This document shows, piece by piece, positions 1-64,000 of a DNA stretch of 64,000 nucleotides. The first letter of the stretch is position 1, and every line of letters begins with the position of its first letter. The translations under genes were made by a program, and so were the position numbers. Below the pieces are notes generated by a model. The model saw nothing but the letters and a program-made list of their open reading frames with translations, searched no databases and was not told the origin of the DNA. Origin of the DNA: Epinephelus fuscoguttatus (lineage: Eukaryota > Chordata > Actinopteri > Perciformes > Serranidae); assembly GCF_011397635.1 (NCBI RefSeq), contig NC_064771.1, positions 14,447,379 to 14,511,378 of the forward strand, in the 5' to 3' direction.

Positions 1-549
1 CAAAGAAGACGTCACTGAATAGACTGAATACCAGTGTGAAGGCTCAGTATTGAAATATGACAGGTGTGGCAAACAAGCTGTCAGCAAACAGGAAGGGATA
101 CATGTTTCCTGTCATAACATAGTTGTTTTTAGTGATTACCTTATATTGTTGTTGTGTTGCCTATTGCATTAATATGTATGTTATTAATGTACAGTATGAA
201 GCTTTTCAATGTAGCTTCATTATGTATATGTTTAACATAAAGTCAATAAAATCCAATTTTTCCGAAAGTAACAAGATGTCTCTGTTTAATGAATATAAAA
301 GAGAAGAGTTGGTATGTATTTCAACAAACATTTCAGGTATTTCTACATTAAATGTGCAAACATCTGAATGCACCCTAAAGCATGCTGACACCACAGATGG
401 ATTACAGATGATGCACCAATAAAACCCACCATAAGTATACATAAGATCAGTGAACAATACATTAAACACATGAAAAAAGAATCTCATAAAACCATTTAAA
501 AATTTTCTGCTTTTAAGAAACTGTTTTAAATCAATAAAGCAACCCGAAG

Positions 550-600
550 AGTTGCTGTGTAGCTGGTTGCACCAACGATAAATCCAAAAACACTGATCTC
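550..600 (+). other. THAP-type zinc-finger-like scrap
   Basis: In one forward frame the DNA reads SCCVAGCTNDKSKNTDL before a stop. This resembles the opening Cys-x(2-4)-Cys part of a THAP DNA-binding domain, found in THAP host proteins and in P-element and Kolobok transposases. The same scrap recurs near 6412-6462 and, with small changes, near 12205-12255, carried along by the segmental duplication. No His pair or complete domain follows, so it is at best a decayed fragment. A chance match in AT-rich DNA is possible. Confidence 0.3.
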
Positions 601-2128
601 TGATTTGTTTCCCTGCCATGTTGTAACAAAGGAAGAAGACAGCAGCTAGGGCTTTGGCTCCAAGCTATACACCACGCCAGCATCATGCTATAACCAACGC
701 CATGTCTCCTTTTGGGGCGGAAAAGTGCTAAACCTGTTGTGTAGGGGGTAACCATGGCTTTCACTGAAACTTGAGACACATAACATCCATGAATATTCAC
801 TATCAGTGTGGTAAATGGCTAAATGATGCTGGTGACAGTTTCTACTGATGGATAGCTGATGTTAGCTCACTAAATCTGAGCCTGCAGATCAAACAGTTAG
901 CTGTTAACAAGTTGCTTATTTATAGACAACACTTAGCCTGATGTTACCTGTCCAGATAAGCATTATTCACCTAGCTACTGTGTTGGGTATTTCATCAACT
1001 AAGATGTGGGAAGACTGAAGGGACATTCCAGCAATCAACCTTGATTTATTAAGCCATGACCAAGAAATAAATGAACACAGATGTTTCAAAATTACAATCT
1101 AAACACATGTGATTGCAGTGAGTGACATCAACAGGGTGTTTGGCTTTTTTTCCACCAAAAGTGGGCGAGGCTTTGGCATTTTGCAAAGTACCAATTTTTG
1201 CTGTTTGGTCTGGAGCTTGAAGTACACAGTGATGATGTACAGTAGAAAGTATCTGTGATATTTCTTGTTCTCTTCCCATCTATAATCACAGGTTCACACA
1301 GGAAAGAAATGTCTTCTAATCTACTTAAACATTTCAATTACATAATATTGGAAAACACCCTCAATATGTAATCATATGTATGTGTATGAAAACATTTTTG
1401 ACATAGTATCATTTCATCCCCTCCCCCAACTGAAACCGACAAAGATCCCTCTGGGCAACAGTTGAATACGACTTGAAGAAATCATCATCATTGGTAAGAA
1501 AAAAAAACAACAACAACAACTGCAAGGTCAGCATCATTGGTAAGAAAAAAAAAAACAACAACTGCAAGGTCAGCATCAAAAAGCTTTAGCAAAGCCATTC
1601 TTAAAACTTCACAATAGAAACAGAAGGTTAGTCGGGGGTTAACACTGCTGGAATTGGATCAGGGAACATCAGCTGAACATATTCTGAACTGACAAATCAT
1701 AGTTTAAACCTATTCAGTCAAACCACTGAGTAGACTGCAGAGGGTTGAGAAAAAAACAGATTCTGAAAACATTACGAATCCAAATGCACTGTTGTGGTTC
1801 AGTAATGATCAAGGGTCACGTATGCTTTTCTGGACTGGAAAACAAATTCAGAATCGTAGTGTTTCTGGGAGGAAAATAGTTTCAAGAGTACTCCACCCTC
1901 TCATGCATCACTGTGGGGACATAGACTAAATATAGCTTTCACTCCATTTATTTTGTCTTCTTTTGGGGCCAAACCATTTTGGTGTCTGAACTAAACATTT
2001 TTTATTTCTTTTAAAGTAGCCATCATTAAAGCAAAGAAGAAAAATATCAATACAACAGGTAATTTCAAACTAATGAACGGTTGTGTAGCCTATCTTAATG
2101 ACAGCCCTTTAAAAAAAAAAAAAACAGA

Positions 2129-2140
2129 GTGTGTGTGTGT

Positions 2141-2177
<37 letters not shown>
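2129..2177. repeat. (TG)n microsatellite
   Basis: About 24 TG units with one interruption follow an A-rich run. The matching place in unit 2 (7935-7968) has a shorter tract, so the locus varies between the two duplicate units. Confidence 0.95.
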
Positions 2178-2180
<3 letters not shown>

Positions 2181-2477
2181 TGGCACGTCTGCACATTCAA
2201 GTATTTTTGAATGCAGTACATGTCTATCAAAAGGATACTTGGTCCAAATATTTTAATGCTTACAAAGTATTTAATTTTATGTAATTAGAATGTAAAAAGT
2301 AGATCAGAAGTCAATTCTTTCTTGTGTGAAGCTTTGATTCTGGACAGGAAGAGAACAGAAATTCTTCGGGGAAGAATGACAGCTCTCCTACATGATCTCT
2401 GTGACACTCCTAGGACATGAGATCCAGCCCCACCTGTTTCACTTTGCCTCTGCCTGTGTGCATCCTTTTCTCTGCAG

Positions 2478-2640
2478 CCCTCAGGTGTTTCTCACTCAGG
2501 CTCCGCCTCTGTTTTGTGAGGCCTTTATCTACCGCAGCAGACTGTCTGATCTGGCAGAGCAGCAGAGGCAGGTCAACAGGAGACTGAAGGTCAAGAAAGC
2601 AGCCATTCATCCTGAGAGCTGAGACACAAACGGGTGCACC
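2478..2640 (+). other. Putative noxo1-A 5' leader exon with upstream reading frame
   Basis: A good acceptor (TTTTCTCTGCAG) precedes this stretch and it runs straight into the noxo1 start codon at 2641. It holds an open frame without an ATG in the proposed exon. The frame reads through CEAFIYRSRLSDLAEQQRQV and stops at 2620-2622, 18 bases before the noxo1 ATG. The stretch is kept in all three gene copies (8269-8431 and 19943-20105 on the minus strand). It may be only 5' UTR, or the last exon of a gene lost upstream. No family was recognised. Confidence 0.45.
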
Positions 2641-5336
2641 ATGGTCGGTGAACAGCGCTTTGTAATCAGTGCCCGCATGATTGGAGCCGTCCACAGGGAC
2701 TCACCAAAGCTCAAGGTGAGTTAAGACCTCAGACATTTTTATTTTAGATGTTAAATGTCTTTGCTGTATTTGAGAGAATCTCCTGATCCTTGATTTTTAT
2801 TTCTCTGTTTCCACAGATGTTCATGATATCTGTGTTATGGTCTGATGAGACTGAAGTGATTGTCTACAGGTCCTTCCAGGATTTCAAGAAATTTCATGTG
2901 AGTCCAAAAAACAAAATCCAAATAAGCGCTCAGTGTGCTGTTTATGTTGTATGAATAATCACTAATATATTTTTTTTCTTTTTCAAACAGAGGCAGCTGA
3001 AAAAGATGTTCCCTCACATGAACCCTTTCAAGAAAAGCGACAAAGTGATCCCAAAATTCACAGGTAAGATTATCTCTGTGTGTTTCAGGGTTTATTTAAA
3101 TGGTTTCCTACAAGCAACTGGGCATTTGCAGCCAGCAATAAGAGGAACTGCCAACTAAAACAGTTTATTTAGCTGCTCGTTCTCTGGGGTACAGTGTTAT
3201 CTCCTTAGAGCATCCTTTCATTTAAAGAAAATGCTTTATAAGTATAGTTCTTCTGCTCATCTTCTTCAGAGCCAGTGTGTTAACCAGTATGTCATTTCCT
3301 CTCCTCTATCCAGGGCAGGCCAGGAAGAGCAGCCTCCAGCAGAAAGGATCCAAGCGATCCGTCAAACGCATGAAGTTCCTGGACAGCTACTGTGACAAAC
3401 TGCTGAAATGTGACCAACCTGTGACTCAGAGCTCACAGCTCACACAGTTCTTCATGCCCAAAGACCATGACCTGCAGCCAGACTTCACCAAGAACAGGTA
3501 GCTTATCATGTCAGCGTGTTACTTCAAATCATGTGAGAGGCTGATAGAAGTTCTTGATTATTAAACGACTGACTTTTCTCTCGCACAGCATGATGATCCT
3601 GCTGTCTGATGACCTGCCTGATGGCTCAGGTGGAGGAGGTGGTGATAGGACTCGCCAGCATGCAGGCAACGTCACTCACCCGTTTGTCACCCAGACCTAC
3701 CGCTGTGTGGCTGCTTACGAGACAAAGGACACCAAGAATCGTCCATTTAAGGTGGCTGTGGACGAAGCTGGATGTCCTGATCAAAGACCCTGCAGGTCAG
3801 TTCTTCAGCTTTCATGCAGTCTTACTGAAAATCAGAAAGAAAAACCTTCCTTCACTTTCATTTCTGTTGTACTGAAAGTCTGTGTATCTCCTCTCCAGGT
3901 TGGTGGCTGGTGGAGAACGAGGATAAGCGTTGGGCTTGGTTTCCTGCTCCCTACCTGGAGCTGTGGGACACAGAGGATGATGATGGCGATGATGGATTCC
4001 AGCTTGCAGGTGAGAACTGACTGAATAATTGGACATTTGTAAGCCTAGCACTGGTGTGAGCTGTGACATCATTCAGCATTCATTGTGCCAAGCAATGCAT
4101 GCCACATGCACATACTTAACATTTTACTGTGAAGCCTGGTTGTTACAAACAGCCAACACTGGGGAGCGCTATTTAACCATCGGAAGTTAACATGCAACTG
4201 ATCCCTTGACTTAATTTTACCACATGTCTCAAGAGAGACTTTAGCTGTGCAGCAGTTCCTGATCTTGTTGCCTTGTTTGTGACCTTCAGGTGCCCTGTAC
4301 TGTGCCGTGAGGAGTTACAACACCAAGAAGGATGACGAGGTGTCTGTGCCCATTGGCTCTGTGGTGGAGGTGCTGAGGAAGTCTGACGACGGCTGGTGGT
4401 TCATCAGGTATCACAATCTTATCTGTCTGCAATACAAACAATGGAGGATAGGAATCAGGAGCACATTAAAAGAGGTTGTGGTGAAGCGTTTGTCAATGCC
4501 CCTGCATTGACTTTGCATGTAAACACATGACAAACGTACCTTTGTCAACCTAGAGAGAAAGGTGGTTTTATTAGTGTAAGAGTTTGAAGTGCTGGCAGCA
4601 GTATCAAATATCAAATAAATTCCTAAACTTCATCTAGGGTGGAGGATGTTTTGCAGGCTTGTAATGAATTCCTTTTCTTTGCAATCCTTGTTTCAGATTC
4701 AATGGCAAAGCAGGTTACGTGCCCTCCATGAACCTGCAGCCATACAACAACCCACGGGCCGGCCTTTACAGTCTGCACAAGCTGCACAGCTCCACTCTGA
4801 ACCTGGCAACTCAGGCTCCTCATCGACCCAGCAACAACAAAGACAGCCCACAGCGGGATTCAACAGGTCGGTCCAGAGGTGAGCCCAGTGTGCCCGGGCG
4901 TCTCCACAAGGCCCGATCTCTGGATGTCCTCTCTGAGACCTGGACGCAAACACAGATGGAGAGGGATGCCCCCACCTCAGACAGCACAAGCACCGAGATG
5001 AGCTTCTCCAGCTCCTCCTCAAGCAGCGAATCATCCTCAAGTGTAAGAGAGAGCCGTTCAGGCAGTCCTGCAGCCTCATTCCAGGCCAGTGTCAGCAACA
5101 GCGGGAGAAGCAGCCCTGATCTCAGCCTCTCTGACCGCCGCGGCTCCAACACCAGCTCTGACACCTCTGTATCTGTCAGCTCCAAAGGCAGTGAGACGGC
5201 TTCAATCGCTTCCAGGATGCCACCCAGACCCAAAACTGAGGAGATCCTGACCCGCTGCACCACCATGACCCGCAAGGCAGCCCTGGCCACCAAGACCCGG
5301 CTTCAGATTCAGCCAGAGTCCATCCACAGCCGCTAG
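2641..5336 (+). pseudogene. noxo1: NADPH oxidase organizer 1, copy A (one frame-breaking deletion)
   Basis: Coding exons are 2641-2715, 2817-2897, 2991-3063, 3314-3497, 3589-3795, 3899-4009, 4290-4407 and 4697-5336, all with GT-AG borders. Noxo1 is the cytosolic organizer that docks NOX1-class oxidases to membranes through its PX domain and recruits the activator NOXA1. Exons 1-4 encode the PX domain (RSFQDF motif), exons 5-6 the first SH3 ([20 protein letters not shown]), exons 7-8 the second SH3 (SDDGWWFIR, GYVPSMNLQPY), then a Ser-rich tail with PPRPKTEEILTR near the end. Exon 5 is 207 bases where the inverted copy has 209: GACGAGAAGC has become GACGAAGC, so the frame is lost inside the first SH3. 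All other exons keep frame; without this change the product would be 496 residues. Either a young pseudogene or an assembly indel. Confidence 0.8.
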
Positions 5337-5862
5337 GCCATCACAAGCCTTTGTTTAATTAAGTATACATGTAATATGTTAATTCTTGTCATACCAAAGA
5401 TTGTAGAGATATCAACCTGGACAAGATAAATGTATGTTGACCACTAGATGAAGTCTATCTATATTGAATATTTCACTCAGAATAAGAATAACAATGTAGC
5501 TTCAATGAAGCGTTAGAAGAAGCAGATGCAAGAAAACATATGTGACATTGTCACAGAGTAGTAAACAAATATTTTCTCTAGCTTTGAAGTCACTTAAGGG
5601 TAAATTTAAGTGGATTGTTGGAGTTGAAAGGGTAAAGTATTTACACTGAACTGTATTTCGTGTATCTCCCTTTAGTGTTTTTCAAATTTTGAACACATCA
5701 AAATCAGATCTGCACGTTCTGATATAAAAGATTATTTATCACTTTTTATTATATATTAATATTTTATTTGCTTTATTGTTCACAGCAGTAATTTTACTAT
5801 TTAATATGTTATAGTTTACCATCTTATATACTTTATTTGTTGGAGCTTGTTGTAAACAACAG

Positions 5863-7930
5863 CAAAGAAGACGTCACTGAATAGACTGAATACCAGTGTG
5901 AAGGCTCAGTATTGAAATATGACAGGTGTGGCAAACAAGCTGTCAGCAAACAGGAAGGGATACATGTTTCCTGTCATAACATAGTTGTTTTTAGTGATTA
6001 CCTTATATTGTTGTTGTGTTGCCTATTGCATTAATATGTATGTTATTAATGTACAGTATGAAGCTTTTCAATGTAGCTTCATTATGTATATGTTTAACAT
6101 AAAGTCAATAAAATCCAATTTTTCCGAAAGTAACAAGATGTCTCTGTTTAATGAATATAAAAGAGAAGAGTTGGTATGTATTTCAACAAACATTTCAGGT
6201 ATTTCTACATTAAATGTGCAAACATCTGAATGCACCCTAAAGCATGCTGACACCACAGATGGGTTACAGATGATGCACCAATAAAACCCACCATAAGTAT
6301 ACATAAGATCAGTGAACAATACATTAAACACATGAAAAAAGAATCTCATAAAACCATTTAAAAATTTTCTGCTTTTAAGAAACTGTTTTAAATCAATAAA
6401 GCAACCCGAAGAGTTGCTGTGTAGCTGGTTGCACCAACGATAAATCCAAAAACACTGATCTCTGATTTGTTTCCCTGCCATGTTGTAACAAAGGAAGAAG
6501 ACAGCAGCTAGGGCTTTGGCTCCAAGCTATACACCACGCCAGCATCATGCTATAACCAACGCCATGTCTCCTTTTGGGGCGGAAAAGTGCTAAACCTGTT
6601 GTGTAGGGGGTAACCATGGCTTTCACTGAAACTTGAGACACATAACATCCATGAATATTCACTATCAGTGTGGTAAATGGCTAAATGATGCTGGTGACAG
6701 TTTCTACTGATGGATAGCTGATGTTAGCTCACTAAATCTGAGCCTGCAGATCAAACAGTTAGCTGTTAACAAGTTGCTTATTTATAGACAACACTTAGCC
6801 TGATGTTACCTGTCCAGATAAGCATTATTCACCTAGCTACTGTGTTGGGTATTTCATCAACTAAGATGTGGGAAGACTGAAGGGACATTCCAGCAATCAA
6901 CCTTGATTTATTAAGCCATGACCAAGAAATAAATGAACACAGATGTTTCAAAATTACAATCTAAACACATGTGATTGCAGTGAGTGACATCAACAGGGTG
7001 TTTGGCTTTTTTTCCACCAAAAGTGGGTGAGGCATTTTGCAAAGTACCAATTTTTGCTGTTTGGTCTGGAGCTTGAAGTACACACTGATGATGTACAGTA
7101 GAAAGTATCTGTGATATTTCTTGTTCTCTTCCCATCTATAATCACAGGTTCACACAGGAAAGAAATGTCTTCTAATCTACTTAAACATTTCAATTACATA
7201 ATATTAGAAAACACCCTCAATATGTAATCATATGTATGTGTATGAAAACATTTTTGACATAGTATCATTTCATCCCCTCCCCCAACTGAAAGAGACAAAG
7301 ATCCCTCTGGGCAACAGTTGAATACGACTTGAAGAACTCATCATCATTGGTAAGAAAAAAAAAAACAACAACTGCAAGGTCAGCATCAAAAAGCTTTAGC
7401 AAAGCCATTCTTAAAACTTCACAATAGAAACAGAAGGTTAGGGTGTTAACACTGCTGGAATTGGATCAGGGAACATCAGCTGAACATATTCTGAACTGAC
7501 AAATCATAGTTTAAACCTATTCAGTCAAACCACTGAGTAGACTGCAGAGGGTTGAAAGAAAAACAGATTCTGAAAACATTACGAATCCAAATGCACTGTT
7601 GTGGTTCAGTAATGATCAAGGGTCACATATGCTTTTCTGGACTGGAAAACAAATTCAAAATCGTAGTGTTTCTGGGAGGAAAATAGTTTCAAGAGTACTC
7701 CACCCTCTCATCACTGTGGGGACATAGACTAAATATAGCTTTCACTCCATTTATTTTGTCTTCTTTTGGGGCCAAACCATTTTGGTGTCTGAACTAAACA
7801 TTTTTTATTTCTTTTAAAGTAGCCATCATTAAAGCAAAGAAGAAAAATATCAATACAACAGGTAATTTCAAATTAATGAACGGTTGTGTAGCCTATCTTA
7901 ATGACAGCCCTTTAAAAAAAAAAAAAAAAA

Positions 7931-7971
<41 letters not shown>

Positions 7972-10900
7972 TGGCATGTCTGCACATTCAAGTATTTTTG
8001 AATGCAGTACATGTCTATCAAAAGGATACTTGGTCCAAATATTTTCATGCTTACATAATATTTAATTTTATGTAATTAGAATGTAAAAAGTAGATCAGAA
8101 GTCAATTCTTTCTTGTGTGAAGCTTTGATTCTGGACAGGAAGAGAACAGAAATTCTTCGGGGAAGAATGACAGCTCTCCTACATGATCTCTGTGACACTC
8201 CTAGGACATGAGATCCAGCCCCACCTGTTTCACTTTGCCTCTGCCTGTGTGCATCCTTTTCTCTGCAGCCCTCAGGTGTTTCTCACTCAGGCTCCGCCTC
8301 CGTTTTGTGAGGCCTTTATCTACCGCAGCAGACTGTCTGATCTGGCAGAGCAGCAGAGGCAGGTCAACGGGAGACTGAAGGTCAAGAAAGCAGCCATTCA
8401 TCCTGAGAGCTGAGACACAAACGGGTGCACCATGGTCGGTGAACAGCGCTTTGTAATCAGTGCCCGCATGATTGGAGCCGTCCACAGGGACTCACCAAAG
8501 CTCAAGGTGAGTTAAGACCTCAGACATTTTTATTTTAGATGTTAAATGTCTTTGCTGTATTTGAGAGAATCTCCCTGATCCTTGATTTTTTTATTTCTCT
8601 GTTTCCACAGATGTTCATGATATCTGTGTTATGGTCTGATGAGACTGAAGTGATTGTCTACAGGTCCTTCCAGGATTTCAAGAAATTTCATGTGAGTCCA
8701 AAAAACAAAATCCAAATAAGCGCTCAGTGTGCTGTTTATGTTGTATGAATAATCACTAATATATTTTTTTTCTTTTTCAAACAGAGGCAGCTGAAAAAGA
8801 TGTTCCCTCACCTGAACCCTTTCAAGAAAAGCGACAAAGTGATCCCAAAATTCACAGGTAAGATTATCTCTGTGTGTTTCAGGGTTTATTTAAATGCGTT
8901 TCCTACAAGCAACTGGGCATTTGCAGCCAGCAATAAGAGGAACTGCCAACTAAAACAGTTTATTTAGCTGCTCGTTCTCTGGGGTACAGTGTTGTCTCCT
9001 TAGAGCATCCTTTCATTTAAAGAAAATGCTTTATAAGTATAGTTCTTCTGCTCATCTTCTTCAGAGCCAGTGTGTTAACCAGTATGTCATTTCCTCTCCT
9101 CTATCCAGGGCAGGCCAGGAAGAGCAGCCTCCAGCAGAAAGGATCCAAGCGATCCGTCAAACGCATGAAGTTCCTGGACAGCTACTGTGACAAACTGCTG
9201 AAATGTGACCAACCTGTGACTCAGAGCTCACAGCTCACACAGTTCTTCATGCCCAAAGACCATGACCTGCAGCCAGACTTCACCAAGAACAGGTAGCTTA
9301 TCATGTCAGCGTATTACTTCAAATCATGTGAGAGGCTGATAGAAGTTCTTGATTATTAAACGACTGACTTTTCTCTCGCACAGCGTGATGATCCTGCTGT
9401 CTGATGACCTGCCTGATGGCTCAGGTGGAGGAGGTGGTGATAGGGACTCGCCAGCATGCAGGCAACGCCACTCACCCGCTTGTCACCCAGACCTACCGCT
9501 GTGTGGCTGCTTACAAAGGACACCAAGAATCGTCCATTTAAGGTGGCTGTGGACGAGAAGCTGGATGTCCTGATCAAAGACCCTGCAGGTCAGTTCTTCA
9601 GCTTTCATGCAGTCGCTTACTGAAAATCAGAAAGAAAAACCTTCCTTCACTTTCATTTCTGTTGTACTGAAAGTCTGTGTTGTCTCCTCTCCAGGTTGGT
9701 GGCTGGTGGAGAACGAGGATAAGCGTTTGGCTTGGTTTCCTGCTCCCTACCTGGAGCTGTGGGACACAGAGGATGATGATGGCGATGATGGATTCCAGCT
9801 TGCAGGTGAGAACTGACTGAATAATTGGACATTTGTAAGCCTAGCACTGGTGTGAGCTGTGACATCATTCAGCATTCACTGTGCCAAGCAATGCATGCCA
9901 CATGCACATACTTAGCATTTTACTGTGAAGCCTGGTTGTTACAAACAGCCAACACTGGGGAGCGCTATTTAACCATTGGAAGTTAACATGCAACTGATCC
10001 CTTGACTTAATTTTACCACGTCTCAAGAGAGACTTTAGCTGTGCAGCAGTTCCTGATCTTGTTGCCTTGTTTGTGACCTTCAGGTGCCCTGTACTGTGCC
10101 GTGAGGAGTTACAACACCAAGAAGGATGACGAGGTGTCTGTGCCCATTGGCTCTGTGGTGGAGGTGCTGAGGAAGTCTGACGACGGCTGGTGGTTCATCA
10201 GGTATCACAATCTTATCTGTCTGCAGTACAAACAATGAAGGATAGGAATCAGGAACACATTAAAAGAGGTTGTAGTGAAGCGTTTATCAATGCCCCTGCA
10301 TTGACTTTGCATGTAAACACATGACAAACGTACCTTTGTCGACCTAGAGAGAAAGGTGGTTTTATTAGTGTAAGAGTTTGAAGTGCTGGCAGCAGTATCA
10401 AATATCAAATAAATTCCTAAACTTCATCTAGGGTGGAGGATGTTTTGCAGGCTTGTAATGAATTCCTTTTTCTTTGCAATCCTTGTTTCAGATTCAATGG
10501 CAAAGCAGGTTACGTGCCTCCATGAACCTGCAGCCATACAACAACCCACGGGCCGGCCTTTACAGTCTGCACAAGCTACACAGCTCCACTCTGAACCTGG
10601 CAACTCAGGCTCCTCATCGACCCAGCAACAACAAAGACAGCCCACAGCGGATTCAACAGGTCGGTCCAGAGGTGAGCCCAGTGTGCCCGGCGTCTCCACA
10701 AGGCCCGATCTCTGGATGTCCTCTCTGAGACCTGGACGCAAACACAGATGGAGAGGGATGCCCCCACCTCAGACAGCACAAGCACCGAGATGAGCTTCTC
10801 CAGCTCCTCCTCAAGCAGCGAATCATCCTCAAGTGTAAGAGAGAGCCGTTCAGGCAGTCCTGCAGCCTCATTCCAGGCCAGTTTCAGCAACAGCGGGAGA

Positions 10901-11654
10901 AGCAGCCCTGATCTCAGCCTCTCTGACCGCCGCGGCTCCAACACCAGCTCTGTCATCTCTGTATCTGTCAGCTCCAAAGGCAGTGAGACGGCTTCAATCA
11001 CTCCCAGGATGCCACCCAGACCTAAAACCGAGGAGATCCTGACCCGCTGCACCACCATGACCCGCAAGGCAGCCCTGGCCACCAAGACCCGGCTTCAGAT
11101 TCAGCCAGAGTCCATCCACAGCCGCTAGGCCATCACAAGCCTTTGTTTAATTAAGTATACATGTAATATGTTAATTCTTGTCATACCAAAGATTGTAGAG
11201 ATATCAACCTGGACAAGATAAATGTATGTTGACCACTAGATGAAGTCTATCTATATTGAATATTTCACTCAGAATAAGAATAATAATGTAGCTTCAATGA
11301 AGCGTTAGAAGAAGCAGATGCAAGAAAACATATGTGACATTGTCACAGAGTAGTAAACAAATATTTTCTCTAGCTTTGAAGTCACTTAAGGGTTAATTTA
11401 AGTGGATTGTTGGAGTTGAAAGGGTAAAGTATTTACACTGAACTGTATTTTGTGTATCTCCCTTTAGTGTTTTTCAAATTTTGAACACATCAAAATCAGA
11501 TCTGCACGTTCTGATATAAAAGATTATTTATCACTTTTTATTATATATTAATATTTTATTTGCTATATTGTTCACAGCAGTAATTTTACTATTTAATATG
11601 TCATAGTTTACCATCTTATATACTTTATTTGTTGGAGCTTGTTGTAAACAGCAG
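5863..11654 (+). repeat. Tandem duplication unit 2 (carries noxo1 copy B)
   Basis: Directly abuts unit 1 in the same orientation with no extra bases at the junction and repeats its entire length (5,792 bases against 5,862). The size difference comes from a missing 40-odd-base internal duplication, a shorter TG tract and small indels. Intergenic, intronic and exonic parts are all retained, so this is a genomic duplication and not retrocopying. Confidence 0.93.
8432..11128 (+). pseudogene. noxo1: NADPH oxidase organizer 1, copy B (several frame-breaking indels)
   Basis: Exons match copy A: 8432-8506, 8611-8691, 8785-8857, 9109-9292, 9384-9588, 9695-9805, 10084-10201 and 10492-11128. Splice sites are intact and exons 1-4 (PX domain) are in frame. 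Exon 5 is 205 bases against 209 in the inverted copy: one extra G in GATAGGGACTCG and five bases lost at GCTTACAAAGG. This disrupts the first SH3, although the 2 bases missing from copy A are present here. Exon 8 lacks three single bases relative to copy A, each in a short G or C run (GTGCCTCC, AGCGGATT, CCCGGCG), so most of the middle of the tail is out of frame before the original frame returns. A decaying duplicate is likely, but the homopolymer pattern is also what poorly polished long-read sequence would give. Confidence 0.8.
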
Positions 11655-13535
11655 CAAAGAAGACGTCACTGAATAGACTGAATACCAGTGTGAAGGCTCA
11701 GTATTGAAATATGACAGGTGTGGCAAACAAGCTGTCAGCAAACAGGAAGGGATACATGTTTCCTGTCATAACATAGTTGTTTTTAGTGATTACCTTATAT
11801 TGTTGTTGTGTTGCCTATTGCATTAATATGTATGTTATTTATGTACAGCATGAAGCCTTTAACAATGTAGCTTCATTATGTATATGTTTAACATAAAGTC
11901 AATAAAATCCAATATTTCTGAAAGTAACAAGATGTCTCTGTTTAATGAATATAAAAGAGAAGAGTTGGTATGTATTTCAACAAACATTTCAGGTATTTCT
12001 ACATTAAATGTGCAAACATCTGAATGCACCCTAAAGCATGCTGACACCACAGATGGGTTACAGATGATGCACCAATAAAACCCACCATAAGAATACATAA
12101 GATCAGTGAACAATACATTAAACACATGAAAAAAGAATCTCATAAAAGTATCAAAAAAAATTCTGCTTTTAAGAAACTGTTTTAAATCAATAAAGCAACC
12201 CAAAGAGTTGTTGTGTAGCTGGTTGCACCAATGATAAATCCAAAAACACTGATCTCTGATTTGTTTCCCTGCCATGTTGTAACAAAGGTAAATGGCTCAA
12301 TGATGCCAGTTACTACTGATGTTAGCCAACTGAATCTGAGCCTGCAGATCAAACAGTTAGCTGTTAACGGGTTGCTCATTTACAGACAACACTTAGCCTG
12401 ATGTTACCTGCTGATACCATCAAATGTACATGTCCAGATAAGCATTATTCAGCTACTGTGTTGGATTATTCATCAACTTAGACGGGGGAAGACTGAAGCC
12501 ACATGACAGCCATTAACCTTAATTTATCAAGCCATCACTAAGAAATGAATTCAGATACGTCAAAATTATAATGTAAACACATGTAAAATTGCAATGACAT
12601 CAACAGGATCTATGGCTTTCTTTCCTCCAAAAGACGGCGAGGCCTTGGTATTTTGGGAAGTACCAGTATTTAGTTTGAGGATCACACATTTAGCCATCAT
12701 TAAAACAAAGACGAAAAACATCAAGATAACAGGTGATTTCAAACTAATGAACGGTTGTGTAGTTGATCTTAATGACAGCTCTTGTTATATTACCTGAATA
12801 TAGATGTCTAGATAAGCATTATTCAGCTACTGTGTTGGGTTATTCATCAACTCAGACGTGGGAAGACTGAAGGGACATTCCAGCGATCAACCTTAATTTA
12901 TTAAGGTCTCACTAACAAATGTTTATTTACCAAGAAATAAATGAACACAGATGTGTCAAAATTATAATCCAAACACATGTGATTGCAGTGACATCAACAG
13001 GATGTTTGGCTTTTTTTCCTCCAAAAGGGGGGCGAGGTCTTGGCATTTTGGGAAGTACCAATATTTGCTGGTTGGTCTGAAGCTTGAAGATCACACACTG
13101 ATGACGTACAATCGAAAGTATCTGTGATATTTCTTGTTCTCTTCCCATCTATAATCACAGTTTCACACAGGAAAGAAATGTCTTCTAATCTACTTAAAGG
13201 AGCTATATGTAAGAAATCTAAAGCAAATAGTTGTAAAATCATCCTAATATGTCACAGAGACTAAGGAATAATGTTAATATAATATACTGATCTCACAGAC
13301 AACAATAGTACAGCCAGAATATTTGCATCTATGCAGACTCTGCACAGGGGGGCTCCCACACCCGGGATCAAACCGGCAACCCTCTTGCTGTGAGGTGACA
13401 GTGCTAACCACCACACCACCATGCCACCCTGCCTTTAAACAATTACATAATATTTAAAATAATCGATAAGTAATCATATGTATGTGTATGAAAACACTTC
13501 TGACTTAGTATCATTTCATGTAATAAACTCACTCA
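11655..13535 (+). repeat. Partial third duplication unit, gene-less and internally rearranged
   Basis: Starts with the same CAAAGAAGACGTCACTG phrase as units 1 and 2 and follows their first 1.4 kb, with more substitutions than units 1 and 2 show to each other. Internally, the segment around TCCAGATAAGCATTATTCA is present twice (near 12430 and 12813). Sequence matching 1990-2100 of unit 1 (AAACTAATGAACGGTTGTGT) is brought in next to it near 12740. The unit stops before any noxo1 exon. A 236-bp SINE is inserted at 13199. Confidence 0.8.
13199..13434 (-). mobile_element. tRNA-headed SINE with target duplication and preserved empty sites
   Basis: Read on the minus strand, the element starts GGCAGGGTGGCATGGTGG, has an A-box-like TGGTGTGGTGG and a B-box-like GGTTTGATCCC (RNA polymerase III promoter blocks of a tRNA-derived head), then an AT-rich body. 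TTAAA lies on both sides (13194-13198 and 13435-13439). Units 1 and 2 carry the uninterrupted site TCTACTTAAACATTTCA (near 1320 and 7180), so the insertion boundaries are exact and it landed in this unit only. The head is a very common teleost SINE type. The body could be a second element fused to it. Confidence 0.75.
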
Positions 13536-13539
13536 CACT

Positions 13540-14786
13540 TGCAACAACAGACATCACACATACACACACATACACACACACACACAAACTTGCCTGACCT
13601 TAACCTACACCTTGCCCTGCCGTCACCTTAACCCAGGTCATCACCCTAAAATGTAATGGTACATTCCAGGAGTTGCGTTTTGTCCCCTTAGGGAAGGCAA
13701 GTCCCCACAACGTCACTCTGTAAGCAGATTTATGGCCTCACCCTCACAGCGTAAGTAATACATGTCCACACATGCACACCCAAAGAGATAATACGCTGCG
13801 TGTGAGTGTATTATGAAATCAAGCAGCTGCAACAATGAAATGAAGTTACACAACAACAAACAAGTACGGAGAGAAGCAGAGAAAAAAACAAGAGGTTGGC
13901 TAATATCTGAGAGGAAGTGGTATTGTGTACAAAACTGTGACGTATGTCACCTTATCAGGGAGCTCAACAACATGTAGTTCTGATAAGTTCAAGAGACGAA
14001 ACCAAACCACAAACATGACTGGCTGGTGAGATCAGAGCTGCAGGGAGTTCACTATTGTTGAAATGATTTTATAATTCATTGTCACTCTAATATCTTAAAG
14101 GGTTGTCATTAAGATAAAGTACACAACTGTACAAGAGTTTGGAATCAGCTGTTTTATTGATGTTTTTCTGCTTTCTTTTAATAATTGCTATTTAAACAGA
14201 GATGAAAAAAAAACAAAACAGAGTAATTCAGACACCAAAGCTATTATTTACACTTTAAATAGCTGTAACCCAAATTATTAATGACTCAGTAATAGATAAA
14301 ATTGTTCAAACCTTAAACATCTACAGCAGTTATGTCCGAAAATATCATTTTTCATTCAAAAATGCTGTTCAGACACAAATGTGCCACAACAATACATGCA
14401 CACCTTTATTTCTTGGGTGCTGCTCTAATAAATTCAGCTATTTGAATTAGCAGCTTTGTCTCAAGAAAGGCTTTTTATTTATGCTGTCACACTACAGTAG
14501 ATAAGTGAGACGTACGAGAAGACAAAAATCTGACACTACATTGTAATAAATGGTGGATTACTTTTGTAGTTTAGTGTTGAGACATTTTTACTAGATATAT
14601 TTACTCTATTGTGGCTGCTCAGGAAAATTGTATCTTAACATGTTGCCTACTAAAACATCAGTCTATTTAGTTTCCCGTCTGTGCCTTTGCTTTAGACAGT
14701 CATTCTGGGATGTCTCATTCTTCTCAAAGTCTAAAAATACACGTCAAAGTGAATCTAACATATTTGTCCTTCTGCAACAGCTTATC
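13540..14786. other. Intergenic stretch without recognisable gene
   Basis: A CA-rich patch lies at about 13558-13590. It is followed by a segment containing AAGTCCCCACAACGTCACTC, which resembles the GTCCCCACAACG repeat near 25340 and is probably the same dispersed family. The rest is AT-rich with no coding signal or repeat that I could place. Confidence 0.6.
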
Positions 14787-15392
14787 TGTCATGATCCTGG
14801 GTTTTGGTTTCATATTGTTGTGGACTTTGTGTTCCTTTTTTCATGATGTTTATTTTGTAGATTCTCTCCTCATGTGACGCGTTTGGTTTCACTTCCTGTC
14901 TTTGTGTGTTAGTGTTTTCCCGCCTGTTTTCTGTCACACCTGTCTCATTAGTCCTTCCTTGTTCCCTGAGTCTTCCCTTCACGCCTGTTTTGTATTAGTC
15001 TTGTCTGCTCCACCCTTGTTGTCAGCCAATCCCTGTTTCTCTCCTTTTGCCCATGTCTTCCTTCTCCAGCTGTGTCTCGTCCTTGTGATTAGTCTTCTGT
15101 GTATATATATATCTGTGTGCCTCCCTTTGTCAGTCCATCTGTGTACTGTCTGTGTTCGTCTGCATACCTTGTTCATCATTCCTGCCATCATCTTGTGTCA
15201 TCCCCTGGTCTTCATGTCTTTTCGTGGTTTGTTTTTTAGTTTGGGTTTTTGTGTCTGCTCCCTGTTGGATTTGAGTTGCCTGCCTTTTTGGAAATCCTTG
15301 TACAGCCACATTAAAGCTCACCTTTTGTTGAAAACTTAAATCTGTCTGTTTGATCTGCATTTGGATCCACCTCTGAACTGACAGCTGTAACA
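14787..15392. mobile_element. Solo LTR of a retroelement (fossil)
   Basis: The 606-bp segment starts TGTCATGATCC and ends CTGTAACA, the TG...CA ends usual for long terminal repeats. Both sides carry the perfect 5-bp target duplication TTATC (14782-14786 and 15393-15397). It is T/C-rich with TATATATATATC near 15100 (possible TATA) and a late ACATTAAAGC (possible polyadenylation signal), as expected for an LTR read on the plus strand. No internal coding region adjoins it, so it is the single LTR left after recombination between two. Family is probably a teleost Ty3/Gypsy- or ERV-type. The perfect duplication suggests it is not very old. Strand is inferred from those signals only. Confidence 0.8.
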
Positions 15393-15397
15393 TTATC

Positions 15398-16494
15398 TTT
15401 GTAAACCTACCTGGAAAGCAAATACAGGTCAAGACTGAACCTGAGACTGATATGGTGCTCCCTCTGACAACCACCACCTGCCCAGTTTGATATATAGTTC
15501 ACTAGCAAGAATTCAGGGGGTGTAGTTGTTGAGGAATGGTGAATGGATGGAAGTGGGGGTGAAGGTTGAAGAGGGATGTCTTCTGTTAGGTTGGTCTGGG
15601 AGGATGAACTTGAGATCGGACGGAGGGAGACTCAGTGGGGGGTTCCATCTCAGGCGTTTTCCTACCCGAGCGGATTACAGGCCCCCCAGACAGTACCTAG
15701 AAAGAGACATGGGAGAGGTATGCACCAGACTGAATAAGAAGAGATGATGGAAGACAGGAGGAGAGGATGAAGGAATGTTGGTAGGGATGAGGTAGGAGGG
15801 GTGATGCGTGAAGGGAAGGGAAAGGGAGGGTAGGTCGAGAAATCTGAGACAAACGGAGCAGGATGGGTTGACCGGGTATAAGTAGGCTTGACAGGTAATC
15901 AGAGGTGTGGTTGAGATGTGGCCCTGCTCCCGAACCTAAGTTAACAAATTAACTTCATTTCCAGAGGTCCTTGGTCTTAAAGGTGTTGAAGACCCCTGGC
16001 TTACATTCAATGAAAACAACCACAACGGTGGATGTGCTTTCTGACACAACTGACTCTCAGCAGAGAAACGAATTGTGAATTTCTCAAGCAAATGATTTAA
16101 AAAAAAAAAAAATAAATAAGATATACTATCCTCTGTGATGCCCTGACAACTAACTGCTCCGGTTTTGTCTCATCTGCATTATTGCAACACATTATACTCA
16201 TGTCTTGGGGTATTTCCACTATAATTTTATTCCTATGGTGGGATTTTATGGTGTTTGTGATGTGTTTGTGATGAAGTTCTATTCATACATATTTGTGCTG
16301 GAACTTAACTTTTGTGCCACACCTAAAAGCCTTAATAAGAAAGACACTATAAATCAAGATTACTATTGTATTTATAAATACTTTTGACCAATTTCTTTCA
16401 TTAATACAAGACAAATAAAAACACTCCTCATACTGAGGAATGTGGCCATAGTGTATAAAAACATGGTGTCTCGCAGTGAGTGCATATGTTTATT
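15398..16494. other. Intergenic stretch, GA-rich centre
   Basis: Positions 15520-15950 are strongly G/A-rich (many GGGAGG and GGATGG tracts) and contain short open frames with no recognisable product. After 16000 the sequence is AT-rich. No gene, RNA gene or bounded transposon was recognised. Confidence 0.5.
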
Positions 16495-17385
16495 TATACC
16501 CACTCCTCTCCTATATATTCATTAAACAGACATCTTGTTACTTTGGTTAAATTTTGATTTTATTGACATGTTTATGTTAAACTTACACATTATGATGCAT
16601 TGTGAACAGGTTATGTAATGCAACACATACATACAAGGACAACTTTATACATATTCATATAATAAGCAGCATAGTAGATATAGAAGGTAACAAATAAGAT
16701 TGTCTCTCCTGTTTGCTGACATCTTATCTGCCACACCTGTCATATTTCAGTGCCTGAGCCTTCAAACTGGTATCCAGTCTATTCAGTGACGTGTTCTTTG
16801 CTGCAGTTTACAACAAGCCTGCTTGAGGCCATACGTTCATTTCCATTAGGAGAAACTGTTTACTCAAAGTAAATGAGATGGTGAAAAATAACATATTAAA
16901 ATGTAAAATTACTGCTGTGAACGACATAGCAAATAAAATATTAATAATTAATAAAAGGTGATAAATAATTTTTATATCATCAAACATTTCAGAACGTGCA
17001 GATCTGATTTCTATGTGTTCAAAAGAGACATATAAAATACAGTTCAGTGTAAATACCTAGGCACTTTAAACTCCAAAAATCCACCTAAATTTACCCTTAA
17101 GTGTCTTCAAAGCTGGAGACAATATTTGTTTACTGCTCTATGACAATGTCACATACGTTTTCTTGCATCTGCTGCTTCTAACGCTTCATTGAAGCTACAT
17201 TATTATTCTTATTCTGGGTGAAATATTCAGATGCCTTCCTCCATTTGATCAAATGGGACATATCTAGACTTCATCTAGTGGTCAACATACATTTATCTTG
17301 TCCAGGTTGATATCTCTACAATCTTTGGTATGACAAGAATTAACATATTACATGTATACTTAATTAAACAAAGGCTTGTGATGGC

Positions 17386-19942
17386 CTAGCGGCTGTGGAT
17401 GGGCTCTGGCTGAATCTGAAGCCGGGTCTTGGTGGCCAGGGCTGCCTTGCGGGTCATGGTGGTGCAGCGGGTCAGGATCTCCTCGGTTTTGGGTCTGGGT
17501 GGCACCCTGGGAGCGATTGAAGCCGTCTCACTGCCTTTGGAGCTGACAGATACAGAGGTGGCAGAGCTGGTGTTGGAGCCGCGGCGGTCAGAGAGGCTGA
17601 GATCAGGGCTGCTTCTCCCGCTGTTGCTGACACTGGCCTGGGATGAGGCTGCAGGACTGCCTGAACGGCTCTCTGCTAAACTTGAGGTTGATTCGCTGCT
17701 TGAGGAGAAGCCTGAGAAGCTGATCTCAGTGCTTGTGTTGCTTCCACTGCGTGCACGACCATCTGAGGTGGGGGCATCCCTCTCCATCTGTGTTTGCGTC
17801 CAGGTCTCAGAGAGGACATCCAGAGATCGGGCCTTGTGGAGACGCCCGGGCACAGCGGGCTCTCCTCTGGACCGACCTGCTGAATCCTGCTGTGGGCCGT
17901 CTTCGTTGTTGCTGGGTCGACGAGGCGCCTGAATTGCCAGGTTCAGAGTGGAGCTGTGCAGCTTACTCTGCAGACTGTAAAGGCCGGCCCGTGGGTTGTT
18001 GTATGGCTGCAGGTTCATGGAGGGGACGTAACCTGCTTTGCCATTGAATCTGAAACAAGGATTGCAAAGAAAAAGGAATTCATTACAAGCCTGCAAACTA
18101 TGGCAACATCCTAGACTGACTTTAGGAATTTATTTGACATTTGATACTGCTGTTGTCAGTACTTCAAATATTATTCTAACAAAACCATACTCTCTAGGTA
18201 GACAAACGCACGTGCACCTGATTCCTATCCTCCATTGTTTGCATTGCAGACAGATAAGATTGTAATACCTGATGAGCCACCAGCCGTCGTCAGACTTCCT
18301 CAGCACCTCCACCACAGAGCCAATGGGCACAGACACCTCGTCACTCTCCTTAGCAGAGAAACTCCTCACGGCACAGTACAGGGCACCTGAAGTTCACAAA
18401 CAAGACAATAAGCTCAGAAACTGCTGCACAGCTGAAGTCTCTCTTGAGACATGTGGTAAAATTAAGACAAATACACAGAATGACTAATAAAACCAGAGTG
18501 TACAAAGTTTTGGTAGAAAGGATCAGTTGCATGTTAACTTCCAATGGTTAAATAGCGCTCCCCAGTGTTGGCTGTTTGTAACAACCGGGCTTCACAGTAA
18601 AATGCTAAGTATGTGCATGTGGCATGCATTGCTTGGCACAATGAATGCTGAATGATGTCACAGCTCACACCAGTGCTAGGCTTACAAATGTCCAATTATT
18701 CAGTCAGTTCTCACCTGCAAGCTGGAATCCATCATCGCCATCATCATCCTCTGTGTCCCACAGCTCCAGGTAGGGAGCAGGAAACCAAGCCAAACTCTTA
18801 TTCTCATTCTCCACCAGCCACCAACCTGGAGAGGAGATAACACAGATTTTCAGTACAACAGAAATGAAAGTGAAGGAAGGTTTTTCTTTCTGATTTTCAG
18901 TAAGCGACTGCATGAAAGCTGAAGAACTGACCTGCAGGGTCTTTGATCAGGACATCCAGCTTCTCGTCCACAGCCACCTTAAATGGACGATTCTTGGTGT
19001 CCTTTGTCTCGTAAGCAGCCACACAGCGGTAGGTCTGGGTGACAAACGGGTGAGTGACGTTGCCTGCATGCTGGCGAGTCCCATCACCACCTCCTCCACC
19101 TGAGCCATCAGGCAGGTCATCAGACAGCAGGATCATGATGCTGTGCGAGAGAAGTCAGTCGTTTAATAACCATGAACTTCTATCGGCCTCTCACATGATT
19201 TGAAGTAACACGCTGACATGACAAGCTACCTGTTCTTGGTGAAGTCTGGCTGCAGGTCATGGTCTTTGGGCATGAAGAACTGTGTGACCTGTGAGCTCTG
19301 AGTCACAGGTTGGTCACATTTCAGCAGTTTGTCGCAGTAGCTGTCCAGGAACTTCATGCGTTTGACGGATCGCTTGGATCCTTTCTGCTGGAGGCTGCTC
19401 TTCCTGGCCTGCCCTGGATAGAGGAGAGGAAATGACATCAAGATTAACACGTTTGCTCCAAAGAAGATTTGGCTTTTTCCTAATGGTCACACATTTGGTC
19501 ACACAGTGATAATCTTACCCCTAAATTTTGGGATCAGTCTGTCATTTTTCTTGAAAGGGTTCATGTGAGGGAACATCTTTTTCAGCTGCCTCTGTTTGGA
19601 AAAAAATACATTTTTATTAATGATTATTCATACAACATAAACAGCACACTGAGCACTTGTTTGGATTTTGTTTTTCTTTTGGACTCACATGAAATTTCTT
19701 GAAATCCTGGAAGGACCTGTAGACAATCACTTCAGTCTCATCAGACCATAACACAGATATCATGAACATCTGTGGAAGTAAAAAAAAACAAAGGATCAGA
19801 GAAATATTCTCAAGTACAGCAAAGACATTTAACATCTAAAATAAAAATGTCTGAGGTCTTAACTCACCTTGAGCTTTGGTGAGTCCCTGTGGACGGCTCC
19901 GATCATGCGGGCACTGATTACAAAGCGCTGTTCACCGACCAT
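17386..19942 (-). CDS. noxo1: NADPH oxidase organizer 1, copy C (intact)
   Basis: Minus-strand exons are 19868-19942, 19689-19769, 19519-19591, 19230-19413, 18932-19140, 18715-18825, 18269-18386 and 17386-18049. They total 1,515 bases and 504 residues, with no internal stop and matched intron phases. The start ATGGTCGGTG at 19942 follows a conserved leader. Noxo1 recruits the activator NOXA1 and positions NOX1/NOX3-type oxidases for superoxide production. The PX domain is about residues 1-130 (RSFQDF), the first SH3 about 175-231 ([21 protein letters not shown]), the second SH3 about 247-302 (SDDGWWLIR, GYVPSMNLQPY). A Ser-rich tail follows, with PPRPKTEEILTRCTTMTRKA near 467-486, matching the Pro-rich end of mammalian NOXO1. 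At 504 residues it exceeds the roughly 370 of human NOXO1, mostly through the tail. No p47phox-type autoinhibitory region was recognised. Relative to copies A and B it has eight extra residues (GRARSGSN) in the tail. It is the likely functional copy. Confidence 0.92.
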
Positions 19943-20105
19943 GGTGCACCCGTTTGTGTCTCAGCTCTCAGGATGAATAGTTGCTTTCTTGACCTTCAGT
20001 CTCCCGTTGACCGGCCTCTGCTGCTCTGCCAGATCTGAGAGTCTGCTGCTGTAGATAAAGGCCTCACAAAACGGAGGCGGAGCCTGACTGAAAAACACCT
20101 GAGGG
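19943..20105 (-). other. Putative noxo1-C 5' leader exon
   Basis: Counterpart of 2478-2640: a minus-strand acceptor CTCTGCAG at about 20106-20113, then a leader ending at the noxo1-C ATG. Its open frame (CEAFIYSSRLSDLAEQQRPV) is retained, but most differences from copy A change amino acids. That argues against a conserved protein and for plain 5' UTR. Confidence 0.45.
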
Positions 20106-20122
20106 CTGCAGAGAAAAGGATG

Positions 20123-21590
20123 GAGGCGAGGTCAGGAGAATGAGCTATCATCAAAACAATAATTACTCCACATGTACCTGGGGAAAACACCCAGCTGATG
20201 TAATTAGCCCGGCCTAATTATTGGACTGAGTTTTATTTTACAGGCAATTATTTACACAAAGGATTTCAATCATCTAAACAGCAATGCATTACAAGTACTG
20301 TAGCCTCAGCCAAGCAAGATTATTTTGTCAGGATATATTTGTTCATCTGCCAGATAGTCACCAACTACAGAAATATAACAATTCTATGTTGTCATAACAT
20401 TTGAAAAAAAAAAAGAAAAAAACAGAGCCAAACTATCAGCACAGTAGCATGTCAGTGCATTCTTTATGCTAATGCTAAATAGTCTAATGCTATCATAGGG
20501 GTGTAGATTTCAACAAAAATATTAAAGGCAGGGTGTAAATAAAGAGAGTACAGGCAGTGCAGTTGCACAGGGACTTCTTTGAAGTAAATGAACGTGATAT
20601 TGCCATCTCAAGAATTTATTACATCAGCGTAATCGCTTCCTGGTATCTCCAGCATCCTCCAATAATTAAAACTTTTCTTGCACGTGCAGTCACTTCACAC
20701 TTGTCATCTGGCAGCAATATCAGGAACTAGTGTGGAGAGCTGTGGTGCTGTTGAGACTGACTAAACAGGTAAGCACGTGTATGTGTGTGTGTGTTTGGGA
20801 GGTGGGCGGGTGGCGAGCAGGTGTTTCTTCAAAGTGAGGATTGCATGAGAGGGCCACAGTCAGAGGGGGTTATCCCAACCACTCATCAGATGGACGTGGG
20901 CGTGCAGTCCTTGTCTGAAGTGATGCCAGGATTGTATTGCACGCACTCACGCCAACACACACAGCGTTATGGTGTAAAAGGTCAGGACTGTCCAGCTTAG
21001 TGTACGACCTGTGGAGATGTCAGCACCTGTGTGTAAAGCCACATGAGGTTTCCCCACACTGAACAAAAGGACCATGACTCTGAATTTTTTGGGGCATCTG
21101 TTGATAACACAATACATAATGTGTACTGTATGTGGGCACAAAACACACTAAAAAAATACCAAACACGCAGTCATTCAGTGCCAAAATGGTCGTTTAAGGA
21201 CACAATCTCATAGTTACAACCTCACACATTCCAGTTAAGCATAAACACTGAAACAGGAGAATGTAAAGGATAAATGAAATTTGGGTGGAGATGTACGGTA
21301 TGTGTTATAGGGCGTGAGCATTAATGGAGTGACAAGTGTTTGGTGTGCCTGTGAGTTTGCCTGAGGGGTAAATCATGATGTCACAAACATGGGGTTAAAC
21401 TAGTGCAAAAATGTCAGTCCTGTTCTCATCATCGTGATGATTGCCCACAGTGTTGATCACTAAACCTCTGCTTCTAACTTTGTACCAGTTGGTGCTGGTT
21501 AGGACGGTGATTTGGTCTCTGCAAAAGTGTGCATTTGAGAATGAACTGCTGTACAGGATGGTTGGATGAACAGTAGTACAGGAGACCAAC
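20123..21590. other. Intergenic stretch
   Basis: AT-rich sequence with no coding signal. A short piece at about 20525-20570 (GGGTGTAAATAAAG then GGCAGTGCAGTTGCACAGGG) matches the left end of the hAT-like element at 62125 and is probably a fragment of the same family. Confidence 0.5.
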
Positions 21591-21995
21591 CGTCACCTAT
21601 GGTCATGAGCTTTTGGTAATCACCGACAGAATAAGATAGCAGATACAAGTGGCCGAATGATTTTCCTCCATAGGGTGCCTGATGGGAGGTGCTCAGACAT
21701 CTGGAGGGAGCTCGGAGTTGAGCCGCTGCTCTTTTGCGTCCAAAGGGGCCAGCTAGGATCCTTCCTGGGTGCCTTCTGTTAAAGGTTTTCCAACCACATC
21801 CAACTGGTGGGAGGCCCTGGGGTTGACCCAGAACACGCCAGAGAGATTACATATCTCATCTAGCCTGGGGACGCCTTAGCATCCCCCAGGAGGAGATGGC
21901 AAATAATGCTGGGAAAGGGACGTTTGGAATATCTTGTCCAGCCTGCTGCTCCTGCAACCTGGCCCCTGATAAGCAGAAAATGAATGGATTGGTGG
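21591..21995 (+). mobile_element. 3' end of a LINE (non-LTR retrotransposon)
   Basis: The sequence follows a very common teleost LINE 3' end: CGTCACCTATGGTCATGAGC, GAGGGAGCTCGGAGTTGAGC, GGGACGCCTTAGCATCCCCC, and finally CCCCTGATAAGCAGAAAATG followed by a GGATTGGTGG tail like the GGATG-type tails of this family. In a forward frame it corresponds to the last part of a reverse-transcriptase ORF but is frameshifted and truncated at the 5' side. Clade (Rex- or RTE-like) cannot be fixed by eye. Confidence 0.7.
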
Positions 21996-21999
21996 ACAC

Positions 22000-24797
22000 T
22001 GCCCACATCTCAACTTCTTTAGTTTCAAGTAATAGGCTACATAGTAATGCATATTATAGAAACATGAATATATGAAATCTTAATCAGACTATATGATATT
22101 AAATTAAGTAAGAATATATAAGATAATGTGTAAATAAACCAGCGTAGCTCCAAGAAATCTGTTGATGTGTGTCAAAATGGACACTTCTTTAATAGAGCAG
22201 TCACGATTAATGCAGCTAACATAAAAAAGAAAGAAAGAAGAAAAGAAAGAGAAAGAGAAAGAAAAGCAAACATGAATTATTTTTAGATTTCATGCAATGT
22301 TCAGATTATGTCATCATTATTAAATGGTGGAGTGTACCTTCATCTTTTAAAAATGTGTAGGTCTTGTTTTTGGGCAATAGGGAATTTAATAAATTTTTGT
22401 GTGCAATGGGTTTTAACTTAAACCAAAAAAATTAAAAAACTGGCTTAAAACTATAGTCTTTATTAACACTTAATGCTCTGAGACCTCAAACAAAAGGGAA
22501 ATAAATAAGACTTGTATGTGTGCATTTCCTCATAGGACCTATGAGAATTATTTTTAGGCTATCAGATAATAAAAGTTTATGAGTCTTTGTACCGATCAGT
22601 TCAGTTAAACTATGCAGTGGATGTCTGCGTGCCAATGATTTACTAGCTCTGTCTATCAAAAGGACCATCCGCCCTGTTAAACACAAAGAAGAAGAAAAGA
22701 AAGAAAAACATTTCTTTTTCTCAGGGATTTTTTACAGAGCACCACGGAGCATCATCTTGTTTGATTTGGACTCGTTTCACAATCACTTCTTTGTCTGACC
22801 TGCCTTGGAACTGACAATAGAAATGTTAGAGAAACTGTCCAGGTGCACGGCTCATAGCTTTCATTCCCCTCTATCTCTTCTGGACAATTACAGGAATACG
22901 AATGTTATCATCCTGCAAAAACAAAATCCCAAACATATTACTACCCTGACAGATTCCTTTGCATCTTGAGTGTGAACAGATGTCCTAACACTGTCTGTTT
23001 TAATTTATTAGTGACTTATTAGTGAAGGAAAATGAAGCAAAAAAGTCTTCCCTGATGCATTTTTTGTAACAAGGAAGGAAGGTACTTTTTGTTGTGTGTT
23101 TAATCATATATGGACACGTTAATACTTGCTCCCTGGAGTACTCAGTTAACCGTAAACCAAATACATGAGGACGTGACAAGAGGCACGCTTTATGGCTTTT
23201 TTCAAGGCCACAGACAAACAGTGACAAATCCTTCCGGGTGTGACAGCACTGAGACAGAGACACGAAATTTGGTTTTGATTACACAGACTTACAACATTCA
23301 GCAGTGAACTAGTGGGTCTGCTTTTAGTTGTTCACTTCTGGAGAACCATAGGAAATAAAATAAATTTAAAAAGCAGGCATTGATTAGCTTATATATTCTT
23401 GAGAGGACAGATCTTTAGGGATAATATGCATGAAAAACTAAGTCTCAGGATTTAACATCATTATTTAATCTGTGATAAAATAAACACAGATTTGTCTCTA
23501 AACACCAAAACAGAATCAGGTGGCTGCAGAGAATGGCCTCTAGCCATGCTGATTAGATTAGATGAGTGACCTCCATAACATTGTTATTGAGCCATATAAG
23601 AAAACACCCATGATATAAAAACTCTATTACAAGGAAGCTGCAGAACTTGACACTAAACTTGCGACCTAACAGGAAAGCTGATGATCAATGCCACTGTAGT
23701 AAAGTGCTTAGTAAACATAAATCTTTGAATAGTTGGACATGGCCGATGGTTCTCCAATAGTGTGCACAGAAGAAGGTGGAGTCTCTAGAAAAAGGGTGTA
23801 AAGCTTCTGAGAAGTGTTATCACAAGTAGACGGAAGCTGTGCATTATTTAACAGACTGGAACTCTGTAGTCAGTGCCAGGAAATCAGGTCCACAGAGATC
23901 CAAACACACCTGCAAAACAACACCCAATGTGCAATTAATCTGATACACCCTCAGGGGAATATGAGTCACCCAAAATATAACGCTGAAATTAGTCATGTGA
24001 TTCACAGTTACAGTAAATGTTTTATCGATAATTTGTTGATTTTGTTTTATCTTTCTGTTCTGCGGTGGAGGAGATTCTGCATGTTTCTCGCCATGCTATT
24101 TTTGGTGTGTTATGCAACTTCTCAGTTTTGTTCTTTCTTTGATGTTTGACACAGCAAACAAGTATAGAGAAACGAATTGTAAACCCATTTGTAATGACTA
24201 CACCTAACTCACCCATGACTAACAATGCCATCATATTGTTTGACAATCCACAGACTAAAGAACCAGAATACGCTCTAACCTGTTTACCTATATCTGCAGG
24301 TGTTTATTTATTTATTTATTTATTTATTTATCTTCAACTTTGTAGGCATTTAGTTTGGTTTAATAATTCTGTTGCTCTTACTTGTAATAGATTTTTAGAA
24401 ATTCCTGCACAGTGACAGTGTGTGGGAATCTGCTTGCCTGTAGATATTTCCTCCTTTGCACCTTCTTACAAGAAACTGAAGGTCAACATTAAAATGCCCT
24501 CAAGGAAGTCAGGGGCTGATCTGTGTGACTGCTGCTTCACAGTGTCTTTCTGATTGTTTAGGCCAGGGTTCAGCAATCTTTATGATCAAAAGAGCCATTT
24601 TTAACCAAAAACAATATTAAAAAAAACCCATATTTGAGCCTTATAATAAAGATAGCACCTGCAGTACAGGTATTCAAATGTGTATAGATGACTAAGGGAG
24701 ATTTGTTTTTCCTCAAATGTTCTAACACTCTTCAAACAACTGCAGAAAACAATCATTTGTGTTAGACAAAAAAGGCTGAGTCTTGCATCTTTGTTGG
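22000..24797. other. Intergenic stretch with two simple repeats
   Basis: Contains a purine (AAAG)n-like tract at 22221-22267 and a (TTTA)n tract at 24302-24332. I see no gene. Short open frames lack any recognisable motif or flanking splice pattern. Confidence 0.6.
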
Positions 24798-25015
24798 TCT
24801 GGCCATAAGACTTCATCCAGTACGGGCCTCTATTGTTGTCCACACCAAATGTTTACCTGGGTTTATTTATAGTGCTTGAGCTCTGATTTGTAAGTGAACT
24901 TATCTAGAAGTGCCAATGTGTCAAAAAGGCACTTGGCACAAATACTGTAGCAATGTGGAGGCTAATGTTTAAAGTTTTGCCAGAAGTGTGTTATATTGTG
25001 TAAAGCAGAGGACGT
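24798..25015 (+). repeat. Diverged direct repeat, left copy
   Basis: Shares with 25588-25845 the order GGCCATAAGA-ACTTCATCCA, then AATGTTTACCTG, CTCTGATTTGT, AGTGTGTTATA and AAGCAGAG. The copies differ by many substitutions and indels, so this is an old local duplication or two members of one dispersed family about 790 bases apart. Confidence 0.65.
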
Positions 25016-25255
25016 GCAGTATGGTGCACTTGATAAATGCATTGGCTACAATGTTTGGAGATAAAGCTTCAAGATGTGTTATGTTTGGAATACACAACTA
25101 TACTTTAGACATTTGGATACCTGTGTGTGCATGTGTGTGTGTCTTTGTACTTGTACATGTTACATGGTGAGGACCAAAACACATATTTTAGCAACAGAGT
25201 GAGGAGTTTTGCAAAGTTTGGCTGGTCCTCACTTTTTCAAAGGCCTGTTTGGGGG

Positions 25256-25318
25256 TTAAGACTTGGTTTAAGGGTTCAGGTTAGAATTAGGTTTAGGTTT
25301 AGGTTAGGGTAAGGGGCT
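25256..25318 (+). repeat. Degenerate telomere-like TTAGGG tract in a dispersed repeat
   Basis: Runs through GGTTTAAGGGTTCAGG then TTAGGTTTAGGTTTAGGTTA and GGGTAAGGGG. It lies between CTGGTCCTCACTTTTTCAAA and GGGTCCCCACAACG, the flanks of a dispersed repeat common in fish, so it need not mark a fused chromosome end. Confidence 0.55.
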
Positions 25319-25587
25319 AGGGAATTCACTCCGTCAATGAGGGTCCCCACAACGTATAAGTACAAAAATGTGTGTGTTTACGACAAGTGTGAGATTTTTA
25401 CAGTATTGCAGGCTGCTATACCCTGCTCACAGAAAAAGCAAAAGCCAGAAGTGTTTTTCATTTTACTATAAGTGTGTAGTTGGTGCTTTGTTCAAATGGT
25501 GGTTTGTGTGTACTGTATTAACACTAAATATTTAAAGAGTTTGAAGAGTTTCACAAGAATTGTTTGCCTTTGCGAGAGATGTCTTTG

Positions 25588-25845
25588 TAGAGCTGGCCAT
25601 AAGAAGACTTCATCCACATCTCTCTGTCCAATACTGGCCTCCACTTCTGTCAAAATGTTTACCTGTGGCCTATTCATAGTGCCCAAGCTCTGATTTGTGA
25701 GTGAACTCATTGTCTTAAAGTGTTTTCAAATGTGTCAGTATAGAAAGGTAATTTGCAAATTAGTGACGCAATGTAGAGACCAGTGTTACATGTGTTGCTA
25801 AAAGTGTGTTATAAAATTGCAAACTGGGTGTGAAGCAGAGAATAA
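25588..25845 (+). repeat. Diverged direct repeat, right copy
   Basis: Partner of 24798-25015, read in the same direction and slightly longer (extra CACATCTCTCTGTCCAATAC and neighbouring bases). No terminal inverted repeats or target duplication were found for either copy. Confidence 0.6.
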
Positions 25846-26339
25846 ACATTTATTTTGTCACAGTTGGCAAACACATTAGCTGCAAGTGTTAATGATTTCA
25901 GAACTACTTTAAAATCATCGTAGTGTTTAGGCATTCAGAAAAAACTGTAATAAACAACCTACCATCCATTAATAAGTTGTGCTGAAGATTTATACAAATG
26001 TATGAGGTAAGGCGGAAAAACTGAGTCACCATGTTTTTGGAATTTACAACTGGCAAACATGTATATACTTCTATGTGATGGGGATTTACCTGTTCTTCTG
26101 GGACTTTAAATCCAAGAGTTTGATAGCTCAGTCAGTGTCTAGTAGTAACTGGAAATGCTCAAAGCATGTAACATGTTCCATTGATCTACAGGGTGGAGCA
26201 CTTTGGCAGCTGAATGGATGCAGCACATGCCACACGGCTAGAACGCTGCGGCTGGAGACTGGTGCTTTGAGCTGAACACAATGACGACGTGCTGATAGGC
26301 ACGTACAATGTTTCTGTGCCTGAACTCTTTCAGAAATTA

Positions 26340-27060
26340 ATTCCTGTTTTTTGGACGTGATGTTTAGCCTACCATGTTCACTATCTTTGTTTAGCACGTC
26401 AGCATGCTAATATTTGCTACTTCACATATAGCTAAGTCTGATGGGAATGACAGCAGTTCTACAGGTACTTGGTCACAACCAATGTTTTGGACAAATAGAA
26501 CATGAATGTGTGTGCCAAATTTCATGGCAATCCATTTGAAAGTTTTTGTTTTCACTCAGATCCATGGCTGAATTATGAGACAATGGGCCCCTGGGCACAG
26601 ATATGTAGGAGGCCCCACCACCACCTCTCATTCATAGGAGCTAGACATACAGAATGTATGTTTGGTTGTTCTTGTTGTGTTGCATGTATTTGTAGTCATT
26701 AAACATCTCTCGCTCTGGTTTTGTGTGGCTTTGTTTTTCATCTGGGATTGTTTAGGCCCTTTTTGTAGTTGTTTGGCATCTCATTGTAGTCATTTTGTGT
26801 CTCTTTATAGTCACAGTTTTGTTCCTTTTTTGTCTCTTTGTAATGGGTTTATGTTTCTTTGTGGTCATTTTGAGTCTCTTCTTGTGTACGTGTTAATTTG
26901 AGTGAAATTTTGCAGGTGAGGGCCAGAGGGGCCCTTGGGCCTCAAAAGTCAGGGATCATCAAAGTCATTAGGATTCATCATCTGAGAACCTTGAATCTCT
27001 GTACAAAATTTCATGGCGACCCATTCAATATTTGTTGCGATTTAATTGACACTTTCAGAA
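26340..27060 (+). repeat. Widespread teleost interspersed repeat, split by an insertion
   Basis: The left part carries TAGCACGTCAGCATGCTAAT, CTGATGGGAATGACAGCAG, CAATGTTTTGGACAAATAGA and the phrase AATTTCATGGCAATCCATTT. The right part resumes with GTCAGGGATCATCAAAGTCA, TTAGGATTCATCATCTGAGA and TACAAAATTTCATGGCGACC. The same phrases in the same order occur throughout teleost genomes. A second member lies in reverse at 29790-30045. Class is not clear by eye. Confidence 0.65.
26558..26945. mobile_element. Insertion with minisatellite-like core
   Basis: This block interrupts the repeat above. It is bounded by GACAATGGGCCCCTGGGCAC on the left and GAGGGGCCCTTGGGCCTC on the right, suggesting inverted ends around GGGCCC. 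Between them (about 26660-26890) imperfect units like TTGTAGTCATTTTGTGTCTC are repeated in tandem. Such arrays occur inside teleost DNA transposons; no transposase is present. Exact ends are uncertain. Confidence 0.5.
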
Positions 27061-27207
27061 GTGTTAAGGGTTGAATATATTTACAAAATGTGGCAAATGT
27101 TTTAGGTTGGAATCAATTTACCAGACTTCAAGTAAGTTTTTAATAGTTTTTGGCAGCTTTGGGAGTTTTAGAGTTGAAGACAGACTGTCAGTGGTTTAAG
27201 AAGTACT

Positions 27208-27590
27208 CAGGGCCCAGTTGCACAAATCACCTTAAGTTTGCTCCTTAAGTATGATACTTAGGCTTACATGAAATACCTTAGCAATAACTGATTGGAAAGA
27301 TCCCGTTGCATAAAACCGTAGAGCAGTCATTAATTCTAAAGGGGTGAGAAGATCGTAACTTTGGAGAGGTGAGTGATCCAACTCCAGACAGTCACAATCA
27401 TAAACTGGCTTCTGGTAAAATTTAAAGTGCATAATCATGTTCTCTCGCTTGCAAAACACTCTTCTCGGGATACCTTAATTTTCTCATTCATCTCCATGAA
27501 CTCAGCCATGTTGCAGTCAAGATGGAGTCAGAGGTATGTTATATTTTTGTCTTTACTTTGCTGCTTTGTGCTTTGTGCAACCGGCCCCAG
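27208..27590 (-). mobile_element. PIF/Harbinger-like element with transposase remnant
   Basis: The ends form an inverted repeat: CAGGGCCCAGTTGCACAAA at 27208 against CTGGGGCCGGTTGCACAAAG read back from 27590. Inside, the minus strand encodes LTPLELMTALRFYATGSFQS followed by VIAKVFHVSLS, closely resembling the N-terminal helical region of HARBI1-type transposases (LRFYATGSFQ motif). Only about 70 residues remain and the DDE catalytic part is missing, so this is a deletion derivative. No clear 3-bp target duplication was seen. Confidence 0.7.
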
Positions 27591-27599
27591 ATCTTTGTG

Positions 27600-29320
27600 A
27601 ATTTCCCCAAGGGATCAATGAAGTGTTGTCTTTAGCCATAATAATACATTATAATTCATGTGTTGATTAGATTTTGTATTAATAATCCTAATCTGCAAAG
27701 TAACTAGTAATTAAATCTATCAAATACATTAGTAGCAGAAAATAGAATGACCCAAGTACCTCACAATTGTACTTCTGTACAGTAGGTGACATACAGTACA
27801 CAATGTACTGCAGACAGTGATTTCTCCACCGGAAGCACTTAATTGACAGTGTGACTGCACTGTGCCTCGGCGTTCCAGAAATATTTCACTGTTGACAAGA
27901 ACATTCCTTTCTCTTCATCTTTGTCTATTGTCTATGACACTCCTAGCAAGCAAGCAGCAGTTTCCAGTTTCCAAAAATAACACCATGGAATAAAGTGGGT
28001 GTATTAGTTGGCAGGATTGTGGTGTGTCAGATACAAGGACATTTTTTCTATGAACAAATGTCACATGTAGCGAGGGAGCATCCACTGTATTGCAACCACA
28101 CATAAACCAGCACAAGCTGCAAAGCACACAGTATCACAGTACCTGGCTGCCAATTTACGGGAACCTGTCATTAAAAAAAAAAAATTGTGCAGGTTTTGGC
28201 AAATGCACCTGCTGTTTTTATAACACATGGTTTAACCTCTTTTAGCTGACTCTTCTATGAGTGACTTAAAATGAGCGCAATGTGCAAAGTTATTCTGAAA
28301 AAGAAAATAAAAAGAGCGTATTCAAAACCCACGCCATTTGTTTTGCGTATTAATACTGTTTGCAGACACCGATTCCAGGTCAGCTTATTATGCAACCCTG
28401 TGTATTCTCAGGTGCACCTGCTTTCCACCACATTCTGACCAAGCCTTTAGAAGTTAAGGCAAGACAAACAATGTAGCCCTAAGCCTGACAAGCACAGTCT
28501 GAGCCGCCCTCAGGCTATAGCGCATCGCTGCCCCGTTAGTGGAAGGTATGTACAGCAAACTAATTCTTGAGTTTTCCCACAGGTCGTTTAAAGGTTTGTC
28601 TCACAACAGGAAACGAACTGGAAATTCCTATGTAGACAGGTATTACAGTAAGTGACTGAACTATAATTGACAGACATTCTCATCTGGTTTATTCCAGCAT
28701 ATTAGACTTGTAATTAACGGACACATACACAGGTACATGTATTATTCACATGAAGTACACATACATATCGTGTGCTTTTGGCAAACCATGGTAAAAGTGA
28801 TAGTTTTGTAGGCATATATTGTAATGCCTTCAATTAACTCTATCTCTTTTCTTATTCTTCTTTTTGGTGACTTTGTTTAATTCTTTCTTTGTTTCTGCAA
28901 AGCAGTAGTGGGCATGGAGCACTGTATTTATTGTTGCTTTAGACAAATGAAGCGTGTTTCAGAATGAAATCTCCATCCTGATAATAGTATGGGCCTTTTT
29001 TTTAATGTAACTGTTCTAAAAGAAAGAACTCTGGCGACCAGCTTATATAGCCCATCACAGAGTAAGTCTCTCTCATATATGTGTTAGTAGGAGAGAGAAA
29101 GCATGTGTATGCATTGATATGAGTAAAGGAGACTTTGGGAAGGCCCACTCACATGACCTTTTCAAGGGCCCAGCTATTTCTTTGAGCTGGCCTGTTGAGA
29201 ACAGGTTCCACTTGAGAACCTCTTCCAAACTGTCCGATCCATTTGATACGTATGGCGCTGAGCTTTATCAATGCTTTTATTGATACAAGCATGTTTTTTG
29301 GACAGTTCCACATTGCAAAA
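27600..29320. other. Intergenic stretch, nothing recognised
   Basis: AT-rich sequence with short A and T runs. No open frame has a recognisable domain, and no bounded repeat or RNA gene was found. Confidence 0.6.
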
Positions 29321-29373
29321 CAATGATGCCAAACTCATGCGTCTATGCTGCTGGAAACTTGCAACAAAGAGTC

Positions 29374-29540
29374 ATGGCGGAGAGGAAGAAAAGGTCTGAC
29401 GTGTGGCTTCATTCCATGAAGAAAGGTGACAAAAGTGCTACTTGTATTGTCTGTAATATGATCATTTCAAGCAAGGGTGGAAACACCAACATGCTGAAAC
29501 ATCTTTCTGCACAACATGGGCTCAGATTCCATGAACACTA
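29374..29540 (+). mobile_element. BED zinc-finger fragment (hAT transposase or ZBED type)
   Basis: From the ATG at 29374 the frame reads MAERKKRSDVWLHSMKKGDK, then CIVCNMIISSKGG and LKHLSAQHG. That is a BED finger: a Trp near the start, Cys-x2-Cys, and a later His-x(4)-His (HLSAQH). The frame stays open to 29625 but the product ends soon after the finger, with no dimerisation or catalytic region. It is a fragment of a hAT-family transposase gene or a domesticated ZBED relative. No inverted ends flank it. Confidence 0.6.
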
Positions 29541-29789
29541 TGTATGTGACACTCTACGCAGCAGTGCCACTGCTTCCCAACAGAGCAGCATGTCTTTTAC
29601 CAAGTGTAAATATCCCATGGTATGAGAACATTAATGCCAAATGGGCAGGCTAAGCAGTTTTTTCCTTTGACTAAGAAAATAGTTGAACATTGAAGCTTTT
29701 GCACACACCACCGATATACAGAATTTGTAATTGCAATGGTATCAATAAAATCATATCTCTACAACTATTGTACAGATTCCCTTTTTATT

Positions 29790-30045
29790 TAGTAGACATA
29801 TCCATGGTGCCTGGAGGATGAATCCCTTCAACTTTGCTGATTCTGTGTTTTGTCCTCTGGTGCCACCAAGAGCTCAAACTTTTCCATGTATGGATTGGCA
29901 CAAAAAGACTTTGGTGATCACCTGCCTTATCCTCTGGTGCCACCATGTGGTTGATTTTTGGATTTGAGGGAAATGTCTCAACATCTACTGGATGCATTGC
30001 CATGAAGTCTGTGATACACAGTATACCTGAACCAAACCCCTGACT
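29790..30045 (-). repeat. Second member of the widespread teleost repeat
   Basis: Read on the minus strand: ACTTCATGGCAATGCATCCA, GTAGATGTTGAGACATTTCC, CACATGGTGGCACCAGAGGA, GGTGATCACCAAAGTC, GGGATTCATCCTCCAGG. This is the same block order as in 26340-27060. Part of the block (GGTGGCACCAGAGGA) is present twice, pointing to an internal duplication. Confidence 0.6.
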
Positions 30046-30057
30046 TGTCACCTTGCA

Positions 30058-30535
30058 CAGGGGTTCTCAAGCTTTTCAAGTGGCGAATCCTCAGAATAAT
30101 CAGGTAGGTAATCGCATGCACTGCAGTTGCTTCTACGCGCCTTTCCCTGTTGATTTTGAGTAATTATTGTGAATGCTCTGATGAATAAATGTCAACAAAT
30201 ATTGCTTTGTTTGTGATGGCAGTTTTAACAGCTAGCACCTACAGTATAGGAGTTGTCCATTGTGTACCAGGCCTTTCATGACGTCTTCTCTCTCCATGAC
30301 CTGCTGGGAACACTCTCTGTGCCCACACACTTTGACTCTAACACTCCATAAAATTAATTCTAAGTCAAATTATATCACTTGCACAGGTGATGTAATGTCA
30401 GTCTAATGACAGACTAAGATATGTTACTTTATTTTTAAAATGCGACTTAATTTTCTGCACCAAACCACCTTGCAACCCTTGGAAACGATCTTGCAACCCT
30501 TTTTGGGGTCAGGACCCCCAGGCTGAGAACCACTC
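30058..30535. mobile_element. hAT (Charlie-like) non-autonomous element
   Basis: Starts CAGGGGTTCTCAAGC and ends GCTGAGAACCACTC, i.e. inverted ends of the CAGNGGTTCTCAACC type seen in hAT-Charlie elements. GGGGTCAGGACCCCCAGG near the right end is also typical of this group. The flanking octamers match only 5 of 8, so the insertion is old. No transposase frame remains. Confidence 0.6.
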
Positions 30536-30629
30536 ATCTAACACATTCATTAGGTCAAAATTTTCATTTCACCAATATAGTTTTTAACCATAGCATTGTC
30601 ATTACATCATATCCTCCTGAGACCTGAGC

Positions 30630-31015
30630 TTTTGTTTTGTATTCCTTTTTTCAATTTCTCCTAGAGATTTGGGATCAGTAGGACCCAATGAGTAGAAAAA
30701 CATGGTCAACAATATTGAAGTCCCAATGTCCTAAAATGAGACAATAATAGAGTCCCAATGTCCTCAAACGGGACAACAATAAAAATAAACAAATTTCAAC
30801 CATGCAATGTGATCAGACTGACTTGGCAGAGATGGCTGCCATCTTGTTTTTGTGGATCAGTGTGTTGTGTTCTTATTACCACTAGATGGCACAAAAAAGT
30901 GTCCACAAATGAGGACAACAGGTCTAAAGGTCTAGAGGTAGACCCAAAATGTGATGTCCTCATATGAGGACCACTGTGTGAAATATTTTAACACACCAGC
31001 AGAGGGCAGTGCAGG
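30630..31015. repeat. Probable dispersed repeat with internal duplications
   Basis: GTCCCAATGTCCT occurs twice (about 30720 and 30752), and GATGTCCTCATATGAGGACC near 30951 is a perfect-looking palindrome around CATATG. The density of GTCC/GGAC motifs suggests a dispersed element. Ends are not defined. Confidence 0.4.
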
Positions 31016-31019
31016 GTTA

Positions 31020-32658
31020 AAAAGCACCTGTCAGCGTTGTTCCTCGACCAGGAACGGCAAGAACACTATCAAGCTTCTTATTGAAGGAAATGCAGTTTTT
31101 TAAGAATATTTAAATTTTAGATTTAACTGTGTACAATGCACATTTGTTTTAGTCTTTAAAATTATTAAATAACTTGATAAATAATATGAGGTGTTTTATG
31201 AAAGTATTAAAAGTATGTGGCATATTGGTCAAACAAGATAGACACAGTGGTAAAAGGTGTTTTGATATGATTTTTTAAAATCCATAATCCATTCTTTACA
31301 CTCACACCATCAATCAAATCCAGGCTTATTCTCAAACAAACACACTGTTATAATACAACTCTGATAAGCTTTAGAAAGATGGCACCATCACATGGGAAGG
31401 GAACATGATATGGGAGTGTTTCCATAGGCAATTTAACAAAAATATTTCCTTTAATGAAGATAGATTCCTTTTTTTCATATACTATAAGGATAGAATAAAA
31501 TTTTGTCTCTGAAAACTGAAGGTTTTACGTTTGGAGAGTGCTATGTTGAAAGTGTTGCATAGTTGAGGGGACAAATATGTAGGGATAGTAGGGATCTTAA
31601 TTTAAAATGACACACGGGGGAGTAAAAAGCTCTTTGTTTAATGCAGAGTGCAGGGTAAAAATACTCTCTTTTTTTGAATACTTTTCTGTGATTGTTTTGG
31701 CTCTGAACTCCCCACACAAACGCAAGTCAAAAAGCTTGACTGCCCCCTTATGTACTAGGGCACGTGAGTGTAACATCCTGACTGCAAGCGTTAGTAACAT
31801 ATAGTCCATCTTTGTGCAAATGTAACTCAACAGAACAAGATCCACAGCAATCACATGTGATAATAATCTCCCAAGCAATTGTATGAACACGGGGGGAAAA
31901 GCTCGTTTTGTGTGTCACTCACATTGCAGCGTTTCAAAGTGCCACTCTGCGTCCATCATTTAGAGTAAAATAACAAAATATCCTCTTGGCAGGCAAACAA
32001 AGAACCAGCTTAGCTTTAAAGCAAATACTGTCATTCTAGCTTATGGGCTGATTAAAGCTCCAATCAATCATGAACCCAAACTTCTCTCTTGCGTTTCTTC
32101 CACACAGACTTGGCGATTAACTTCTTCAGAGATGGTGAATATGAGAGCAGACTCCTCAGAGGAATCCTTGTCCAACGGTAGTCAAATGTGTTTATGTTGC
32201 TCACTCTGCATCAGCTGGATGAAAGCTGGTTTTCTAGTCGCAAAACAAGAAGGGGAATTCCCAACTCAGCTTATAAAGTGTCTCAAGATACTGCGCCAAG
32301 CGTTTTTTTTAAAAACCAGACGTTAAAACAAATGAAGAAAGGGGTACACTATACGAGCCACACCCAGTCTCTGCTGCTGGTTCTAACTTTACAGGCTCCA
32401 GCCAGGGAGCAGAACTGCACTTTCTTCCTGTCTTTCCTCTCATCTCATCCATACATTCATTTGTCCCGATATCCCGTCCACTGATCAATCCGCTGTCCAT
32501 CCACTTATTGGGAACATGTAAGAGTTTGCACTTCTCCAAAGCCCAAAATCTCATCCACAGTCATTCTCATTTTCCTCTTCAGTAGCATCCGCAGACCTCT
32601 GCTTTGACTCAAGACTCTGTCCATCGAAAAAAAAAAAGATCCACGATGCCGGCCGGGG
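31020..32658. other. Intergenic, right part probably gid4 3' UTR
   Basis: No separate gene seen. Since gid4 is on the minus strand and stops at 32659, the few hundred bases left of that are presumably its 3' UTR. Its end cannot be placed. Confidence 0.5.
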
Positions 32659-35600
32659 TCACCGGAACTCATAGATGGCTGCACTGTGCTCGGGAACGTG
32701 GGTGAGGTTTAGAGACTGGTACCTGCGGAGTAACAACGCACGACATGTTAGATTATGTATATGAGTTAGAAGCACACAGTACACGCTTGTTTGCAGCTTT
32801 GTGACAATCCTTTTTTTTTTAGATAATCTAAAAGGTTTTAAGTGGTTTATTTAGTCTAAAGACATAATCCTTACATTTTTTTAATGAAATCCAAATCCCT
32901 TTTTGATGTTATATGGTCAGCATTTTTTTCCCGCAATAGCCATTCAATATATTTTCCTTCAGCAATTACTTCCTCATGTATCAGTTATTACTGTTAGTGG
33001 TGGAGTCCGCCATTGCCACCCTGGGTTCAAACTGCCTTTGCATGCACGACAGCACGTAAACTAGTGTTATTTTATTTCGCTGATATCAGCCTCACTTTAC
33101 TCTTCATTGCCTTCACACCATATTAAAGCTGGATTAAGTTACTGCTAATGCAAACGGAACATCTGATTGTTACTCCCATGTTAAAAGCATTCAACTGGTG
33201 AAATACAGCGTGGCTTTTATAGTGATATTATCTGACAAAAATCAAAATTACCAAACTCTGAGATACATGGTTTTCACGATATAGCATATATAGCTATATT
33301 GTTGCTTTAAAATGTGCCTGTTGAGAGCCAGGCATTATATCAATATATGAGACTAGATATTGTCTTTGACTTTGGACATTATAATATCCTAAGTGGTGTC
33401 TTGACCTGGCTTTAGAGCCTAGAAAACATTGGACAGAAGGCGTCCGTGGCCAAAAATGGTCCCAGCCAGATGCCAAAAACTGCCACACAGTTATGAGACA
33501 GACGGCCAGATGGTGACGTTATGTGTTATGTTACGTTGTTGGTATTAACATGTATCTTTGTGTTTTGTCTTTTACAATACAATGACATTTTATTGACAAT
33601 TACTTGTTTGGTTGTGAAATGGTTGCCATTAGGGCTGCAATTAACGATTATTTTCCATTGTTGACTAATTTGTCGATTATTTCTTCAATTAGTCGACTAA
33701 TCATTTTATCAAAAAATTTGTTAAAATGTTGAAAAATGTCGGTCTGTCTCTCCCAAACCCCAACATTATGTCATCTAATGTCTTGTTTCGTACTCGCGCC
33801 ACTCACATTTTAGTTCACCGTCATGGGAGAGTGTGTAAAGCTGTCAATATTTGAACGTAACAAGCTGCAATAAGAGTATTTTGGAGTACTTTTTCATACT
33901 TTTCTATAAAAAATTACTCAAACCGATTAGTAGACTACTAAAATAGTCACCAATTAGACAATTAGTCATCGATTAGTCAACTAATTGTTGCAGCCCTAGT
34001 TGTAATCAGACTGCCACAACGTGATGTCCACTCCACAAACTAGTATTATTCGGCACCCGTTTTTTTTTAAAAAATATAAAAACAGTTTACGCCATGTATA
34101 TCTACATGTAAATTACATTCATGTCTCATTGTTTTAAGCCTGTGGCATTTGTAAGAGCCTAAATTATTTCTCCAAGCTGTCTTTATTCACACATTGGAGA
34201 AGTAGCCTTCAGGGCTTTTTGATAAAGTCAGGTGACGTAGTATCAAGAGTGATAACTTCCACATAGATGGGAAATTGTGGTGGATGAATGGACAATGCAC
34301 AGGACTTTTACCCAGGAGCCCGGAGTTTGACTCTTGTGTGCGTCAACATTAGTTTATACTGTTAGTGTCGTATATTGATTTTGCTAGGATGCTCAGGAAC
34401 TATATTTGAACCATAATGGGATGTCTTGATTGAATGTTTAAACAATGATCATTCAATGTCTCAATGTTTGCTGGGAGCCTGCATTACAGTAAAGTGATGT
34501 AATTTTCTGAGCTTACCAGACTGTTCTAGCTGTTCTATTATTACCCCTTTGTCACTTAGTCATTATATCCACAGTACTTATGATTATTTATCAAAAAATC
34601 TCAGTGTGTAAACATTGGTGAAAGCACCAGTAGTCAACCCTACAATATCTTTTTAATATCCATATTGAGGTATATGGTCCCAAAATACTGTGATTATGAT
34701 TTTCTCCACATCTCCCAACCCTGTGAAAGTCTGAATAATTGACTTCCCTTGACTCCACTGACACAACTGCAATCCAGTTTGTCAAAAACAACCTCAAAAT
34801 GAGAGGCTTGACTAAAATAAAAAGAAGGATGTTGACATCTGAAAGCCAATAGTAAATTATGCTTGAGGAACAAAATGAATCGAGGGCTGACCACAGCCTG
34901 GGCTGATGTTCATGCTCAGCTTTTTCTTCATGTGTGGTTTGCGGGGTTTCACACCAGAGCTGGTGAAAGGCAGCAAAGAGCAAAGAGTCGATCCAATAAA
35001 CAAGCTATTTATATGTCACATAACAACATTCACATTGCAGTTAATACTGTTTTCAGTCCCCACAATAAATGCCGATGTCATAGCAAGTATGACAGAAGGG
35101 CTGGCTGTTAATCATTTTCCACTTTTTAAAAACAACATGAAACAGAGGTATTCTGCAGTCGGAGAGGGAAACAAAACTGCCTCCAAGTATTTGGTCAAGG
35201 ACGGGAAGACCTGATGGAATGAAATCAGAGGGTTTTTGAAACAATAGCCAAACCATTATGTGTGAAGGGAGTTGAAAGAAATGCCAAAGAATGTCAAATG
35301 AAAATGTGAACACTAAAGATAGAGTGCAAGCAGGCTTCCGTTTGCTTATAGCCAGGCAGCACAGCTCTATAAATCAAATGTAACAAACTGAGGGTTAGAT
35401 TGTCCTGCTTCATCCATATAAGGTTACACAGTCTAACTTGGAGCTGTTCAGAAAAAGCCACATTCATCATCTTCTATTCATCTGAGCAAGGGGAAATTTA
35501 GAATTAAGGGCACCTTGACAGACGCTGCACAAAGCTGGAAATTTTGTCTGTAAAGGACTTTGCCTGCCCTGATTTTCCAGCTGGTCTGGGTTTTGATCCA

Positions 35601-37821
35601 GCAACCTTTCAGTCACAATGACTCCACTTTGCCTCACAGTAAGAAGTGTTGTGTTTCATTACCATTCAGAGCTCCTGTGGTAGTAGTAGCCCTCGATCGT
35701 TGCTGTGGATTTCTGGAAGCATATGTAGTAGAATCCGGCAAAGGAAGCCCCGCTGATGTCTTTTATTGTGTGGTCAGGGACCAGGAACTGCTCCTACAGG
35801 GACAGACAGGGTGAGAATTAGCAACAGCTGCGGACATCCAGCGTTTGGTCAGACTCAATTTAAGCAGTACCTTACCTTCCACCTCATGAAAATATAATCA
35901 GAGTTCTTCAGATCCTCATAGTCAAAATCATCTGAGTTGAATGTCTTTGCGTACTGGTAGAAGGCCTGGAACTTGCCCTTGACATATAAAGTAAAAAGAT
36001 TATGTCGTGATAAACCAGCTGATTGTAGAGTTTGTGTAGATTATGTATGTCCAAGCTTTCACCTTACCCAGTGCTTTCGATCCACATCCTCATCTGCATC
36101 CCATTTCCGAGTGAGAAACGGCCGCTTCCTGCTGATGATCTCTCCGGCGAAGAACGTGGTCAGAGTTGGGTACTCCTGCGGGAGTGAACACAACAGAGAA
36201 ACAGTGGTGTTTTGTTTGCTGTGGTGCAGCCGGTCTGATACTGTTTTGTTTCTTCTCTATGTGAGTGAAGGAATGTCACACCCAGTGCTAATAGTTGGTC
36301 TGTCAGTTCAATGTTTTCATCCAAAAGAACAAATTACAGGCTAGAAAGTAACTTCTTAACACATATAAGGCTTTGGCGGTATCTATTTTTTCATATGTTC
36401 CTGACGTTTTACCTGGGTATACAGCTCATGATGGTATTTGTCTTAAAAAAACACAACAAAAAAAAAAACATAAAAGCTGAGCTATTAGCGATATAAGTCA
36501 TGGTAGCATGTATTTCATTATCTAGCCTACGTAAGTGTTTCAAAAATGCAACTGGCCTACTTAGACAAATGCTTCTGGGTTTAAATACTAATGGCTGATA
36601 GAATGATGAATAGAAAGGAAATGAGCGCCCTTGTTGCCGTAGGACCCGATGACACTTGTTGCCGCAACAGATACCAACACACCAGTGGACTGAATGGAGA
36701 TGATGTGTTGAATAAAATCATGTGACTAAAAAAATGCTCTTGTAATTGGAAGAAGTCGTCTCAAAATAAAAGGTAAAAGTAGCAATATTTCCGGACAGGA
36801 GCAGAGATGCTTTTCTTTTTTATTAGTCCTCTAACGTTATCCCCACCACTTGCAATTGCCATCTTTCCCAGTGTGTGCTGTGCACTACATCGCCTCAATA
36901 CAGCATCATACCTTCAGAATTTCTGAATACCCTGGTATACTGCAATACCATGACACCATCCAAGCCTAATATGTATACATAATACTCATAGTCATTGCTT
37001 ATTTTCAATCACTGTAGTCATGCTGTGAGATTTACGATACTGTAAATACAGTTTTGTATAGAAAGACAGTCATCAGTCTATTGAAAAGGACACAAACACA
37101 GTGAGTACAGGCCATCTTAAATTATTGATGTTTGTGGCTTTATAAATGGAATTACTGCTCTCACCTCAGTCAGTCCTTTTATCTTCAGGTACCCACACAA
37201 GTAGGAGTCCTCCATGGTGACATGCTAGAAAGACAATGTTGACATTTACTTCATATGTGTATTATCTGTTTTCTCCTACATTCAAATGGCAGTGAGTAAC
37301 AGTGCTGTGATACGATTGTGACATACACAACATCCTCTTACACAAACCAGCTGTAAACGTGTAGGTTTGTAAGGCTCTCACAATATGACTGAACGTCTAT
37401 TACGTCGTATTTTTGTAATAACTTGAATTAAAATGTTTACATATGGTTAAAAGGGTTGCTAGTAAACAGTCGCAGCTGCTACATCCACAGCTAGCTAGGC
37501 GAATTATTCAACCACAGGCCAGCGCTCATTGATTTCCCAGCTGTCAATCATCGCGCCGCCCGTTTGACAGATCGCCAAATGCCCCTGACAGCTGGCCTGA
37601 ATAGTAAAATATCCGCGTCACAGCCCCACCTGCAAAACAACCTCCACATCGTAAGAGTTCCCTTTGCTCTTCTGGTGGCCCCTGAACTTGGAGCCGCTGT
37701 ACAGCAGCGAGGTGACAACACCGGGCTGCTGGGTGTTTATCGGTGGCGGTGGGATAAGCGAGCCCGAGGATGTGAAGGCCGCGGCGGGGGAGTCGCTGAG
37801 GTATCCAGCGGGGACAGGCAT
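32659..37821 (-). CDS. gid4: GID4, substrate receptor of the CTLH/GID E3 ubiquitin ligase
   Basis: Minus-strand exons are 37630-37821, 37165-37224, 36068-36175, 35876-35977, 35663-35793 and 32659-32722. They total 657 bases and 218 residues with consistent phases and GT-AG borders. GID4 (Vid24 family) binds proteins with N-terminal Pro or related degrons and brings them to the CTLH ligase for ubiquitination. The sequence carries the family core almost unchanged from human: [125 protein letters not shown], ending [14 protein letters not shown] chose MPVPAG at 37821, matching the internal MPVR start of the human protein. An in-frame upstream ATG at 37932 would add 37 residues. The human long form has a further N-terminal extension. 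The last intron (about 2.9 kb) holds a hAT miniature element. Confidence 0.95.
33630..33998. mobile_element. hAT-type miniature element in the gid4 last intron
   Basis: Ends are inverted: TAGGGCTGCAATTAACGATT at 33630 and CTAATTGTTGCAGCCCTA at 33998. Flanking octamers GTTGCCAT and GTTGTAAT match 6 of 8, the 8-bp duplication length of hAT elements. Inner blocks (GTCGATTATTTCTTCAATTA, ATTACTCAAACCGATTAG) match a very common teleost family. No coding capacity. Confidence 0.75.
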
Positions 37822-38484
37822 GGCTCCCGCTTCGCTGGCTGGGCACCGACCGCGGTCAATTGCCGTCTGGGCGAAGGACTCTGTCGGCGTCTCTACGGAG
37901 AGGTGGAAGAGCACTGTAGGGTCCACCAACATTCAAATCCCCCCCGATACCTCCACAGTTTCGTTTACCAGGCGCCAAGCTTCCAGAAAAGTAAGTGGAC
38001 TTCGACGCGGCGCCGTAGGCAGCAGAATCCGCCCTTCTGATTGGTCGGTTTGGTTCACCTTTCGAACATCTTCAACGCTCATTGGTTCAACCTGCGGAAG
38101 GCTTTATGGGAATATCTGGGTGTAGTTTGTTCCTGTCGTGTTGGGACTGGTGTTGGGGTGCGTAGAAGCACTCATAAAACTACATTTCCCAAAAGTAGTA
38201 GTACCTGTGACGTTACTACAAGCAAAGAAGGTCACACGCGTGCTTTTGAACTCAGGAGCTGCTACCTGATAGAAGAGTAAGAGCTATGCCGCAGTAAATA
38301 GAGACATATCAACTTTATACAATTAGCTAGTACAGTATGAACAACAATTTATGCTAATACGTAATATATTTACTCGCATAAAAATATGGCGTTTAAATAA
38401 TTAACGAACTGGTGTCAGAAAGAGGTAGCCTAGCCTGTCAGCTAGCATTTCTTCCAAACATTACATCTTCTCAGCACTGCAGCT
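37822..38484. promoter_or_regulatory. Shared divergent promoter of gid4 and atpaf2
   Basis: The two start codons are 663 bases apart, facing away from each other. The interval is much richer in CpG than its surroundings. It has two reverse CCAAT boxes (GATTGG at 38039 and CATTGG at 38080) and ACTACATTTCCCA at 38179-38191, which fits the ZNF143/SBS consensus ACTACAATTCCCA except for one base. No TATA box near either start. These are typical of housekeeping bidirectional promoters; the same gene pair is divergent in human. Confidence 0.6.
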
Positions 38485-41323
38485 ATGTTTAGGAGCCTTG
38501 TTAGACTTCAAAGTCAGATTGGGAATATCCTCTCTCCCAGTAAAGGATGCCACAGGAGTCAGCACTTTCCGTTTGCTTTGAAATACTCAACAGCTACAGC
38601 AGGTAAGATAAATTATCAGTGTGGATAAAACCGCATCCTTTTTGCTGCAGTATTACATTATATAACTTCACCTTGTTGTGCCCGGAGTGTTAACTGATAT
38701 ACTGTTATTTTCTCCTTGTAGAGAGAAAAAGATTTTATCAAGATGTCAGTATATCCCAAGGTGAAGGTAAGTGTCAAATGTCACTAGCAACAGATCTAGT
38801 GTTGCAGTTCTGTGATCAGGAATATTCATTTGGAGTGGGAAAATCTGCCCTCCACTGTGGAAGGTGTCTCTTCTAGCTTTCTTTGTTGGTAATAAGGCCA
38901 CAATTAATGTTTTTGATATGAAGATAACATCAGAAGAAGTTGTGCCTTTTTCATACCAGTGCTATTCTTCTGTTTAATTAATATTTCTAGGTGGTGTATA
39001 TGAGATAAACCTGGACAGACGGAAACTGAAAACCCCTGGAGGGAAGCTGTTCACAGCACCAAATGAAGCACTGGCCATCGCCGTAGCAACCGAGTGGGAT
39101 GCTCAGAGGGACACACTCAAGTTCTATACCATGCACCTGGTACGGCTTTTGACCGTTATATTGGAAGGGGTTTAAAGCAGAGTTTCTTACCCTTGTATTC
39201 AGAGCCAGTTTAGGGTTGCGTGGTATGTTTTAAAACCACTATATTGATATGTTTTTAATGTGTTCACAATACATTTGGAGCTCCCTCTATGCTGTCAACT
39301 ATTCCATAAGTGTACCATATGCTTATTGACGTGAAATAACAACTTGACAGTCCTTCTTGTGGGAAAGTGGGGAAAACTGAGACCAGAAAACTAGCTGATG
39401 GATATATACAAGTATGAGAAGCCCTAACACAGAGATTGACACATGGAGGTTAACTCCAGAACTGATTCACAGAAAAAAAAACTTGCTAGCTGTTGCTTTT
39501 GTTTGTTTGTTTTGTTTCAGTTTTTTTTCCTCACCACCAGTAAAGGATGTTTAATTAAAAAATGTATCTCACTGAAAGAGTTATGTTTGTACACTCTTCC
39601 TGCAGACTACACTGTGCAACACAGCTCTGGACAATCCCACCCAGCGTAACAAGGACCAAATGATCAATGCAGCCCTCAAGTTCCTGGAGACTGACACTGT
39701 CTGGTATACTAGCCATTCACTTATTATTTACTGTTGCTGTGGATAACTGCATTAACTTATTCAGTGTATTGTACATGCATATATCCACTTAACATAACAC
39801 CCCTTTCAATTAAAAATCCATGTTTGTGTAAGACATAAGAAAATCAACACAATGACAACAACAATAGGATGAAAATCAGTGATTGTTTGTCACATAATTT
39901 TAGAATTGATTTCTGCAGAAAACATGTATTTGGACAAGCTTGTTGATAGAGAGTTTACATGTGATGGTTATTTGCAAACTTTTTTTTACATTGTTAAAAG
40001 TGAGTTAGTTGAAGGTGTGGCTTTAAATGTTAATTGTGTTTTGTGCAGTTACAGAGTAGATGAGCCTCTTGGTTTGGTTGAGCTACAGAAGAATGAGTGG
40101 GATCCTGTGCTGCACTGGATTGAAAACAGGTAACTGAAGCATTTGCTTTGGTTACAGTCAAAGCACAATGACTGACATTAAAGCCCCCCAAATGGTGATA
40201 GAGCCTGTGTAAATGTAGCTACTATATCAAACTCGTTGCTAATTGTGTTTATCTTCCCACCACTCAAATACAGATATAATGTCACTATTGGCTCTTCGTC
40301 CAGTATCTTGGGTCCTGATATCCCACAGACAACCAAAGACACCTTCCGGCAGCACCTGAACTCTTATAACTTCTGGTCTCTGACAGGTAAAACATCTCCT
40401 GACTGATCCAAGATAAGCACTTTTGATATTTGATATGTTTGTTGGGATGTTGTAATAAGATGTAACAGCAGTGGGACAGAGCAATACAGTAATATGGTTT
40501 CTCTGGTGTAGGGCTCGAATATGTGATCACCCAGCTTAAGTCTGTTGTGCTGTCGATGGGGCTGATTGACAGACATCTGAGTGTGGAACAGGCTGTGCTG
40601 CTCTCCAGACTGGAGGAGGAATACCAGGTAGGAGAGTAGCAGAATGTTTTCCATCATCATCTAGCATATCATTATCCTGTGATAACAGTAAACAAATGAG
40701 GTCAAGCTTTGTGGCGTCTATCTTGTGACACAGTTTTGATTTGTGTTTATCATAACCACATTTGCCAGATATTGTGGTATGTTTCTTGATAAGGGAATCT
40801 GTGCTTCTTCAGTCAAAAGTTTTCTTTGGCTTTACTGAAGAGCAAAGAAAAAACATGCTGGAAGCCTTATTTTCTGTCGCTCTGCCCCCACACTGTTATT
40901 GCAAGAATTGCTGCTTTTACTCTTGAAAAACAGCACCCTCTTCTGTTTTCATCATATCCTCCATCTAATCTTACCTGGTAGTACACATTGTACAGTGCAT
41001 TGTAGAAGATGACCTTGCTCTTTTGAGTCTTAACTTGTTCACAGAACTTTAACAGATGTACTCAGTTATAGTAATGGTTTTTTAATGTTGTACTGCTGCA
41101 TGTAGTGCCTTCAGTGTAACAGAAGAAACATACACTTATCATTCTGTGTTTACCCCTCTGCCATGTTTTTTTTCCTCCTGCGCAGATTCAGCGTTGGGGA
41201 AACGTGGAGTGGGCCCATGACTACGACATGTATGAGCTGAGGGCAAGAACTGCTGCCGGAGCTCTTTTTGTTCACCTCTCATCTGAGAGTTCAACTGTAA
41301 AACGCAAACTTCTGCAGGACTGA
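38485..41323 (+). CDS. atpaf2: ATP synthase mitochondrial F1 complex assembly factor 2
   Basis: Exons are 38485-38602, 38722-38766, 38991-39139, 39606-39703, 40049-40129, 40274-40386, 40512-40627 and 41186-41323. They total 858 bases and 285 residues (human ATPAF2 has 289), with all phases consistent and GT-AG borders. Atpaf2 (Atp12 family) chaperones the F1 alpha subunit in the mitochondrial matrix before F1 is assembled. The first 40 or so residues (MFRSLVRLQSQIGN...) are Arg/Ser-rich without acids, as for a mitochondrial targeting peptide. Family signatures follow: KRFYQDVSI, YEINLDRRKLKTPGGKLF, AVATEWDAQ, LCNTALDNPTQRN, YRVDEPLGLVELQKNEWDPV, NFWSLTGLEYV, SVEQAVLLSRLEEEYQIQRW, VEWAHDYDMYELRARTAAG. 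It shares a divergent promoter with gid4. A candidate short inverted-end element lies in intron 3 (39210-39427). Confidence 0.96.
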
Positions 41324-42429
41324 GAAGGACAAGCGCAAACATAAAACTCTCAGTGACCACACATGAAACAACAGCTCAGTTTATCCATGTTTCTACATCC
41401 ATGCAGACAAACACAACACCTCCTGTTTAATACCATTCAGCAGTGACAGCTGCTTTGTCTGCAATCTGTTATAGAGTCATCTCACCCCAGCTAAAAAACA
41501 TTGGCTGTCTTTTTTGCAGTGTTTATACGTGGCAGCTGCCAAGTGTGCCACCCCTAACCGAGTTTCCAGTCGGTTCTCAGTCATCCGTGACATTTTGGAC
41601 ACTGCACATGGTTGCAAGAGAATAGTGACTAATGTTGTTGTGTCTGTTCAGTGGTGGAATTCCATGTTTGCTTCCTCTGTGTGCCACATTTGAATACTGC
41701 AAAGTACATATGCTATCCTAACAGCACAGTATCTATGCTAATTGTGCTGTGTGTAGTGTTTTGTAAGGGTACAATGTGTGAAAAAATATCCATGTTCAGC
41801 TGGTGAAACATGCTGCATTCAAATTGTTTTCTGTAATTAAGACTGTCATCATTGAAGTTGTATGTATTTTAGGATTTTTAGTGTGGTAAAAAGGGAAGAT
41901 TGAATGCTGTACACAGAAAGCAGGACCATCTTGACTGCACAATTATCTACAAAAAGTTTAATTATATTGGAAAACCTGACTGCTTGTATTCAGTAGTAAT
42001 TTTCATGTACAAAGCTGAAGGTTTAGTTGCTTTTACAGCTGAAATTTAATTAAAAGTGACTCATGTTTGCCTGTGCACTTTCCACCAAGTGCAACCAAAA
42101 TGTCAGTAAAGTTTTGTGGATTAAAACCCAAACAAGGCAAAACATTTACAGATGTCTGTCCTGATTAAGTACCAGATGTGCATGTTTTATGTCAGCTCAT
42201 ATCAGAATGAGTGCTAAAGTCATAAAATACCCATTGAGTTTATTGATGCAACCTTTGGTGCTTTTTATTTACAATCGCCCCACTCTGATGATGGATGTTC
42301 CAGCTGTCCAATCACGTTAAAGGTCAGGATTTCTGGTCCAATTACGTTACTGTGTGGGCGGGACTTCGCAGACGTTTCCTCATGTATCATCATCAGCCCA
42401 TGGACTGACTTGTTTGTTGTCGAGCAAAG
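41324..42429 (+). other. atpaf2 3' UTR and tom1l2 promoter interval
   Basis: About 1.1 kb separates the atpaf2 stop from the tom1l2 ATG. The left part is AT-rich, as expected for a 3' UTR. The right part, near 42300-42420, has reverse CCAAT-type boxes (CCAATCACG, CCAATTACG) and is presumably the tom1l2 promoter. No exon of another gene is seen, so the intervening human gene DRC3 is absent here. Confidence 0.55.
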
Positions 42430-45400
42430 ATGGAGTTCCTTTTGGGAAATCCTTACAGTACGCCAGTGGGGCATTGCATTGGTATGTAAGCAGATGTTTA
42501 GGAAGCGACATCGCGTGGCGATAGATGTTTATGTCTTGAAAATGTTTATGTTTTGCGGTAGTCATTTTACGGGCTTGCTACCTTTAGCATGCTAACGTCC
42601 CTGAATGAGTTTCCTACAGCTGGACCGTTAGCCGCCTAGCTAACTTGTAGTTACGCTAACATCTGTTGTCATTGTGTTATGAATACCGCTAACAAACTAA
42701 ATGTGTGTTTTCAGTCATTGTCAGTTCATAGGGTAGTGTTAAAAACGTCCACAAATACATTTACATATATTTTATGGGTGTCTAACAGCGAAGCTAGCTA
42801 ACAGTTAAGTTAGCTAGCCGCCAGTCATCGTCTTATAATTGGACTGCTGTGTGTCGGTGTTTATAGGTTAGTTTCTTTACTAACTGCTGGTGTCTTTCCA
42901 GAGAGAGCCACTGATGGCTCCCTGCAAAGTGAAGACTGGACCCTCAACATGGAAATATGTGACATCATCAATGAAACAGAGGATGGGTGAGTGGCTAGTA
43001 GAAATCAATGAGTATCCATATCTGTTATTGATTAAACCTCTTATATGCACTGGCTTAATAATGTTCTCCTTGTTCCTTGTTTACATAATGTATTGTTGCA
43101 GCACCATACACTATTAGAGTCAGCCTTTTATCTGTGTCATACTAAGAGAGGAAGCCTAGCTCTGGCTGTGTTTTATGCAAGGCCTCATTGCTTATCTCAT
43201 TCCTCCATTAACCTTGTACTGTATGTGTAAACTGGTGTGCTGCGTCAAGGTCTTGTTTGATTAGAGGGTTGTAAACTGCCTTAGGTGGGTCTAGTCTGGT
43301 GTGGTTTGCTATATATCAGCAGTCTATAAAAAGAAGTCTGACTCTACCTATTTTCTGCTCTCTGGGGAATATAAGGGGTGTTGTACGCACACTGCTGTGA
43401 GGCTGATTCGATCTGTTGGGTAGTGGTCAAAGAATTCAAAAGTTAATTATTACTACCTCAGGGTTGAACAGCCGTGTTGTGTTGAGATTGTGAAAAGTCA
43501 AAGAATCATTGACATGTGCCAGTGCCTGGTATTCAGCCTTTTTGCAGTTGTGTTCATCATCCTGTCAATGCCATTCAAAATGCCCTTTAAAGCCCTCGGT
43601 CATTAAGTTCTTGGTAATTGTGTTTGTTCTGCTTGGACTGATGTTCCAATCCATTTAAAAGCTGTGGGCATACTATGCTATGCTATTCTGGTGTGTTTAA
43701 TGTGTGCTTTTGTCTGTGTGTTTATGTGTGTGTGCAGGCCAAAGGATGCTATTAGAGCAGTGAAGAAGAGGCTGAATGGGAACAGGAACTATAGGGAAGT
43801 GATGCTGGCTTTAACGGTGAGTTATAAGAGGGCAGCTGGAGGGCAGATACACTGTATTTACACGTTACAGTATTAAAAGCGTTACTCACGTAGTCTAGTT
43901 CTCATAATGTGTAAATCAGACAAATAAATCACAGATGAAATGAATTGATACTGTGTGTTTTCTCCCACGTAATGTAATATTTTATAGAGTTTGCATTCAC
44001 TGAGAATTTGCAATCCAAAATGTTTTGTTTATTATATGTCTTGGTTGCAAAACTATTCACATGCCTGTAACAGTATTTAACTCACAGTATGCCAGACATT
44101 AGCGTATTCTGACAGCAGATTTTCCTATGCATCCATCAGGTCCTGGAGACGTGTGTGAAGAACTGCGGCCATCGTTTTCATGCTTTGGTCACTAGCAGGG
44201 ACTTTGTTGATGGCGTGCTCGTTAAAATCATCTCCCCTAAAAACAACCCGCCTACAATCGTTCAAGATAAAGTTCTAGCCCTGATTCAGGTAAGCTAACT
44301 TTGTTTGTTTGCACCTTGTGTAGGTTTGTTGCCTTGTGTTCTCATGTCATTAAGCTTAATAGGTTATTCCTATGACATATAGTGAGTCTGTACATCAGTG
44401 TGAGAGAAAACTGGTGTTGATTGAGGTTGTGAGTAAGAGGTGAAGCAGGGTTTGCAGCGTAGATGTTTAGTAAGCTGTGCGTAGGTGTGTAGCAGTCCAA
44501 AAGGTGTCCTGTCATCCCCAGGCAGAGCCTCAGGTAAAGTACAGTGTCTCCTGGGCTTCAGCCAGGAGCAGCTCTAGTTACCTGTCACAGCTCGGGTAAC
44601 GCTGCGAGGCTCATGTGGGCTTCTCTTATTTCCACCAGGGAAACCATGTGGTGTGTGTATGCATACAGTAGCTGTGACGAAGAGGGCCGAATCTAATTGT
44701 CTCTTGTTTGTCTCGTCATTAGGAGGGTCAGCTGGGAAAGCGGTGTGGGAAAATTTATCGAACAGCGCTCCCTTTACACAACAGCAAGAGTATTGTTGAC
44801 ATTTCTTCAGGCAAGATGCAAAATACCCAATCGGGCAGCAGACTGTGGTTGAGTTGCGCAGCTCTCTAGCCACCTGTCTCATCTCTCAGGTGTTAATGTG
44901 TGTACCTTGGAGTTGATAAAAGAGGGCGTGTGTGCACAGTTGATAGTCCTTACAACCTTTTTAGCATAAAGTATTTCAAAGTTGATATATTACAGCCAAA
45001 TCCTCAACAGTCTTGGTCAGAGTATTGGTTTTGTGATCTGCTTTATGTTTTTTTACAGACTCACTGTGACAAAAATAAGGGAGCTATTGAGCTATTGCGA
45101 AAATTAGCTTTTTTGATCAAGCTGGCTGGCAGTTTAAAGTGACTGAGTAGAAGACTTTTGGATAAAGAACACCTTCAAAGCCCTTGTGCACTTGTTTTTT
45201 TTAAAAATGTGTCATGTGTTTGAGCTCTTGTAATGGCCCAGTTTAGTTTTAACCTGCCCACTGATGACAGAGAGAAGCCAAGAGCTTTGTGGTTTGCTGA
45301 CTGAATGCATTCAAAGCAGACAAACAGAAATAATCAGAGAACAAGCCTCTTTTACTATTCTGACATCCCTTGCTTTGTTTGCTGTGTCAGCCCTCCCTTT

Positions 45401-45920
45401 ACCCATTGTTTTTTTCTGTTCAGTCTCTCCCTCTGTTTCCTTTTAACTCTTTTCTTACTCTGCCTTCTCCAGGCGTGGGCTGATGCATTCAGGAGCAGTC
45501 CAGACCTCACAGGCGTGGTCCAAATCTATGAGGAGCTAAAGAGGAAAGGCATCGAGTTCCCCATGTCAGACCTGGAAACCTTGTCCCCTATACACACACC
45601 TCAGCGGGTAGGAGGCATCATACTAAGCAGCAAAAGGCCCAATGTCCACCAAAGCATGTTTTTTCCAGCTAAAAAAAACATCAGGCACTCCTCAGGAAAC
45701 ACCAAGCTGGGAGCGCTTAAGAATGCTTTGGAGGCGTAGCACTTTTCCAGCTTGGTTGCGTCTGGTTGCTATGATATGGAATATCCACGCAAGTAAAATG
45801 TCCGGCAAGGTTGAGTACTTCCTCTGGCCCTTGCTTTGGATGACGGAAAGCTGAAGCACGTAGGGAGAGAGGACAGACCCACCAGTTTATGTAGGGTCAT
45901 GAGGTGAAATATATATTAAA

Positions 45921-45960
<40 letters not shown>

Positions 45961-47348
45961 GCATACATAGTATATTAACATACTTCTCCTCCATTATTGT
46001 TGTTGCTCAGCACATGTACATGTAAGATGAGAGTGTTTGTCTTTGCTGTAGGCTATTCGTCTCGCCCCTCCTGCACTGTGATTGGATGGCTGGCTAAAAA
46101 GTGACAGTGACGAGCGCAACCCAAAATTGAATATTTTTGAACTCTTGGCAGTCAGGAAAAAAAAGCCAAACGCACTGTGCTCCAAACAGAATAATGCTCA
46201 GTGCCTCATCATGCTGCTAACGTTTGTAGCACAGTGTAAATATGCAGCAGTCCCATTGCAAAGGATTAAAAGCAAAATATGCCAGCCTCAGGAAAAAACG
46301 CTTTAGTGGACATGACCCCTGACTGTCTACAGACGTTTCTGTGTAAAGACCAAGTATAGTGTGATCATCTTACCAGATAATTTGTAACAGTGCTGTGTTT
46401 ATCTCTCTGTTACCTCTAGTTGGCATCTGCTCCAGAGGGCGACTCCACCCTACATAAGTTCAGCACCACTACTCAGCCCACACCACAGGCTGTCCCACCA
46501 GCCTACACCAGCCCTCAGGTCCCCAACATTCATGCCTCTGGATCCATCAATCCTACACCTGAACAGGTACATATCAGCAGTTCCCTTACCAGAGGACAGA
46601 CTCCTACATGTTGAGTTTCTTCTTTGGTGTCATGCAAGTTGAAACGGGACTGAAACGGTTTTGAACTGTACTGCAGCCAGCTACCAGGGTGCAACTGAGA
46701 CGACTGGACTTCATTTTTGGGGAGTTGTCATGTCGTCCATCTTGTACAGTCTATGACTTCAACAGTTTATCATTTATTTATAGCTGCATTTTTAAAACTG
46801 TTTATCCCTTACTTTTAGCTACCTATTTCAAGTATTTTTTTGATTACTTATAGCTAATATTTTTTAACTGTTTATGGCTTACGTTAAGCTAACAATTTCA
46901 AATTTTCTGCTCATTTGTTAGTTAATGTCAGTCTTCACACACTCTCAATTGCTAGATGCGGCCTTACTTGCATGTATTTTGTTACAACTAATTCAGGTTG
47001 ATGGGCAGCTTACCTGTTATTGTAAAAGTACTAAAGGTCAGCCTTACACAATTTGTTATCCTTTTTGGCTCCTTTTTTAGTCAAGTTGAATTATCAGTTG
47101 AGCTTCCCGTGTACCCCTTGGGTCCCAAGCAATGCTGTTGGATGTAAATTTGATCATTTGAGCAACAATTTGCTTGATAGTAGACTAAGTGTCGATTAAT
47201 TTACCTCTGTGACACCCAGATTTGCCGGCTGCGCAGTGAGTTGGACATTGTTCGTGGAAACACTAAAGTGATGTCAGAGATGTTGACTGAGATGGTCCCG
47301 GGACAGGAGGACACCTCAGACTATGAGTTACTACAGGCAAGGAACCAG

Positions 47349-47408
<60 letters not shown>

Positions 47409-50400
47409 TTTTCTGCCTGTCAGTGCATGTGTTGTATTCTTTCTAAACTGTGTGTGAATGATCAAATGAAAAAAATAGTATTTTTAGTTTATAAAGACAT
47501 GTATAATGCACCAAGAAAACGGTAACATAAGACCACCGTGCATACATGTGTATGTAACGTCATATATATACTTTGTGCATGTGTGTGTTTAGGAGCTGAA
47601 CAGGACTTGTAGAGCCATGCAGCAGAGGATAGTAGAGCTCATCTCCTGTGTTTCCAATGAGTCAGTGACCGAGGAGCTGCTGCATGTCAACGATGACCTC
47701 AATAACATTTTCTTACGCTATGAAAGGTTCGAACACACACAGTAAAAACGTGTGCACGTCCAAACTCATCTTTACCCTGACATTATTATTATGTTTGCAC
47801 AGATTTGGTTAGGTAAACTTCGAACGAGTTCTTTGTCACTTCTTTCATGTCGTCCTCTCTGTGCCTCAGGTATGAGAGGTTTAGGTCCGGGAGGTCCTCA
47901 GCTCAGAGTGTCAACAATGGGGTGAGTCAGCTGCACGGTGGTTAATCACCAAATGTTTGCATCACACTTAAAGATAGTTGGCTTACTTGTCTGAATCCCC
48001 TGAGCTAGCTCTTTCATGTCATGGTGTTTATTTTCTGCTCATATTCTCTCACACTCTCGCGAGGGCGCTTTTCAGTGTCAGCAGTGTGGACTTGCATGCT
48101 ATATTATCAGTCAGGCTTTACAATGTCTTCCAAGTGCTGTTATCTGTCATTTACCTATCAGTGATTTACCAGATGTACGTGCCTAATTAAATGGAAACCC
48201 AACAAAGACACAAATACATTTACTTGCATTATTAAATGCAATGCAATATCTGTATTTACATTTCTGTTATTCATTTGAAATATTCTGTCTTCCATTGTTT
48301 TTCTGCAATACAGTACAGTCGGAGCAGGCCTGTTGAGTTTTAGTCCTGTCCAGTAGGGGGAAACATTGTCTGTGATAATACAGTAGTCAATGCAAAGCAA
48401 AGTCATTGCATTTGGGGAAACACTGGAAATGAGCTGATTGTATTTAGCGATTCACTTGTGCCCATGCCAGAATTGAACACAATCAACAGTCCAGTCACAG
48501 CGTTGCAGTGGTGGTATATGCCAAAAGGGTACTTTGGGATTCATCAGCCAAAAGACCTGAATGCATTGTTGCATGCAGTGTTGAGTAGATGTCATTGTTT
48601 TATTTCACCACTGTTTGTCTGTTTTTACTTTTATCTGTCTAATACATTTCTGCCCTTTTTCAAATCTGTCTGCCAAAAAAGAGCTAACATGTCCAAATTT
48701 TATGAAGCAACACATCAGTTTACTGCCACTCCCTTAACAGATCCATGTACTATCACATTCCTGCAACTGCTTACAGTAGATGTCTCTCTTGCTTCATGCC
48801 TTTTGTGAGCTTCCTGTTGTTTCCATCAAATACTGATTCATGTTTTTTCTAGTTACACACCAAAATCTAGGCGCTCCAAAACCATTGCCAGGAATCTGAC
48901 AAAAAGCATGAGGCAAAGATACTCTGTCGGAAAATACGTGCCTCTTCGCTGGGTTTCCAGTTCATCAGGCATGCTATATCTTCCATAGTTATCATGCCAT
49001 TACATTGTGTCCCTGGACTGGCATGTTAATGGTATTCACTGTCTCTTCCTTTCTGTTCTTTTCTGTTCTTCTGTTTCTGTGGCTAGCTGAGACAGGCAAG
49101 TATGAAAATATTGTCAACCTTCCTAAGTGGCCAGTGTCACCCCACAGCAACTGTTGAAACATGGCTAAATAATATGGGCCCTGCCTCCACCTGTATCTGT
49201 CACCCCCATATGGCATGTTTTCACTATGCAGCCCCCGACAGCCAATGATAAGACGGACCTGAAAGTAGACTGACAGTGACACAGGATTTAAGACGGCACT
49301 AAAATGAAAATGTCCCTAGAATCACTGTCATGTTGTGTTTGCATCGTCTCAAACAAAACGGTCTTAATATATTAACTCCTCCAGAGCCCAAAGATTGAAT
49401 CTTCCCTTCTCCCTCCCTGTATTTCTACCTTCTTAAGGGGATTGTTTTGTATTTATAGATAACAGCACTTTTATAGTTATTGAAAACACTGTCACAAATT
49501 TGTTGACAACAAATTAAAAACTTAAATATGTTTCTAATGTCAAACAATATTCTCTGGACCCCCTTAAGAAACACTTTTTTCAGAAAAAATCTTAATTTCC
49601 TGCTATCCTCAGTTACAGACATTTTCATGCTCTCCTGAAGCTAACCAACATGTTTTCCAAAACTGTACTTATTTTTATCACCCACCAAGCCCTCATTGTT
49701 ATTATATTTATTTATTTATGGACCACACATATTTCTTTGTGTTATTGTTTTTTCTAGACACAGTCAAGGAACTCCTGTATAACCCTGCCTTTGTTTTAGC
49801 CTTCCACACAAGGATTTGTTTTTTGCTGCTCATGAGCCAGAAACCTTAAATCCTTCTCTCAGCTTCAACATTAAACAAGAACTATAGTGTCTCTCATCAA
49901 CTCTTTTTCAACAGGTCCTGAGTGAGGCCACAGAGGACAACCTCATAGACCTCGGCCCAGGCTCCCCAGCAGTGGTCAGCAACATGCCGAACGCAGCCCC
50001 AACCAGCTTGCCTCCCACCATCACAGCCCCAGCAGGAAGGCCCTCCTCCCCGGCCACCTTGGCATCCCGCTTGGCTGGCCTTGGTATGTACACCTTACCT
50101 CAGACTTTAGCCAAGCACTTACAAAACAGATAACTGTTCTTCTACTGGTACTGCAAATGTCTGCAATTACAGTTTTCGAAAAATTATACTTGAAATACTA
50201 ATACTAATATTGTATGTTTTTTGACAAATGCAGTAGAGTTGGTTGTTTCTGAACATATTTCATTGATTTGACTGAATCACACAAACATGAGTTTCTTTGC
50301 TAAATTAGCCTGCTGGCTAGTCAGGTATGTATTAAAAGAGCCAAACTGGGTTTCGTCATGCTAGAACAGTTTTGAAAGAGAGATTACACCTAAAGATAAG

Positions 50401-53400
50401 TCAGTTTAAAAGGTAGAATTGTTGACATTTACTTACATTACTGAATTAAAGGAACAGTTGAACATTTTTGGAACTACACATATTTCTCTTTCCTCAAGAG
50501 AGTTAAGCTAAGTTCACACCACAAGAATTTCAAAGTCAGATCGCTGTACTGTTGATACTACACAACTTACTGTCTCGTAATCAGGGGTCTTGAAGTCATT
50601 GTGGTTCTCACACTACTTGACTACATGGCCAGGAACGGGGTCACACACAGTACAGGACCTTTCACCAAGAGTATATCCACGTGATGCGTGAGTCAACCCC
50701 AAACCCAGAGTCGAGAAGATAAAGAAAAGTTAAAAAGTGACAAAGCAGCATTTAGAAACATTGTGTGCAATAGTCCACCTTCCACCTTTACTTCCCCTCT
50801 TCCCCAGAGCTCAAGCTCTGATTTGTTACTGCTGAGCCAATGGTTATTAGCCTCTGATCTGGGGCTTTTGCCGGGGAGCTCCAAAAGCTGTTGGCAAGTG
50901 GAATATCAGGTCTAAAGTTGTGTAGTGTGAACTGGGCAAAAGATGATCAATTAAACTCATGTTTTTGTATTAACAACAGAGCCAAAGTTGAGAGTCCATT
51001 AGGTTAGCTGAGCATAAAGCCTGGAATTAGGGTGGAAAGGCTAGTCTGGGTGTGTCCAAAGTGCAAAGCTGTGCCTAGTCCTGGTGTCATGGTGAGGTTC
51101 CTGGGCAACCAGCAGAGATATCAGCAAGCTGCTGCTTCACCTTGCCAAGAAATAGTTCCCGCTCTTATCTCCCTGTAAAATCACATTAATAGATTACAAA
51201 ATGCAACCTGGTAATTGCTAAGCTTTAGAGGTGTTAGTTGCCATACTTTTTTAACTTTGCACAGAGTCTGGCTAGTTGTTTTCCCTTTGCTTTCAGTCTT
51301 TATGTTAAGCTAAAGAACTCCAGCTCTAGCTCCATAGTTAGTGCACATATATCAGAGTGGCACTAAGCTTTATGGCAAGAAAGTGAACCAATGTAATTTT
51401 GTAAAAAGTTGAAATGTTTCTTTCATCACTGCCTCGTGCATCACTACAAATTGTTGTAGACTTACAGTAAATTAGCTGATTCTGCATTGAATCTTTGTTT
51501 AGCAGCAGCAGTCGTTGCTAGAGGAAGCCTCTGCAGAAAATATTTTAAAGACAGTCATGATTCTATTGGCTTTGTAGTTTTTGTTGTGGAATTCTGTTTT
51601 ATGCTGTAGACAGTCAAGTGTATTTTTTTTACCTCCAGACATGGGCGCTGACAGTGTGAGCAGCACCTTGAGCTCTCTGCCTACCTGTAAACCTGCTCCT
51701 GGCCAGGACGACTTTGATGTGTTTGCTCAGACCAGGACTGGAGCTCTGCCTGAACCACGCAAGACGTAAGAATGCCTAAGAAATTTATGGTTGATTCAAT
51801 TCTACATTTTTTTTTATGTATTCTGTTTTTAGATGCTGAGTGTTAATTAAGTTTGTTGTTGCAGATCCCACGGTGATTTTGAGAACACTTAATTGATTGT
51901 CAGAATTGTTGCAAATTAATTTTCTGTTGATCAATTAATCATTTCAGCTCGAGTCATATTTTTAATTACAAACAATTAGGCAAAACAAGATTCTAAAAGC
52001 CCATTTCCACCTCTTGTCTCAGCACTACAGCAGAAGGCAGCAATGCCTCCGATGGCCATCCTCCCACTCTGGATGTCCAACAGCCGACTGCAGGAGCGGT
52101 GAGTCTCAGTGACACACAGGCTTTTATGTGCAGTGTGGGCTTTAATTTTCAGTCAGTGCTCTCATCACCACTCAAAAAACATTTGGAGTGTGTGTTTGTA
52201 TGTGCGCCTTGTAGCCGTAGCAGACGTTAGCCTCATGCTTTAACTTGTGCTGCTGGATGCTACTAATTGCTCAGTTAGTTCACAAATAAAGAAAAGTTTA
52301 AACTCATCTTTAAAATTTAGTTTTTGGCTTTTTGTATGTCTAACCGAGCCTGCAGTTTTAACAGCAGTATCTAGATTATACAGGCTTCACTTCCTGTTGT
52401 TTCTTTTTTTGTTTGTTTGTACTGCGTGGCTCTTAACAAGTCTCCAGTGGGTTTAATTTATTAAGCATCTTAAGTGCTACCCATTCACGGCTGTTGTCTG
52501 TCATCCATTACTAACAAGACTGACAAAGATTTTGTCTTATCTCCAGTTGTAGTGTGTGCAGCATTGTTTAATGCTTTTATGTCCAAGTGACTGACTAACG
52601 CTTTAGAGTCTGACAACTCCACCTAAATGTGCTTGGTGTGCACTGTGGGTTGTTGTTTGTGTAAAGTGGTAAAATTAAATGATAAACCTCGTGGTCACAG
52701 CCTAAAACGACCAGCTGTGCCGTCAGATATGCTGCTTTTTTCATCTTCACCAGCTTGTCGTGTCTTGTGCTCAGGGTTTTGTTATGTGAAAGTGGATTCT
52801 CTTGCATCTCAGCATGACTCCTTGTCATCATCACTGTGTATGATGTGTCACACCATCCACAAACATTTATCTCCATTCCATTTCTTTATTTTTTTTCCTC
52901 ACAAAGTGCTTAAGTTGAATTTAAGTTAACACTGAAGTTCATTTAAGTCATATTTTCTGTTGTGTTTGGGGTGGGATTTTTTTTCTGTTGTGGCATTGCT
53001 GCCTCCCCTGGCCACCTGTGTCGGTCTTGATGCTGCCCCGTAGGGTGTCGGAGGCCAGTCCTCTGTTATGGATGACATAGAGGAGTGGCTGTGTACCGAT
53101 GTGGTGAGCCCATCATGATTTTTATTTCTGCCTGCAGTTCTCTCTCCCTTTCTCTTTCCTTTTTACACGCTGTGTTACTCCCTTATCTCATTTTCAAGGT
53201 CTTTTTAATGCCACAAAATAACACATTTCTCTTACATTACTTTTCCTCACTTTCTTACCAATCACACATTAATATCCTATTTCACTTTAAGTTACTAACG
53301 GTGTGTTGTGGGGACAGACTGACATGACAGAGCTGTGTAAAATGAGCATGAGGTTTTGAATCCAAATAGGTGTCATTGGTACAGCATGACATCTTGCTTT

Positions 53401-56176
53401 CCCACCACTGATGGACACATTATGAAAGTGTCTATGAAGTGGTTATAGTCTGACACACACATCTCAAAGGACATTCTTGATTGTGAATGTGTTCATCCGG
53501 TTTCAGCTCTGACAACAAGGGACAAAGTTTCTTCTACTGTGTAAGATTTTTAGTTGTAGCTGTGCATTTTTGTAACTTTGATCAAATCAAAGTTTTTGTT
53601 GCCTAACCTCAACCTAATCTTAACAAAAATGTGCGACTCACTAAACCTTATCTAACTTTTTGATGGGACAAAAGGGAAGAAAGCATAGACTGTATAAAAG
53701 AAGTGGGCGTAGCCACTTTGACATCACGGTTGGGTTTGTAGATTTCCGTTTTGAAGCCCCAACTATGAGATTTTAGCCATCGCCATCTTGCATTTTTTGG
53801 AGCTAAAAGTGACCATATCCAAATGAGTGGGTGGAGCTGGGGAGGATACGCATTGCTATGCCTCTATCTTGATTGACAGGTTGCTGTGGTAGCGACTTGT
53901 CAATCAGTCGGACCATAAATGGGAACATAATTTACAAAATGAACATCATGCTATATTGAATAGGACTTGAAACCTGTGATTTTGACTAGACGCTCATCAG
54001 GAAAATGTTTCCTGAGGTAATAAAGTAAGTGAGACGTATTGCTATTTTCCCATAGACTTCTTTTTGCAGCCAGTGGAGTCGTCATCTGCTGGCAATTTGA
54101 AAGAATGCAGGTGAAAGGCACTGGCCACGTTAGCACTTTTCACACAGAGGTTGCACTATAGAGCAGCTACAAAGTCCCTTCTTTATGCTCCCTTTGCATT
54201 TTTACAAAGAACCAAACACAGCGGCATCATTCTGCTTCAGTGTGTGATTATAGACAGCATGCTGGCATCGTGGAATCAAAAGAGACGTCACAGGCATGTA
54301 ACACAGTGTCTTGTGTGACATAAAGCAAATGCTTTCGTAGCACATTATAAACAATTCAGTGGCATTAACGTTCTTGTTATATGGCGACTGATCTCGTCCT
54401 CCCTTTGGAGGGAAAGGAGCTCTCAAATCTCATCATTTTCCCAATTTGCACACAATTACGGCTGCTGTTCCTCTTCTCTGAGTTAGCCGCTAACTGCTAA
54501 CAGCTACTTTTAAAATCTCCCATGGGGGGTGGCATGCATAACACATCATTAAAATGTCACACCATCCTGCCCATGGTCCCATCCTACCAGCTGCTTAATT
54601 TAGTCACCATTTCGGCACTGTTACTACCTCCTGTGGTGGCTTAAATGTGAGACCACTCCATCCCCCAATTCTGCAGTTGTACCTTATGTACAGCATGGGG
54701 AGGAGGCATACCGGCACGATATCCCATTCATAAGCAGGAAGTGTGAAAGGGGCTATTGGTTTAACATATAATTTTGTTTTTATGGTGCAGAATGAATGAT
54801 GAAGTATTACAAAAGGTCATGCTCATTTTACACACATTTATGAGATTGTTTTGGATTATGGGGTGATAATATCCAACTGTTTTAGGTGGAAAACAAATGG
54901 TGGAAATTTTGGTATTCATTGTATTTTCTATAAACGGGCATCAATGGAAAATGTATTGCAATTATTTTGACACTTTTGGGTGAGAGGATGAAAGGTAAGT
55001 GGCTCCTTGTTATGTTATAAACCTGTTGAGTGAGTGTGTAAAGAAACACTTCAATACATGATTTGTGGTGATTTGGGGCACATCCATAGGATCAGAACTT
55101 TACCTGGTTTGCAGCATGTGTGTGGGAACATAATTTTGCTGACGGGTGCTGCGCAGTAGACATGTGGGTGCATGACTATGTATGTGAATGCGCTTACACG
55201 GGAGCTACAGGAAAACTGCTCAGACGTAGTTACATGCTGGTTCCATTAGCTGTTAGTCCAAAGAATGTGAGCTTATTTATTGTCTTATATTTCATTTTGA
55301 GTGGTGTTGAACTCTCTAGTTTGCTCTTTGGTGAAGCCACTCCTATGCCCTGCGCAAATCAAACATCCATTCATCATCTGCTCCATCATTAGCTTCAACA
55401 GAACTCCATTCCAATGGTACCATGCCTTAAAAGCAGCCAAGGCTGTCCTGGCAATTTTCTGGTCTTTCTCAGTCTGTTCAGCCTGTCTGCATCATTCATT
55501 AGCTCCCACTACAGCAAATCTCTCGCCAAATTTTGCTGACCTGGCCCCTGCACTGTGACCTACATCAGATCGGAGGAATAAGTTAAAATCACACATTTTC
55601 AATGTCGTTTTTCATATATTGTCTGACAGAAACCTTATTGTTTGCTGTTCAAAATTTAAACAAATGTTCAAGTAGCCCGTTAGTTATGGTAAAATAGCTA
55701 AATATTTACAGTCTGTGTGGCTCCACCTATTGTAAATAACTTGTGCTGCAGCACCCTCAGCACCCACCGTCCCACGCCCATGGTTTGCAGTGGTTTGCAG
55801 TGGATTAGGTCTAGCACAGTCAACTCCCAGGTGTGACATTGTTCTTTTTCTTTTTCACCAGAAAGGAGATGAAGGTGAAGAAGGCGTGACAAGTGAGGGT
55901 AGGACATCATTAATCTCCTTTGTTCTAATTTTTGCTTCAGTAGATATCCTCTTTTGTTACCAGCTACATTTGAATCTCATCACATTCTTCTCCTTTTTGT
56001 TTTCTCCCTCTGATCCGATGCTGCCAGAGTTTGACAAGTTCCTCGAGGAGAGAGCCAAAGCTGCAGAGATGGTCCCCAGCCTACCGTCGCCCCCGAGCGG
56101 TGAGCCGGGAGCAGCGCCGGGAACCCCCAGCCGCAAGAAGCCAGACAGGCCGGAGGACGCTTTGTTCGCTGTGTAG
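42430..56176 (+). CDS. tom1l2: TOM1-like protein 2, VHS-GAT endosomal adaptor
   Basis: Fifteen exons: 42430-42481, 42902-42986, 43738-43816, 44140-44289, 45473-45607, 46420-46566, 47220-47336, 47593-47726, 47870-47921, 49915-50083, 51639-51765, 52023-52098, 53044-53103, 55862-55898 and 56028-56176. They total 1,569 bases and 522 residues (human 507). Tom1l2 is a cytosolic adaptor in endosomal sorting of ubiquitinated cargo, binding Tollip, ubiquitin and clathrin. The VHS domain is about residues 1-150 ([71 protein letters not shown]). The GAT domain is about 217-305 ([45 protein letters not shown]). LIDLG at 327-331 is a clathrin-box-like motif. The end has DDIEEWL and [17 protein letters not shown]. 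Exon 6 encodes a variable Pro/Thr-rich linker. Intron 7 has a GC donor. Other introns are GT-AG. Confidence 0.95.
45635..46320. mobile_element. Inverted-end miniature element in tom1l2 intron 5
   Basis: Left end AGGCCCAATGTCCACCAAAG (45635) pairs with AGGGGTCATGTCCACTAAAG read back from 46320. Both continue into CATGTTTTTTCC or CGTTTTTTCC, giving about 30 paired bases with few mismatches. It starts 28 bases after the exon 5 donor. It encloses a (GT)10(AT)10 microsatellite at 45921-45960. The ends suggest hAT ancestry, but no 8-bp duplication was found. Confidence 0.65.
45921..45960. repeat. (GT)10(AT)10 compound microsatellite
   Basis: Twenty bases of GT followed directly by twenty bases of AT, inside the intron 5 miniature element. 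Confidence 0.97.
47351..47408. repeat. (GT)n microsatellite just after the GC donor of tom1l2 exon 7
   Basis: Twenty-five GT units, then GTGCGCGCGT and more GT. It starts 14 bases after the exon 7/intron 7 border at 47336/47337. Confidence 0.95.
50511..50933. mobile_element. Miniature inverted-repeat element in tom1l2 intron 10
   Basis: AGTTCACACCACAAGAATTT at 50511 pairs with AGTTCACACTACACAACTTT read back from 50933. The paired ends are about 25-30 bases with a few mismatches. No transposase frame; target duplication not resolved. Confidence 0.55.
53675..54165. repeat. Teleost interspersed repeat in tom1l2 intron 13
   Basis: Begins ATAGACTGTATAAAAGAAGT and continues GGGCGTAGCCACTTTGACAT, AAAGTGACCATATCCAAATG, GGAGTCGTCATCTGCTGGC, ending CACTTTTCACACAGAGGTTG. 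This block order is a very common teleost repeat. Inverted ends were not established, so class is left open. A related start (CATAGACTGTACAAGATGG, reverse) lies near 46735-46760 in intron 6. Confidence 0.55.
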
Positions 56177-57118
56177 ACCTTCCACCTTTTTCCTCTGACC
56201 CCCAGCTCAAGACCCCGACCAGCCGAGCAGCATCACCTGAGAACAGACTGACCCGACACTAAAACACGCCCACCTCCACTCTGATTCAACACTATTCAGT
56301 CACACTACAGAGATTTGCACATGCTCTCCTTATAAAAAAGGGAATTATTCATGTTCTCCGTTAATTTCTCACAAGAAAGGGAAAACCAAACGAACGGCCT
56401 ATTTTTGATATGCCACCAGACGATGGATCTCACCCACATCATGCCTGGTGTCAGAGACTATGAGGCAGCCTGCTTTTTCCTTCCTCTTAATGTGTGAAGA
56501 ATCTCCCTCCGCCTGTTATGGACTGCAGAGCTTCATGTTGCAGCTAATCCTAAAATAGAGTTTTATAAAAGAGAGTCCTGCTGTGCTTGTCATTAGTAGG
56601 AAATCAATTTCTTACCCAAAGCCCTAAAAGCATGCATTAACACCAAACATGATCAGTTAAGTTTTTATAATTAAAGAGCCCCAGCAGAAACACTATGGTT
56701 GTGATTACAGAAACGCCCGTTGCAGGCAGCACTGAGCAGACCTACGACGATATTGTTTTGGTGTTTGTATCAGTCCCTTTGCAAGTCAGTGCGAGTTGAA
56801 CTGTAAATCTGTAAATGACAAATGTCGAGTTTATTAGTCGTGTGTATATTTAAGCTACAGATGTATGAAAGAGATGTTGATTTAATGTAGATTTTTTTGA
56901 AAAGGGTTTATCTTCCAGCTGCTCTGACGAAAAGGGATGTACCTCACTGGGGGTCAGCTTTTTGACAAGAAAAGGGAATGGTATACACAGAATACATCTG
57001 ATAATCTACAGAAACTATAATGTAACAGGAAGAAAGAGAAGAAGAGGGGAATGTAGTTTTTGTGATTGGCACAATTGCGCACCACACCAACAAATGTGTC
57101 CTTTTTATCGTCCACTTA

Positions 57119-57909
57119 TGCTGCGTTCACATGGAATCAGGCAGACAGTAGACAGCACACCGGATATTGTGTTTAGTGGATGAGAACAGGCAGAGAATTG
57201 TGGGTAACAGTCAATGGCAGAGTCAAAATATTTTAACTGTTTGACATCCTCCACAACGGAACTTAAAGCTGAATTTTATGTAGCTCCTTCACACGAGGAG
57301 AAAACACAGGCAATCTTGACAATTAGTGGCCATTACTAGAATAATTATATAAGATAATAAACACTGGGCTCCTAGTCATAAAATTCCTGGAAAAGTTATG
57401 AAATTAAAAAAATTTTTTGGGCTATTATTTAGAATATGTTCATAAAAATGCCAAAACATTTCTCACATTTCACAAAATATGTTCCTTTTCTTCCTAATTT
57501 AAAATCTAGTGTTGAAACGATTGAAGGGACATGATGGCAATCAACATTAGTTCATTGAGTTACCACATATGCTGTGCTTCAGGCAAGGTTGCAAAACCAT
57601 GCCCAGACATGCCCGTAAAACAAATGCCTGGGAAATGCGTGTTTAATAATGTGTTGCTGAACTGCTATAGAGGCTCACTTATTTTAAACTACTTAAGTAA
57701 AGTTATGGAAATGGGTTAAAATATTATGTAAAAGTTATGGAAAACTTTTGAAAAGTCGTGTAAAAATGTGAGGGAACCCTGGAAACATGAAACAATTTTA
57801 TATTTTCTTCCATTCACAGTTGGAATATGTTTTACAGACTGTTTTGTTTGTTGTCCCTGTGCCGTCCAGAAGGTGTTGTCCGTCTGCCTGATTGCGTGTG
57901 AACGCAGCA
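57119..57909. mobile_element. PIF/Harbinger-like non-autonomous element
   Basis: The 791-bp element has 28-bp inverted ends differing at two places: TGCTGCGTTCACATGGAATC at 57119 and TGCTGCGTTCACACGCAATC read back from 57909, both followed by AGGCAGAC. It is flanked by TTA on both sides (57116-57118 and 57910-57912), the 3-bp target duplication of PIF/Harbinger elements. No transposase frame remains inside. Confidence 0.75.
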
Positions 57910-58191
57910 TTAGTCACACGTACACTTCTCTTTGACAAATGTAACCGCAGTTGTTGGTATTGAGATTATATTGCTGAGATTTTATTTGCCTAAAGCTGCT
58001 GTCAGAATTTTCGCAGGTCGTTAAATCCCATCTGCTGAAGAGCTAATTATTCTCATTCATGTAAACATCTTTGTACTCACTGGGAGTGGTTAATGTTACT
58101 TTGAGCAGAGTCCCAGTCACAGTTGGTCTTACTGGTAGCTGATATGAGACACATGCTGGTGAGGTTTTACTCATTGACTGTTGGTTTTAAC

Positions 58192-58210
58192 TTTTTTTTT
58201 TTTTTTTTTT
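58192..58210. repeat. Poly-T tract
   Basis: Nineteen T in a row in the proposed tom1l2 3' UTR. Confidence 0.95.
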
Positions 58211-59532
58211 GAGTAGATTGTGCTGTATGATTTCTGTTTTTAAAAAGCTGAGTTTAGAGGACCAAACTTGCGCTCTCTTCTGGCTGTAGTATTTGAGTTG
58301 TCCTCACATAATCCGGTCCTTTAGTCGTCTCAGAATCCACAGCTTAATATCCAGGGATGTAATGAGAATCTAATATCACACTACAAAAAGCTGTTTGCAC
58401 ATTATTATTATTTTGTCGTGTGTTCTCTCCGTTATTTCCTTACACTGACATCTTAAAAGGCTCTGACCTTTTCCGACATGACATTTGTTTTCAGAAATGA
58501 GCCGGCTGCAGACAGAGTGCTACAAATGAGACGTTTTGGTTTTTTTTTTCCTCCCTCTTCTGACAATAATAAATGCAACATGTTACACAATCACGACAAG
58601 CTTAAAACAAGCGTGCACTTTGACAGTCGCGTTACCTTTCGACCTCTTACTGTAAATTAACACGTAACCAGATGTAATTAATAAGAGTTGTTTGGGGAAT
58701 ATTTGAGCAGAGGTGTAGAGATAATTTATTCAGCACTATTTTTTGTCTTCAGATCAGTATTTTAAATCGTTTTATTGTACAAAAAAATGTTAAGGGACAG
58801 AATGAGGGATTGGTTTGAGTGTTTTTGTTAATGGAGTTCAGATTTTCCTTTTTATACATTGCTGCTGGCTAATGTATCTTGTGTGTCATTGTTAGTTTAT
58901 TGGTTCTGTGGATATTCTTGTTGGTTCAATGTGTCCATACGGTAACAAAAAAAGAATATGGACATAGTTAATAAGGGCAGTCCATAGCTGTATGAGAATC
59001 ACACCAGTTCTATTTATCTCATGAAGGATACATATTTTTACTAGCTTCACTCTGACTGACAAAACAGACATGATTAACTTACTTTGGACACTTTCGACAA
59101 AGCATCAACATTGCACATTTTTGAAAGGGAAACCTCCTTTCTTTGTTTTAGTGTTCAGCGTGTGTGTGTGTCATCTGTTCTGTAACGCAGACGTTTTATC
59201 TCAGTTGAAAAAAAAAGAAGCCTCCAAATGTGTGTTTTAAAAAATACATGTTACTATCCCGTTTGATACCGCCCAGGATCAACCTGGTTTATATCAGTGT
59301 GAGCTCTGTCAGTGATTTGTAACCGAATCTCAGCATACCTACAGTGAGACATCACCGGAGTCATCTCAGACCTGTTTTGCAGAGGAACAATCCGTTTCTT
59401 TGTGCGTGTCGCTGGATAATATGAAAAGAGATGCTGATAAGGGAGGCTGTGCTGTGTGACTGCTACTTTCCTGAGTTGCCTCATCTCTCATTTCTCTTTG
59501 TGTTGTTTGACTTATGCATGAACTCTAATAAA

Positions 59533-61202
59533 ACATTAGCAGTGTGTCCACATCCTTGTCGTTATTTTCTCAAGAGTTCCTACAGTTATTCTCTGCCACC
59601 ACCAGCACCACTCCACTCCAGCCCTCTCCTTGGCATACCACCCTCCGCCTGGCTCCCTCTTCAGATGGTAATAGCTGGAGCTGACCTGCAGTAAACTCTC
59701 TCTGGAGGCCCATGGGCCCCACACCAGGGGCTTCCCCATTGGTCGTCTGGAATCGCCTCATCCCACAACATGGCCCCTCACATTCAGCCTCAGTCGCTGG
59801 AGCGTTTTCCCGGTCAAAAAGAAAAAGAGGGGCGTGTGTTGGACAGTAGACTGGAATACACCAGCGTACAGGAGCCCTGTTTGTCTCAACATGTGCTGTT
59901 TTTAAATGAGACCTCACCGTCTCTTTAAAGTCGTGCTGCACTAAAGAGCTGGTGGATTTCTCTTGAACAGGTAAATGGATGCTTTTATATATTTAAGGTA
60001 GTCACTGAAGGAAAAATCTTTAAAAATTTTATAAGTGTGTTCTGTTTTTTTTAGGATAAAAATATATTAAAACGTGATTTGGAGAACAAATCTTGTTCTA
60101 CTTGTACAGTAGCTGAGGCACCATGTGCTGCTTGTTAGTGTAAGCTTGCGTGTGTGTGAGAGAACGTGCTCCCAGAACTGCTGCAAGACACATGTTGATA
60201 GTTTAACAGTGATCTGGACAAAAATCAAAAAACGACTTCTAAAAATCAAGTTTCTGCATGTTCTCCCACTAAAAAAAAGATTGATTAAACATGTCAGAGG
60301 TCATATTTTGGTAAGCATTGCTTAAACCCTAATATTAATGCGTTTGCTGCAGAGGCCTGAGCGTGTGGAGCAGTTGGACTTGCAAGAATCGGTTCACCAC
60401 AGAGCAGAAATCCAGAGGATCCACTCTACCTCCACCTTGTTGTCTATGATTCCCCTCTCCACAAGCAGCTAGCACACCCTGGTGGTTGGGCCACGGAGCA
60501 TGATCACCCACATGTCAGAGGTCGAATTAAGTGGAGGAGGATCTGGGATGATGATCATCGTGCTACAACTGGAACCATCAATGAACCTGGATAAACAGTT
60601 GCTTCTATTACTAAAAACACTGCATCTGCCAACTGTACCAAGTGAGAGTGGAACGTTGTCCAGAGCTGTGGTGCATTGTAGTTGCATTGCATGTAATGCT
60701 GACGAAGTGCAATGGATCTGCTTTGCAACACAGAACTTGGTCACACAGCAACTCAACCATGAGCACCAACGAATTTGATCAAAGCATAATCCGTTATTGT
60801 ACAACTGACATTCATCACTTGATATAACAAATAATTAAAATTAGAATTGTAATTTGAAGCAATGAATGATAATACAAGATAATTTTGGGCACTGTTAATG
60901 GTTTTAATTAGTTGAAAATGGAGAAGTGTGTGATGGCATTCAAAAAAAGAAAGTGGCATTTGGTTGGTGCCTGGGAACCTCTATAATTCATATAATTTAT
61001 AAACATACAGATCATTTAAAAGTGTTTGAATTGTTTGGAGCTTCTTTGTCTGGTTTAAAATATTCTGATATGTTTCACACCTGTAACCAGGATGCATTTT
61101 GTTTTACACTGTAAGGGAGTTCAGTGGCATGTTTTTTCCAGTTTGATGCTGTCACAGTCTGTTGTTTTCCAGCACTGTCTACTGTATATCTTGTACCATT
61201 TT
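59533..61202. other. Downstream intergenic stretch
   Basis: No gene recognised. A Pro/Ser-coding open frame at about 59575-59690 and overlapping frames at 60470-60800 have no recognisable motif and no clear splice context. Confidence 0.5.
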
Positions 61203-61247
61203 CAGTGGTGGAAAGTAACTAAATACAGTTACTCGAGTACTGTACTG

Positions 61248-61767
61248 AAAGGAATACTTCCGCTAATCTCTCATGCCTCCATGAAAAATGGTGACCATAT
61301 TGATTTATTGATTGATTGAGGACCATGCTTAACAACAGCAAAGCTATATCATAACGTCCGTTTGCAAACTCTCACATCATGCAGTCAGTATGATCCAAGT
61401 CTCATTTATCCAGTTGGACGCTCAGAACCTCCCAAAGACTTCACTTAAAAAAATTTTATTGAGGTCGGGTTCTGAAGATAACAGAGAAAAGTTTCAGTTT
61501 TATTGTAAATAGTAAGATTTTGGTGAAAATGCTTGTCTTGGGGAAGTACTGAGCATATGACTGGATAAATGAGACTTGTTGAGGATTATACTGCACAAGT
61601 TGCGTGAGACATGGAAAACAATCAGAATTTTCAATAAACCATTATGTACGCCATTTTCCATGGAGGCATGCGAGAAAAACAAAAGACGTTTTCTTCAAAA
61701 ATGTAAGTTAACAAGGCACGACTAACTGATTTACAAATGGTCATTTTGTGGGTGAACAATTCCTTTA
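61248..61767. mobile_element. TTAA-type miniature element inserted in the older hAT
   Basis: Ends pair as AAAGGAATACTTCCGC and AAAGGAATTGTTCACCC (read back). Longer inner inverted blocks follow: CATGCCTCCATG near 61273 and 61665, and AAGTCTCATTTATCCAGT near 61398 with its reverse near 61562. It sits at a TTAA-like site (CTGA left, TTAA right). The common teleost consensus starts TTAAAGGAATAGTTCACCC, so a TTAA target, as in piggyBac-type elements, is likely. Confidence 0.6.
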
Positions 61768-62294
61768 AGAACATTTTTTTTGTATTTCCATTTTCTGTAA
61801 CTTTACACTTCTGCTCCACTACAGAGGAAATTATTGTACTTTTGACTTACATTTATTTGCTAACTTTATTTACTAGTTATATGCAGATTCATGTTGTTAA
61901 TACAAAATACATTTATTATTACTGTTGTTATAATTATGAAGTAATATTAATATTAATATTATTATGTACTAATTTCCAGGGGTAAACTCACAAGCTACCC
62001 AGCAATATATATAATATTAACAGCTTATCTTCACCAACTGTTGATGAACACACAAATGCATCAATAATTATAATATGATTATATATCATACATGGTTTTG
62101 AAATGGACCATTCTGCATAATGGGCTGGGGTGTAAATATAAACAGCGCAGGCAGTGTGGTTGCACTGGGGCCCGTGAGGTGGGGGGCCCATAGAGAGAGT
62201 GGGCCCTCTAACAATGTGTTGGGTGGGGAATGGGCCCTTATGAGTGATTGCCACCTTGGAAATATGCCTGTTTTCAAATAAGTACTCTCATTAA

Positions 62295-62683
62295 AACTGA
62301 TGACATCACACATTATGATTGGCTTTATGGCAGTCACAAATCCTGATTGGTTGTAGCCATGGTTGTGGCTGGAAGTTTCAGGAAATGGTTGTAACGTTAG
62401 AGAGTTTGAGGAGAGAAATAAACATAATAAATCGAAAGTTTTCTCTTCAGCTGGATGCTGAATGAAGTATTATTACATTAATCTGACAAGCGGCAAACAT
62501 TAAAGAGATCGGCTCGGTTTGGATTAGCCTTCTTTTAAGTTAGCATTAAGCTAACAGCTAGCGGCTAATAATAAAACGGCTAAAAAGAAGAGAAATGCAT
62601 AAGAAACATACACAAGAAATTACTGTTCGATCGGCTCGGGGTCGGAGGGCGTCTCACAAATCAATGTTCAGTGTTTCACAAAT
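62295..62683 (+). repeat. Left arm of long inverted repeat
   Basis: Pairs with 62865-63244 from AACTGATGACATCA through GGTTGTAGCCATGGTTGTGG to GTCTCACAAATCAATGT. It has a unique stretch of about 50 bases (around TTCAGCTGGATGCTGAATGA) missing from the right arm. Confidence 0.85.
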
Positions 62684-62864
62684 ATGTAAACATATTTGAC
62701 AGCATAACAGCATTGCTCCAAGGGTCAGTGCAGCCAGTATTCAGGGTCCCAAAACAAAGAAAGACAGAACATAAAGTTAGTTACAATGACATGCTGTTAT
62801 GTTTATTTATTTTTCACACTGTATACAGATAGCCTGCACATAGCGTATGATACACTAACCCTGG

Positions 62865-63244
62865 ATTTGTGAAACATTGTACATTGATTTGTGAGACGCC
62901 CTCCGACCCCGAACCGATCTTACAGTAATTTCTTATGTTTCTTATGCATTTCTCTTCTTTTTAGCCGTTTTATTATTAGCCGCTAGCCATTAGCTTAATG
63001 CTAACTTAAAAGAAGGCTAATCCGAACCGAACCAATCTCGTAAGAAGGCTAATCCGAACCGAGCCGATCTCGTTAATGTTTCGTTTGTTTGTTTGTTAAA
63101 CTTTCGATTTATTATTTTTATTTCTCTCCTCAAACTCTCTAACGTTACAACCATTTCCTGAAACTTCCAGCCACAACCATGGCTACAACCAATCAGGATT
63201 TGTGACTGCCATAAAGCCAATCATAATGCATGACATCATCAGTT
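62865..63244 (-). repeat. Right arm of long inverted repeat
   Basis: Reverse complement of the left arm with few mismatches. It carries a short tandem duplication near 63010-63075 (AAGAAGGCTAATCCGAACCG twice) that the left arm has once. Confidence 0.85.
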
Positions 63245-63615
63245 AGCGCGGGACCCTGGATAAATCTGGCAGCCCGGACACATTCGGTATTTACAACGGC
63301 ACTGATAATGGGTACTTTTACTTATGTTTTATTTAAGTCATGTTTTGATGCTAATACTTGTGTACCTTTGCTGAAGTAAACTTTGAATGCAGGACTTCTA
63401 CTTGTCAATGGTGCTGCTACTTTTAAAGCAAAATGGTCTGAGCACCTCTTCCCCTGCTGCCATTTTTAAGCTTAAAACCTTTTTACATAATGAGACTTTT
63501 TCATTGGCTTAACCGGTTCAATATGTCAGTACTTGAGCCTGCTGTATTAGATAACATTATATGTATTGCAAGGTGTTACTGATATCAAACAGGGGGTCCA
63601 AAGGTCAAATCGTGA

Positions 63616-63638
63616 CCCCCCCCCCCCCCCCCTCCCCC
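63616..63638. repeat. Poly-C tract
   Basis: Seventeen C, one T, five C. Such a run is prone to length error in sequencing. Confidence 0.9.
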
Positions 63639-63639
63639 A

Positions 63640-64000
63640 GTGTAAGAAATATTTAACACCTTTCCTTGAAACTTTACCTCCACTCAAGTGTTTACCAAAT
63701 GAGACCTGACAAATTTAAACAGATATCTGGCAGATTTCTGAGTTGTATTTTCATTTAAATGTCAAGCCCTTTCCTTTATTAAATTCCTCATTTTCCATTT
63801 TCTCTCTCTGGAAACAAAACCCTTCTGGTATTCCTGGCAGGGACGTCCCTCTAACAGCCGAAGTGTAAACACGTCCGCCTGCTGCCATTGATTGACATGC
63901 TGTGTTGATTTCTCATTACTAACACACTCACACACACACTTGAAGCCATTTAAAAATAATAGCATATTCCAGCCTTAAAGTGCACACTGGCTGCACACCT
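63640..64000. other. Window end, nothing recognised
   Basis: AT-rich sequence with a short CA-rich patch near 63930; no gene or bounded repeat seen. Confidence 0.5.

Follow-up and report, generated by a model that had tools for sequence, protein, structure and literature searches.

In Epinephelus fuscoguttatus, the NADPH oxidase organizer gene noxo1 forms a compact cluster in which one intact copy lies inverted beside near-identical tandem copies whose reading frames are broken as written. The cluster is an ordinary local gene duplication with one intact, probably ancestral member. It was analysed within a stretch of 64,000 nucleotides (the window), and its features are collected in Table 1. 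The most probable reading is that noxo1 expanded locally in the place it usually occupies in fish, next to gid4; the intact copy (C) would be the ancestral and working gene and the two tandem copies (A and B) would be recent pseudogenes.

Comparison of the window with itself yields a direct repeat with a period of 5,862 (1-6494 against 5863-12288, 97.5% identity counting gaps) and an inverted match of 20122-16496 against 2461-6177, which falls into three pieces with 92.5%, 92.0%, and 82.0% identity. Chance is excluded for repeat matches of such length. The original prediction of a direct-plus-inverted cluster, consisting of two near-identical tandem units of about 5.8 kb and a diverged inverted copy, is thus borne out by the self-comparison. 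Over 6,409 aligned bases, global alignment of the direct pair gives 65 substitutions (45 transitions and 20 transversions) and 20 gaps. Over the initial 1,000 bases the units of A and B differ at a single site, and further on by approximately 1%; some such quiet stretch would occur by chance with p of about 0.03, which is weak evidence. Inverted repeats of approximately 90 bases (1260-1349 and 2273-2362, 81%) flank about 1.1 kb of intergenic DNA and look like the termini of a small DNA transposon.

Table 1. Features of the noxo1 cluster and its neighbourhood, in window coordinates.
Feature	Position	Strand	Extent or basis
3′ end of a further noxo1 copy (probable)	1..315	+	UTR with an AATAAA at 245, and sequence past it; shared with the 3′ ends of all three genes
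noxo1 copy A	2641..5336	+	Eight exons; alignment of A, B, and C, splice borders
noxo1 copy B	8432..11128	+	Eight exons; alignment of A, B, and C
Supposed partial third unit: gene B 3′ UTR and downstream flank	11655..12288	+	AATAAA at 11901
Diverged right-flank continuation	12289..13519	+	Pieces match unit positions 810-1199, 2017-2109, 949-1329, and 1335-1417
Inverted copy, whole	16496..20122	-	Runs from 180 bases ahead of the ATG and ends shortly beyond the poly(A) signal
noxo1 copy C	17386..19942	-	Eight exons, frame intact; alignment, domain matches
gid4 (C17orf39)	32662..37932	-	Match to solved GID4, E 2.5e-24; exons by tblastn
tom1-like gene	from 42.4 kb	+	
mir-33 precursor (RF00667)	60666-60733		56.6 bits, Rfam; sole match in the window at gathering thresholds

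Eight exons were located by eye on copy A and transferred to B and C through the alignment, with the border between exons 4 and 5 chosen to satisfy gt-ag. The reading frame of C is open for 504 codons plus the stop, and C alone of the three gene models reads through, in agreement with the expectation of only one intact copy. In copy A, two bases are missing after 3763 in exon 5, so that the frame meets a stop in exon 6 (codon 216) and yields a product of 215 residues in which the PX domain is present. In copy B, a gain of one base and a loss of five in exon 5 lead to a stop at codon 201, also in exon 5, and exon 8 carries three single-base losses. Judged against C, A carries a single frame-breaking exon indel and B carries five, all of them different. 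Among the indels common to A and B relative to C none breaks the frame, the two exon gaps measuring 3 and 21 bases. As written, both A and B terminate ahead of the second SH3 domain, which leaves the suggestion of a raised oxidant output through duplication of the gene unsupported.

Membership of the NOXO1/p47phox organizer family is upheld by the PX domain and the SH3 pair of C, and identity as noxo1 by the fish noxo1 neighbour gid4, which lies beside the cluster at 37.9-32.7 kb. The Pfam PX domain scores 33.1 bits in C and 35.7 bits in the product of A (cut-off 21.6), and SH3 scores 50.1 bits in C, where Pfam detects the second SH3 domain only. Residues 165-299 of C align with the tandem SH3 pair in the sequence of a solved p47phox structure; this pair is kept in C, but not in A or B as written. 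The best overall match of C is the longer p47phox construct, with residues 13-299 matching across PX and both SH3 domains at 129.8 bits; the PX region by itself scores 55.1 bits with the solved NOXO1 structure 2l73 and 37.6 bits with the solved p47phox PX domain, 1kq6. For the proline-rich C-terminal tail, the p47_phox_C match in C reaches 25.2 bits, below the cut-off of 27. Medaka NOXO1 is reported to retain an autoinhibitory region, as described in the available portion of the source (PMC2121648), so absence of this region would not separate NOXO1 from p47phox.

The phasing of the units adopted earlier arose from a cut at the arbitrary start of the window. In the stretches scanned, the first AATAAA or ATTAAA downstream of the stop lies at 6107 for A and 11901 for B, in both cases beyond the supposed unit boundary, which indicates that the first 315 or so bases of each "unit" belong to noxo1 as its native 3′ end. 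C bears a homologous AATAAA at 16564 in its homologous tail, and an AATAAA also lies at 245, near the start of the window. Because the window start corresponds to a noxo1 3′ end, the window appears to open inside the 3′ end of a further copy, the body of which probably lies to the left of the window edge. The count of three noxo1 genes therefore holds for the models within the window, but the total for the array is probably higher. The gene-less partial third unit of the original prediction dissolves under the corrected phase, as it coincides with the 3′ end of gene B. It differs by 2.4-2.5% from its counterparts after A and at the left edge, and was rejected as a separate duplicate, being a phase effect of the cut at the window start. 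Homology to the unit continues past 12288, in pieces, as far as 13519 (unit position 1417), with 6-16% substitutions varying by piece. This right flank also contains an extra 236 bases (13199-13434) that are absent from the units, part of which resembles a tRNA-derived SINE.

In favour of the tandem pair being an assembly artefact, with two alleles or one doubled unit set in a row, the window start repeats the A-B junction almost exactly, with 1 substitution in 632. The A-B difference of about 1% also falls inside the range of allelic differences. However, the units follow one another in a row and their flanks do not behave as those of alleles would: the sequences following A and B diverge by 2.4% over 632 bases and then by 6-16%, too much for two alleles, which would stay alike. 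The flank after B is further set apart by the additional 236 bases and by a partial repeat inside it, and the window consists of A, C, G, and T only, with no N runs. Allelic false duplication was rejected as the leading account on the divergence of these flanks, and an artefact is unlikely. A less doubtful alternative accepts the duplications as real and takes the frame breaks of A and B to be uncorrected consensus errors, in which case the genes of the array may all function. Where copies are nearly identical, reads have no unique placement, and consensus errors could therefore stay uncorrected. Consistent with this, A and B have no break in common, and the breaks are small (many of 1-2 bases), with several in homopolymers; 13 of the 20 A-B gaps fall within 2782-4896, all 13 of 5 bases or less and several again in homopolymers. 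C is free of breaks over its 1,515 bases, and so are the exons of gid4 and the tom1-like gene over approximately 1,356 bases, as if breaks were confined to the near-identical copies. The chance of all six landing in A and B is about 0.017, a value compatible with either errors or pseudogenes. In favour of decay, frame-breaking exon indels number six between A and B, against 13 substitutions, and none between A and B together and C, against 49 substitutions (Fisher p 0.00025).

Against consensus errors stands the observation that the A-B substitutions, which are less error-prone, likewise show no detectable constraint, the 13 exon changes comprising 10 nonsynonymous and 3 synonymous ones (omega 0.97, with a wide interval of 0.25-5.5). 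The A-B substitution rate is also equal in exons and noncoding sequence (p 0.85). Purifying selection on the exons of A and B is thus undetectable, a weak indication at 13 substitutions in all. Moreover, the most similar part of the array (1-1000) is without small indels, the reverse of what failed polishing would leave. On the sequence as it stands, real decay of A and B appears moderately more probable than consensus errors, which nevertheless form a serious alternative. It is also conceivable, though very improbable, that the broken copies are used, with PX fragments of approximately 200 residues competing with NOXO1 for membrane lipids and so damping oxidase assembly. Exchange with C would then keep some exons alike.

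The divergence of A and B from C is patchy, as expected after gene conversion. Noncoding sites at which A and B both differ from C amount to 6 of 387 in 3498-4204 and 126 of 1,251 elsewhere. Counted over all 3,119 sites, such changes range from 0 to 27 per 100-site block, and none of 5,000 shuffles in which exons and noncoding sequence kept their separate rates matched the variance among blocks. The longest stretch free of such changes spans 225 sites (3648-3877); 19 of 5,000 shuffles matched it, a less extreme result than that of the block test. A run test restricted to noncoding sites gives p 0.00015, a value that is overstated because its 168-site run skips exon 8, where C differs. The block of highest divergence hinges on the alignment of intron 3, for which pairwise alignment gives 14.9%. 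In intron 7 and the 3′ region, noncoding divergence of C is approximately 7-8%. Old divergence overlaid by recent gene-conversion patches best explains this patchwork; a single uniform age for C was rejected, the divergence being patchy. The tandem pair, at approximately 1%, is younger than the split of the inverted copy, which reaches up to about 15% in unexchanged stretches, and the predicted order of these two events is retained. Nine of the ten changes in exon 7 between A and B together and C fall within 16 bases (4317-4332 in A) in the second SH3 domain, where they alter a short loop; an unexchanged old patch and selection are candidate causes.

The exons of gid4 were located in a tblastn search whose query was an approximate human sequence. 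Pfam searches of nine and eight neighbouring open reading frames gave GID4-, VHS-, and GAT-like matches and a few others, all below cut-off, and an NCBIfam search of three neighbouring frames gave no matches. The mir-33 gene usually sits within an intron of srebf; a search with the SREBP1 bHLH domain as query found nothing at E below 0.05. Elsewhere in the window, an open frame at 29284-29619 encodes a BED zinc finger (30.2 bits in Pfam, cut-off 20.6), perhaps of a hAT-type transposon, and an inverted repeat of approximately 390 bases (62295-62683 and 62865-63244, 84.5%) lies near the right end.

gid4 shares the strand of C and lies upstream of it, and A and B are on the opposite strand. According to the available portion of the source, noxo1 adjoins C17orf39 (gid4) in Tetraodon and zebrafish, and a Takifugu C17orf39 model includes NOXO1-like SH3 and tail regions, which its authors read as a NOXO1-like C17orf39 (PMC2121648). 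We instead read the Takifugu model as two neighbouring genes on the same strand that were fused by prediction, which suggests one shared direction. C is probably ancestral and A and B derived, because C, unlike A and B, is on the strand of gid4 and downstream of it; this polarity is drawn from the strand of gid4 and one old gene model rather than from a tree. Starting from C, a duplicate would have arisen in inverted orientation on the 3′ side of C, tail to tail. The inverted copy would then have become a head-to-tail array, probably by unequal crossing-over within the repeat-rich sequence that separates the copies. Of this array, the window includes at least two complete members, and a further one probably lies to its left. 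Patches would later have passed between the array and C by gene conversion.

The reverse order, in which an array formed first, an inversion-duplication took part of it, and a recent doubling followed, had been proposed on the ground that C spans the unit junction. That "junction" sequence consists of the 3′ UTR and poly(A) region of the gene itself, and since any gene copy carries the noxo1 3′ UTR, the crossing of the boundary by C is no sign of an array older than the inversion. C is also without the intergenic part (unit 316-2460), and hence contains no true array junction. Some right-flank pieces are old (6-16%), about as diverged as the noncoding parts of C that have changed least, which would fit an early array, but this order of events is quite unlikely, slightly more so than an assembly artefact. 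On the favoured reading, C would encode the working organizer, with the PX domain directed to membrane lipids, the SH3 pair to p22phox, and the tail to the activator, the roles established for the organizer family.

The locus resembles the fish noxo1-C17orf39 locus in its gene family, its neighbour, and its arrangement of PX, two SH3 domains, and a C-terminal tail, as given in the available portion of the source (PMC2121648). The same portion gives single organizer isologs for zebrafish and medaka and names no noxo1 duplicates (PMC2121648), whereas three copies, and probably more, are present here. A literature search limited to open-licence papers found no report of a noxo1 cluster in fish. 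The human gene NCF1 (p47phox) has the near-identical neighbouring pseudogenes NCF1B and NCF1C, with a small exon deletion and gene conversion. The present cluster likewise places an oxidase organizer beside near-identical broken neighbours, with gene conversion probable between copies, but it concerns the NOXO1 paralogue in another animal group, has a compact direct-plus-inverted layout, and carries different breaks in each broken copy.

The locus thus offers a compact cluster of organizer genes in which an intact gene stands beside recently broken copies and exchange between copies is visible. If the breaks are real, they would parallel the human NCF1 pseudogenes; if they are errors, the cluster would exemplify near-identical assembly copies miscalled as pseudogenes. 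In either case, expression studies of noxo1 in E. fuscoguttatus could mix copies if they use sites common to all three.
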